A stretch of 64,000 nt of DNA, from assembly GCF_965363235.1 (NCBI RefSeq), contig NC_134843.1, positions 868,001-932,000 of the forward strand. Direction: 5' to 3'. Shown here in pieces: positions 1 to 64,000 of the stretch. Position 1 is the stretch's first letter; each line of letters opens with the position of its first letter. Below the pieces are notes generated by a model, which was not told the origin of the DNA, did no database searches, and saw only the letters and a list, made by a program, of their open reading frames with translations. This DNA comes from Mytilus galloprovincialis. Lineage: Eukaryota; Mollusca; Bivalvia; Mytilida; Mytilidae. The position numbers were made by a program, and so were the translations under genes.

Positions 1-641
1 TGTCACTTAAATTGTAAATGATAAGAACAACTATTTAATTATATCAACAATCGAATAAATAATGATACAAATGACAAAGAAGCAATTAGTCTTTATATAT
101 CAGTGAACCTGTTTTCAACAACATTTGTGTATTGGTTATGTTAACAAGTTATGGAAATCACATACGGGATGACTCTGAATTACCTATAATACGATCCTTA
201 TCATACGAGGTTCGAAATTGAAACACCTGATCTTCCGATATATTGATGTCCTTTGATGGTATTGAAGACTGGTGACTTTTATGTATTGGATATCTTGATT
301 AAGGGTATGTTTAATGAATGTGTGTGTGGAGGGGGCTCTTTAAATCGTAATGTATCGTTACATATACTCAGAGTACCAATCTAATCAAATGCAAGGGAGT
401 GACTCCGGGGACGTAGATGAATGAAAAAACATATCCTATAATGCATTTATCACCTTTAAAGAAATAAGTCCTTTATATTAGTGTAATGCGAGAGAATGTC
501 ACGATAAGGAAAAGGTAAATACCACAAATAAATCAAACAAGTGTTTAGATGTATTTTATATTAGCTATATCATCATGAGATGGATGTATTTGTTTTCACT
601 TGTTTACTATCTAATATCATTTCATTTTTTTTTCATTACAG
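1..641. other. non-coding, possibly intronic
   Basis: No convincing ORF, RNA gene or repeat is seen. A pyrimidine-rich acceptor (TTTTTTTTCATTACAG) ends at 641, just before the first open frame. The hydrophobic stretch encoded from 575 to 641 is therefore more likely the translated intron end than a signal peptide, and upstream exons may lie outside the window. Confidence 0.4.
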
Positions 642-1783
642 AAAGGTTATTTTCACGACAAACCCTTGTTAACGAGTACTTTGGTGTACCTAAGAAAAGT
701 CGAAATGAGACTAGTTTAACGGTTTCCACAGAAAATCATGATCGACAAGAGAACACTCATGTTAATGCTGAGGAGGAACTACTATGTAATTATCCTCGTG
801 ATGATGAAAGCGAAAAGTCGATAGATGATGCTGACATTACCTTTTTACCTCTTCGTGATTTAAGCAAATGTTCAATAGAGATAGACACAGAAGAAGAAGA
901 AGAACAAGAACAACAGCAACAACAAAAACAACAACAAATAGATTTCAATGATGACAAAGAGGAACAAGAAACACCAGATATTGAAGAAATGGCTGAAAAA
1001 GAAAACGAAAACACAACAGAAATAGAAGAAAGAGAAAGAAGAGAAGAAGACGAAATAGAACAAGAAGAAGGAGAAGAAAAAGAAGAAGATACTGCGAGTT
1101 GCTTCTGGTCAATATACAAACTAGACGAAAAGAGAATTCCGGGCTGTAGTGGTGTCAGTAATTTAAAGCAGTTTCGTGTCATTTTAAAGAATTTCTTTTT
1201 AAACGATGATGAACTAAAACGAAAAAGTTTAAAAAGGAACAAATATGACACATTTTCATGTATGCACTATGTTTGCATTACCAGGGAAAAAAGTAATATC
1301 ATTGCTTCCCAAATAGACCGACATATCGGTTGTGAAAAGGGAGTAGAATCACCAGGCGACAGAAGAAGAGGCAATCTTTTAGTGTACTTTCGCATGAAGA
1401 TGAATAGTGTCTCCCAAAATATAAGGCCAGAGGCTTTCTTTCTATGTCAGAGTAATGCCTTCAGCAAAATAATTCATTTAGCAGATCCAGTTTTGAGGAC
1501 ACAAGCAGCGAAACATTTTATGGATGGGAGTAGAATAAAAGAAATAAAATTTCTTAACATTGCAGGTCCAAATGTTTCCACTAAAATCATATGTAAACAC
1601 ACGACTGATATTCTAACCCACAGAACAACATATATCAATGCTTATATTTCACATATCACCGGATTTATACCCAAGAATTGTAAATTAGACATCCTCGTTC
1701 AGGGAAAGGAGGGAAAAGACATTTTAATGACAGTAGGTCTGAATTTTGTGAAAATACATAAAAAGCTGTCATATGACAGTTAG
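642..1783 (+). CDS. uncharacterised protein, N-terminal open frame (first of three)
   Basis: Open frame of about 380 codons from a good splice acceptor to TAG at 1781-1783. I do not recognise the family. The N-terminal third is an acidic low-complexity region at about 881-1095: Glu and Gln runs coded by GAA/CAA triplet repeats, probably disordered. After it comes an ordinary globular-looking segment starting near a FWSIYKLDEK motif, with scattered Cys and His but no recognisable catalytic motif. The next frame is open from 1777, overlaps this stop by 7 bp and continues with similar composition, so a single -1 shift would join them. The 24 bp between the stop and the next AG are too short for an animal intron. 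Either the gene is broken (pseudogene or assembly indel) or this is a separate short gene. Confidence 0.5.
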
Positions 1784-2169
1784 GTAAAATCAACCAATTA
1801 TTTTCAGAGATGAAAGATGAATTTGCTGGAGACTTTCCTGTTCACATCATAGATGCATTGGACTACATACAACGCGTCACAGATAAGGATACAAAATCAG
1901 AACTAGAAAGGGATATAGCAAAATATGCAATTGAAGTATTGACAGGAAAAAACAATATGTCTGATTGTTATCTTGGTCATAGATATACTGAAGATTGGTC
2001 CAAGGCATCTGATATCAAATTATATGAAAAATTTGAAAAGAAAAGATCTGGCGAGCTCGGTTGCTGGCCGTGTAGTCCATCGTTAGCTGAGGTAGTACAA
2101 AAGCTTAAAAAACTATTTCCCTCTTCTAATTTATTGGAGGAATACCTGAAGCAAAAAATATATACTTAA
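1777..2169 (+). CDS. uncharacterised protein, middle open frame
   Basis: Open from 1777; the first ATG is at 1810 and gives 119 codons to TAA at 2167-2169. Composition is charged and helical (Lys/Glu/Leu rich), with one CWPC motif near residue 85 and no family I recognise. It sits one frame from the ORF before it and one frame from the ORF after it, overlapping both. Read as a continuation of the first frame it gives an uninterrupted, sensible sequence. I infer that it is the middle part of one protein split by two -1 shifts, not an independent gene. Confidence 0.4.
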   Translation, partial: QLGKINQLFSEMKDEFAGDFPVHIIDALDYIQRVTDKDTKSELERDIAKYAIEVLTGKNNMSDCYLGHRYTEDWSKASDIKLYEKFEKKRSGELGCWPCSPSLAEVVQKLKKLFPSSNLLEEYLKQKIYT

Positions 2170-3386
2170 ATTATTCGCGTCCTGGGGGTTTGGTTAAGGA
2201 GCCTTTACAAAATTACGTCCATGGATACATAAAACGACCGGAAGGAACTTACTTTAAAGTAGAACAAAAATGGGTTCTTTTTTCATCCAGTCTCTATGAA
2301 GTCCTCGACAGAAATTTTATTTTTTTGTCGAATCTATTACTGGAACAAAAAGAAATTAAGAACATTTTTAAATACCCGTGGTATTCCGAAAGATTGAAGA
2401 TACTTGCATCTGACCCTATGGTTAGAACTATTCTTGGGGTAAACGAAACAGTTTCAGATGAAAAACTTGAGGAAATATTTGAAGTTTTAACTGAAGAGTT
2501 TGATTTATTTGACGAAAATGGAAGCGCTCTTTATACAAAGCCTAGCTGCCTGCTTCCTATGTCATCAAACTTGATCAACATGGCCAAACACAACAAAAGC
2601 AGTGGTGCTCTATCAGGCAACAATACAAACAATGATGTGAGACCAGGTCCATCAAATGATTCCCGTCAGTCTGTTGTAACAACGGCAGATACAGCTTCTG
2701 ATTCAGGTCAGTCTGTTTCTACAAAACCGGTCCCTGTTGGAAGAAAGAAGGATAAAAACAAAGAAAATGTAACAGATACGGTACAATCAAAGTTATTCAA
2801 AATATATGAAAAGAAATCTAGGGATTCAAAACAATTTCCGAAAAAAATTTCTATGCTGACAAAAAAAGAAGGTCATTATTTAGTTAAAAATGCAGTTGTC
2901 ACCGACGAGGTACTTACTAGAATAGAATCCATCGAACCGTCTTTAAAAGGCACTGATATATCTAACTTTTTAAAATCAATGTCATATTTGAACGAAAACG
3001 AGTTCAACGAACTGTATCTCTTTCCAAATGTTCCTGATGGTTACTTTGTCCTTCCCGGGGATCGAATTGAGCCTAATAAGGTTGAACTGTTTGATTTATT
3101 GATTCATGACAGACGAAACAGAGAAAAACGAATTACGTACTTATTTCAAAACAAAAAAGGTTTAGATTACCATACTAGAGACGCTTGTGCCCAAATACGA
3201 AACAGTGCTGAACTATTGTGGCATGATTTTATGTGTGGCCACAAGCGACATATTGAATTATTCTGGGAAATGGTTGTTGAATCGACGACAGCACCTTCGG
3301 CATATCGCCACTTTGTCAGAGAAAGATTGTTAACCATTACCAAGCAAGAATTCCTTGAGATGTTCGATGTTTATTTGTCTATGTAA
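2130..3386 (+). CDS. uncharacterised protein, C-terminal open frame
   Basis: Open from 2130 to TAA at 3384-3386, about 418 codons. It overlaps the preceding frame over 2130-2169; an A6 run at 2153-2158 in that overlap is a natural place for an indel or slippage. A Ser/Asn/Lys-rich linker (codons of about 2580-2830) separates two more conserved-looking blocks. The C-terminal block has the motifs KVELFDLLIHDRR, YLFQNKKG and TRDACAQIRNSAELL. It weakly recalls the C-terminal part of a sporadically distributed uncharacterised family (TIGR04141/DUF6119), but I cannot confirm that and give no function. Alternatively the coding part ends at a possible donor (TAT|GTAAAA) at 3382-3383 and continues downstream. 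Confidence 0.5.
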   Translation, partial: FIGGIPEAKNIYLNYSRPGGLVKEPLQNYVHGYIKRPEGTYFKVEQKWVLFSSSLYEVLDRNFIFLSNLLLEQKEIKNIFKYPWYSERLKILASDPMVRTILGVNETVSDEKLEEIFEVLTEEFDLFDENGSALYTKPSCLLPMSSNLINMAKHNKSSGALSGNNTNNDVRPGPSNDSRQSVVTTADTASDSGQSVSTKPVPVGRKKDKNKENVTDTVQSKLFKIYEKKSRDSKQFPKKISMLTKKEGHYLVKNAVVTDEVLTRIESIEPSLKGTDISNFLKSMSYLNENEFNELYLFPNVPDGYFVLPGDRIEPNKVELFDLLIHDRRNREKRITYLFQNKKGLDYHTRDACAQIRNSAELLWHDFMCGHKRHIELFWEMVVESTTAPSAYRHFVRERLLTITKQEFLEMFDVYLSM

Positions 3387-3394
3387 AATGCACC

Positions 3395-4737
3395 CATCAA
3401 GGAAGGAGGGTTTTGAGTACTGGTGAAAATTGCGCGTTTGAAATTCGCACAGGTAGACATGAAATAATTTTGTCGTTCAAAGTATGACGGGATGCATAAA
3501 TACAGTCACGCAAAATAGATATAACAAAAACTGGCTTAACAGTTAAAGTAATAATAATAAATAAAATAATAGTGCGGTTCAAAGTATGACGGGATACATA
3601 AGTACAGAGGCACGTCAAATGTATATCACAAAGACAGTGGGTTAACAGTAAAAGTAATATTAATAAATAAAATAATTTTGTCATTCAAGGTATGACAAGA
3701 TACATAGGTACAGAGTCACATCATGAAATAATTTTGTCGTTCAAAGTATGATGGGATACATCAGCACAGAGTTACGTCAAAAGGATATCTAAAAAAACAG
3801 ACTTAACAGTAAAAGTTATATTAATAAACACAAATAAAAGAATAATATAACACGTTATTAAGATGATAAACAACGTCAGTACGCAAAATCTATACTTCAA
3901 GACCATCGTGTATTATTTGTGAAGTTGATACGGAATATTTATCAACAAGTTCTGGGTACCTTCCGATGAACTTTTTTAGAAAAAGGACGAGACGTTCTTT
4001 GACATACCCCTGGTTCATCAACTTTCTGCTCAGACACTGGTGACGTTTTACAAAGTCTGAGTAGGAGCTGCAAGCTCTAGAATACCGAATAAGTTGGGAA
4101 ATGTATATTCCATATGCAGGTGAAGTTGGTATATTGCTACTAAGGTGGGGGAAATTGATAATTTCAAAATCAAAATCGTCTCGTTTGTCATAGATTCTGG
4201 TACTAAGATGACTGTGTATGTCAAATTCGAGGTATAAGTCTAAAAATGAGGCGGAGGAAGCCGTGTCTGTTGTCTCTTTAATTTCTAGTTCTGGTGGATA
4301 TATTAATGGAACCCAATCAGAAAAGTTCGGATTGTTAATGGAAAGAACATCATCAATATATCTGAAAGTGAAATTAAATAACCTGGCTTCTTTGATCTTC
4401 TTGTTTTTGACAAGTGTCTGAAGGAACTCAGATTCATATGAAAACAAGAAGAGGTCAGCAAGGAGAGGCGCGCAGTTCGTTCCCATAGGAATGCCGACAA
4501 TTTGTTGAAAAAGTCTACCTCCAAACTCAACAAATATGTTGTCGATAAGAAACTCCAGCATACTGACCACTTGTTCTTTTGTGTAGCATGTTTTACCTTT
4601 TTGTTTGTCACTATTAACGAAATATGCCTTATGAAATCCCAAAGTAATAAATTTATAGCGTATGCTACCATTTTTATGTTGAAAGGCATTGTGGATAATT
4701 TCTTTTAGGCGATTTTTCAATTTCACATGGGGATGGG
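3395..4737 (-). mobile_element. 5'-truncated reverse-transcriptase element (Penelope-like or related)
   Basis: A minus-strand retroelement copy: an RT ORF (3890-4737) followed by a 3' tail (3395-3889) of imperfect tandem repeats. Homology to the usual RT N-terminal region starts abruptly near 4737, as expected for 5' truncation during target-primed insertion. Fragments of the same or a sister family occur at 8215-9010, 10440-10915 and elsewhere. The RT and FLDL motif order fits Penelope-like elements better than LTR elements, but no GIY-YIG domain is visible in this truncated copy, so the class is tentative. Confidence 0.7.
3460..3840 (-). repeat. imperfect ~105-bp tandem repeat in the RT-element 3' tail
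   Basis: Four units share 'ttcaaagtatgacgggat' and 'taaataaaataa' blocks, starting near 3468, 3571, 3675 and 3731; the third unit is shortened. A single unit occurs in the sister copy near 10465 and a fragment near 19030, so amplification is specific to this copy. Confidence 0.6.
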
Positions 4738-4756
4738 AAAATGGGATTTTAAACAT
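3890..4756 (-). CDS. reverse transcriptase fragment
   Basis: An ORF of 288 codons on the minus strand. It shows the RT palm motifs in order: GIPMGTNCAPLLADLFLF (about residue 88 on), the catalytic FRYIDDVLSINN (about residue 131 on), then a FLDLYLE block and an IYDKRDDF block. The first few codons (4738-4756) are probably flanking DNA, because recognisable homology begins near 4737. It lacks the N-terminal fingers and any endonuclease, so this copy cannot be autonomous. The frame is intact over the region present, suggesting fairly recent insertion. Confidence 0.8.
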   Translation of the reverse strand: MFKIPFSHPHVKLKNRLKEIIHNAFQHKNGSIRYKFITLGFHKAYFVNSDKQKGKTCYTKEQVVSMLEFLIDNIFVEFGGRLFQQIVGIPMGTNCAPLLADLFLFSYESEFLQTLVKNKKIKEARLFNFTFRYIDDVLSINNPNFSDWVPLIYPPELEIKETTDTASSASFLDLYLEFDIHSHLSTRIYDKRDDFDFEIINFPHLSSNIPTSPAYGIYISQLIRYSRACSSYSDFVKRHQCLSRKLMNQGYVKERLVLFLKKFIGRYPELVDKYSVSTSQIIHDGLEV

Positions 4757-5104
4757 ATTACTTCTAAAACTCTGATAGAGTCCGATCCAAAATTTGGCTC
4801 AGAAGTACACTGTGCTTTAAAGGAAACATACATTCTGAATGAGCTTGGGTATTTGACAGACTCTTTCATTGACATGACCCAGTTAAACTTTCAAAAAGTA
4901 TGCGGAGATCACCCGAAACTAAAACAACTAGGAATTCAAAAACGTAATGCCTTACACAGTTTCCTTAAGAAACATGGAACTTGCGATATTTCAACAATTG
5001 CTAAACTTGAACTGCTTACACTGGACAACTGTTTCAACACATTCCAAATAGGAGGAGGCGGTCGACGTTTCAATTTACAGATTTGCCATATAAACTCTTG
5101 TTGA
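4740..5104 (+). CDS. short ORF abutting the RT insertion, possibly a displaced gene piece
   Basis: About 120 codons, open from the truncation point of the RT element to TGA at 5102-5104. The sequence is soluble and non-repetitive, with motifs such as ALKETYILNELGYL and KLELLTLDNCF. No family is recognised and no signal peptide or TM segment is seen. It lies on the same strand as the three-frame gene upstream and starts exactly where the minus-strand insertion ends, so it may be the continuation of that gene interrupted by the insertion. An independent or spurious ORF is equally possible. Confidence 0.35.
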
Positions 5105-5228
5105 TTCCTTTGCATGGTTTAAGCATTCATTGAAGCATGGAAACACATTTTATGTATTTCTACTGTTATTTAAACAAACGTTGTATGCTGATTATTGATA
5201 TCAAAATAAGAATATGTGGTTTGATTGA

Positions 5229-5413
5229 TAATTAGCCGTTTCAGAATCTAAAGAATCATGGGTAATTTCATTGTTCGTACCCCAAAATGAAAATAACGAC
5301 ACGTCATTGGTTAAATTTCCATTGTTTATGACATTTTTAACCAATCAGGACGTTGTGGTGTACACTTTTGAAAATATTACCCAGGATGCATTTGATTCTG
5401 TAACGGCGAATTA
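5229..5413. mobile_element. MITE-like inverted-repeat element, ~185 bp
   Basis: The left end 'aattagccgtttcagaatc' and the right end (reverse complement 'aattcgccgttacagaatc') form imperfect terminal inverted repeats of about 37 bp, each ending in 'tgggtaat'. There is no coding capacity, as expected of a non-autonomous DNA element. Confidence 0.6.
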
Positions 5414-5559
5414 GACACTTATGCACAAGAGACAACATGACGTAGATGTAAGCAAGAAATACCTTAACTTGCGAAACTTATACTAGATGGTAGTCAACAT
5501 GGTAAATGTAAAACATTTCAAACGAAAAAACTTAACGGCCTTCTTTATAAATGCCTTAG

Positions 5560-6495
5560 AATGTGTAGATATGTCTATTAACTGCAAATTCTGTCAATTT
5601 AAATCAATTATTGTAATCACTGTCTGAAAATGTAAAAAAAGGAAACAAATTTTAATCAATTTAGAAATATCTGCAAATGTGCCTGTTGTAGATGATTTTT
5701 TTTTAAAGTGGTTAATATTTCTTGGTTTTTTTTCAAAAACAATTCCAGCAAATAGTAAATGTATATATAGATTTATTATGATGCAGCTTATATTGTTTCT
5801 AGATATGCTTTAATTGTCGGGTAAAAAACAATGGAGAGAATGTGTTTTTGTTGTGTGAACAAAACTTGTTTAAATAAAAAGTACCTTATAAATCTAATCC
5901 ATCTTGAATCAAATTGTCATCCTTAAATATGATCAAACGATACTAGAGGGGCATTTACACTCCTATGTCGAACAAATAACGTCCAGTGAAATACTGGTCC
6001 TGACAGAGATAGGCAAATCAGAATATGCAAGGATTAACCATGTATGAGGGCACCAAAGTGTAACTGATTTGACACTTTAAAATCAAATACATAGTATAAT
6101 GTAGATATGTCTATTAACTGCAAATTCTGTCAATTTAAACCAAATATTGAAATCACTGTCTGAGAATGTAAAAAAGGAAACAAATTTTAATCAATTTAGA
6201 AATGTCTGCAAATGTGCCTGGTTTTTTTTTTGTGGTTAATATTTTGGATTTTTTTTTCAAAAACAAGTTCAGCAAATAGTAAATGCATATATATATTTAT
6301 TAGGATACAGCTTAAATTGTTTCTAGATATGCTTTAATTGTTGGGTAAAAAACAGTGGATAGCTTGTGTTTTTTTTTATAATTTTGTACAAAACCTGCTT
6401 CAAATAAAATGTATATTATATATCTTTTCTATTGTAAATCAACTTGACATCCATAAATAGGAACGAAAGATACTTGAGGGACATTCAAATGTCGA
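5560..6495. repeat. segmental tandem duplication, two ~400-bp units
   Basis: Unit 1 (about 5560-5960) and unit 2 (about 6098-6495) align along their length, for example 'gtagatatgtctattaactg', 'caaattttaatcaatttaga' and 'tctagatatgctttaattg', with scattered differences and varying T-runs. About 140 bp separate them. No gene is seen in either unit. Confidence 0.75.
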
Positions 6496-6509
6496 AAATA
6501 AACATAAAA

Positions 6510-6850
6510 AGTAAAAAAAAAAAAGACAAAAAAAACAAACAACCAAAGTACACAAAACACAACATAGAAAACTAAAAAGTGAGCAACACGAACCTCACCA
6601 TCAAATGGGGATGATCTCAGGCGCTTTGGAAGGGTAACTAGATCCTACTACACATGTGGCACCCATCTAGTTGCTCATATTATTACGAACCCGGTAATAA
6701 GTATAATTCAGTAGGACACATTCGGGAAAGGGATACTGACTGTTAGAAAGACAATAGGAACATATCTGTTATCATCTGTGAAACGGATATTCTATTACGT
6801 TCACTCAACTCGTGATGGCATCCGTAAAACTTACGACTACTATTCCCTCC
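6510..6850 (-). mobile_element. RT-element 3' tail fragment
   Basis: Non-coding remnant of the RT-element 3' region: the 'gatgatctcaggcgctttgg', 'gtggcaccc' and 'ctgtgaaacggatattctat' blocks shared with 8215-8620 and 14650-15000. No RT coding remains. Confidence 0.6.
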
Positions 6851-7204
6851 CTAATTCTTATGTACACCAATGACATGGTTATTTTTGCAAGGCGTCGGTA
6901 GAGCTACAAAAGGCACTGTCTACAGCTTATACAATGATTGGTGTTTTTTTTACAAAGACGAAGTTTACTCTTAGTTTCTTTTAAATTTTACAATCAAATT
7001 ATTAAAATTAAGGATTCCTTTCTTTATATTTGTTTTCTGTTTATCTTTACATGTTACAATGAACATTGCTTTCAAGCTCGGAAGAAGCATAGTTTTATAA
7101 ACCCCCAAAAGCCCTATTCGTGATCATTTACAACGTGACGATAAGTAGAGAAACTGAGCAAAAATAATCAGTAAAATAAGATTTACATGTAGTACAGAGT
7201 ATAA
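6851..7204. other. no recognised feature
   Basis: AT-rich sequence with short chance ORFs only. I see no gene, RNA or repeat I can name. Confidence 0.4.
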
Positions 7205-7500
7205 GAGTTATTATAAAAAAAGAAATTGTGGTATGATTGCCTATGAAACAACTTTCCACAAGAAACCAAAATGACCTAGAAATTAACAACTATAAGCCTT
7301 CAACAATGAGCAAAGCCCATAACGCATAGTCAGCTATAAAAGGCCCCGAAATGACAATGTAAAACAATTCAGACGAGAAAACTAACGACCTTATATATGT
7401 ACAAAAAAAAGAACGAAAAAGAAAAAGGTAACACATAAACAAACGACAACCACTGAATTACAGGCTTCTGACTTTGGACAGGCACATACATATTGCCTAT
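7205..7500 (+). repeat. dispersed repeat family 'ggtatgattgcc', long copy
   Basis: Shares 'gtggtatgattgcc', 'ttcaacaatgagcaaagccc', 'agctataaaaggcccc' and 'ataaacaaacgacaaccact' with copies (some inverted) at 42240-42510, 47060-47175 and 63685-63900. Non-coding; probably a SINE or MITE. Confidence 0.65.
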
Positions 7501-7909
7501 TAGTGATTTTTTTTCCTTGTTTGCTATTAACCGGAAACTGTAGAATACAGTTGATCTGATAGCTGTTACAGATTCGTTCCTTTATTTGATATAGTCGAGT
7601 GTTTGGTTGAATCTAGTTAGATGGACTTCCACCTTATTACGTTACCCTGGAGTTCGTTATTTATGTTCATACGTTTGTTTTTATCTTATTTGGAATATGA
7701 TGCATTATAAAGAAAGAGTGCCATGCTTCCTGCACGTTGACAAATCCTTTTAACGGTCCGAGAGTTGCCTGTCATAAGATAAAAATTTCGGCCTTATACA
7801 AAATACTACAAAACAACCTTACTGAAATATGATCTTAACGTTTGTCAAATCCAGCCATACTCACATTTAGTTTGAAAGGGTTCGTGTTGATTTTGCTTAG
7901 ATTTCAGTA

Positions 7910-8000
7910 TTTGTCTTGTCAAAGGAGAAACGAAAATATCAGAGGGACAGTCAAACTCATAGTCTGAAAATAAACTGACAACGCCATGGCTAAAAAGTTT
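7910..8000 (-). mobile_element. RT-element 3' terminus, short fragment
   Basis: The block 'agagggacagtcaaactcat' followed by 'aacgccatggctaaaa' matches the distal end of the RT-element tail. The rest of 7501-8214 contains only a poly-T run (about 8169-8199) and no gene. Confidence 0.5.
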
Positions 8001-8170
8001 CCATTGGAACTTCTGTTAGGTGGAACAAATATACGTTAAATATTACATAAGAATTTGAAATTTTACCTAAAAGTAAAAATAACAAAATACCAAATTCCAA
8101 GGGAAATTAAACTGGAAATTTCAAATAAAATGTCAAAATAAAACTTCATATTCTTGTCTGGGTACAGGCA

Positions 8171-8201
<31 letters not shown>

Positions 8202-8214
8202 ATTTCGGGTTTTA

Positions 8215-9010
8215 TAGAAGTTAAAAAAGAGTGACGAAAGATACCAAAGGGACAGTCAAACTCAGAAATCTAAAATAAACTCACAACGCCATGGCTAAAA
8301 ATGAAAAAGACAAACAGACAAACAATAGTACACATGACACAACATAGAAAACTAAAGAATAAACAACACGAATCCCACCAAAAACTCGGGGTGATCTCAG
8401 GTGTTCCGGAAGGGTAAGCAGATCCTGCTCCATAAGTGGCACCCGTCGTGTTGCTTATGTGATAACAAATTCGGTAAATAGTCTAATTCGGTAGGTCACA
8501 TTCATGAAAGGGAGGGGGATTGTAGTTACGACGTAAGGAACATATCCGATATCATTTGTGAAACGGTTATTCCATAACAGTCAACCAACTCGTGATGGCG
8601 TCTGTCAAATTTACGAAGGGATGATTTCAACTTCACCATTTGGAACTATTGGTTTAATAGCTTCCTTGTGAGCAGCAACCCTCTATCAAGAAAATCATGA
8701 TAGGAAATTCAAGCACGGGAATATCGTATAAATTGGGTGATATATACCCCTTATGCAGGTGCTGCTGGAATGTTGCTACTTAGAATGGAAAGTTCACAAT
8801 TGGAAAGCTGAAATCATCTCTTTTGTCATAAAGTTTTGCTTTCAACCGACCCTCATTGTCAATTTCTAGATTTAAGTCAAGATATGAGGCTGACTTAACT
8901 GTATCTGTTGTATCCTTTATCTCTAGTTCGATGGGATAGATGCGTTCCACATAGTCACCAAATTTTGGTTATTTAGTGAAAGAACATCATCTATATAGCG
9001 GAAAGTAGAG
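8215..9010 (-). mobile_element. degenerate RT element copy with 3' tail
   Basis: On the minus strand, 9010 to about 8640 encodes a decayed RT C-terminal region. Recognisable pieces are the YIDDVLS-like palm motif near 8985, an ELEIKDTTDT-like block and a DKRDDF-like block, with stops and shifts. This is followed by the standard 3' tail (8640 to 8215). Non-functional remnant. Confidence 0.65.
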
Positions 9011-9012
9011 TT

Positions 9013-9110
9013 AAAGGATTAAACTCTCACCGGTATGACAGTTGAAAAATTTGTTATATCAAAAACAATGTGCGAACAAAACAAAAAGACATATTTGGTT
9101 TTACACTAGT
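9013..9110 (+). repeat. fragment of the 'tggtacagg' dispersed family
   Basis: The distal part of the family seen complete at 18625-18860, recognised by 'aacaatgtgcgaacaaaaca'. Confidence 0.5.
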
Positions 9111-9159
9111 CATTGTTTGGGCCCTTTATAGCTTGCTGTTAGTTGTGAGACAAAGCTCC

Positions 9160-9480
9160 GTGTTAAATAAAGGCAACAGTAGTATACCGCTGTTTAAAAC
9201 TCATAAATCTATGGACAAAAAACAAAATCGGGGTAACAAACTAAAACTGAGGGAAACGCATTAAATATCAGGGGAGAACAACGACACAACATTAAAATGT
9301 AAAACACACAGCAACAGACTAAGCATTAGACAGCATCCGATGAGAATAACCAATATAACATCAAAACCAAATACATGAATTTGGGATAGAAAAGTACCGT
9401 GACACGTCTTATAGTAATGTGAATTCACACTCAAAAATAGGAGAAAACAAACGACACAACGGAAACACAACGTAAAAATG
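9160..9480 (+). repeat. dispersed repeat with 'ggcaacagtagtatac' head
   Basis: Starts with 'aaaggcaacagtagtatacc' and 'aaaatcggggtaacaaact'. Partial copies occur at 16035-16130, 22760-22865 and 40890-40990. Short ORFs here are chance. Confidence 0.5.
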
Positions 9481-9511
9481 TTACACACACAGAAACGAAC
9501 TATGATATAAC

Positions 9512-9620
9512 AATGGCCATTTTCCTGACTTGGTACAGGACATTTTTAAAGAAAAAAATGGTGGGTTGAACCTGGTTTTGTGGCATGCCAAACCTCGCAC
9601 TTTGATGGCATTGTTAAATA
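9512..9620 (+). repeat. 'tggtacagg' dispersed family, partial copy
   Basis: Contains 'tcctgacttggtacaggaca' and 'ttgaacctggttttgtgg' as in the copies at 18625, 20758 and 28695. Confidence 0.55.
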
Positions 9621-9729
9621 TAACATTAAAATGACAACATAATAATACAGGACTACAATACAAATAAATAGCAGAACGTATTAGGCATAGAAACACATGA
9701 ATAATAGATAACAAAAGGCATCAGGTTTA

Positions 9730-9890
9730 AAATTCATTACGTCAAAAACGCGCCTCGTCCAAACAAGACTTACCAGTGACGCCCAGATATAAAAGTTCGA
9801 AAGTCAAAAAAAAGGGGGACACAGTTGTACAGCTCTGAGGATCAAAAGTTGAAAAAGGTTCTGCCAAATACGGCTAGGGTTTTTTGCTTG
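9730..9890 (-). repeat. 'acgcgcgtttcgtc' dispersed family, partial copy
   Basis: Contains 'aaaaacgcgcctcgtccaaa', 'agtgacgcccagatataaaa' and 'gccaaatacggctagg', matching the fuller copies at 13778-14105 and 19295-19520. Confidence 0.55.
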
Positions 9891-10204
9891 TGATAAGAAC
9901 ATTCTTATTATATAGAACAATTTATGCTATTGCAAACAGTAAATTTTATCAAATGAATATAAAAGATTTACATGATCAAACTGACGTTAACTAATTACAG
10001 AAAACAAAACCATAATACATAATGCATTGAAGACCAACACAGAAAATAGACACGGGACTTTGATCTAAAATGGTTTATTTTCACTTATTGCGACTAGGGT
10101 GGAGATTTTTCTCATTGCTTCTCCTATCACATCTTCTTATATCTAAATAATAGGTAAAAGTGTCAAAAAATGAGTACAACAGTCAACTTTGTGTTATAAT
10201 CTAA

Positions 10205-10375
10205 ATTACCATAAAACAAACATATATTCGTGTTGTTTATTCTTTAGTTTTCTATGTTGTGTCGTGTGTGCTGTTGTTTGTTTGTGTTTTTCATTTTTAG
10301 CCATGGCGTTGTCAGTTTGTTTTAGATTTATGTAAAGTTTGACTGTCCCTTTGGTATCTTTCGTCCCTCTTTTTT
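10205..10375 (+). mobile_element. RT-element 3' terminus, plus orientation
   Basis: Reads 'ttttctatgttgtgtcgtg', 'agccatggcgttgtcagttt' and ends at 'ttggtatctttcgtccctc', the shared 3' end of this RT family. No coding part. Confidence 0.6.
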
Positions 10376-10439
10376 AACAAAAAAATCTAAATGGCATATG
10401 GCAAAAAATGAAAGACAATTATACAAAATGTACTACATG

Positions 10440-10915
10440 TATAACACTTTAACACTTTAACACAATGACGGGATGCATAAGTACCGAGCTACGCCACAGA
10501 GCTATTACTAAAATTGAACAAAACAGTTATAATTTACAAAGACAAATAAAGAACTTAATTTAAAAAACGATCAACAACGTCAGAACTTAGAACCTACACT
10601 GCAAGACCCTCGTGCATATTTTGTGAAGGACATACGGAATATTTGTCAAGAAAGTCTTGGTATTTTCCGATGAACCTTTTTACAAAAAAGAACGAAACTT
10701 TCTTTGACATAATCTTAGGTAATCACTTTTCTGCTCAGACACCGGTGACGTTTTATAATGTTTGAGGTGCAGTTGTAAACTATTGCATATCGGATGAATT
10801 GAGAATTGTATATCCCGTATCCAGGTGAAGTCGGTATATTGCTACAAAGAAGGGAGAAATTGATCATTTGAAAATAATAACTTTCTTGCGTGTCATAGAT
10901 TATCATTAATAATAC
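10440..10915 (-). mobile_element. RT element, second truncated copy
   Basis: Closest relative of the 3395-4737 copy. It shares the tail ('gacgggatgcataagtacc') and the RT C-terminal coding block (SSNIPTSP.YGIY.SQ.IRY-like; CLSRK), with frame damage. It is truncated near 10915, upstream of the YIDD motif. Confidence 0.65.
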
Positions 10916-11720
10916 AAATTAATCACTGTATCCCCTTGAAACTGGGAACATGTTAACAGCTGTATTCCAGTAATGGTCGTAAAAGATGAAAACTTAACTT
11001 CTCAATCAGGTCAAATGTACTATCCTTTCACACAAACCATCTTTGCTCTTCAATACCAACCTTTAACAATTCAGAGATTTTTGGCCAAGAGTATTATTTA
11101 GGAAACATCTATTATAGAGCTAGAGCTAGGTATAAACACAAATGTTTATTAAGTGAAATAGTTACCATGGCTTTTTGTAAAATTGAAATATAATCAAAAC
11201 TTTCAAAATAAAATTTTCGTGTATTTTTTTTACTATAGGTGATATTGATTTCCTCCTTTTTTAAAGGTGTATTTAAACTTAATGAATTAAATATTTGAAC
11301 CTGAATATTGAGCATTAAAAAAGTATATCATTTTTATCGTATCGTATTCGCTAACCGTATTGCTTTGTTTTAGTATATTATACATCAAAATTAATATTAA
11401 TATCATGTGCTGTATATTCAATGAATGATATGTTAACTATGATTTTTAAGAAAGATTAAAAAAAGCAAATTAAAGATAGGAGATACGAGATGTACATATA
11501 CAGAGAAACAACTAGGAAATTATCACAAATCGTGAATACAAATCTCTGAGATTTTCGTAAAATTTCATACGAGTATTTTAATATAAATGAATTAAAAAAA
11601 AACTTGTTTGCTCCATGAATCTTTAAAGACAAATCCTTATCATAACTATACTGTATAGGATCTGATATCGAGTATACATTTCCCACTTTTACCAGTTAAT
11701 TATAATCCACCTCACTTGTT
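10916..11720. other. no recognised feature
   Basis: AT-rich spacer downstream of gene B, probably holding its 3' UTR. A reverse-strand AATAAA candidate lies near 11144. No other gene is seen. Confidence 0.35.
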
Positions 11721-12675
11721 TCATATGATTATTTTAGCTTTTTTCTTTTTAATTGTCTTTTTCTTTTTAGGCACTTTTATTTTTTCAGTATTATCAGTTT
11801 GTTCCGGAGAAACAAATGGTTGTTTCTTTTTCCTCCATTTCTTTTTCTTTGATCGTTTCTTCGTTGTCGTTTTGCCTTTCGACTTTTCTCCATCTTTTAG
11901 CACGACTTCATTATCTTCACTGGACGATTCGGAACTCCCCTCTCCTGTAGGTACGGATATGATGCACGACGAATGCTCATCTGGAATTACCATGACTTTT
12001 GACTGTTCACTACTTTGGTAATTTTTCACATGTCCAGGAGTAGTAGGCGTTGAGGTATTTCGCATCACTTCGGGTCTGAACCCATTCTGTGTATGATCTT
12101 TTCTGTATAGGTCCGGGCTTAAGCCACCATCTTTGACTGATTCGTCACTAGAGCTGGAACTGTTGTTACTATAATCTTCTTTTTTATCCGATAGCTGGTT
12201 TGCAGGTGCTATTATGCTGTTTTTGCCACTTAATAAAACAGCATCTTTGTTTTCAACACTTGAGATGCTGCCAGGGTTCTTCGAATTATAACCGCTATCA
12301 CCTTGCTTTCTGTTCAAACCAATTGAATCACTTTCTTTTAAAGGCGTACTTGTTAAAGGTTCTAGCTTCCGCTGTTCATCTTTTTGTAACTTACTGACAG
12401 AAGATCTGTCAGATTTGAGATCAATACTGACTTCAGATTCGCTGTTCTCCTTGACCTTGTGTGATGACCTTGGAAGCTTTGTATTCGTTCTTGAAGTCTT
12501 GTTAACGAATCCACGGTCGGAATGTAGATTCAAACTGTCTTCAGATTTTTCACTTAATGTTCTTCCGGCATTCTGTTGAGATGTTTCAAAAGTACGAGTT
12601 TTGCTATCGTTAGAGCTGACACAGTTCTCACTCTGTTTGTAAACCTGATTGTTATGGTAATGTTCAACAGTATGA
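11721..12675 (-). CDS. gene B exon 6, cytoplasmic tail
   Basis: 955 nt from acceptor TTTTTTTGCAG to TAA at 11723-11721. It encodes 318 residues of low-complexity Ser/Lys/Asp/Glu sequence with a SSSSSDES patch and C-terminal Lys runs. The long uninterrupted frame in AT-rich DNA is good evidence of coding. Confidence 0.75.
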
Positions 12676-15600
12676 CTGCAAAAAAATAAGATATATTTGG
12701 ACAAGATCAAAATAGCTACCTATCGAAGATCACCGAAAAAAAACCAATTTCAGACGAGCAACAAAACTATTATGTCTTCACTTTTTCAGCTTTGAATGTA
12801 TCTTATTTTTTTATTGAACCCACTTCTGTTCTAGCCAAGGCTCAATTACAAATTAACACCCCTTATTTACCATCAAAGTCATTATATCACGTGAAAGACA
12901 TATAATCATATCTTTCTATCCAAATCGTAAAAACATATCTACATGTCTCATGTGTTAGTATTTTGCTGTTATTAGACGTGTGCACCAAACATCGGCACAT
13001 CCCTTTCTGCTCATATCAACTAACCTGGAGTGCTAGATACAGAACTAAATTCAGAATAAGATTGAAAAGTGCTTACACATCAATAGCTGACGGTGTTATG
13101 GTTACCGATCTTCTACCATAGTGAGAAATATTGTCCACATGATCTCTGTAAATACATTGCTACATAAATAAACTATATGTACGAATAAAACATCGTCATT
13201 CAAATTAACAGAGAAAAGTTTATCTAGAGAATTATCAATGCATTGATAACAATAACAAGCATTGATCTCGCAAACTGAAAGCTGATGTTTCCTTATCTAC
13301 TTAAAAAGGCATGTTTAACAAAAATGGATCCTTATGTTCTATATGTTTTCATTCGATTGTAAAATTAAGTCGTAATCACTAATTTGGACAGAATTTGAAT
13401 ACCAATTATGAGCACTTGAGTGGTTAAATATCATGATCTAGAATATTTGATGTAACGTTTGAATTCACATTTTATCTTAAGTCATACTTACTCCTCCATT
13501 CGTTTTACTCCACCTGAAATAAACATAATATTAACATCCTCAGTAGTGCTGTTTGGAATACCTCATAAACTTCTACTGTATTTAACATTATTCATATTAA
13601 AAACAATACTCGCAGAACTAAAAGAAAACAATTTCACTTCCCTTACTGACATGATAACTATGATTGTTTGCATAAGTCAATGCACGATTAAAATGTGTAT
13701 CACTTCTTTATAAAAACACCATTTCTACAACAGCCGAAATTTACATGATCTTCGATGCCACTGCTGGAGGAGATTTATTTCCCCGAGGGTATCACAAGCC
13801 CAGTAGTCAGCACTTTTTGTGCTGACATGAAATGTCATTGATATGGTTATATTTATAAATTTATTGTTTACAAACTTTTGAATTTTTTGAAATACTAAGG
13901 CTTTTCTACCTCAGGCATAGATCACCTTAGCTGTATTTGGCAAAACTTTTAGGAATTTTGGTTCTCAATGCTCTTCAACTTCGTACTTTTTTTTTGCCTT
14001 TTTAACTTTTTTGGATTCGAGCGTCACTGATGAGTCTTTTGTAGAGGAAACGCGCGTCTGACGTATATACTAAATTTAGTCCTGGTATCTATGATGAGTT
14101 TATTTACTCCTCCCTTATAACAACAACACGTCCCTGTTTACAAGATCTATCGTCTTCTTCAATTTAAAGAACTAATCCTGATACTCTCAAATTCAATTAA
14201 ACACCTACATTTTAACATGATATCAAGGGAATTGATGGAAGTCCTTCGTTGTATTCTTTATTCATGATTTTATCTAAAGGACTCAGCTGCCTCAGTGGTA
14301 GCATGTTCGCTTCGAGTGCGAGAGGTTGTAAGTTCTAACCCCTTCCGAGTCAAACAAAAATCTTTAAAATTGGTATTTATCATAATCATTCTTTTTACTG
14401 CTATTGTCCATCTTTAAATTGTTTGCATACTTTTCTCTATTCTTTAAATCATCCTCCTCAGCCTTATATTCTGTATATAAACACACAAACCCTAATTATG
14501 AAGCAGTCTGCGAGAAACCTATCATGAGGTCATTCAAAAAATGATATCCCAATCTGCAAGATATTTACCGTTTCTTTTTAAACAAGATGTATTAGTTTAT
14601 GCGGAAGGTATTATCCTTTTATTTGAAATATGCTATAGGTACCATTCCTTATTCAGAAAGAGAAATGAAAGATTCCAAAGGGACATTCAAACTATAAAGT
14701 AGACAATAAACAGGCAACGCCATGATCAGAAAAGAAAAAAGATCGAAAGACAAACAATATTACACAAAACACACAACATAGAAAGTTAAAAAAACGAAAT
14801 CTAGGCAACTCGATCCCCACCAAAAAACTTGGGATGATCTCATGTGTTTTGGAAGAGTGAGTAGATCCTGATCCACATGGGTCACCCGTCGTGGTGCTTA
14901 AAACATTACAAAGAGGTAACAATTGTAATACGGTAGATCTGAAAAGTGTAAAAAATTGTTGTGAGCATATCCGTTATCATCTGTGAAACAGATATTCAAT
15001 AACATAAGATAGATAAGATAATTTTATTAACCAATCATGGTGCCCTAAATTTGAGCTATACAATTAAATGAATTACAAAATAAAGCACAGAAAATGATTT
15101 CAATGATTAAAGTACATTTAAAAAAAAACAAAAAACACCCACATGAATACACATCAATCTAATTATCCTGAAATAAACCAAGTTATTGACAAAACGTAGT
15201 TGTAATGAGTGCCACTGTGACCTGGAGAAATTACATAATTCTTTAAAATAGTTCTAGGTCTATGGGAGACAACAACCTGATTGTAATGTCATCCGTAAAA
15301 CTTAAAAAGGGATGACTTCAACTTCACCTTTTGGAACTCTTGGTTTTAATGGCTTCAAGAATATCATGATATACAACACCTTGGAATATCGGGGAAATAA
15401 CAACTTATATTTTAACTTCACCATTTCATAAGAATATTTAAACAGAGTATTTGTACGACTAGTACCTTGATCGCTGGTAACTTGATCTCACACAAAACCT
15501 CTAGACAATCAAGAACTATATTACTTACTTTTATCTCTACTGCAACATCTTACAAACATATAAACTACCATACACACAGTAAGTAACTGTAATAAGGTTC

Positions 15601-17522
15601 CCGGTACTACAAATGCTGCAGATCTTCCAATAGTTACATCTGAAATGATACAAATTTTTCTAGTAAGACGATATTGCTCAGACCCCGACCCTCGAAAGTC
15701 TTAGGAAGTCATCTCATAATTAGATGGCGTCTAGTATAGAATACATATATGTTGTTTTTTGTTACTTTGTGACTTTTGGTTATTTTTTATGTACTTTTCA
15801 GTAAATCTTCCTTGTAACTCCTTGTTTCTTTTTCAGTCAATGTAGGCATTTTATATTTCATAATTACTAATCACGAAAAACTAAGAATTTTCTTATCCCT
15901 TATATAATAATTCTGGTATTATATACTCCTGATAACTTTGATAACTATTGTCTCCAGCTAAGTTCAAATTGAAGGTCGCATAAATACAGATTTAAATGAG
16001 GTTGAATTATTTAAAGCCAATAATACATAAATAAAAGGCAACAGCAGTATACTGATGTTCAAGAGTATTAAATTGATCGAGAAAAAACAAATCCGGGTTA
16101 CAAACCAAAAAGAGGAAAAAAATAAAAATAAGCATTCAATTTGGATTTAAAACAAAACCTACTATTTGACAATTTCCGCATTTATAAATGCTTAGGACAA
16201 AACATTTTTTTTTGTCTGATCTTGGCGTAATGATGTAGACGAAACGTGCGTATTTTAACTCATTTGCTTTTCTTTTACTGTTGAAAATTGTATATAACCT
16301 ATAGATGAAAATTAAACTATATTTTAGTTGCTTGCCAAAGTCTATTCTGGGTATATCTACATTTTGAAAAGCCCAAAAGCTTAACATTGAAAATTATGAA
16401 TAAACAAGTAAAGGTACATAAAAACCTGAAAAAAGTTATGACTTAAAAAGACATAAAAGAATAGTCAATTCCATCTCAGGTCAAGTTAGCCTTTGACCGT
16501 CGTGATTTATGCTGCCATGTATATTATATCTATGAGTTTCGTTACCTGAACATTCCGTATTTCCACAGTCCACTACTACCACAATGCCAGCGATAACAAA
16601 ACAGAGAAGGATTGTGATAAGGGCAGACGTCATGTACAGCTTCAGTTTTGTACTGGATTCGTGCGTAGACTCTGTAAAATGCGAATAAACATGACCACAT
16701 AAACATGTTTAAACAAGTGTTAAAAAGGTGAAGAAGTACATCAGTTATACAGTATTATAGTTTGAATGGTCAATGCTCTTCAATTTTGTACTTGTTTGAC
16801 TTTCTAACTATTATGATATGAGCGTCACTGAGGTGTAGACGAAACGCGCATATGGCGTATTAAATTATTAGCTTTGAGAACTATTAAGGCAAATAATGCA
16901 AGAAAAATGGGTGATGACTAGTATTTGTGTTAAACAAATGGTAAAAAACAACAATTCAGTATTAGTTCTGTTTTCATACTTTTTAACTTTGTTTGTGATT
17001 TGGCCTTCTAGTTGGTTCAACTCGAGCACCACTCGAGAATTGTGTAGACGAAACGCACGTCTGCCGTACCTAATCATAAGTGTCTGATATTATTACTGAG
17101 GATGTCTGTTTTCAGTTATTCTTGTTAAGATTGTTTAGCACTTGTCTTTTTGTTAATGTTATTTGTGCCCTACGAAAGGAGAAATTTCACATAAATTTAA
17201 AATCAATGAATCATGTGAATCTTATGAAATTGAATCGATTGACGCCTCAAACGGGATTACACATGGAACCTACATAAATCACATGTTCATACTCACCTAG
17301 TACAAACAAGGATAGTTTCCCTGAATTCAATAGTATTTTGTACAATACAAGTATTAAAATCCCTCCAATGACCATGCCTACCAAGGAAAACAAAACAGCA
17401 TATCCATAGGCTTCCTCTGTTGTCAATCTTCCCAAAGCTATAAACAACAAGAGTGGGAATTCTATACTGGAGAAATCTTCACGAATCGTTGTCAATATTA
17501 TAGGATTTAATGCGAATATCAT
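11721..17522 (-). CDS. gene B: multi-pass membrane protein with long Ser/Lys-rich tail (six exons)
   Basis: Exons in transcript order: 17522-17297, 16671-16546, 15639-15529, 13513-13492, 13145-13077, 12675-11721. All junctions are GT/AG and phases match (1,1,1,2,2), giving 502 residues with no stop. Residues about 41-65, 89-109 and 126-147 are clear TM segments; a weaker hydrophobic stretch lies at 1-32, so there are 3-4 passes. A short loop between the last two holds DCGNTEC, and CC follows the last TM (possible palmitoylation). The tail (about 150-502) is Ser/Lys/Asp rich, with an acidic poly-Ser patch and C-terminal polybasic runs, so it is probably disordered and cytoplasmic. I do not recognise the family. 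The start is the ATG in the first exon found, but the frame stays open upstream, so an earlier exon may be missing. Confidence 0.65.
13077..13145 (-). CDS. gene B exon 5
   Basis: 69 nt, phase 2-2, between TATTTACAG and GTAAGC. It encodes DHVDNISHYGRRS and the start of the cytoplasmic tail. Confidence 0.55.
13492..13513 (-). CDS. gene B exon 4 (microexon, 22 nt)
   Basis: 22 nt between TTATTTCAG and GTAAGT. It converts phase 1 to phase 2 exactly as the neighbours require and encodes GVKRME. The phase fit supports it despite its size. Confidence 0.5.
13778..14105 (+). repeat. 'acgcgcgtttcgtc' dispersed family, long copy
   Basis: Reads 'actaaggcttttctacctca', 'gagcgtcactgatgagtctt' and 'aaacgcgcgtctgacgtat'. 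Inverted relative to 19295-19520. It lies between gene B exons 3 and 4. Confidence 0.65.
14277..14352 (+). repeat. tRNA-like sequence, probably a SINE head
   Basis: Shows an A-box-like 'gcctcagtggtagcat' and a degenerate B-box 'ggttgtaagttctaacc', with partly pairing acceptor arms (GGACTC / GAGTC). The T-arm is imperfect, so I read it as a tRNA-derived SINE or a decayed tRNA rather than a working tRNA gene. Confidence 0.45.
14650..15000 (-). mobile_element. RT-element 3' tail fragment
   Basis: Shares the 'gatgatctcatgtgttttgg', 'gtcacccgtcgtggtgctta' and 'atctgtgaaacagatattca' blocks with the other tails. It continues after an unrelated insertion at about 15285-15385 ('gggatgacttcaacttcacc'). 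Intronic in gene B. Confidence 0.6.
15001..15285. mobile_element. insertion within the RT-element tail
   Basis: About 280 bp separates two tail blocks that are adjacent at 8560-8640 ('gtgaaacggttattccataa' ... 'ggatgatttcaacttcacc'). It is probably a younger insertion; no ends or ORF identified. Confidence 0.4.
15529..15639 (-). CDS. gene B exon 3
   Basis: 111 nt, phase 1-1, between ATTTCAG and GTAAGT. It encodes the last TM (about LLQLLTVCMVVYMFV) followed by RCCSRDK. Confidence 0.65.
16546..16671 (-). CDS. gene B exon 2
   Basis: 126 nt, phase 1-1, between TTTTACAG and GTAACG. It encodes the third TM (about LITILLCFVIAGIVVVV) and the Cys-bearing loop. Confidence 0.65.
16745..17085 (+). repeat. 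two partial copies of the 'acgcgcgtttcgtc' family
   Basis: Copies near 16770-16870 ('gtgtagacgaaacgcgcata') and 16960-17080 ('tgtgtagacgaaacgcacgt') in the same orientation. A shorter piece is at 16225-16275. All lie in introns of gene B. Confidence 0.5.
17297..17522 (-). CDS. gene B exon 1 (first found)
   Basis: 75 codons plus 1 nt, from ATG at 17522-17520 to donor CTAG|GTGAGT. It holds the hydrophobic N-terminus and a strong TM (FSLVGMVIGGILILVL). A repeat copy begins about 20 bp upstream, so the promoter or preceding exon is not obvious. Confidence 0.6.
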
Positions 17523-17544
17523 ACAAGTGAGATGTTTAACTAGC

Positions 17545-17745
17545 TATTAAACCAGGTTCAATCCATCATTTTCTACATAAGAAAATGCTTGTACCAAGAC
17601 AAGAATTTGGTAGCTGTTGTCCATTCGTTTGATGTGCTTAAGCTTTTCGATTTTTATATTTGATTAGGAACTTTCCCTTTTTGAATTTTCCTCGGAGTTC
17701 AGTATGTTTGTGATTTTCTTCATAATACTTACTTCGATATTTTTG
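17545..17745 (-). repeat. 'tggtacagg' dispersed family, inverted copy
   Basis: Reads 'aaaccaggttcaatccatca', 'aagaaaatgcttgtaccaag' and 'ttgaattttcctcggagttc', the reverse complement of the copies at 18625, 20758 and 28695. It lies immediately upstream of gene B exon 1. Confidence 0.65.
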
Positions 17746-18180
17746 AACTTAATTGCAAGCAAAATTAACAACACTGAGGTAGAGAGATTACCCCGGTCGT
17801 TGCGACTTCGATCTTAGTGAAAAAATGATTGCTTTTCTGCATGTAAATAGGTATAACAAAAATATCGAAATTCAAAACGGAAAATCCGTAATCATATGGC
17901 AAAATTAAAAGCTCAAACACATCAAAAGAACAGTTTTAAGTTCAATCCAGGTACTCCGGCTTCCCCTTCCAATATCAACCGACCACCATGATATAACAAA
18001 GAAAACGCAATGGCTTTACACACAATCCAACCAACAAACAAAAAAACACATAGCCAAATAGGTCGTCATCGGGATTGTACCATAATCGTCGTAGACCAGG
18101 TTTGTACGTAAATCAAATCTTAATCCATGTCCAATAGACATTGTCTCGGGTATATGAAAAATGACAACTGATATCACTTA

Positions 18181-18306
18181 TTTTATAATATGTCTCCAGT
18201 AGAAAAAAATTAGGTTCCCATTACTCAGTTTGTATAAATGCATATTTTATAATATGTCTCCAGTAGAAAAAAAAATTAGGTTTCCATCACTCAGTTTGTA
18301 TAAATG
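18181..18306. repeat. 62-bp tandem duplication
   Basis: Two near-identical units starting with 'ttttataatatgtctccagt' at 18182 and 18244, differing mainly in the length of an A-run. Confidence 0.75.
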
Positions 18307-18624
18307 TTTATTTTTATCCCCATCCCCTCACAACTATGTTAATATTGTTTGAATTAGGACTGCACATTTCTTTTTCCGAGTTTATATGAATTTAGAGGAA
18401 AACAATCAGAAACAATCATCCTATTAATATATGTGAGATTTGTAAGGATGAATTAATGTTAATATTTGAAGGTAGAAATAACAGACTGATCTTGTCGAAC
18501 AAGTTATGATGGATTGCAAATCTATTAGCAACGAAACAGGTGTATGGACATACAAAACCGAATGTTAAGAACATTTAATAGCAAACATAAAGTACTGCGT
18601 AATACAATATACAATCAAAATCCT

Positions 18625-18860
18625 CTGAGGAAAAATTAAAACGGAAAGTCCCGAATCAAACGACAAAATCAAAAGCTCAAACACGTTCAAACGAATGGAT
18701 AATAACTGCCATATTCCTGACTTGGTACAGGAATTTTCTTATGCAGAAAATGGGAGTTTAAACCTGGTTTTCTAGCTAGCTAAACCTCTCACTTGTATGA
18801 CAGTAGCATCAAATTTCATTATATTAACAACAATGTGCGAACAAAACAAACAGACATAAT
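18625..18860 (+). repeat. 'tggtacagg' dispersed family, long copy
   Basis: Contains 'aatcctctgaggaaaaatta', 'ttcctgacttggtacaggaa' and 'aacaatgtgcgaacaaaaca'. A partial piece lies at 17870-17965. Confidence 0.65.
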
Positions 18861-19294
18861 ATTATAGGTAGAAATGTCACACATAAGGGTAGAGGTGTCA
18901 GCATTGTGTTAAAATCTTAATCACTGTAAAAGCAAAATAAAATATGTAAAAAAGAAGCACACAAAGGCATATAGACAAAGCACATTTGTAAAAATGAAAG
19001 ACAAGAATACAAAAACTATCATAGAACAAGAATGCAATGACGGGATGAATAAATACAGAACCATGTATTGTGTCTTTTGCAACAACTTTGTGTTAGCCAA
19101 AATATGTTACGAGCAAACTTTGGCAGTGGTCAAAATTGTGTTAAAGAGCGCGAGGCACTAAGATGAATGTTTGGATTTTTATATATTTTGCACTCGAACA
19201 TCACTGAAGAATACATTTTTGTCGAAATGCACTTTTGGTGCAAAAAAATATGTACTTTAATGCTATGCATATATCTTCGAAAGAGTATAAATAA

Positions 19295-19520
19295 ACTCAT
19301 TATAGATACCAGGATTGAAATTTTATATTTACGATAGACGCACGTTTCGTCTACAAAAAACTCATCAGTGACGCTCGAATAAAAAAATGTTAAAAAGGCC
19401 AAATAAAGTACGAAGTTGGCGAGCATTGAGGACCAAAAATTCCTAAAAGTTTTGCCAAACATTCTAAGGTAATGTATTCCCGAGGTAGAAAAGCCTTAGT
19501 ATTTCAAAAATTCAAAGTTT
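19295..19520 (-). repeat. 'acgcgcgtttcgtc' dispersed family, long copy
   Basis: Contains 'gacgcacgtttcgtctacaa', 'ctcatcagtgacgctcgaat' and 'gaaaagccttagtatttcaa'. Inverted relative to 13778-14105. Confidence 0.65.
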
Positions 19521-19664
19521 GGTTAATAGTTAAATTCATTGTTAAAAATTCAATTGAGAACTCATTGATGAGTAATAAAATGTAGACATAATGATAGAAG
19601 TTGACGCTAACATAACCAATGAGAGAGTTTGTATACTGGACATAAGTCAGTGTTCAGATTGACC

Positions 19665-19985
19665 AGCTGTAAAAGAGGGACGAAAGATACCAGAGGGACA
19701 GTCAAACTCATAAATCGAAAATAAACTGACAACGCCTGGCTAAAAATGAAAGAAGACAAACAGACAAACAGACAAACAATAGAAAACATGACACAACATA
19801 AAAAACTAAAGAATAAGCAACACGAACCCCGCCAAAAATTAGGGGTAATCTCAGGTTCTCCGAAAGGGTAAGTAGCATGTGGCACCCGTCGTGTTGCTTA
19901 TGTTATAACAAATCCAGTAAATAGTCTAATTCGGTAGGTCACATTCGTGAAAGGGAAGGGGAATGTGTTAACGGTACCAATATTC
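19665..19985 (-). mobile_element. RT-element 3' tail fragment
   Basis: Starts with 'agagggacgaaagataccag', then 'caacacgaaccccgccaaaa' and 'gtggcacccgtcgtgttgct'. Tail only. Confidence 0.6.
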
Positions 19986-20757
19986 TGTGCCAGATGAGAA
20001 TTTGAAAAATACGTGTCTGTAGTGATGCTCAAGGCTAAAATATTAGAAAATTCAAAACTTATAAACCAAAAATTTACAAAAAGTGTAGTAAGTTTTGCAG
20101 AAATAGAAAAGTCGCTTAAAAAAGCATATTCTGCACAAATGTTATACTGGGTATCTATTCATAATGTGACAGTCCTTTATATCGAACCTCAAATATGGTT
20201 TGTCTGTCTTTCGGGTGTACATTTTATGTGTATTCGATGTTTTAACGAGTTTGGTGTTGAGGTTAAGCGTTTTCCCAGCACATGTTAAGACTCGATGATT
20301 ATTTGATGTTTGTTCTTTGTTTGATTCCAACAAGTCCCAAACATTTGAGGAAATCACGCACAATCCCCAAAATGAATATCATAATAGACATTTCAATGAC
20401 AAACACAATAGGAACATGTTAAGTCCTGCTTCAAAATATAACTTATTAAAAAATTGTGGTTTGTTTTCATCTCAATAATATCAAACGGTATAACTGAACA
20501 CCATCACCGGTATAATTATAACAGTGTAGACTTTATTCTACGGTTCCTTTTCTTTTTATAAATGTAAAATACAAATGTTTTGAAACCCGGATGGGATATT
20601 AACTGGAGCTAAATGTTAAAAGTTATCATTAAATATCTATTGACAAGTCCGAATGGTGTCACATTGAATATTAGCCAGAAGTATTAATTTTTGATATATA
20701 TCATCTACAATAGTATCTTAACTCCTACGGTGAAATAGCAAAAAGTAAAATCACGAA

Positions 20758-20985
20758 AATACTGAACTTAGAGGAAAATCAATTCAGAAAGTCCATAATC
20801 ACATGGCAAAACCAAATAACAAACCGCATCAAAAACAAATGGACAAGAACTGTCATATTCCTGACTTGGTACAGGTATTTTCAAATGTAGAAAATGGTGG
20901 ATTAAACCTGGTTTTATAGCGCAAACCCTCTCACTTTGATGACAGTCTCATCAAATTCCGTTATATTTACATTGATGCGTTAACT
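20758..20985 (+). repeat. 'tggtacagg' dispersed family, long copy
   Basis: Contains 'atattcctgacttggtacag', 'ggattaaacctggttttat' and 'gatgacagtctcatcaaatt'. The rest of 17523-21791 between genes B and C has no gene I can support. Confidence 0.65.
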
Positions 20986-21784
20986 AAACAAGCACAATAA
21001 ATAAAATAGTCAAAATATGGGTACAGCAAAGCGATACTAGTGGTATTAAAAAAATCGAAGAAATAAAATATCATGAACGAAAATCTAATGCTATAAGGGA
21101 CGACATCAAAAGTTTAATTTAGGATAAAAAAAAACTAAATAAAAACTAAATTCACATAGTTTTTCACTGACCTCCCCCCCCCCCCCTTCTTAACTTAATT
21201 TGGGGAAAATTGATTGACCAACAGGGATATATGTAAAATCGATATCAAATACACAAAACAAACAGCAATTTTTACCTCCATCCCAAACTATTTGAATTAA
21301 GTTTTTTGTATCCTTCATTGATCTTTTGATGTCGTTCCTAAAAAGATCATAAATTAGGCCATTACACTTCGTAGAAAACTATAGTTAAGGCAATCTGGAG
21401 ATGGACTCAAGAAAGTTATGAGCTCTTCGTTCTTTACAAAGTAATCCGTTATTTGTCTCATGTACATATTCTGTGATTATTTGTATATTATTTCCATGTT
21501 TATGCCAGGACCTTGTAAGTTCAAGTTACAACCAATTGGGTCATTGAAGAATAAGACAAACACCAATGCATTCATTTAGAAAATATATGGTAATTTTGTC
21601 ACCACAATTTCTACTGCTAATGTAAAATTTTGGATTCATGTATATCGGCTAGGGTACATTAAAAAGTTTACTTAACATATTCAATGCATTTTATTTGTAA
21701 AAATTCTCGTTTTTCAATTACAACAACAATCTGCACCAAAAATCCTTTTTTTCTATAGTATTTACATTTTGAGTATAAATGTTA

Positions 21785-21902
21785 TTACGTCTCAAGAATT
21801 GGAACTACCACCAGGATCAGACTGGCGAACACTTGCATCTGCTTCGTCTCCCGAATTGGAAATACCACCAGGATCAGACTGGCAAACACTTGTATCTGCT
21901 TC
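21785..21902 (-). repeat. 57-bp in-frame tandem duplication in gene C tail
   Basis: Two 57-bp units ('accaccaggatcagactggc' occurs in each) encode two 19-residue copies. The duplication keeps the frame and includes the stop-proximal end of the protein. Confidence 0.8.
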
Positions 21903-22435
21903 GTTGGAATAAGTGGATATTTCATCTGCAGACTTACACAGAGATTCCGGCGAAAGAATTAATTCAGAACTTGCCATTTGTTCATGTTCAGAAGATGTTC
22001 TCATTTCATTATTGCAAACTTCCACCTGATAGGTAGGATTAGAACTCTCCAACATTCCAGAGAATAATTTAGAATTAAAGTTAACATCATAATCATTTCC
22101 GAACTGATCTACAGATATAATAGATGGCACCAAAGATTGGGTATGCGATTCAGGTTGTGAAAGATTATCAAAAAGGTTTTGGTCATGACTTTTCTTTCGT
22201 TTGAACACCAAAATAACAATGTACAGAACAATTATCAGAAGGACAACACAGCCAATGGATATTCCAACAGCCATCTCGACTTTCTCGTTAGACGATGACA
22301 GTTCCTGGTATGTAGCTTGGTCGTCCACAGACTGAGTGGTCGAGTCGTTCACAGACAGAGTCGTGACGTAATTAACAGTTGTTGTGACGTAATCAGACTG
22401 AGTAGAATGCGTCAATCCAGGACTGGTTTGTTCAT
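21792..22435 (-). CDS. gene C stem, TM and cytoplasmic tail exon
   Basis: 644 nt including the stop. It encodes a Thr/Ser-rich stem, a TM (VVLLIIVLYIVILVF) followed by KRKK, and a tail ending in two repeats of the pattern EADxSVxQSDPGGxSNS. Confidence 0.8.
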
Positions 22436-25400
22436 CTGTTAAAAGTTGAACACATGATTAAGAATAACGTTTGGACAAACATTATACTTACAAAAGAGTT
22501 AATCATATGGTTTATGGGTCTTTATATGAATTACATTGACATTGACGTCACATGAATAAACGGGATCGTCTAGTTTAAACAGTATTTTATTCATATAAAT
22601 TGAATTGGATTGGGCAACAGGCAAAGCCTATGTAAGTCCTCTTCACAAACAGGATCGTGTTGTCTAAATGATTGGTTTTGGTTTGAACACCTATATTATA
22701 ACTATTTGAATGTCATCTGTACGTCGAGTCATAGATTTATGACAGAAACAGTTGGAAGTATAAAAAACGACAACAGTGGTGTACCGATGTTAAAAAGGGT
22801 ACGATTGCCATATACCTTGATGACAAAAAAGAAATAGGAAGCGCATTAACTCCAAACGAATACAGATCAGATGGGTCGGAAAGGGAAGCGTCGCATGAAA
22901 TCACACAATCTTTATATTAAGAAATGAAATGATTTGAAATACTTTACATGGGTTCGAATTGCCGTAAAAGTAGTAACATGTCATTGTACGGTACCCCGCC
23001 GTGGCTGATATGCTAATAATCTTTTCTTCCATCTGTTCGTCTGAAACAACAATTCTACAATTCCAATCTTTACTACACGCACACACTTGTATTCATCCTT
23101 TACAAATCGCTGGGCACATTGGCGCAACAATCTAGTATTCTGTATTTTATAATATGTTGATACGCGAGGTATTCTATGATAAAATTCGCAGATGACCAAG
23201 GCAATATCACTGTGTTACTGTCTACTATTTCCGGTTCTTGAAATTTTGTTTTTAAATCAATGTATATTCAGTTACAAAAAAATGCGACGTTTTCGAGAAA
23301 CAATAATTAAATTGGATAATGTGGATATCGGCTATGCAAAAGAATGCGGTTTACACAGATAAGTAGTCCCAGAGACTGACAACAGTTTAACAAGCTGGTA
23401 AAATGTTTGAACAAGTAGATAGGAAGTACATGCATATATCAACGTGCTGTTCATTTCTAATATACTTTATAAAACAATCAGTTTTAAAAATAAAAATAAA
23501 ACAATATATTGATAAGTTTGAAACAAGGCTGCTTAACTCAAATAAAAAGATGCATAAATACACAGACACGTCAGATTGTAATCGGGTTAAGGTGGTATGG
23601 GTGTCTTCCTCCATCTTGTATTGTAAAAAACAGAGAACCAAAGGTCCAGATTTTTTATCAAGTTAGCAAAATTTGATGCAGGAATGCAGATATTTAATGT
23701 GAATTTTTATTTAAAAGAACCAATTTATAAGAATATAACTTATAAATATTGATATTTTTGCAAATGATGATTATTTTTGGTTGTTTTTAAAAATAAATTA
23801 AATTGGCATTTTAAGGGGAGGTAACTCTAAAAAAGTGCATTTTCTGAAGGATTCTACATGGAATTTTTCTATTTTGTATTTTAGCCGGAAAAAACGTACG
23901 GTGACCCTATCTTTTCTTTTGATATTCTCAAAGCATTGTCTGAAAGCTATCTTTTCCTTAAGTATTTAACAATTCTATCATTTTGTTTAGTTTCTAATCA
24001 CAAAATTGTGTTTTTTCCTGTATAATCCATACAAAATTCGTCATTTTGTCACGCCCTGTAGCTTGAGAAAATGCGCGGTGACCTATCATTTTTATAACAT
24101 TTTTCAACATATATCAATAGATACTACATTTTGGCAAAGTATGAACAAATTCTATCATTTTTATTTTAGACTCCCATGCCACCTTAAGTTAACTTAAAGA
24201 CTTTAGATTCGTAGTCCATGCATTGCTTTTCGTTTTGCTTATTTCTGCCGTCATTTCTATGTCAGTGACTTTAGTAAATGGAAGACTTGTATTCATATAC
24301 GATTCCTCGTGTCGAAAGATTGTTACATAAACTCACGTATGTATGTTTCTTTGCTTTTAAAATTAAGGGTTTTAGCGTTTTTGGAGATAAATTAAGAAAA
24401 GCTATTTGGACGCACATAATTAATAAAGGTTGATTTTCATTTACCAAAAATAAATATGTTGGATCGTATAGTTTATCTATTGCAAAGTAAAATTTCCTCT
24501 TTTCTCAATATACAATCTTTTCAATACTATTTATAATTTCTCATTGACGTACTAAGCATGAACTTCATTATGAACGTTGAAACCTAACCATTTGAAATCC
24601 AGGGATGAACGTAAAAAGCTATTAATGTATGACCAAAACAAATATAAAAAAAGAGTAGTCAAATTAGGTTAATTTTGACTGAGGCAATTGGAAGCTTAGT
24701 TGGTCATATAGCTTCTATTAATTTATGATTTATCAACTGGGAATTTGATAATTGTTTGTTATAAATCATGTTATGACAGAATCTCTGACTACTAAGCTGA
24801 TGATAACCTCGGGGGTTTATAGTCCGTCAGCAGTGGTACAGATCTAGTGGGATACAAAAGAATAGCTTTATCGGAGGCAAACATAGTCTAAATGTTTTGG
24901 TTATCTTTTAATTTGTCAATATTTGATGATAAAACATCGCTCAAATCTATGTTTTATTTTAACTGACCCAATAATATTAGTGTTGCTGATAAATGAATGT
25001 AATTTATGTTTCTAATTCCTAGACTAGCCCTGCACGTTGTCATTATCATGATGGCGTCCCATGACTCGCACATCATTATACATGTTATATTTGATTTTAT
25101 ATTTTGAAATAAACTTCAGCAGAAGCATTATTTGGCCATTAGAAACACGCAATTATGTAAATTATCGTCTCTAGATTTAAACGGTCAATTATAGTGCATT
25201 TATGTTAAATATGTATCATATGCTTTTTTATTATAATTTTCAGCATACAAATCTGAAGTCGAAGTTACGGAAAGTAAGTACAAAATAAAAATCTAATAAA
25301 TATGAAGATAAAGTTTTATTGACTAAAATATCAATAAATACACACTCAAACAAATTTAGTTTAAGAATCATAAACGACAAAGCAATTTGAGTATTCAATT

Positions 25401-28400
25401 ACATCTATCTATTTCGAGTAGTTGTAAATAATTTGCCCCGATCAATGGTTTAATAAGGAGATTACTTGTAAGCCGATATCTTGTTACAGCATGTTCTTAA
25501 AAAGCTTTTCAAAAGCTTTCGTTAAAACCATTTACAATAATACGCATTTTGAGTCAACTGGTGTCTCTCCATCGGTTAATGTTAGTTGTATTTCGATTTG
25601 GTTGTTTTGTGATATGTTGTACTGTTCAATAGTTTTTCTAATTTCTGTTATCCTTATGCAAGTATCAAATCAAGGCATTTGTTCATGTAAATCATTTTAA
25701 TTCATATATCTAATTCAAATGTTTACTTTTTTGTTGTTGTGTTCTTTCACTTTTATGAAACACCAAACACAAAACACATGATAAGATGAAACCTTATGAC
25801 TTTAACATATATGTTCCGGACCATATGAGTATTTGGACCATACGCGTATGGTCATGACCCATATGGTCCGACTGTACGCGTATGGTCGGGGTAATTAACA
25901 TTCTGTTACAGTTTACTTTTAATACTTCTAAACTCTTCATATGGTCTGACCGTTCATCATTAAAAAGACGCTTTCATATAGGTAATTTTATTATTATATG
26001 ATAATAAAAATATTAGCTAAATAAAAATTAGAAGTCATTATCGATTTGTTATTATGAGTGAATGGCAATATGTCGGCTTAAATAATTAAATTTCAAAAAT
26101 GTCTTAATGAACTGTTACACAAGAAGTCACTTGAAAGTAACATAGTTTATTTAAGTTGTCTTGTGAATATGGTGTATTGCAGTTATTTTTACGATATTTG
26201 AGATCTAGAGCTTCTTAAAGACACCGTAGACATCAAAATGGCCAAAGACTTCGATATCACTGTACGCAGCTGCAAAAAGGCTAGCTTTTCACTCGCAAAC
26301 AAAAGGTGTACATGGAAAGGATCGTGTACAACCAAGACTTGCAAATGCAAAAAAGCCATGATGGCAGTAAATGTCACCCCAAGCCTACATGTAAGAATGT
26401 AACTAGCGATGAAAACTAACTATGGCATCAATATTAATTTTTACGTAGTTTTTGAATTATAAAATTAACAAATTGTCATGTAACCATCATTGTTTTTTTT
26501 TAGATAAAGTTTTTGTATTATTGAAACGTTTATAATGTGATTTGGAAAACAATACCTATATGGTCAAAAAACTCATATGGTCCGGCCCGTTAATAACCAA
26601 ATGAGTATTATACTCATATGGTCATGACCATACGCGTATGATCCAAATACTCATATGGTCCGGAAAATATATATTGTACTATCATACATTTATCTTTGAA
26701 TGAACGAGAAATAATAACCGTAAGAATATTAATTAATGTATATTGTAAAATCAGTCACTGTAGTCAAGGGGGCATTAAGATATAATTTTGTTGCTATGTT
26801 TGACAATCTTGCACTGGTTTTAACACTGGTACAGACGATTACGTACAAATCATGTTATTGTCAGTAAGACAACCAGGAACGGGGAATTATTTTAATATCA
26901 ATACACGCACACTTTTGACGGACATTGCACCGTTAGGAAATCATTTATTTCTTCGTAAGTTATGTAAGACACAGCAAACTGTACACACAAGAGGCAAGAT
27001 ACTTCATATTCAATTGGGGTAAATAACTAGATAAATCAATTCCACTCTAAATATTTCATGCTTTCAAACATGAAAATCCAAATTTAGGATTAGATATATA
27101 TTTACTTTAACGTAATAAATTCCTTTCAATTTCAAGCTTTATATTTAAACATAAAATGTAAATGATAAATCACTGCATAGATTTCAGCAGAAGGTGTGTA
27201 TTGACAAATGTTTATGGTCCAATATACCAAACCGAATAAATTTCCCCTACTTATCAAACCCTCGACCCCTCGACGAAGTCAAGTGTAAGGCTGTAAACTA
27301 ACAAGATACGAAACAACACATCACACAACCACAAGTAACAGTGTCGCCTTTAAATTTTACAACTCTGAGGGTAAATAAATATTGGGTCATTATAAAATCT
27401 GTGAGAAGTCTTTGATATTTATTGTTTACCTAAGGGAGAATATTATTCTATTTATTTTTCTTACTTCTTGTTAATCTTGCCTGATATAATAAATCTACTT
27501 AAGAATTCCTTAGTAACAACTTTTGAATGCATAGTATTGTTTATACCTAAATTGATGTTTTAATTATTTCATTTAATTTATATTCATTTTGATAAACGCA
27601 AGCCTCAATTAAAATTTTAAAAAAGATTGTCTTTATCGTCCATGGAACGATATATATGTGGAGGGGAAAAGGTGGCATTTTATGACGCACACATTTCTTT
27701 TGTCGGCCTTTGCATTAGATGGAACCTCATAATATATAAGCAACTAGCTCACTGTTTAATTTATGGGCCAGCTGAGGACCACCTCCACGTACATGATTTT
27801 CTCGCTGCGTTGAAGATCCATCGGTGCCTTCAGCTGTTTTTCTGCTCTTTAGTTGAGTTGTTGTCTCTTTGACATTTCCCCCATTTCCATTCTCAATTTC
27901 ATTTTTGAAATAAATCGAATACTTTTCTATTTTAAAAATTTAACTTTCTTAAAGATTATTTTGCCGTTTAATTTCCATCGAAAACTAAACACTAATCTTC
28001 ATAGATTTGAGACATATTCATCATTCTACATATAATATCGCAGCGGACCGTCCAACTTTAAAATATAACAAAGAACTGATTTTTTTACAACGTACCGCTA
28101 AAAATACAATATAATTATATATTAAAAGGAAATAAAGTTTAGCCCCGAAACAATATATGCAATACAATGCGGAAAATCTCTTTTGAAGGTTCTTAAATTA
28201 GTTTTCTGCAGAAATAAGCTTAGATAAGTTTTTGCTTTTGATATTTGATGTCATATTCTCGTCGTCTGAACGTTTAATGTTATTCTTGTTTCAATTAATC
28301 TCTGTCCCAATACATTGTAGAGTTGACTTATGGACTATACAATACAACAACAGATGAGAACTTGTGTTATGCATTGGATATGTAGTATAACACTAGTTAA

Positions 28401-31400
28401 ATCATCTGAGCGTCGACTTAAACAAATCATTTATCTACACGTATCTATCCACAAGTTGGCCAAAAAATTCTTTCCTCCTCTCGAACAATTTTTTATGTTG
28501 AAATCATGAGTATTTCTTTAATAACCCTGTACAAAAGTTAAGAAACAAGGCTGATATGACAAGGCTGATATGTTGCGACATATTTCTTCCATGCACGGTG
28601 CCCACAGGATAGGGATAACGTATTGTTTCGAAGCTTTAGTCAAGTGAATTTTATCAAACGTGAAAAAGGAAGTTTCAGAATGTGACTAAATGAAAAAAGT
28701 AAATTCACAAAAATACTAAACTCCAAGTAAAATTCAAAACGAAAAGCCCCTAATCAAATGGCAAAATCAAAAGCACAAACACATCGAACGAATTGTCATA
28801 TTCCTCACTTGGTACAGGCATTTTCTTATGTAGAAAATGGTGGATTGAACCTGGTTTTATAGCGCTAAAGCTTGCATCAAATTCCATTGTATTTACAACG
28901 ATGCAGAAACAAAATGATAATCTTAGTTGGTGGTAATAAGCGGACAATCGGCTATCGTACAAGGAAAGCAAAACGAAACAGTTTCTTGAAAAGCTCAGGT
29001 GCAATATATGTTGAATTTGACACATTATCTCTATTTCCAAATAAATTACAGCCTCCAAATCCAAGGAACCTGAATATAAACTTTAAATAGTTTAATACAG
29101 ATGTAGAATGCAGGTCATTTTCATTGAACATTCGTGGTTTTGTAAAATATGCTCTAAATTACAGCGACTATTACAGATTTAAACATCAATTACCTTTACA
29201 AGTAGGAAACTTTATGTAATGACTGGACATCCATTCAGTTGTAGTATACTCCAATGGTAAACCTGTCGGCGTAATCAGCAATCGTGGGAAGAGTGTAGTA
29301 TTACAAGTGGAATCTGAATAAATAGTTATCGCCCCTGTATAACCAGCTTCCGGTGCCGTACACGTTGTACTTGTAACATTCACATAGTCTATTTCTGAAG
29401 TGATTGATGCGTTAGTGTTCTGTTGAAAAAGAAACCGATTTTTATTTACTTTTGTTAAAAACTACCTTTCCTGAGTACAGGTTCATTTTGAATCATGTAA
29501 AGTATTATTTCACGTGTCGAAAGCCTACAATTGAAACTCATATATTGCTGAATATAGCATAACCTTGCAGGCTTTCGGACCCACAATGTTTTTCAACTGT
29601 GTACACTATTTGGCCTTTTAACTTTTTGAATTTAGCGTCACTGATGAGTCTTTTGTAGATACAATCCGCTTGTCGTACACGCACCCTATAATTGGGGATT
29701 TTTGTTTGGCATTTAAAGATGTATATTACTTATGTAGATCTGCCAGTTTATATAAAATTCTGTAGATTTGGATTTTACTTTTGAATAGTTTTACTTTAGA
29801 CTAGTAAAAAGCTAACTTTGGCTTGGGTTAAATGTCTTTAAATAAAATCTAAAATCATTTACGTACAAAGTGTTCATTCATAGAGATGACTTTGTAGAAT
29901 ATTTCAGTGTGTCTTAGGTTCACAGATAGTCACTTTTACACCGTTATAGTGGTGTGTTCAAATAACAAAAGTTGTGACCTATCTGCTGTGTCAATGGCAA
30001 AAGTTCCAATTACAATATTTTACAAAATACCCAGCTTCAAGCATGTAAAATTAACTTAAACGTGAAATGCATTTTTCTGTCTAATTAACGCTTACCCTTA
30101 CACGTTATTCATTCCTAACATTACATGAAATACTTACTTGTTTGGAGTAAACACCAACTGTAGGAATTGGATGCATACATCCCGTAGTAAAAGTAAGGGT
30201 AACAGTGGGTATATCATCTCCTAGTGTTACATTCCTGTCCAATCCATCTACTACCACACTATCGGATACAACTGTAAATTCAAATAAAAACATGGATAAC
30301 TTTTCTTTCGAATACATGTGGAATTCCGGAATATTGCTTGTCTCTTTAATAAAGAAGGGAATAAAACGTATTCTGGGGGGGGGGGGGGGGGGGGGGGGGG
30401 TCACAAATAACTAAGGTTATTTAAAAGTTCTAAGTTAAATAAAGGTTACATTAACCTCAAAAGTTCAATTACATCAACGAAATCGGGAAAGTCCCAGGCC
30501 TAATTAAATATACTCAAGAATGGTTTTACTCAAGAATGGTTTCAGACGTAATTTTTATACATAACGGAGTGACCATGCTCTACGGCACCAAATCTCTCTC
30601 TTATTTTCAGTTATTACAGTCATGAAGCATACTAGCATTTAACTCTTATCACTTCGGCAGTTCGGAAGACACAATTCATATACCTATAAAAGTATGTTCT
30701 GAATTAGTATATCAGAGCAGGGACATACAAATGTATGTCCGACATATTGAATCAGATTAGAATATGCTGACCCAATGAAAGGTAAAGATGATATACATAT
30801 TTCTGATAATAGTATTAGAAATATAATCACCACTATACTTCTCTAGTCTTGCAGTGAAACTATTGTTAAAGTAGAATGTATAAGTAAATGACCACGTCAT
30901 GTTGTCAAAAATGAGGTGTGTTAAAACCGATGCCTTTCGGAGGGAAAATAATGACACTGTCTGCCCCTAAAAGAACTCAGACTTGTTGTAAGGTAAAACT
31001 AACTTTGCAGAACCTGCTCCCGTTTGTAAAACACTGTAAAGTATTTTTCATTCTGAATAAGCATGACATATTTTCCACCGGACGTAGAGCAAGCAACAAT
31101 GAAATACATGACTGTATAAAATACTCTTTTCGCTTGTCATCATTTCTAGTCTAAAGGGTTCAACTCACATCTTGGAATTAGACTGGTAACTATTCTTTAT
31201 AAAAAAAAACCAGATATAAACAGGTCTACGACAGCAATGCAAACGTTCTATTGTTGAAGAAGAATTGAGAATGGAAATGGAGAATGTGTCAAGATGACAA
31301 CTCGACCAAAGAGAAAGGGCATCTTTTTGACAAATAGCTTTGAGTTTTCATGTATTACAAGATTCTATTTCGTTTGTGTCGCTACGATGATGCAATATTA

Positions 31401-32786
31401 CAGTATACTAGTACACCTTCTTTTTCACCACATATAAAAATCGGTTCAGTGCTAAGGTTGTGATCATATGAAATAAGAAATTCGTCAACAAAAATACCAA
31501 GGACCTTATGCCACTGACTTTCATGAACATGCTGATGTATATCTATCACATGATTGATTACGCATAACAGAATGTTTTGTTTTTAACCTAAACACTATCT
31601 TTAACATACCTGTTTTTTGACACAATTACTTACAATTTGTTTTTATAGCAACAATTACAATAGTTTACAGTACACTAGTACAGCAATAGTTTCTAGTATT
31701 ATATCGAGTGTTCGACTTATAAAACTTGTTTTCCTCAATCGCAGCTATCATCAGCAAAAATATCAGAGTAATGATTTTGATTATACTTACCGAAAACATT
31801 CTCATTATAACGTATTCTGTAGACTGTTGAATCATACCCAGGATGGCCACATTTCCAATCTCTCTCTTCATTTCTGGCTATATTACTAATGGTCACTGAT
31901 ATACCAGAAACATTACTGGCATACCTGTATCTCGTGCCTTCATTTTCGACTTTACAAAAACCAGAATTACTACAAGTTGTTGCTGTGAACTGTTCGTCAT
32001 CTTTAATCCAGTGAGCTATGCCATTAAAATTAGGTATTCTACAGAAAATTGTTATTGGCTGTCCCTCAATGATATAACCCGTAGAAAAAGTCAGCTGTCC
32101 TGAAAAACAAAAACAAATCTTTGGTTTTGTTTTGGTGTGTGCGGATCTATAAATGTTAGGATATAGATATAAATTACCATAATACTATACGGCTTGGTTT
32201 TTCTTCTTCATTGTACAATGAACAGGCCGTGCATGTGATATAAAGTCTTATAAGACCGGTACTTTGTGTCTTTTGATATATGTTTTGAGATTATTTCAGA
32301 TCTGACGAGTCCGGCACTTTTCATCTAAATTAGGTTTGTTTTATATTGCGTGTTACTTGTTAGGGAAAGTGTTGATTAAAGAATCATGGTCATCCCCGCC
32401 ACATTCCAAATACGTATTCCCAAAATCTGGAAGATGTAATCAGTAGTTGTAGCTACTTTTAAATATCTGCCATAATTGTAGTTCGGTTATAGTTGTAGTT
32501 ATTTTTGGCTTTTTAATTGATTTATAATTTTTCATGTCGGGGCCTTTTATAGCTAAACATACTGTATGGGTTTTGCTCATTGTTGAAGACTGTCATGTGA
32601 CATGTAACCGTCCCATATTCGTCCTTTACAAGAAAGACTCTGGTCATAATACCACATCTCGCTTCTTTTTTTTTCTCTCTTTTTTTTTTTTTCTTTAAGC
32701 TTACCTTCACAAACTGTTAAATGTAAAATCACCAGTAAAGCGAACAGCCGTGACGAACTTGTACCAACCATTGCAGTTCTATCTAC
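21792..32786 (-). CDS. gene C: type I membrane receptor with Ig-like ectodomain (five coding exons)
   Basis: Coding exons: 32771-32705, 32099-31791, 30271-30138, 29419-29194, 22435-21792. All junctions are GT/AG and in phase, giving 459 residues to the stop at 21792. Residues 1-22 are a signal peptide (SRLFALLVILHLTV core). Residues 23-125 form a V-like Ig domain (FCRIPNF, then W, then KCGHPGY). Residues about 126-245 form a second Cys-containing ectodomain split by an intron, divergent and not confidently Ig. A Thr/Ser-rich stem follows, then a TM at about 300-323 with a KRKK stop-transfer, and a 136-residue tail with Tyr motifs and two copies of a 19-residue repeat. A 15-nt 5' UTR precedes the ATG after an acceptor at 32787-32789. 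A reverse-strand AATAAA lies near 21690. Probably a cell-surface recognition receptor; the ligand is unknown. Confidence 0.75.
23587..24187. mobile_element. ~600-bp element with 20-bp terminal inverted repeats
   Basis: The left end 'ttaaggtggtatgggtgtct' is inverted at the right end as 'agactcccatgccaccttaa'. Inside is a mollusc-type 'ggggaggtaactct' block and two 'cggtgacc' blocks, with no ORF. It lies in the large last intron of gene C. Confidence 0.5.
25808..26672. mobile_element. DNA transposon remnant with palindromic CGCG-containing TIRs, copy 1
   Basis: Terminal inverted repeats of about 50 bp share 'ggaccatatgagtatttgga' and the palindrome GACCATACGCGTATGGTC; the two ends differ by only a few bases. 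A further related palindrome lies just inside the left end. It is intronic in gene C. A sister element is at 37979-39272. The palindromes are candidate transposase-binding sites (inference). Confidence 0.7.
26238..26402 (+). pseudogene. Cys-rich C-terminal remnant of a transposase/integrase-type protein
   Basis: A 54-codon ORF inside the TIR element. It shows spaced Cys/Lys (SCKKASF, RCTWKGSC, TKTCKCKKA) like the Cys-rich C-terminal tails of some domesticated or transposon-derived integrase proteins. Upstream in-frame codons are related in character but hit a stop. The family assignment is from memory and tentative. Confidence 0.4.
27620..27905 (+). repeat. 'ttgttgtctctttgac' dispersed family, long copy
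   Basis: Contains 'ttttctcgctgcgttgaaga', 'gagttgttgtctctttgaca' and 'ccatttccattctcaatttc'. Shorter copies are at 31245-31325 (inverted), 33775-33842, 36430-36560 and 62165-62345. Confidence 0.65.
28695..28920 (+). repeat. 'tggtacagg' dispersed family, long copy
   Basis: Contains 'ttcctcacttggtacaggca', 'aaaatggtggattgaacctg' and 'tttacaacgatgcagaaac'. Intronic in gene C. Confidence 0.65.
29194..29419 (-). CDS. gene C second ectodomain, part 2
   Basis: 226 nt, phase 0-1, between CTTTTTCAACAG and GTAATT. It has three Cys (TTCTAPEAG, STCNTTLF, FPTCK) and several N-glycosylation sequons. Confidence 0.7.
29555..29690 (+). repeat. 'acgcgcgtttcgtc' dispersed family, partial copy
   Basis: Contains 'tagcgtcactgatgagtctt' and 'ttttgtagatacaatccgct'. 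The match is degenerate. Confidence 0.45.
30138..30271 (-). CDS. gene C second ectodomain, part 1
   Basis: 134 nt, phase 1 in and phase 0 out (AAACAA|GTAAGT). It encodes 45 residues with one Cys (TTGCMHP). A G-run of 28 or so lies about 100 bp upstream of the acceptor. Confidence 0.65.
31791..32099 (-). CDS. gene C Ig V-like domain exon
   Basis: 309 nt, phase 1-1, the classic one-exon Ig arrangement. It carries FCRIP (B-strand Cys), GIAHWIKDD (C-strand Trp) and WKCGHPGY (F-strand Cys), plus an extra Cys pair in the middle. Confidence 0.8.
32705..32786 (-). CDS. gene C exon with start codon and signal peptide
   Basis: ATG at 32771-32769, donor GAAG|GTAAGC, 22 codons plus 1 nt. The acceptor TTTATTCAG precedes a 15-nt UTR, and an upstream non-coding exon with donor CACAG|GTATGT ends at 32932. 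Confidence 0.7.
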
Positions 32787-32932
32787 CTGAATAAACATTA
32801 AACATCTCTGCATTATTAAATTCTGCTGTATACTAGAAATTTACGAATTTGATGTTTGTGGTTTAATTAAAAGAACATAATATGAAAATATTAATAAGTA
32901 CTTTAACATAAAGTTTTGTTGAGTAACATACC

Positions 32933-33144
32933 TGTGTACTGTTCGTGTTACATTTCCATCATACTGCCAAAGGTATTGTCTTAACGACAACATACGGACT
33001 TGATTATAACCGTTGTAAAACCCACCCTACATTTGTAAATATTCTAAGTCAACACAATTTATAGTTTTATGACTTTGTCATAGATAGCTTTAATTTGTTT
33101 TGTATGAAATTATTTCTCTTACTTCGATAAGGACCTTGTCTAAA
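32933..33144. promoter_or_regulatory. putative divergent promoter between genes C and D
   Basis: The first recognisable minus-strand donor of gene C (5' UTR exon) ends at 32932 and the ATG of gene D is at 33145, so both start sites must lie in or very near these ~210 bp unless there are further 5' exons. No clear TATA box was identified. Confidence 0.45.
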
Positions 33145-33199
33145 ATGGCGTGGAGGAACGGATTTTGGATTTTTGTTTATTGTTTTGTTTATTTTCAAA
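33145..33199 (+). CDS. gene D exon 1, signal peptide
   Basis: ATG followed by a hydrophobic run (FWIFVYCFVYF), donor CAAA|GTAAGT, phase 1. The start was chosen because it is the first ATG and gives a signal peptide in phase with the next exon. Confidence 0.7.
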
Positions 33200-36100
33200 G
33201 TAAGTAATAATTAATTAATAAGTTATGTTAGAATAGTTTGTAAACAATGTTAAAGATGACGTTTCGAAAATTCCGTATGCTTACTCTTTTAAAACACATT
33301 TTAAAAATGAGAATATTTAGACAGTCTGACGACAAGTTTGGCAGATTATGCCATTAGTTTCGTGAAAAATACAAAACCTCAAATAAGTTTTCATATAAAT
33401 TTAGAACACTCACATGCAGATCACATTCAAGTACTAACGAAACAATTTAGATAAATGGTCTACATGTATATGAAAAACATCTTTTTCGGCTAACATATAG
33501 GTAAAAAAAAAAACTTTGTGTCAATGTTCGGTAGAAATAAGAGGCAAAACTAACAAACCGATATTTATTTAAACAAGTCCCTAAAGACACGAATCAATAA
33601 AAGTACAAAAACTTTTAAAAACCCTGAGAGAATCCGCATAACTGAAAAAAAGAAGAGAGTGAAATTGGAAAAATGCTATTTTCTATCGTCAAATCTCAAA
33701 GATCTTTGTTTGAACTTTTCACACACTTTTCAACAATCTCTACGCCAAATTTATATGATTTCGTAATTTAGTAGAAAAAGATCTGCTCTTTGGTCGAGTT
33801 GTTGTCTCTTTGACATATTCCCCATTTCCATTCTCAATTCTAAATTAAAAAGTATGACATATGGCTTCGATTTGTGTAATCAGAATCAATTAGTTTTTAA
33901 TGTTGTTTCAAATACATATTGTTTAGTGTTATTTTCCCGTTTGTAAATGTTTTGGGTAAAAGATTGAAATTGACGTTATTAATTCAGTCATCCGAGTTAA
34001 ATTATGCACATTAATTAGTCATGAAAATTGTAGCAAGGTTGAATTTCGTATTACATTAAATTGTATTTTCCAGGAACTACATCAAACACCGTCAGCTTAA
34101 CTGTAGACCAAAAACTTCCGGTTATAGAAGGAGACAACATAAATTTTACTTGTGTAGTAACGGAAACTCCACGATCAGTTCATTTCGAATCATCGTTCTT
34201 GGAGGGAGAAATCGCCAGCTGGAATTTTGAAAATGACAATTGTGTATTTTTTCAATCCCCAAATAGGACGTTGTTCGATGCCTCATGTGACATGTCATCT
34301 TTAACATTTTCTATGACTTTTTTAAGTGCTTCATCTTCGTACCATCAATCTAACATCACATGTGAAGCTTTTTATAGTGGTGATGCTTCAGATTTTTCGG
34401 AAGGCTTTATTACTGTGGAGGTGAATGGTAAGTCAGTACTTTAGAAACTGTTCTTTTGGTCTGATTTATGTTATTATTATGTATTTTAAGATATTGAAAA
34501 CGTTCAATGAACACAAGCGTCATGACTAATATTTCATTCGAATTGTTTTATATTTTGTCATGTAAGGCCTTTTGTAGCTTACTTTACTATATGGGATTTG
34601 TTCATTGTTGAAAGCCGTACGGTTATGTATTTTTCCCGGTGAAATAAACTTATTACATGATCATCACCTGTTTAAACTGCGGTAATGTTATTCATTCATT
34701 TGTCAAAATTAAGTACAAAAATATCAGCAGTAAAAGAATATGACCACCCTTTGCTGGGTTTATATGTAAAATTGTCAAGTTTTTCGGGATTGATTTTGTT
34801 TTGATTAATAGAGAAATAATACCCCCGCTTTTAGTATTTGGTAGGAAGGAATTTGACGAAAAGTACATTTGAAATCTTATTTCACGGTATATAGATATAG
34901 GAAGATGTGGTATGAGTGTTAATGATACATATCTCCATCCATAGCATGTTCTTATAGAGACCAATATCAAAGTTCAGAAATTATTTAATCGTAGTTCACC
35001 TTTATAAATTCAAAGGCTAGAATGCTTTCGAATGCAACCATTTGGTAAACAGGAATTTGATAAGCCATGAATCGGAAACCTCCTCTTAAAGTACTGCAGC
35101 ATGCCATCTAATCTGATAACAAAAAAAGGAAGCTATTATTTGTAGTTCTCCAGAAAAATGCGACAAAATGTTAAACATATCAAAATAAAAAAAAAAATCC
35201 GTATGTTTGCCAATGAAACAAATATTCACCTGATCAATTATCGGAAATAAAAGCAATGTTTAGCTCACCTGGCCCTGACCTGGCCCACAGGGCCAAGTGA
35301 GCTTTTCCCATCACTTTGCGTTCGTCGTCCGTCGTCGTCTGTCGTCCGTCGTCCGTCGTCGTTAACTTTTACAAAAATCTTCTCCTCTGAAACTACTGGG
35401 CCAAATTAAACCAAACTTGGCCACAATCATCAATGGGGTATCTAGTTAAAAAAAATGTGTCCGGTGACCCGGTCAACCAACCTAGATGGCTGCCATGGCT
35501 ATTTAGAGTAAATCTGACATGGGGTAAAATTGTTAATCAGGTCAAGATCTATCTGCCCTGAAATTTTCAGATGAATCGGACAACCCGTTGTTGGGTTGCT
35601 GCCCCTGAATTGGTAATTTTAAGGAAATTTTGCTGTTTTTGGTTATTATCTTGAATATTATTATAGATAGAGATAAACTGTGAACAGCAATAATGTTCAG
35701 CAAAGTAAGATTTACAAATAAGTCAACATGACCAAAATGGTCAAATAACCCCCTAAGGAGTTATTGTCCTTTATAATCAATTTTTAACAATTTTCATAAA
35801 ATTTGTAAATTTTTACTAACATTTTTTTATGCAACAGTACCGTTAGTGGCTGTAGATATGGAAATAAAAGAAAACATAACTCTACAAGAGAATGATGAAG
35901 TCAATATCACGTGTTCAGCTAGAAGTCGTCCTCTACCACATTTTACATGGTTCGTATCTGGACGTCAGATTCACGACAATTACACAATAACAACGTTTGA
36001 TGACACGGGACCATCGGGAACCAGTACGCTCACGTATACAGGGAACAGGACCGATAATGCGGAGCGATTGTATTGTGTTGCAGAGAGTGGTGAACAACAG

Positions 36101-39100
36101 GAAGAATCATCTGAAATCTTTTTATCAATAACATGTAAGATAATATAGATTTTCTATGGTTATCTTAATCGTTTGGTTGTTGCCGTATATCTTATATCTT
36201 ATTTTGTTTAATGTTAGAACTCTTCGAAGGTATCTCCCTAAATAGTGAAAGGGTCAGGGTGTACCATTAAAAGATATCATGTCATACTTGTTAGATAGAA
36301 GAGTTGACAGCAGTAATAGTAAGAGGTGAATCTTGTCAATTGTTCTGAAAATAAGAATCATGTGAACTGTTGGTTGTGATCATGGCAAAATTGTTGGAAA
36401 GGTTAGAAAAACTGTTGGTTTGAACTAAAGCGCGCTTCTGGTGCGATATTTTTTCGCTGTGTTGAAGACTAAATTGGTTTTCTGCTTTTAGAGCGGGTTG
36501 TTGTCTCTTTGACACAGTCCACATTTCCATTCTCAATTTTAATTTAATTTTGCGAACTTTAAGAAGCTTTGAAAACTTAGGTTGGGTTTTTGTCAAACTG
36601 TTTTAAGGATCTTGGCAATTTTTAGCAAAAATATTGTCAAAGTGATGATGTCATATACTGGTGACACATTTTAGAATGAAATGAATATTTTGGACTGGTA
36701 AGAACTAAAAAAAAACTCTTTTTAAAACAAGATGACTATGTATATTTTGCACAAGACAATGTAGAAACTATATGCGTAAAGAAGTGAAGAAACAGGAAGC
36801 CGTTCTAGTAACAGGTGAACTGTATATTCCATCCTTGACCACCCCTCATCCCAAGAAAGAACATTCAGATGACCATTCCGTTATATGACTTATACTGTTG
36901 ATGTCATTTTGTTTAAATTGATTATGTCATGGTCTGGATAGTGAAGACGTCATTTTGTTTGATAGTGTTCATAATAATGAAGTGTTAACTTTTCGTTTGA
37001 ACATAAACCAGTATCTGCTTTAGTAAAGAAAAATTAGATGAAATAAACTTTTATTTTCACATTGTTAGCATTGAGTTTGTCGTCGCTAGAGTTATTGTTC
37101 ATTGACTTTTCTTTTAGATCCCCCGGACATAGATGTTTATCCAAATGGCATCCCAATAGAAGGAACTCAACAATATAATATCTCCTGCTTAATTCTAGAC
37201 AGTAATCCTACAGTCAACAATTTTAGATGGTATATTAATTCAGAACTGGTTTCCGAACAAACCAGTAATATTCTGACTATAGATTATTTAAACAGAACCG
37301 ATACTAACAACTACACATGTAATGCCACCAATGGCATCGGAGATCCGACAACAAATTATGTCTTTCTGGATGTCTTATGTAAGTTCATTATTTAATTCAC
37401 AAACTGCATTTTCATTTCTCTAGTGTTTAAAAAAAGCAATGTCGATTAAGAGAGAACACAAAACTAGTGAAATCCAATGAAGGGTTAATACATAAATCTG
37501 AAAAGAAAAAATAAAGGTACTTATCGAAAAAAAAATGTCACAGAAAATAAGACGCAATAGAAAAACACATTTTTTAGGATGCATACCCGAGTAATTTATT
37601 CGCAGTATTTGTACTAGGGACGAGCAGATGCGTTTTCGAATAATGCTCAGTTCAGACTTCAAGACGGTCCACAGGCTGTATTTTGTCGCCGCCATTATAG
37701 TTTACATTGGTTACTAGCGTCTCGTTGAAAATAAAACGAACGCTTAAACACTGCTAACGTCTAGGCGGATACGGCGTTTAAAATTACGTGATTGTTAACC
37801 ATTGTATAGACACTTGTCGATTGTCGAAGACTATACTATGCTACAAATTTTAATGATTCAACATCTTTTGTTTCATATTACAACCGAATAAAATGAAGAC
37901 ATGATGTAATAGTCTAGCTTCTGCTTTCATCAATCCTTACAGAAAGGCACGAGATGAAGCTTTATATAGTTCTGATTACATATGTTCCAGACCATAGGAG
38001 TATTTGGACCGTACGCATACGGTCCAGCTGATCATAGATGTTTTGGTATCATATGGCTTAAATTTAAAAAAAAAAACAATTACCAAAAACTTGTAGTTTT
38101 AGATCAATATTATTTTTGCATTAGATGGATAAAGTGAATAAGCGTACAATTAAAATTAAATGTGTGTTTAATTCAACAAATGGAAGTTTTTAACGACATT
38201 GACTGGCTATACAGCCCTTGCACGGTCGGCTTGTTTAATTCTATATCTGAATCCTATTTTTGTACTCTCGCTCAAGTTGACACTAACTACCACAAGGAAT
38301 GTTATTTTTTTTTATTTTACATTTACATGTTTGCAGTTCATGCATGTTCCTTTGCATATATGCATTTTTTTTTCTTTTTTTTTTTTTTACGTTCCCAAAT
38401 ATGTTAAAGCAATTGTCCTCCTACGTTTTGTTTACATCCGTTAACTTCAATTTCAATGAGCATACTGGCCTTTAATTAATGTATTACTGACATTCTAATT
38501 ACAGGAGATTAACAGATTAAATTATATAGTTGAGATAAAGTCCAAGTCGCTGGAAAGTTTACATATTTATTTCACATCCATATATTTCAAATATTAAAAC
38601 ATAACTGCCCCACAACATAAACACAAATATAAAATACAAATTCAAAAGACTGATTGACATACGGAAAATGAACCAATCAAATATCTTTTTATTAAATAAT
38701 ATTAATTCGCGTTTTGCCGAAAGCGGGGATTACGGATTAAAAACATGCTTCGTATAAGTTTGTCAAGAATGGCTTTCGGCAGTTATCACTTAGTGTCAAA
38801 TTATCTATATTCTTTATTACAAAACCTTTTATCTTAAAGACGGATATAAATCTTTGATAATTAATCTAAATGAAAGGATTATAGTTAAGTGTAAAATACA
38901 AGTAACTTTTGAATAGCGTAAAATACAATAAACTAATAAATTATTAAAACGCAATAAGGACTCGGAATAATAATAAAAAGCATAGATTAAAGAAATATAC
39001 AAAATCCTAAACGTGAACTTTGAACGAACAATTGTCGGGTCATATTATCATGTTTTCATTTCAATATCAATTGAACTTTTTATATTAATTTGAGATATAA

Positions 39101-42100
39101 GATTTGTTGATCTGTTATTTACATTTTTATTTAATAAACTTGACCAACTTCTTAATATTAGCCAGACCGTACGCGTACGGTCCGACCGTATGCGTACTTT
39201 GAAAATGTACGCATACTGTCCAGACCGTACGCGTACGGTCAAAATACTCATATGGTCTGTAACACATATATTGCATCTCGTATCTTGTATTGAGTAAAGT
39301 ATGTAAATATCATGTATATTTGTCATTTTTAGATAAAGGATCAGTCTTGATGTTCAACACTACAAATACATCTATGACAGAAGGACAAACATATACAGCT
39401 TATGTCGATGTAGAAGGCAAACCTCTACCTAACGTAACATGGACACAAGATAGATCCGACGCCATATTGCTGAAAGAAAATGACGTCAAGAACAGCAGTC
39501 TGAATATGACTTCTATGTGTGAGGACACTGGAAACTATACTGTTTCTGTCGATAATGGTCTAATTCAGCCAGACATACGCCATTTCAGACTAAGTGTCTT
39601 CTGTAAGATAATTACTTTTGAATATATATATATATACACCTTATTTAAATGACTTTAGCTAAACTATAAGTAAACCCGAGGAAACTTTCCCCAAGACGCA
39701 CATGCTCCACTGAATCTCCAATATTGGCCTTATATAAATGGTCTCTTCATTAAGCCATTGGCATACTGAAATCTGAATCATAAGGTTGATTTTCTCAGGG
39801 GTCACCCCTGCTAGTGAACTGGTATTCTGTTATTCCTAAAATTAACTGTCTCAGTAACCAGGTAGAATACATAAGCCATGTATAGCAGTTTAATCAACAT
39901 AAAGAGAAATGCAAATTGTATACAGTAATAAATAAATTTGGTTTATTTACTGTCTTCTGATTGGTAAAAATTATTAGTTTTATTTTCAATGTTGTCAATT
40001 TTGATGGCGACACGCCCACTCTGACGTTGTGTATTCATACGCCAACATGTGTTCTTGTTAAATATAAATAATATAAAATGTTCCTTGAGCCTTATTTTTG
40101 ATAGAAATTTATTTATAATGAATGGCAATAATTTATTTTGATTTTATTGAACCATAAAACTAATTTTTGACTCTTCACATTTTACATAATCCGCTTCGCG
40201 GATTATTCAATGTGAAGAGTCAAAAATTAGTTTTATGGTTCAATAAATTCAAAATAGATAATAGCCATTCATTAAATAGTATATCGTGTCACTAATGCCT
40301 TACGAACATAACAAAGTACCGACAAAGGGTCATAAAGATACTTTTTATTGTTCGCATGTTCAAGAAATAACTTGGTTTTTTTTTGTGTACACTTTATCAA
40401 CTACCATCTACTGACATTCAAATCTCGTTAGAACGAAAAGTTATTTTCAGCATCATTTATATATACTTTTTATGAAACTACTTATGCATCTGACAATTCA
40501 TGAATGGATTTGTATGTTAAAGTTTTTTCTCACTTCCAAATATCGCAGGTTCACCACGCAAAGATCAGAACACAAACAGCCCGGACGAGATATCGATCGA
40601 GGCTGGAGGGATGTTTACATTAGAAACTAAGATAGTAGCTTTTCCTCAACCCAACATCACGTGGTATTTCAGATCCAACAGCTCTCAGACCAATCGGATC
40701 TTAATTTCAGACAACAATGTTCTGATATCTGATATTAGTAATGAGGCAATTCATCTACTGACACTAACCATAGAGAAAACTAATTCTTCACACAGTGGTC
40801 AATACACTCTTATGGTACACAACTCGATAGGACAAGACAATACAAGTTTTACTGTAAATATAATTGGTAAGTGTTAAAATTGGAAGTGAGCCAACAGTAG
40901 TTTACTGCTATTCAATAGTAAGCGAAAACAAATCCGGATAACAAACTAAGACCGAGAAAAACGATAAGAAAAAAACACGGAAGAACAGGAACAATGAACT
41001 GCAACAAAAACAAACGCCAACATATATAGAAACGGACTATTTATCTCATTGGCAATCATACCACATCTTTTTATATTTGATAACAACTGCAATGTTCTGA
41101 CTACGGGACATTTGTGTAAAAAAATGTCGGGTTGAACCTGGTTTTATGGTTTTATGAAATCATTCATTAAAAACGAGAGACGATAGACCTGTACTCTTGC
41201 AAGAGAACACAAACAAATGGTCAGCTTCTATGTCTCCCAATGTACACACATTTAAGAAAGGCATACAATTTCCTTGAGGAAGTATAAGTAAGCAGCCACG
41301 TCCATTCGGAATGGAGATATCTAACACTGAATCTAGTGTAAGGATTATTTGCAATTTCTTTGCAGGTGAAATAACAACTCGTTTGTCTTATAAAAGCATA
41401 ATCCGTATGTCTCCATTTTCTTTAAATTAACCCGCATATATTACAAGAACTTATACTATAAGTTTACGTTTGATTGTAAGCAGCAGAAATATACAATGTT
41501 ATTTAGATCACAACTGTTTTGTCATTTTTGAAGAGAATTTTTTTGAAAAGCATGACTTGCCTCTTTCGTTTTGTAGATATCGTATATGGGTGTGATATAT
41601 TATTTGATTGTTCCATGTTATATGAACTTGTCATCTATGAGGAAAGAACACACTTATTAAACTGAAAAGTGATGAAATTGATAAACATACACTTATCTAA
41701 CTAAATAAAGATACGGTTAGAGTGTTTCTCAATGTCGAAGGCTATGCTGACTTTTAGAATGAGTTCAGTGATGGAAGTACCGTCCATTTGACTTTGGTTG
41801 CTTTTATTGTGATTTCGTGTTATGAAAAGATACCTCATATCCTTTCTTTTCCATTATAAATATTTAAAAAAAAAATCCATACTGGCTTTATCCATATCCG
41901 GGAATGATATTCTGATTCTCTGTTTGAAAAGACAACTTGACATTACTCACTTCCAAGTTATCATATTTTAGTTCCAAATTAACATTTCTCAGTGGACATT
42001 TCTCGCGTTCAAAGTTGCTTGTGCCCATTTCCAACTTGACATGTCTGACTTTCGAAGATATCTTATTTTCAATTTAATTGTAGAAGCTCATTCAGAATCT

Positions 42101-45100
42101 TCCGTGAAGGTAGAAGCTATTGTAGCTGGTGTTCTCGGTGCTGTTGTATTTATTATATTAGCTGCCTGTGTAGTAAACTGCTACAGAAAAAAGCAAAAGA
42201 AAGGTAAATAAATACTTACACATTTTTCATTCTTTGAGTTTGAGCAGTACTAATTCAGTGGTTGTCGTTTGTTTATGTGTTACATATTTGTTTTTCGTTC
42301 ATTTTTTTTTATATAAATAAGGCTGTTAGTTTTCTCGTTTGAATTGTTTTACATTGTCTTATCGGGGCCTTTTATAGCTGACTATGCGGTATGGGCTTTG
42401 CTCATTGTTGAAGGCCGTACGGTGACCTAAAGTTGTTAATGTCTGTGTCATTTTGGTCTCTTCTGGACAGTTGTCTCATTGGCAATCATACCACATCTTC
42501 TTTTTTATATTATTCAGAAAAACAAAAATCTCTCAAAAAGTATCGAATAATTTCAAATAGCGATAGTGTACAGATTCCCCGGTTTACAATGAAAAAAACT
42601 TTTTTAGGGGGAGTGGGATGCTATCTCTCTTTTTTTTTTTTAGGGGGATGGGGATTTTTATCTCTCTTTTTTTAGGGGGATGGGCATGATATAACAACAG
42701 TAAACTTCCATTGTCACGTAATCTTTTACCATGATTTATTAAAATGTTTGCCACCTCTTTCTTCATTTCACCGTCACTCAAGAATTAGAATTAAACTAAT
42801 ATCCGGGAATTTTAATAACCGTATTCCAACTTTCAATTAGAATAATAATAAAAGTGTTCAGCAGAGAGTGAGGTTCATCGAATGTTTTAAACTTGACTAA
42901 TAATTTTGACATTTTAAGCAGCCCAATATGGTTTTCAAATAACTTGAATTAGTAATATTTTTTTTCGTTTCTGACAAATGGTTCATTGGCCTATATGATG
43001 GTTTACTTTTACAACTTTTAAATTTGAATGGAGAGTTGTCTCATAATTGGCACGCATACTTCATTTTCTTATTTTTATCTGCATATACACTAAGACATAT
43101 TTAAAACAAATGTTTTAAGTTTTAACCGTTTTTGTTTTTTTTTTGCAGAAAAACAACGCAAGAGATCATGGAGATCAAGGTATTAACATTAGATTTTTTT
43201 TCAAATTATGGAAGAACGCAATTATTTGAATCAAGTATACATAACCAGGGTAATCTTAATGTGAACTTTGGGGGAAATGCGGAACTGGGTAAATCAACAA
43301 TTTTTTTATTGCTTTGAATTTTCTCACATAAGATGACATTTAAATCTGTATGAAAAAAGTATACTTCAACCAAATAACTGTTTTTCAGTTCAAAGGATAT
43401 AGATGATATTATAAAAGAAAATCGTGAGTATTTACCTTTGATAATCTACTCGACATTAAATGAATATAAGGTGGTCATATATATTTACAATTTGAATAAA
43501 ACAAATAATTCAGTCAATTGTATTCATTTGTGAAGAAACTCGTGGTTCATTTATAAGTGTTTGAAAACAAAAACAAATATTTCAAAATTATGGCTACTGA
43601 CTCCTAAGACTCCCTTAACATTCTGTGGTTAAAACGCCTAATTAATGAATAACTCCCACAAGGTACATTTATGACACTGTCTAATGCAGTCCTTGTGTCT
43701 TTGTTGTAAAAATATTATTAGTTACAACTAATGCGATATATATGGGCTCAGTAAATTCCATCATCCCACTCACATGAAACTTACTGACCCCCATATATAT
43801 CGTATTAGGTCACTAGCACACCGAGTTACGAATTTATCTTACTGATGATATTAACATGTGACATTTAGACCAGTGGCCTATTAAAGTGATCAAGTCTTCA
43901 ATATATAGAACCTACTTCCATTTGTCTTTACAAAAGCAAATGCCAGCAATAACAACCTGTTCAGCTTTAATGTGTTTCTCTATCTTTTTCAATTGTTCAT
44001 TGTCAATTTCTTCATCTGTTGTCTGATCAAAACGTTTCAGATTTCCCCTCAACGCCGTGTTTTTATGCCCCACCTACGATAGTAGAGGTGCATTATGTTT
44101 TCTGGTCTGTGCGTCCGTTCGTCTGTTCGTTCGTCCGTCCGTCCGTCCGTTCGTCCATCCGGACGTTCTTTCATACATCTGTCCCGCTTCAGGTTAAAGT
44201 TTTTGGTCGAGGTAGTTTTTGATGAAGTTGTAGTCCAATCAACCTGAAACTTAGTATACATGTTCCTTATGATATGATCTTTCTAATTTCAATGCCAAAT
44301 TAGAGTTCTGACCTTAATTTCACGGTCCACTGAACATAGAAAATGATAGTGCGAGTGGGGCATCCGTGTACTGGGGACACATTCTTGTTATCTTTATAAA
44401 TATATATGTATAATGGGACTTAACACCACTACTAACCGTGTTTAAAAAAAACACGGCTTCGAACTCCATATGAAATATACACGGTATCTATGAGGTCGCT
44501 TTTAACCAATCATATTGCTTGAAATATATAGGAGGTAAAATAAATTCTATTGGCTTATGGAGTAGACATATACAGGATGGCACAACTTAATATAGATGAG
44601 GTAATTAAAAATTATTAGATCAAGATAAAACAGACAACATCGTGACCAAAATAGGCGAAAAAACAAACAACAATAAAGACAAACATTGCTAAAGAAGGGT
44701 ATGCAGCTCATGGTCACAGGAGACATAAGCCATTGCTATATACTCTCTAATAATTATGCCCCACCTACGGTAGTAGAGAGACATTATGTTTTCTGGTCTG
44801 TGGCTCCGTTCGTTCGTTCGTCCGTCCGTTCGTTCGTTCGTTCGTTCGTTCGTCCGACTTCAGGTTAAAGTTTTTGGTCAAGGTAGTTTTTGATGAAGCT
44901 GAAGTCCAATCAACTTGAAACTTAGTACACTTGTTGCTTATGATATGATCTTTCTAATTTTAAAGCCAAATTAGACTTTTGACCCCAATTTCACGGTCCA
45001 CTGAACATAGAAAATGAAAGTGGGAGTTTCAGGTTAAAGTCTTTGGTCAAGGTAGTTTTTGATGAAGCTGAAGTCCAATCAACTTGAAACTTAGTACACT

Positions 45101-46299
45101 AGTTGCTTACGATATGATCTTTCTAATTTTAAAGCCCAATTACACTTTTGACACCAATTTCACGGTCCACTGAACATAGAAAATGAAAATGGGAGTTTCA
45201 GGTTAAAGTCTTTGGTCAAGGTAGTTTTTGATGAAGCTGCAGTCCAATCAAATTGAAACTTAGTACACTTGTTGCTTATGATATGATCTTTCTAATTTTA
45301 AAGCCCAATTACACTTTTGACCCCAATTTCATGGTCCACAGAACATAGAAAATGAAAGTGGGAGTTTCAGGTTAAAGTTTTTGGTCAAGGTAGTTTTTGA
45401 TGAGGCTGAAGTCCAATCAACTTGAAACTTAGTACACTAGTTGCTTACGATATTATCTTTCTAATTTTAAAGCCCAATTACACTTTTGACCCCAATTTCA
45501 CGGTCCACTGAACATAGAAAATGAAAATGGGAGTTTCAGGTTAAAGTTTTTGGTCAAGGTAGTTTTTGATGAAGCTGAAGTCCAATCAACTTGAAACTTA
45601 GTACACTAGTTGCTTACGATATGATCTTTCTCATTTTAAAGCCCAATTACACTTTTGACACCAATTTCACGGTCCACTGAACATAGAAAATGAAAATGGG
45701 AGTTTCAGGTTAAAGTTTTTGGTCAAGGTAGTTTTTGATGAAGCTGAAGTCCAATCAAATTGAAACTTAGTGCACTTGTTGCTTATGATATGATCTTTCT
45801 AATTTTTAAGCCCAATTACACTTTTTAAGCCCAATTACACTTTTGACCCCAATTTCATGGTCCACAGAACATAGAAAATGAAAGTGGGAGTTTCAGGTTA
45901 AAGTTTTTGGTCATGGTAGTTTTTGATGAAGTTGAAATCCAATCAACTTCAAACTTAGTACACACGTTCCCTATGATATGATCTTTCTAATTTAATTGCA
46001 AAATTATATTTTTCATCCCAATTTCACGGTCCACTGAACATAGAAAATGGTAATGGGAGTGGGGCATCCGTGTACTATGGACACATTCTTGTTTTCATTT
46101 TGAATTACTTAAACAGCTATTGAAGACTTTGGACCAATAGAACCTGCATATACAAGTAATACAATGTATTATAAGAACCAACCCAGCATACAGTCAATTG
46201 AAACAGGTGAAAATACTAATAAAATCTACGCTAAGGTTGTCAAGCAGACGACAAGACAGCAACCGGAAGTAGTGATAGCCGACAGTGATGCTAATACCA
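33145..46299 (+). CDS. gene D: five-Ig-domain transmembrane receptor (ten exons found, 3' end missing)
   Basis: Exons: 33145-33199, 34074-34427, 35838-36134, 37118-37378, 39333-39602, 40549-40866, 42084-42203, 43149-43179, 43389-43423, 46117-46299. All junctions are GT/AG and phases are compatible. They encode 641 residues and a phase-1 end. Residues 1-18 are the signal peptide. Ig-like domains lie at about 19-136, 137-235, 236-322, 323-412 and 413-518, each on one phase 1-1 exon. Domains 1-3 have the B/F Cys pair; domains 4 and 5 lack it. The TM is at about 529-551, followed by a basic CYRKKQKK. The tail has several Tyr motifs (AYTSN, MYYKNQ, IYAKVV); the last resembles an ITIM but lacks the usual hydrophobic residue two before Tyr. 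Probably a cell-surface adhesion or immune receptor. The terminal exon was not identified. Confidence 0.8.
34074..34427 (+). CDS. gene D exon 2, Ig domain 1
   Basis: 354 nt, phase 1-1. V-like domain with INFTCVV, SWNFEN and NITCEAFY, plus two further Cys that may form an extra disulphide. Confidence 0.8.
35265..35828 (+). repeat. bivalve-type 'gctcacctggcc' dispersed repeat
   Basis: Starts with 'tagctcacctggccctgacc', contains a 'cgtccgtcgtc' run at about 35322-35365, and continues to 'ttttactaacattttt' 10 bp before the exon 3 acceptor of gene D. A degenerate head fragment is at about 47948-48060. Confidence 0.65.
35838..36134 (+). CDS. gene D exon 3, Ig domain 2
   Basis: 297 nt, phase 1-1. 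I-set type: VNITCSAR, PHFTWFVSG, RLYCVAESGE. The acceptor directly abuts a dispersed repeat. Confidence 0.85.
37118..37378 (+). CDS. gene D exon 4, Ig domain 3
   Basis: 261 nt, phase 1-1. I-set type: YNISCLI, FRWYINSE, NNYTCNATNGIG. Confidence 0.85.
37979..39272. mobile_element. DNA element with palindromic CGCG TIRs, copy 2 (~1.3 kb)
   Basis: The ends share 'ttccagaccat.ggagtattt' and inverted 'aaaatactcatatggtctgt', as in copy 1. The right end has repeated palindromes GACCGTACGCGTACGGTC. No transposase ORF is recognised. Inserted in gene D intron 4. Confidence 0.65.
39333..39602 (+). CDS. gene D exon 5, Ig-like domain 4 without the Cys pair
   Basis: 270 nt, phase 1-1. The Ig fold is suggested by VEGKPLPNVTWTQD and EDTGNYTVSVDN, but the B-strand and F-strand Cys positions are Tyr and Val. 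Confidence 0.75.
40117..40273. mobile_element. near-perfect foldback (palindromic) element, ~157 bp
   Basis: Arms of about 75 bp meet at a short loop (CCGC TTCG CGG near 40197). The arms share 'gaccataaaac'-type sequence, for example 'ttgactcttcacatt' inverted as 'aatgtgaagagtcaa'. Intronic in gene D. Confidence 0.75.
40549..40866 (+). CDS. gene D exon 6, Ig-like domain 5 without the Cys pair
   Basis: 318 nt, phase 1-1. FPQPNITWYF and SHSGQYTLMVHNSIG are I-set hallmarks; both canonical Cys are replaced. Confidence 0.75.
41030..41160. repeat. fragments of two dispersed families
   Basis: 'tctcattggcaatcatacca' (family of 7205) is followed by 'gggttgaacctggttttatg' (family of 18625). Intronic in gene D. 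Confidence 0.45.
42084..42203 (+). CDS. gene D exon 7, transmembrane segment
   Basis: 120 nt, phase 1-1. A hydrophobic helix (IVAGVLGAVVFIILAACVV) is followed by NCYRKKQKK, fixing type I topology. Confidence 0.75.
42240..42510 (-). repeat. 'ggtatgattgcc' dispersed family, inverted long copy
   Basis: Reads 'agtggttgtcgtttgtttat', 'gggccttttatagctgacta' and 'attggcaatcataccac', the reverse complement of 7205-7500. Intronic in gene D. Confidence 0.65.
43149..43179 (+). CDS. gene D exon 8 (31 nt)
   Basis: Small cytoplasmic exon, phase 1 in and 2 out, between TTTTTGCAG and GTATTA. It encodes a basic segment (EKQRKRSWRS). Confidence 0.5.
43389..43423 (+). CDS. gene D exon 9 (35 nt)
   Basis: Small cytoplasmic exon, phase 2 in and 1 out, between TTTTTCAG and GTGAGT. 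It encodes SSKDIDDIIKEN and restores the phase needed by the next exon. Confidence 0.5.
43728..43808. repeat. short inverted repeat, 27-bp arms
   Basis: 'gcgatatatatgggctcagt' is inverted as 'actgacccccatatatatcg' with a 26-bp spacer. Confidence 0.55.
44058..44400 (+). repeat. 'gccccacctacgatagtaga' repeat, single-unit copy
   Basis: The head is followed by a 'cgtccgttcgtc' simple-sequence run (44107-44165), one body unit ('aggttaaagtttttggtc') and the 'gggacacattcttgtt' end. Confidence 0.7.
44756..46095 (+). repeat. 'gccccacctacggtagtaga' repeat with seven tandem body units
   Basis: Same head and end as the 44058 copy, but the body unit is present about seven times (starts near 44862, 45028, 45198, 45366, 45537, 45707 and 45893), each about 170 bp. 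A 'cgtt' run is at 44806-44855. Confidence 0.75.
46117..46299 (+). CDS. gene D exon 10, tyrosine-rich tail
   Basis: 183 nt, phase 1-1, between TTAAACAG and GTAAGT. It encodes the Tyr-containing tail (EPAYTSNTMYYKNQ, NKIYAKVVKQ). The acceptor lies about 25 bp after the end of a repeat array. Confidence 0.65.
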
Positions 46300-47059
46300 G
46301 TAAGTGACTTCTTTAGCATTCTATTTTGTAATTAAAATTATTATATGGGTTTTACATGGTATTAGTCAATGAGACCGCAATTAAAACAATTTATCAAGAC
46401 ACCGAGATATGAAAGTATTTCTAAAACTTCTAAGACAGTTGCCTATACACGGTGGGTATGGTTGTCCTGCGAGAGAACGTTCTGTGCTGGTGATTTGGTC
46501 CTGTCAGGTGCTGGTGGGTCCTGATTCTGTGCTGGTGGGTTTGTTTACATTGTATCAGAACGGCAATAAAACGACTGTTTTGTTGCTTAATTTTTCTCTG
46601 ATGCGTCATAAGTACCATGCAAAGTATATTACAACAATATTATATTGCAAAAGTCGTGCAAGTTCGTTAATCGGAATTGTCCTGACGCTATGCTGGTGAT
46701 AAGAAAAACGGTCCTGGTTCTGTGCTCCTATGTCCTGGTTCTGTGCCTTTATATTTTAGTTAAAAGTGGCATATATTCAAGATCATTGATGCTGTACTGT
46801 TATTGGCTAATTAACTGTTGTCTGCTTTCTTGAAATTTACATTGTTGTGAATCTGTTTACTGTTATTATGAGAGAAAAAATACCCCTATATTTTTATTTT
46901 TTTTAAAATTAACTGTAATCTTATTTATTGGCCTGTTTATGGAACCCTTCTTGCACCCTTTTAAGATAAGAAAATATGTTTACGATTTTCGGGATTACGA
47001 TCATTTTGCAAGATCACCAAAATACGTTGTAAATTATACAATACTTATATAAAGTAGAT

Positions 47060-47175
47060 GATGTGGTATGTTTGTTGTCAATGGACAAATTTCCATAAGA
47101 AACCAAAGGAAGTATGTGTTAACAACCATACGTCATCGTACGACCTTCAACAATAACCCATAAAATAAAATGTAA
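47060..47175 (+). repeat. 'ggtatgattgcc' family, degenerate copy
   Basis: 'gatgtggtatgtttgttgtc', 'accatacgtcatcgtacgac' and 'cttcaacaataacccataa' align to the family consensus. The rest of 46300-48120 has no gene I can support; a T/G homopolymer block lies at about 47330-47358. Confidence 0.45.
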
Positions 47176-48139
47176 AAGGTTTTGCATAAAAATGGAGAGC
47201 AAAAATATAGAACAAAGGACTTTCTGAGCGTTTGAATCATATGTCTTTAGCAGCTTAAAACACATTTGTTTGTGAACAATTTAGTGCTGACTATAAGAAT
47301 GACAATAGTATTGCGGGTTTGTTTGTTTGTTTTTTTTTTTTGGGGGGGGGGGGGGGGGATGGGGGATAAGTTAGAGCGAGATTACAGTGAAAGTTTTAAG
47401 CTTGGCATAGTTTCTCGTAAGATTTATAAGTTGTATTTTAAAAGAAAAATGTATCTTATAGCTATTAAGAATCACTTGCTGTATCTGTAAGATTTTTTCA
47501 ACATAATTTTTTTGTCTGAACGGTTATCAGGTATATTTTTTCGAAAGTTCGATAGAACACTAAAAAAAAATTCACTATTTTATGAAAGGGCAGACTAGAA
47601 TATGTCAGAGAATGAAGACCAGATAACCTTTGTACAGAGATTTTTGTTATGTTTAGCATGGGATCAACACAAGGGTACATTACCCTTAAAGATCTATTTA
47701 AAAGTATTTGAAACTACCGTTTGCTTTGTTAATTGTGCCTTCAATTTCAAAAATTAAAATATCTCCTAGCTTCATACTACCAATTGAGTATAAAACAAGT
47801 ATATAAGTTTAAAAAAGAAATTCTTAGATTAAACACCTACATTTAACTTTAAAAGGTCATAACAGTTTAAAACAATACAAATCCACACACACAAAAAACT
47901 GGCTTAATTTCAACTGGTTATCAACCCGAATCGCTATAAGATCATATATAAGCTCACCTGTGTCGAGGGGTCGTGTGAGGTTCATGTATTGTCTTGGCGT
48001 CCGCAATTACAAAAAGATCTTTTCTGAAATTACTTGACCAAATGTTACCAAATGATTTTTCAAGAGTGAATCTAGGAAAAACAATATTCATCAACAAACA
48101 TGACCACTGTCTGTTAAAATGTATTCGAGTTTTTAGTTA

Positions 48140-48402
48140 CAGCCGATTCCATTGAGTATGTAGGCAAAGGTAATATCTTTGGTTAGCTTGCTTGTTAGCT
48201 AAACCCTGAAGTCATAGTTAGGTAAGGTATACTACCCTCCTTTCGAAGTAGCCTGGTCCTACGGATAGAAAGATGTGTCATTTGTCGGACTAGTCTACTC
48301 TTAAAGTAGGGTAGTTTACATAACCTAACAATGACTTTTCTGTTCAGCAAGCAAGATAACCAAAGATATTCCCTTTGTCTACACACTCATTGAAATCGGC
48401 TT
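48140..48402. mobile_element. MITE-like element with ~100-bp TIRs
   Basis: The left end 'agccgattccattgagtatg' is inverted at the right end ('cactcattgaaatcggct'). Homology between the arms continues through 'aatatctttggtta.cttgcttg' to the 'actaccct' block. Confidence 0.7.
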
Positions 48403-48721
48403 TAATATTGCAAAAGTTCAAGCAATTAGGGCAAAACTTACCGAGTAAAAAAAAATCAAAAGGCCAATGTCTATCTACCTTGCACATTTCAGAAAATTCA
48501 GATCAGATAACGAAACTGGTTCAGCAACATTTATAAGCAATTTAAGATTTTGACCCTCACAGTTTCCATTCACCACAAATATTCTCGTTACAACGAATCA
48601 TTTTAAATACAAAAATACCAGTTGCAGCCTTTTGTTTATCTATTAATATATGTATACGGATAAAGTTATGAAAGGCAGCAGGGTCACCAGGTGAGGAGTC
48701 CATGTCATCTGAAATAAATGC

Positions 48722-49008
48722 TAAGGCAGCAACCATTTGATTTTCTGGGGGGGGGGGGGGGGGGGGCTATGGTTTTTTTTTGGAAAAAAAGTTAGTTTCC
48801 AGTTTTTGGAGAAAAAAATAATTTGTTTTTGATTCTGAGAAAAAAAAATTGTTGTTTCACCCTCAGCTGCCACTATATGTAATGCTAAAATTGAAAGAAA
48901 AAAAAATGTTTTCGACTTGTCGCGAAAAAAAAAATTTGTCCAGAAAAAAGAACCATAGCCCCCCCCCCCCCCCCCCCCCCCCCAGAAAATCAAATGGTTG
49001 CTGCCTAA
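48722..49008. mobile_element. foldback element with poly-G/poly-C in the TIRs
   Basis: The left arm 'aggcagcaaccatttgattt' then 'tctg' and a G-run of about 20, 'ctatggttttt'; the right arm is its inverse with a C-run. The interior is A/T-run rich. A second right arm is at 50350-50450. Confidence 0.75.
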
Positions 49009-49390
49009 GCATAGATCTAGAAAGCGACAGATAATCATGACATTAAAAAAACTCTCTTCTTTTCGACTTTTTCGAAAAAATTGACACATAAAATGAATTG
49101 TATAGTATTGTGGAATTTTTAACTTGTGTACAATTCATTGGTTACACCTTTTACTAGGATAACAATCCTGTCAAGTATGAGCTGGGGAAAATATTTCAGA
49201 AAAGAAGATGAAATGTGAAAGTTTCCCTGCGTCAGGCGCAACAGCATACGAACAGCTAACATGCCTCGTCAGGGTGGAAGCTAAAAAGTCCACGAAAATT
49301 TGATTTAAAACCTTTATTCGTTCCAACAAAGTTATTGAGATTTTGTTGAGGATTTAACCATCTACGACAACAAAATTTTTTTTTTTAGAA

Positions 49391-49662
49391 TTTACAGCTC
49401 TTCTATAAATATATGCAAAGCAAACCATTGATCAAATTGCTTGCTATGATTGTTTGGATGTTTGTAAACGACAGGTAAGTAGTCTGTTTACTATATACTA
49501 GAATTTGTTTGGACAATAAACATTAACTATAATTCCTGTCAGTTTGTATTTGTCCAATCAAATCCCAGTATGTATTGAAACTCCGCCTACCTCAAAACAT
49601 CCAAGCAAATAGCAAGCAAGTCAATCAAAGTTTTTGCATGCTTTTATAGAAGAGCTGTGCTA
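49391..49662. mobile_element. MITE-like element, ~270 bp
   Basis: The left end 'acagctcttctataaa' is inverted at the right end as 'tttatagaagagctgt'. Arm homology continues through 'ttgcttgctat' and 'tttggatg', about 60 bp per arm. Confidence 0.65.
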
Positions 49663-50249
49663 TATAATGCAAAGAAGCGTTTAAGTTTTTCGCCAAAAAA
49701 TACTATCAATTTCTTTTTGTCCTATGTAAACTTCCGTACCATTTCCTTCCATTCATGATAATTGAATTGAACTGTAAAATATTTCTTGGAACCTTCTTAA
49801 TTCCTTTATAAAGTCTTATTTATACATAATTATGACAATAACTGTTGTGAGCACAAGATTGACTGCACACTTTTACAGTTCTGCTTCATCAAACATTAAA
49901 ATGTGAACTTAAATTTTGAGACTTTTTTAATCGACACGATTGGAATTTTTGTATATGAGAACATGGTTTATCTATTAGTTGAAAATTCGGATTTGAACTA
50001 GCTTTCAGTACCTGCGAGCATTCGTTGTTCAATAATGTGTGTCTTTGTGTTATTATTTTATGTGATAAATTGTTGTGTTGGTACACCACTGTAACAATGA
50101 AGGAGGAAATGATGAGGGTTGGTTGGGTGGAAGTGGGGAGGGGTATGCGGAGCGCTAACAAACATGTCTATGCGGCATGGGCTTTGATCATTGTTGAAGC
50201 ATCAATGTAAGGGGCATTTAATATCTTAATAAAACTATTCTTATTTTAG

Positions 50250-50349
50250 NNNNNNNNNNNNNNNNNNNNNNNNNNNNNNNNNNNNNNNNNNNNNNNNNNN
50301 NNNNNNNNNNNNNNNNNNNNNNNNNNNNNNNNNNNNNNNNNNNNNNNNN
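50250..50349. other. assembly gap (100 N)
   Basis: Exactly 100 N, the size conventionally used for gaps of unknown length. It lies where the left arm of a poly-G/C foldback would be expected. Confidence 0.95.
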
Positions 50350-50397
50350 ACAATTTTTTCTTAAAAAACAAATATTTAAAATCAAAAAAAAACCATA

Positions 50398-50428
<31 letters not shown>

Positions 50429-50450
50429 GAAAATCAAATGGTTGCTGCCT
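50350..50450. mobile_element. poly-G/C foldback element, second copy (right arm only)
   Basis: 'aaaccatagcc' plus a C-run of 27-29 and 'cagaaaatcaaatggttgct' match the right arm of 48722-49008. The left part falls in the gap. Confidence 0.7.
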
Positions 50451-50809
50451 TATTTAACCATAAAAAAGAATATGTTATCTAGTAATGCTGCATTTTATAT
50501 GTATGTCTCAAGATTAATAATATAACAAGTAATTAAAAATGTTTCAGAATTATGAAGTAGTTTCGCCATGACCTACTGCTTACAACATGGTGGTCCGATG
50601 ACTGTCTCGCAGTGTGTTGTTATAACTGGAAATGTGCGTGGCCTTGCTCCATAGAAATAACTGATGCAAGACGCTGTATGCTTCAAATATGTTAACCTTA
50701 CTTAAATACATGCTATATTTATTACTTGTAAATAAAAATTGTATTAGAAATTTTGAAGTCTTATTAAAACTTCTGAAAAGACATTCTTAATTGACAAAAT
50801 TATTACAAA

Positions 50810-51385
50810 AGAGATGAGTGCAGCTTCCCAATTGTGAACTTTCAATTGCTATGTAGCAACATTACAGCAGCACCTGCATACGAAGTATATTTCTCTGAAT
50901 GTATACGATATTCCTGGGCTTGTATTTCCTAACATGATTTCCTTGATAGAGGGTTGCTACTCACATGGAAGTATTAAACTCAGAGTTCCAAATAGTTAAG
51001 TTGAAATCATCCATTCGTAAATTTTATGGACTCCATCATGAGTTGGTTGATCGTTATGGAATATCCGTTTCACAGATGATAGCGAATATAATTCTGAACT
51101 ACAATTCCGTTCCCTCCTCACGAATGTGACCTTCCAAATTTGAAGTGTTTGTACTAAAATGAGCAACACGACGGGTGGCACATGCGGAGCAGGATCTACT
51201 TACTCTTCGGGAGCATTTGAAATCATCCCCCGTTTTTGGTTTTGTGTTGTTGAGTCTATTTTTCTATGTTGTGTCTTGTGTACCATTGTTTGTCTCTTTG
51301 TTTTTTTAGCCATGGCATGGTCGGTCTATTTTCGATTTATGAGTTTATATGTCACTCTGTTATCTTTCGCCCCTCTTTTGTAGGA
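50810..51385 (+). mobile_element. RT element 3' part, plus orientation
   Basis: Decayed RT C-terminal coding (a LVDRYGISVSQM-like block near 51035) followed by the standard tail ('gcaacacgacgggtggcaca', 'agccatggcatggtcggtct', 'atctttcgcccctcttttg'). Confidence 0.65.
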
Positions 51386-51558
51386 CATTACTCTGTAGAG
51401 TCTCAATAAGTTCAATAGATTTCCTAACCGTGTCATAATATATATTCTCTTCTAGCACATCGAAAGAGGTCGATCAGTTTTCATATTTTTACTGATGGTA
51501 CTTTCCAACGTGTTTTGAAGAGAGCGACAGATGGTCTTTATTGTTCGGTACTACCCTT

Positions 51559-51756
51559 GGACTTTCTCCGTTAGTGAATACAAGAGAACGAGGACTTTCT
51601 CCGTTAGTGAATACAAGAGAACGAGGACTTTCTCCGTAAGTGAATACAAGAGAACGATACATTTCTCCGTTAGTGAATACAAGAGAACGAGGACTTTCTC
51701 CGTTAGTGAAAACAAGAGAACGAGGACTTTCTCCGTTAGTGAATACAAGAGAACGA
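51559..51756 (+). repeat. 33-bp minisatellite, six units
   Basis: The unit 'ggactttctccgttagtgaa' plus 'tacaagagaacga' repeats six times with few changes. The 33-bp period leaves frames open on both strands (11-residue repeats such as FSVSEYKRTRT); no splice-linked gene context is seen. Confidence 0.8.
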
Positions 51757-53732
51757 TATATTTCTAAGCTTTAACATTAGTTTTATGTTTGACATAAACA
51801 GTCTCTCCAAGTGCTTAAAATGCCATCTCGGTGGTTTAGTTGTAGCGTGCTCGTCTCGACTTTGAAATTTGTGTTAAAATGCCGCTACTCCGCTAAGCAA
51901 AAATAAGTAAGTGCAATGACTGATTGGCTTGAAGTAAGAATAATGTTTCCGGGCAGGGTGATATGCCTTTTTGCTGACTGTTACTATGTGAACTAACACA
52001 TTATCAATCCGGCTCACCGTGTCGGTCTAGTAAAATGTAGGATGAATATTCATATCACATTATTAAAATGTGCTCGTCCTAAATATGCATTTAATTTACC
52101 GTTGAACAATAAGCAGCAAACAGTCATCATTTAATGCCTCAAAGAGCTGGATTGATTTTTCGACAGCACTAAGATTGCTTCATGATACTGGAAATGTTTT
52201 GGTCTTCAAACACTTTACATCAAAAGAACACTAATTATAGCTCGAATATAATAAGTGTTTGGATTCTCAAATTCCGTTTCTGATTTAAATATGCACTGTT
52301 ATAATGAACCAAGTGTATAAAAGAACTAGAACAACAAATGCAGATTGAAATGTTTTAATTGACCAACAACGATAGAGATGATACCAGCTTAAACACGCTC
52401 AGCAAAATAATGTTTTAAATCAGCAAAATAATGTTTTAAATATTTATGACAAGAGAAATGTTCGGAAAGAATGTGCATAGACTTTCACTCTTATATGCGG
52501 TTAAAATATTTAAAGATTCACTGCATGATCGTATAGAGACATATATGCATTTAAAATGTACATACAATCTGATTGCTAAGAATAGATTTATGAAAAGAAA
52601 TAATTGTAAAAAAAAAGCATTTTTATAGTTTGTTATTGGTATGAATTGAATAAACAGTTTTACACTTTTAAAACAATGCAAAATATAAGTTGACGGTAAA
52701 ATGGACAGAAAAAAAATGAAAAATCATATATTTTTAAAATTATTTGAAAATCCATTTTGTTCATTTGTGTGACAGATTTGGTAAACATAGTGAATTTTAG
52801 AGATATGTCTGCAAGACAAAAAAGAGCAGAAAACATAAAAATTTGGTTGATGCGTCAACATAAAAAAAAAAAACTGACGATCTTATCAGGAATCGGAGAG
52901 TAGGAGGCATATAACATTGCTGAAAAAATGTGTATTCAGAAAATTTCTGTAGATTCTGGTCAAGGTTTAATTTGGCTGGTATATTTTGACAATTAAATCC
53001 CAAAAAATAAGAGTTTCACGATTTTATGAAATTTCATTCCATAAATATATGTGTATTTGTGAAATTATGGCTTTAACCTATGACCTTTAGGTTTAAAATT
53101 GACAAGCATTGACCTTTTCCTACTATCTACCACTTGCATAAGATGTACATAGAAACATCTTCCAGGGAAAACACACATCATATTTCAATGTTTTAAGCCT
53201 ATGTTATGCAGCTGTTAAAACTTTAAAATCAGTAGTTTTATTTTCTTCATTTTTGATAAAGCAATCCTGATTTATTATGTTTTTAACCAAATACAAAATC
53301 AATAAACTTCCCCCTTTCTGATATTTTTAATATAGTTTCTTACCAAAAACCACGGAAGCTGAAGATTTTATTTTTTGCAGCAACCTTCAAATTTGACTCA
53401 TTGATCACGGACACCACGTTGGGCATCCTTTCTTGATTTGTAGTTACCTAAGAATAGCCTGTTTTGTTTTAAGGGGGCAAAAAACCATAACTAAAGATTA
53501 TTTCCGGAAATCATTTTTTTCGGACTCACTGATACACGGAAGCTGATTTTTTTGGGAAACACAATAAATAGAGGACAATATGTACCCTAGTCAAACAAAT
53601 CAACGAAACTACAGCTATTCATCAATGTTAATTACAACAACAACATAAACTTGAAATGCAACGGACAATGTCTGCAATGCTTAGTCATGTCTTGAACTTT
53701 CTAAGTTATGTGATCAGTTGACACTGTATCAC
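51757..53732. other. no gene recognised
   Basis: AT-rich spacer. A degenerate tRNA-like stretch is at about 51830-51880 and a 21-bp duplication ('cagcaaaataatgttttaaa') at 52400-52440. The part near 53732 should be gene E 3' UTR; a reverse-strand AATAAA candidate lies near 53270. Confidence 0.35.
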
Positions 53733-53810
53733 TCAGTATCTGTTGTCAGTCAGGTTAACTTTCTCTTCTGCCTCGGTCTCATCTGGTTTGTCAAATTCTC
53801 CCTCTTTCTC
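53733..53810 (-). CDS. gene E terminal exon, acidic tail
   Basis: 78 nt, phase 0, from TAATTGCAG to TGA. It encodes 25 residues rich in Glu/Asp, ending NLTDNRY. Confidence 0.7.
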   Translation of the reverse strand, partial: EKEGEFDKPDETEAEEKVNLTDNRY

Positions 53811-56800
53811 CTGCAATTATAACATAGTACTTACAGGACAATGACACATTTCAATAGGCTGATGAATTAAATCTTAAATTCTGATATACTGTATAGAAGG
53901 TTATTTTCGAGGTTGTAAAATTCGCGATTTTCATTGAATAAGGTATACGAAATATTTTTGCAGTTATTATTCTTGCGGTTTCAAAACTTTTATCAATACC
54001 TTTGCATGTGCCGTTTTAAATTGGCGGAAATTCATTGTGGCAATTTTGTTCTATCCGCAAAAATAAGCGAATATCTGCACCCCGCGAAAATAACCCGCTA
54101 TACGGTATATGTGTCTGTTACTGAATGTGGAATTGTGCTACAGAAAGACATAAGTGTGTTTTTTCTCGGTCACAACATCTTTAAAATCTGCTATTCAATA
54201 CTTGTTTATGGTATTTACACGAAATTACCTGGAAGTCCCACAGATTAATAACAAAATAATTTAAATATTAAACATATAATTTGGAAAAAAAATATAAGTC
54301 TTGAAAACCCGAAAGTTCTAACATTTTTATATCCATGGTAAAACAACTTACCGGTTGGATTTTGAGTAGATTCCTGTATTTGTAGTTCAGGACGAGTACA
54401 CCAATGCAGGTCAGCACAATGATGACCAACAAAATCAGAGAGATCACGAAAGTCACTGTAAAAACACAATGTCATTTGTAATAATAAAATAACACGATGA
54501 GGATCAACACAATCAGAGAGATCACGAAAGTTACAGTAAAAAGTCATTAATAGTTATTACAAGGTCAAGCTTTCAAATGAAATGTCGAATTACCAGTACT
54601 ATATTTAACAAAGTAACATACCAAGTTTGTTGAATTACTGGTAATATATTATGGTAACATACAAACTTGGTTAAATTACCGGTACTACATCCAACATAGT
54701 AACCGTGCCAAGTTTTTTTTTCTAAATTACCGGTACTAAATTTAAGAAAGTAACATACCTAGTCTGTTGATTTACCGGTACTATATTTAACATGGTAACG
54801 TACATAAATTGTTATTTACCGGTACTATATTTAAAATGGTAACATACCTAGTTTGTTAAATTACCGGTACTATATTTAACATGGTGACATACCACGTTAG
54901 TTGAATTACCGGCAATCTGTTTAACATGGTAACATACAAAGTTTGAATTACCGCTTCTATATATAACATGGTTACATACCAAGTTTGAAAAACCGGTACT
55001 ATATTTAACATTATACTAACTTACCAACTTTGTTGTATTACCGGTATTATATTTAGCATGGTAACATAACTAGTTTGTTGAATTAACGGTACGATATTTA
55101 ACATGGTAACATATTAAATTTGTTGGCATACCGGTAATATATTTAACATGGTTATAGACATAGTTCATACCTAGATTATTGAACTACCGGTACTATAAAA
55201 AACATGGTAAAATACCAAATTTGTTGAATAGCCAGTATTATATTCAACATTGGCAACTTTATTTAACATGGTAACTTAAATACCTAGTTTGTTGAAATAC
55301 CGGTACTTTATTTAACATGATTACATACCTAGTGCATCTCCTTCTTCTGGAACGACACTTATTATGACTGTTGTCTCTAAAAATAAAAATTACCAAATTG
55401 TTTAAAAGAAATATGTTATTAAAAGATCACATTTGTTTTATTGTTGTTTTATTGTTGTTTTGTTTTGTTGTGTTGCATAGTTTTTTTTTTTTTTTTTGTG
55501 TACATTTCTTTGATTGGTGGATCAGAGGTACTTGTATTTTGGTGTTTATTAAATTCATTCTCTGTGAGGTATGCCTACCATTGCCTTGTATTTACAAGCA
55601 AACTACCTCCTATAGTCTTACTAGTTTCTGTCGTTGGTATTGGTGCTGTTGCTGTAACAGTACCTCCTATAGTCTTACTTTCTGTTGTTGGTATTAGTGT
55701 TGTTGTTGTACCACTACCTCTTATTGTCTTACCTTCTGTTGTTTGTATAAGTATAGTTATTGTTACAGTACCTCCTATTGTCTAACCTCCTATTCTGGGT
55801 ATTGGTGTTGTTGTTGCACCACTACCTCTTATTGTCTAACCTTCTGTTGTAAGTATTGATGTTGGTGTTATTATAGTGCCTCGTATTGTCTTACCTTCTG
55901 TTGTTGGTATCAGTGTTGTTGTTGTAACAGTACCTCCTATTGTCTAACCTTCTGTTGTTGGTATTGGTGTTGTTGTAATAGTACCTCCTATTGTCTTACC
56001 TTCTATTCTTGGTATTGGTGTTGTTGTAATATTACCTCTTATTGTCTTACCACCTGTTGTTGGTATTGGTGTTGATGTTATTATAGTACCTCATATTGTC
56101 TTACCTTCTGTTGTTGGTATCAGTGTTGTTGTTCTAACAGTACCTCTGATTGTCTTACCTTCTGTTGTTGGTATCAGTGTTGTTGTTGTAACAGTACCTC
56201 CTTTTGTCTTACCACCTGTTGTTGGTATTGGTGTTGTTATTGTAACAGTACCTCTGATTGTCTTACCTTCTGTTGTAGGTATTGGTGTTGTTATTTTAAC
56301 AGTACCTCTGATTGTCTTACCACCTGTTGTTGGTATTGGTGTTGTTATTGTAACAGTACCTCTGATTGTCTTACCACCTGTTGTTGGTATTGGTGGTGTT
56401 ATTGTAATAGTACCTCTGATTGTCTTACCTTTGGTGTTGTTATTGTAACAGTACCTCTGATTGTCTTACCACCTGTTGTTGGTATTGGTGTTGTTATTTT
56501 AACAGTATCTCTGATTGTCTTACCACCTGTTGTTGGTATTGGTGTTGTTGTTTTAACAGTACCTCTGCTTGTCTTACCACCTGTTGTTGGTATTGGTGTT
56601 GTTGTAACAGTACCTCTGATTGTCTAACCACCTGTTGTAGGTATTGGTGTTGTTATTGTAACAGTACCTCTAATTGTCTTACCACCTGTTGTTGGTATTG
56701 GTGTTGTTATTGTAACAGTACCTCTGATTGTCTTACCTTCTATTGTTGGTATTGGTGTTGTTATCGTAACAGTACCTCTGAGTGTCTTACCACCTGTTGT

Positions 56801-59800
56801 AGGTATTGGTGTTGTTATTTTAACAGTACCTCTGATCGTCTAACCACCTGTTGTTGGTATTGGTGTTGTTGTAACAGTACCTCTGAGTGTCTTACCACCT
56901 GTTGTTGGTATTAGTGGTGTTATTGTAACAGTACCTTTGATCGTCTAACCACCTGTTGTTGGATTGGTGTTATTTTAACAGTACCTCTGATTGTCTTACC
57001 ACCTGTTGTTGGTATTTGTGTTGATATTGTAGCAGTACCTCTGATTGTCTTACCTTTGGTGTTGTTATTGTAACAGTACCTCCTATTGTCTTACCACCTG
57101 TTGTTGGTATTAGTAGTGTTATTGTAACAGTACCTCTGATTGTCTTACCACCTGTTGTTGGTATTGGTGTTGTTATTTTAACAGTACATCTGATTGTCTT
57201 ACCACCTGTCGTTGGTATTGGTGTTGTTATTGTAACAGTACCTCTGAGTGTCTTACCACCTGTTGTTGGTATTAGTGGTGTTATTGTAACAGTACCTCTG
57301 ATTGTCTTACCACCTGTTGTTGGTATTGGTGTTGTTGTAACAGTACCTCTGATTGTCTTACCACCTGTTGTAGGTATTGGTGTTGTTATTGTAACAGTAC
57401 CTCTGATTGTCTTACCACCTGTTGTTGGTATTGGTGTTGTTATTTTAACAGTACCTCTGATTGTCTTACCACCTTTTGTTGGTATTGGTGTTGTTATTGT
57501 TACAGTACCTCTGATTGTCATACCACCTGTTGTTGGTATTGGTGTTGTTATTTTAACAGTACCTCTGATTGTCTTACCTTCTGTTGTAGGTATTGGTGTT
57601 GATGTTTTAACAGTACCTCTGATTGTCTAACCACCTGTTGTAGGTATTGGTGTTGTTATTGTAACAGTACCTCTGATTGTGTTACCACCTGTTGTTGGTA
57701 TTGGTGTTGTTATTGTTACAGTACCTCTGAGTGTCTTACCACCTGTTGTAGGTATTGGTGTTGTTATTTTATCAGTACATCTGATCGTCTAACCACCTGT
57801 TGTTGGTATTGGTGTTATTGTAACAGTACCTCCTTTTGTCTTACCACCTGTTGTTGGTATTGGTGTTGTTGTTTCAACAGTACCTCTGATTGTCTTACCA
57901 CCTGTTGTAGGTATTGGTGTTGATATTGTAACAGTACCTTTGATTGTCTTACTACCTGTTGTTGGTATTGGTGTTGTTGTTTTAACAGTACCTCTGATTG
58001 TCTTACCTTCTGTTGTTGGTATTGGTGTTGTTATTTTAACAGTACCTCTGATTGTCTTACCACCTGTTGTTGGTATTGGTGTTGTTGTTTTAACAGTACC
58101 TCTGATTATCTTATCACCTGTTGTTGGTATTGGTGTTGTTGTTTTAACAGTACCTCTGATTGTCTTACCACCTGATGTTGGTATTGGTGTTGTTATTTTA
58201 ACAGTACATCTGATGGTCTTACTACCTGTTGTTGGTATTGGTGTTTTTATTGTTACAGTACCTCTGATTGTCTAACCACCTGTTGTTGGTATTGGTGTTG
58301 TTGTTTTAACAGTAACTCTGATCGTCTAACCACCTGTTGTTGGTATTTTTTTGTTTTAACAGTAACTCTGATTGTCTTACCTACTGTTGTTGGTATTGGT
58401 GTTGTTGTTTTAACAGTAACTCTGATCGTCTAACCACCTGTTGTTGGTATTGATGTTGATATTGTAACAGTACCTCTGATTGTCTTACCACCTGTTGTTG
58501 GTATTGGTGTTATTTTAACAGTACCTCTGATTGTCTTACCTTCTGTTGTTGGTATTGGTGTTGTTGTTTTAACAGTACCTCTGATTGTCTTACCTTCTGT
58601 TGTTGGTATTGGTGTTGTTATTGTTACAGTACCTCTGATCGTCTAACCACCTGTTGTTGGTATTGGTGTTATTTTAACAGTACCTCTGATTGTCTTACCT
58701 TCTGTTGTGGGTATTGGTGTTGATGTTTTAACAGTACCTCTGATTGTCTAACCACCTGTTGTAGGTATTGGTGTTGTTATTGTGACAGTACCTCTGATTG
58801 TCTTACCACCTGTTGTTGGTATTGGTGTTGTTATTGTTACAGTACCTCTGAGTGTCTTACCACCTGTTGTAGGTATTGGTGTTGTTATGTTAACAGTACC
58901 TCTGATCGTCTAACCACCTGTTGTTGGTATTGGTGTTATTGTAACAGTACCTCCTTTTGTCTTACCACCTGTTGTTGGTATTGGTGTTGTTGTTTTAACA
59001 GTACCTCTGATTGTCTTACCACCTGTTGTAGGTATTGGTGTTGATATTGTAACAGTACCTCTGATTGTCTTACCACCTGTTGTTGGTATTGGTGTTGTTG
59101 TTTAACAGTACCTCTGATTGTCTTACCTTCTGTTGTTGGTATTGGTGTTGTTATGTTAACAGTACCTCTGATTGTCTTACCACCTGTTGTTGGTATTGGT
59201 GTTGTTGTTTTAACAGTACCTCTGATTGTCTTACCACCTGTTGTTGGTATTGGTGTTGTTGTTTTAACAGTACCTCTGATTGTCTTACCACCTGTTGTTG
59301 GTATTGGTGTTGTTATTTTAACAGTACATCTGATTGTCTTACTACCTGTTGTTGGTATTGGTGTTGTTATTGTTACAGTACCTCTGATTGTCTAACCACC
59401 TGTTGTTGGTATTGGTGTTGTTGTTTTAACAGTAACTCTGATCGTCTAATCCCTGTTGTTGGTATTGGTGTTTTTTTGTTTTAACAGTAACTCTGATTGT
59501 CTTACCACCTGTTGTTGGTATTGGTGTTGTTGTTTTAACAGTAACTCTGATTGTCTTACCACCTGTTGTTGGTATTGGTGTTGTTATTGTAACAGTACCT
59601 CTGATTGTCTAACCACCTGTTGTTGGTATTGGTGTTGTTATTGTAATAGTACCTCTGATTGTTTAACCACCTGTTGTTGGTATTGGTGTTGTTATTGTAA
59701 CAGTAACTCGATTGTCTTACCACCTGTTGTTGGTATTGGAGTTGTTGTTTTAACAGTAACTCTGATTGTCTTACCACCTGTTGTTGGTATTGGTGTTGTT

Positions 59801-62800
59801 ATTGTAACAGTACCTCTGATTATCTTACCACCTGTTGTTGGTATTGGTGTTGTTGTTGTAACAGTAACTCTGATTGTCTTACCACCTGTTGTTGGTATTG
59901 GTGTTGTTATTTTAACAGTAACTCTGATTGTCTTACCACCTGTTGTTGGTATTAGTGTTGTTATTGTAACAGTACCTCTGATTATCTTACCACCTGTTGT
60001 TGGTATTGGTGTTGTTGTTGTAACAGTACCTCTGATTGTCTTACCACCTGTTGTTGGTATTGGTGTTGTTATTTTAACAGTAACTCTGATTGTCTTACCA
60101 CCTGTTGTTGGTATTAGTGTTGTTATTGTAACAGTACCTCTGATTATCTTACCACCTGTTGTTGGTATTGGTGTTGTTGTTGTAACAGTACCTCTGATTG
60201 TCTAACTACCTGTTGTTGGTATTGGTGTTGCTATTTTAACAGTACATCTGATTGTCTTACCACCTGTTGTTGGTATTGGTGGTGTTATTGTAACAGTACC
60301 TCTGATTGTCTTACCACCTGTTGTTGGTATTGGTGTTGTTGTAACAGTACCTCTGATTGTCTTACCACCTGTTGTTGGTATCAGTGTTGTTGTTCTAACA
60401 GTACCTCTGATTGTCTTACCACCTGTTGTTGGTATTGGTGTTGTTATTGTAACAGTACCTCTGATTGTCTAACCACCTGTTGTTGGTATTGGAGTTGTTG
60501 TTTTAACAGTAACTCTGATTGTCTTACCACCTGTTGTTGGTATTGGTGTTGTTATTGTAACAGTACCTCTGATTGTCTTACCACCTGTTGTTGGTATTGG
60601 TGTTGTTGTTGTAACAGTACCTCTGATTGTGTTACCACCTGTTGTTGGTATTGGTGTTGTTATTTTAACAGTAACTCTGATTGTCTTACCACCTGTTGTT
60701 GGTATTGATGTTGATATTGTAACAGTACATCTGATTGTCTTACCACCTGTTGTTGGTGTTGGTGTTGTTGTAACAGTACCTCATATTTTCTTAACTTCGG
60801 CTGTGGGTTTTATTACCGGTGTTGTTGTTGTTGTACCACAACCTATTATTGTGTTACCTTCTGCTCTGGGTATTGGTGTTGTTGCTGTACCACTACTTAC
60901 TATTGTCTTACCTTCTGCTCTGGGTATTGGTGTTGTTGTACCACTACCTACTATTGTCTTACCTTCTGATCTGGGTATTGGTGTTGTTATTGTACCACTA
61001 CCTATTTTTGTCTTACCTTCTGTTGTTGGTATCGATGTTGTGCTTGTAGTGGTTGTTGTTGTCGTTGTTGGAGGAAGTGTTGTTGTCGTTGTTGTCGTAG
61101 TAGTTGTTGTAGAAGTTGTAGTCACTGTTGAAAAAACTTGCTTGAACAATTAAATTTTCACATATATTTATGATTAAAAAAAACCCACACTTTTATTTAC
61201 CTGTTATCACATTATGTCAAAAAGGTACCACGGTAACACCTGTTAAGTCTTTGATTTGCATTTTGAATGATAAACCTTCAATTTTTCTTCGACCAGATGA
61301 AACTAGTATTGTGCCCTATAAATAGGATACGCCATGCATACATCTAATGACGCCTATTGAAAGCAAAACATACGAAGCGTATTATGTTATATAGATATAA
61401 GAAAACGTGGTATGATAACCAATGGAACATCTCTCAATCCAAATAGTATAGTATTACCATTAAAGGTCAAAGAATGACATTACACACGAACCCTTGGATA
61501 CGTCTTTTTATTTGTCCTTAGCATGTACGAAAAAATACATGATGGCCTTGCCCTTTTTATTATTTTCCGTCCTCCGCAAAATCCCCTTCAATTTACCCGT
61601 TTTGTGAGGTATGCACTAATTTATTGATCATGATTATTATATTTCTTCAATAACTATTAGTTTTGATCGTATTGATCGTTTTAAAATCGTTATTTGATTT
61701 GTTTTGCTAGTTTAATAGGTATTTTTTTTAATAGTAAAGTAAGAATATTATTTTTAATAATGTTTAGAATGAGAAAATATGTTTTAAAAAGTGTAAGCTG
61801 ACAATAAATAGTAACCCCTTACCAATACAGACATCGAACGAAGCCCCAGGTATATCGACTACGTTCTCTCCAGTCTCACACTCAGCATCAACAGTGATGG
61901 ATTGATCTAGAGATAATAGCCAAGTTCGGAACTTCTCTACTGGGCAACCACAGTCTAATGGATTTCCTTCAACATATCTGACATAGAAATGACTATGTTT
62001 ATAAATGTTAATCAAATACTAGTAACGGAACAACAGTCACATGGATTCATTTATAGAGACTTCTGAGTTAAAAATGACAAAGAAAATTATTAAACATTAT
62101 AAATTCTAATCAAGTAAAGTAGTAACAGTCAAATGGCTCTAATCAATATTTCTGAGTAAAAAGGAAAAACAAACAAACAAAAGGTGCCTCCCCGAACCTA
62201 AGGTTTATGCTCTTATAATATACAAGATTATGGATGAGTTTCTCGCTGCATTGAAGACCCATTTGTGGCCTTCGGCGTTTGTCTGCTCTATGGTCGGGTT
62301 GTTGTCTCTTTGACGCACTTCCCATTTCCATTTTCAATTTCAAAAACATCATTTAAAAAAATGTAACCTCAACTAAAGACAACCACAATAAAGTAGATTC
62401 TATTCTTCAATATATCCCAGCTAATATTTCTTTGAATTCAGCAAATATTGCTTTTTTAATAACCTAACCCTAATGCAACTGAGTGTGTTCACAGTAATGA
62501 TAACTTGCATTATGATATCTGATACATATATCTCTGTATTCATCCTTTTTGATATCGCAATAATCAATCTTTAACTTAAGTTGATAATTTTTGAAATAGC
62601 AAAAATACATGCCCGCAGTCATTATTTTTTTATGTCTATTTTGTAGGACAAAACAATACAGTTTCCTATAATAAATATCTGTATATGTAATACATTGGTT
62701 TATTTCAATGACAAACACATTAACAAAATTCTATTATTACGAAAAATAAAAAGTTTTTAAAAATTTATGATGCCAATAAATAGGTTAATTATAATAATTT

Positions 62801-63403
62801 TCCAGACGGTAAAGTAGCTTATTTTCCCAATGTAGCACCTGTATACTGTATGTGAATTAAAATTGATAAACTAAAATACACGAAAAAGTTAAAACCGATG
62901 AGAATGTGACTACTTACAACCAATTCAATTTTGGCATGTTACTAAACAGTCCATCTGGTATTTCTGTAAGGAGGTTGTAGTTGAAGTTTCTGTTAAAACA
63001 AATATTTTTAATATCATTATAAATCTGAGAACGAACAAAACAATAGAGATAACTTATTTCACTCTAGCCTAAACCAAAGTTTATGAACAGTAATACCTCA
63101 GTATGTCGCGCTCAAACTAAGTTTATGTACAGAGTAATTGGAGGTCTATATTACATACTTACACTGACAGAACCAGCGCAGGCGAGACAAAAAATCCTTT
63201 ATAACTTTTTTACTATAAAGTCGTCAATTCTTCGAAAACTTGCATTTATTATTTTGAAATCTATATTTTTCTAATTTATAATTTTTAATGCAATAAAAAT
63301 ACTCCAAATGATATAAGTTTAGCTAACTTACACCTCTACTAGGTTAACTGCGTTGTCAAATAGTCCCTCTGGTAGCACAGCTATTTTGTTATTGTTTATA
63401 TGC
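53733..63403 (-). CDS. gene E: LRR transmembrane receptor, 3' part (seven exons)
   Basis: Exons in transcript order: 63403-63332, 62989-62918, 61977-61823, 61124-61017, 55376-55329, 54455-54352, 53810-53733. All phases agree (2,2,1,1,1,0), giving 211 complete residues to TGA at 53733. Order: two LRR units, an LRR C-terminal cap (GNPLDCGCPVEKFRTWL then two further Cys), a Thr-rich stalk, a short linker (ETTVIISVVPEEGDAL), a TM (FVISLILLVIIVLTCIGVLVL) and an acidic 30-residue tail. The missing N-terminus (signal peptide, LRRNT, more LRRs) lies beyond 64000. The architecture resembles LRR cell-surface receptors with a mucin-like stalk. Two introns are filled with arrays derived from the exon/intron junctions. 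Confidence 0.75.
54352..54455 (-). CDS. gene E transmembrane exon
   Basis: 104 nt, phase 1-0, between TTTTTACAG and CCG|GTAAGT. TM helix followed by NYKYRNLLKIQP. A decayed duplicate lies upstream at 54480-54545. Confidence 0.75.
54480..54545 (-). pseudogene. decayed duplicate of the gene E TM exon
   Basis: Repeats the first ~30 nt of the TM exon ('cagagagatcacgaaagt' in both) and stays hydrophobic (FVISLIVLILIVLF), but the acceptor AG is lost and a stop follows. Confidence 0.6.
54583..55338 (-). repeat. 45-bp tandem array, ~16 units, in the intron after the linker exon
   Basis: Consensus (plus) 'attaccggtactatattt' plus 'aacatggtaacatacctagtttgttg', with indels. The last unit runs into the linker exon: its 'acatacctag' is the donor GTATGT and the last four exon bases. 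Confidence 0.8.
55329..55376 (-). CDS. gene E linker exon (48 nt)
   Basis: 48 nt, phase 1-1, between TTTATTTTTAG and CTAG|GTATGT. It encodes 15 residues including SVVPEEGDAL, just before the TM exon. Its donor is the seed of the 45-bp array. Confidence 0.6.
55605..61040 (-). repeat. 54-bp tandem array, ~100 units, in the intron after the Thr-rich exon
   Basis: The unit on the minus strand encodes TTGGKTIRGTVTITTPIP (18 residues); most units contain GTAAGA at the position of the exon donor. Some units are 51 or 48 bp. A minority have GTTAGA, which removes the donor and creates an in-frame TAG. The array begins within the Thr-rich exon. Confidence 0.85.
61017..61124 (-). CDS. gene E Thr-rich stalk exon
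   Basis: 108 nt, phase 1-1, from acceptor TTTTTTCAACAG to donor GAAG|GTAAGA. It encodes almost only Thr with a few Ser/Pro, a mucin-like O-glycosylation stalk coded by ACN triplets. In-phase alternative donors follow at 60957-60962 and 60906-60911. Confidence 0.6.
61125..61822. other. intron of gene E, no other feature
   Basis: Contains only a short piece of the 'ggtatgattgcc' family (about 61385-61465: 'aacgtggtatgataaccaat'). No ORF of interest. Confidence 0.45.
61823..61977 (-). CDS. gene E LRR C-terminal cap exon
   Basis: 155 nt, phase 2-1. LRRCT: EGNPLDCGCPVEKFRTWL, then AECETGENV and FDVCIG, providing the four conserved Cys. Confidence 0.85.
62165..62345 (+). repeat. 'ttgttgtctctttgac' dispersed family copy
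   Basis: Contains 'tttctcgctgcattgaagac', 'gggttgttgtctctttgacg' and 'cccatttccattttcaattt'. Intronic in gene E. Confidence 0.6.
62918..62989 (-). CDS. gene E LRR exon (72 nt)
   Basis: One 24-residue LRR unit (NYNLLTEIPDGLFSNMPKL), phase 2-2, between TTTTAACAG and GTAAGT. Confidence 0.85.
63332..63403 (-). CDS. gene E LRR exon (72 nt)
   Basis: One 24-residue LRR unit (NNNKIAVLPEGLFDNAVNL), phase 2-2, between TTTTTTACAG and GTAAGT. One-LRR-per-exon, 72-nt architecture. Confidence 0.85.
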
Positions 63404-64000
63404 CTGTAAAAAATATATATATATTTATATGTATAATGGTGTCCGTGACATCGATGATGCCAATATTTATGACTTTATATGTAATGTGTTCAGCTTCATA
63501 ATATTAATCGAATGAAAGTTGATAAAAGAATTTGATAAGAACCACAACATAGTAAAAACCTTATATAATACCCCTTCTTCACAGATGTTTGAAATTTTAA
63601 TTCTTAAGATTTTACAATCATGACAACAATTTGAGCTGCTCCATCTTATTTTCTGAAATCCTATTTTCGGCTTCCCTCAAATTAATATAAAAGTAGGGAG
63701 ATGTGGTATGATTGCCAAAAAGACAAATTTCTACCAGAGACCAAATAACATTGACGTCACCATTTGGCCTTCAACAACGAACAAAGTCAAATATTGCACA
63801 GTAAGGCCAGACATTAAAAAATGAAAAAAACTGAAACGTATATAACACAAAGAAACACGCAACCGTTTACGGATAACTTTGCCTTAGACAGATACGACAT
63901 TTGTATCCATTATTGAACTTGGTATGTATTAGACACATGTGTTATTCAATTTGAAATTAAACCAATAACAGTCGACCTTGGAGGACTGATAGTCAATCTA
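63404..64000. repeat. intron of gene E with a 'ggtatgattgcc' family copy
   Basis: The copy at about 63690-63905 contains 'agatgtggtatgattgccaa' and 'ggccttcaacaacgaacaaa'. No further LRR exon is seen up to 64000. Confidence 0.55.

Follow-up and report, generated by a model that had tools for sequence, protein, structure and literature searches.

A 54-bp intronic minisatellite apparently seeded from a 5′ splice junction in a predicted LRR receptor gene of Mytilus galloprovincialis

The window analyzed here, a 64,000-nucleotide stretch of the Mytilus galloprovincialis genome (contig NC_134843.1, positions 868,001 to 932,000), carries on its minus strand a minisatellite of 102 units of ~54 bp (55600..61048), whose repeat unit straddles the end of an exon and the start of an intron in a predicted LRR receptor gene. 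The array is probably a junction-seeded intronic minisatellite, in which a 54-bp stretch lying across the stalk exon's 5′ splice junction would have been duplicated in tandem and then expanded, chiefly in the middle, to 5.4 kb. The spliceosome would most likely join the first donor (61016) to the acceptor at 54456 that precedes the transmembrane exon, and might sometimes use the donors of units 2-4 instead. The remaining ~98 units, which are donor-like, acceptor-less and non-coding, would be drifting neutrally as decoys. We infer that selection maintains little or no function in the array, and that most of its look-alike splice sites are probably non-coding by-products; judging from the reading frame, its first few units could lengthen the receptor stalk.

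The host gene is predicted to comprise eight coding exons on the minus strand, joined in an 873-nt frame of 290 residues plus a stop; this model is built from sequence only and was traced past the window edge at 64000. The first coding exon (67537-67326) and the next LRR exon (64153-64082) lie beyond the window and are followed within it by two LRR exons of 72 nt each (63332..63403 and 62918..62989), recognized by exon prediction, the joined frame and Pfam. Downstream is an exon with a C-terminal Cys-rich LRR cap (61823..61977), read by eye as LRRCT-like from its motif; LRRCT is absent from the Pfam matches. The joined frame then passes through a Thr-rich stalk exon of 108 nt, which runs from phase 1 to phase 1 (61017..61124), a transmembrane exon that runs from phase 1 to phase 0 (54352..54455), its membrane span judged by eye, and a last coding exon that supplies a 25-residue acidic tail and the TGA (53733..53810). 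The predicted internal exon edges are all AG/GT, with end phases of 2, 2, 2, 2, 1, 1 and 0. The domain order is accordingly an LRR part, Cys-rich cap, Thr-rich stalk, hydrophobic segment and acidic tail.

In Pfam, the predicted protein matches LRR_8 at 1e-18, while LRRNT (16.4 bits against a cut-off of 25.8) and a weak match to TMEM154 (2.9e-4) both fall under their cut-offs. Compared with the PDB, the protein is most similar in sequence to LRRTM, other LRR proteins and lamprey variable lymphocyte receptors (VLRs). LRRs are shared by many families, and 296 distinct PDB sequences are matched. LRRTM and the VLRs, whose chains are both among these best matches, resemble the host gene in their LRR domain, and VLRs carry a Thr-rich stalk. 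The host gene differs from VLRs in consisting of predicted germline exons that include a transmembrane segment. These features suggest a small LRR membrane receptor. A search of the 289 kb around the gene (contig positions 768001-1057000, E 0.01) finds a partial paralogue, with its first exon at window-scale position 86761 and one LRR at 79267, and within those 289 kb there is no second copy of the cap, transmembrane or tail exon. A stalk query over the same interval yields only short Thr-rich stretches at window-scale positions 182267/182276 and -85649 (best E 6.7e-4) and no unamplified sister junction.

Tandem Repeats Finder places 101.5 copies of a period-54 repeat, with 87% matches, at 55628-61048, in good agreement with the ~100 units originally predicted at 55605..61040. 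When the minus strand is cut at the position of GTAAGA, 102 units result, the last of them partial. Leaving that last unit aside, 80 of 101 are exactly 54 bp long and 94 have a length that is a multiple of 3 bp, the seven exceptions measuring 41, 41, 50, 50, 53, 53 and 55 bp. Each unit consists of ~32 bp resembling the exon end and ~22 bp resembling the donor and the start of the intron. GTAAGA is intact in 76 of the 102 units and GT in 99; the commonest 9-mers at the unit donors are GTG/GTAAGA (52/102) and AAG/GTAAGA (18/102), and weakened GTTAGA forms are also present. No run of N falls within the array, the sole one in the window being at 50250-50349. The stalk and transmembrane exons are separated by a 6.56-kb intron, 5.4 kb of which is taken up by the array; the best reading is that the array is intronic except for its first ~32 bp, which constitute the exon end.

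The case for a splice junction as the seed is made at the two edges of the array. The stalk exon's final 30 nt agree with a unit at 26 of 30 positions, a score that no control reaches: the maximum is 22/30 among the 354 remaining 30-mers of the 384 nt preceding the donor, 21/30 among 7,710 30-mers drawn from the window's first 54 kb, and 20/30 in 2,000 shuffles. At the distal edge, the intron-like part of the last copy is preserved at 20 of 22 nt, against no more than 15 in controls, and beyond it the sequence departs from the repeat. The ~32 nt of exon and ~22 nt of intron found at the array edges add up to one 54-nt unit, which places the junction inside the unit and thus points to it as the seed. 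In the predicted gene, phases and edge homology concur that the array starts at the exon end and continues into the intron, since phase 1, in which the 61016 donor closes the stalk exon, is also the phase in which the transmembrane exon opens at 54455. The original prediction, that the unit spans the end of the Thr-rich exon and the start of its intron with a first donor at 61016, is therefore upheld by both edges and by the phases: the first GT of the array sits at 61016, and the unit register coincides with the junction there.

The donor of unit 1 (AAG/GTAAGA; 61011..61016, minus strand) is most likely the main 5′ splice site. Its exact 9-mer is common to 18 units, unit 1 included, and so the 61016 donor is not distinguished by strength. 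On the basis of frame and donor score, units 2-4 provide putative in-frame alternatives (GT at 60962, 60911 and 60857; 60852..60962, minus strand), which would add 18, 35 and 53 residues to the stalk, respectively. Units 1-3 have identical strong donors, whereas that of unit 4 is GTAACA and scores 6.0 bits against 10.1. Unit 5 has no GT, and the donors of units 6, 7 and 8 are downstream of a TGA that ends the protein at residue 309; among units 1-8, which were tried individually, only the donors of units 1-4 thus keep the reading frame. Donors beyond unit 8 would include the same TGA (60783), so that their message would also stop there.

Conceivably, several of these units are really used, with units 1-4 yielding graded membrane stalk lengths and units from 6 onward a soluble receptor or a decay target, in which case copy number would tune the forms. 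The identical strong donors of units 1-3, the open frames of units 2-4 and the common stop reached from all later donors would suit such a switch, as would human IFI6, in which two repeat units lying downstream are stated to act as splice donors (PMC4526556). Against it, the donors of units 4 and 5 are damaged, and the donor motif does not clearly stand out in conservation from the remainder of the unit: GTAAGA ranks 8th among 54 six-base windows and the donor 9-mer 41st of 54, which gives no clear sign of selection keeping the donors, although a weak constraint on GTAAGA at that rank is possible. We therefore consider such a switch unlikely.

Outside the first few units, the array is rich in one kind of splice site and devoid of the other. 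A donor score of at least 8 bits is reached in 71 of 102 units, and such donors occur at 13.0 per kb in the array versus 0.70 per kb on the same strand elsewhere in the window, as judged by a generic matrix that is untrained on the host species and scores four of the gene's own seven predicted donors below 8 bits. Acceptor-like sites are absent from the minus strand of the 5.45-kb array, compared with 126 on that strand in the 55.6 kb below it; the plus strand of the array has 11. With many donor-like and no acceptor-like sites, the units can compete as donors but could hardly form internal exons. A more elaborate scheme can be imagined as a splice rheostat, in which dozens of tandem donors compete for one acceptor, the first four setting the stalk in steps of 17-18 residues and the rest diverting transcripts to a tail-less soluble or degraded form or binding U1 over the length of the intron. 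Copy number would then set the amount of membrane receptor in an individual, but we regard this scheme as distinctly improbable.

A different possibility is that the array was, or in some alleles still is, a single exon for a long Thr/Pro-rich, mucin-like stalk, which has decayed in the sequence at hand. The unit length of 18 codons and the preponderance of lengths divisible by three would fit such an exon, and the consensus unit is open in one frame (KTIRGTVTITTPIPTTGG). In the sequence itself, the open frame reads CCA ATA CCA ACA ACA GAA G/GT AAG. The codons ACC AAT ACC AAC ACA, in which the unit was originally read, belong to a different frame, in which GGTAAGA supplies a TAA stop, and that part of the prediction has to be abandoned. 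Read on from the stalk exon into the array, the frame is open through units 1-4 (18, 17, 18 and 21 codons) and meets its first in-frame TGA in unit 5 (60781..60783, minus strand). Taken one by one, 23 of 101 units contain a stop in their own frame; in 19 of them the third base of the donor has changed from A to T, which creates a TAG. Frame shifts affect 7 of 101 units.

Nor does the pattern of substitution resemble that of a coding repeat. In the 80 units of 54 bp, synonymous differences from the consensus number 78, non-synonymous ones 191 and stops 20, and pN/pS in the open frame is 1.14 if every occurrence is counted and 1.02 if each distinct change is counted once. The two other frames give 1.38 (0.98 distinct) and 0.51 (0.70 distinct); because one of them has the lower ratio, conservation is not greatest in the open frame, and variability is highest at second codon positions. 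The earlier view that the units code for 18 residues thus holds for units 1-4 and fails for the array as a whole. With its stops, its frame shifts and a pN/pS near 1, the whole array is rejected as a coding stalk, and even the decayed-exon version is very improbable. Long plus-strand ORFs also run through the array and are presumably by-products of the repeat.

Finally, the notion that an unrelated or mobile satellite landed at the junction, its likeness to the exon reflecting only shared A/C-rich low complexity, is scarcely credible: the Thr-rich exon and the array are indeed both ACA/CAA-rich, and the window has further minisatellites, but the likeness falls exactly at the junction with a score above all controls, and the array has no match elsewhere in the genome. 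In the 1.38-Gb assembly, a 30-bp junction pattern allowing up to three mismatches has at least 82 matches, 82 of 82 within the array, and a longer exact pattern at least 17, again all within it; none of the matches listed is a copy elsewhere. On these matches, a dispersed mobile element or genome-wide satellite is rejected.

The internal variation of the array may indicate how it grew. The mean edit distance to the consensus is 12.6 in units 1-5 and 9.3 in units 92-101, compared with 3.1 and 3.7 in the center, an edge-to-center contrast that is exaggerated by a consensus drawn from central units. Blocks of as many as six units reappear 21 units and 3 units away, though mean identity over these distances does not exceed that over others. 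Minisatellites grow by unequal exchange or slippage, and the pattern is compatible with growth by either process in the middle of the array.

The closest known counterpart appears to be human. In 1995, Turri, Cuin and Porter reportedly described a minisatellite in IFI6 (G1P3, 6-16) that provides multiple splice donor sites. The IFI6 repeat has a unit of 12 bp and lies where an exon ends. In both cases, minisatellite units present a good 5′ splice site in the sense of the gene (here the GTAAGA of 76 of 102 units). The mussel array differs in its 54-bp unit, its 102 copies, its location in an LRR receptor and the in-frame stop from unit 5, and its multiple donors are candidates only. The amplification of a donor had been called unusual, a description that needs qualifying, given that the human minisatellite was already reported with several donors. 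We file the array as a large new case of an IFI6-type donor minisatellite, in which the extra donors are putative.

Other comparisons are looser. Like VNTRs in general, such as those of hTERT and HRAS1 and the repeats of mucins, the array is a minisatellite grown in tandem within a gene; those repeats are not known to stem from a splice junction. In the potato RdRp gene, an in-gene tandem duplication is reported to have altered splicing and led to intron gain (PMC4974935), but there one duplication made a new intron, whereas the mussel array has ~100 copies without an acceptor-like site. For the array itself, a literature search with most subscription journals outside its coverage found no title or abstract opening. 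Should the gene model prove correct, ~100 similar, graded 5′ splice sites stand before one acceptor in a natural gene, which would thus lend itself to testing how the spliceosome selects between competing donors. It would also suggest that a minisatellite can arise from the edge of an exon and lengthen the intron, with a few proximal copies staying usable as in-frame stalk extensions.

The same intron contains two further elements on the minus strand. One is a second, unrelated tandem array with a 45-bp unit (54583..55250), detected by Tandem Repeats Finder and sequence comparison; kinship with the 54-bp array is rejected, as the two share only a 17-bp match (E 0.55). The other, also identified by sequence comparison, is an 88% duplicate of the acceptor and start of the transmembrane exon (54493..54542), in which the acceptor AG has been lost (ACTG). 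Neither a tRNA nor an Rfam family reaching its gathering score occurs in the window. AATAAA poly(A) signals occur twice in the array and five times in the remaining intron. When folded in 300-nt pieces, array RNA ranges from -45 to -53 kcal/mol (n=3) and controls from -33 to -43 kcal/mol (n=3), so that the array RNA is, if anything, somewhat more structured than the controls.

Within the intron that separates the Thr-rich stalk exon from the transmembrane exon of the receptor gene, a minus-strand segment at 54493-54542, positioned 78 bp upstream of the transmembrane exon, duplicates the acceptor and start of that exon with 88% identity over 50 bp. Because the acceptor of the copy reads ACTG rather than ACAG, and its frame, as read by hand, would end in YYYK-stop, this segment looks from its sequence like a dead alternative transmembrane exon. 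The same intron contains a second tandem array, a diverged 45-bp repeat at 54583-55250 that is unrelated in sequence to the 102-unit, 54-bp minisatellite of this intron. The 45-bp array also carries donor-like GTATGT motifs, which are weaker for the most part; the final 1.1 kb of this intron holds 20 donor-like sites scoring at least 3.77 bits, two of which reach at least 8 bits.

Beyond the window, a partial paralogue of the receptor is located at 86761-86555 and 79267-79211 (window numbering extended past 64,000). Its first exon shares 70% identity with the receptor over 69 amino acids, and it further comprises one LRR; neither a Cys-rich, LRRCT-like cap exon nor a membrane exon of the paralogue was found in the 289 kb searched around the receptor gene.

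Elsewhere in the window, a minus-strand open stretch at 21795-22457 would encode a stalk rich in Ser/Thr, a membrane-like segment and a long tail; a 19-residue repeat, corresponding to a 57-bp array, forms the end of this tail. The stretch probably belongs to another membrane protein gene. On the plus strand, several open stretches at 34061-39652 are putatively immunoglobulin-like, as judged by eye from the ORF list. A further tandem array, with a 169-bp unit, occupies 44859-46060 (seven copies, 90% matches).
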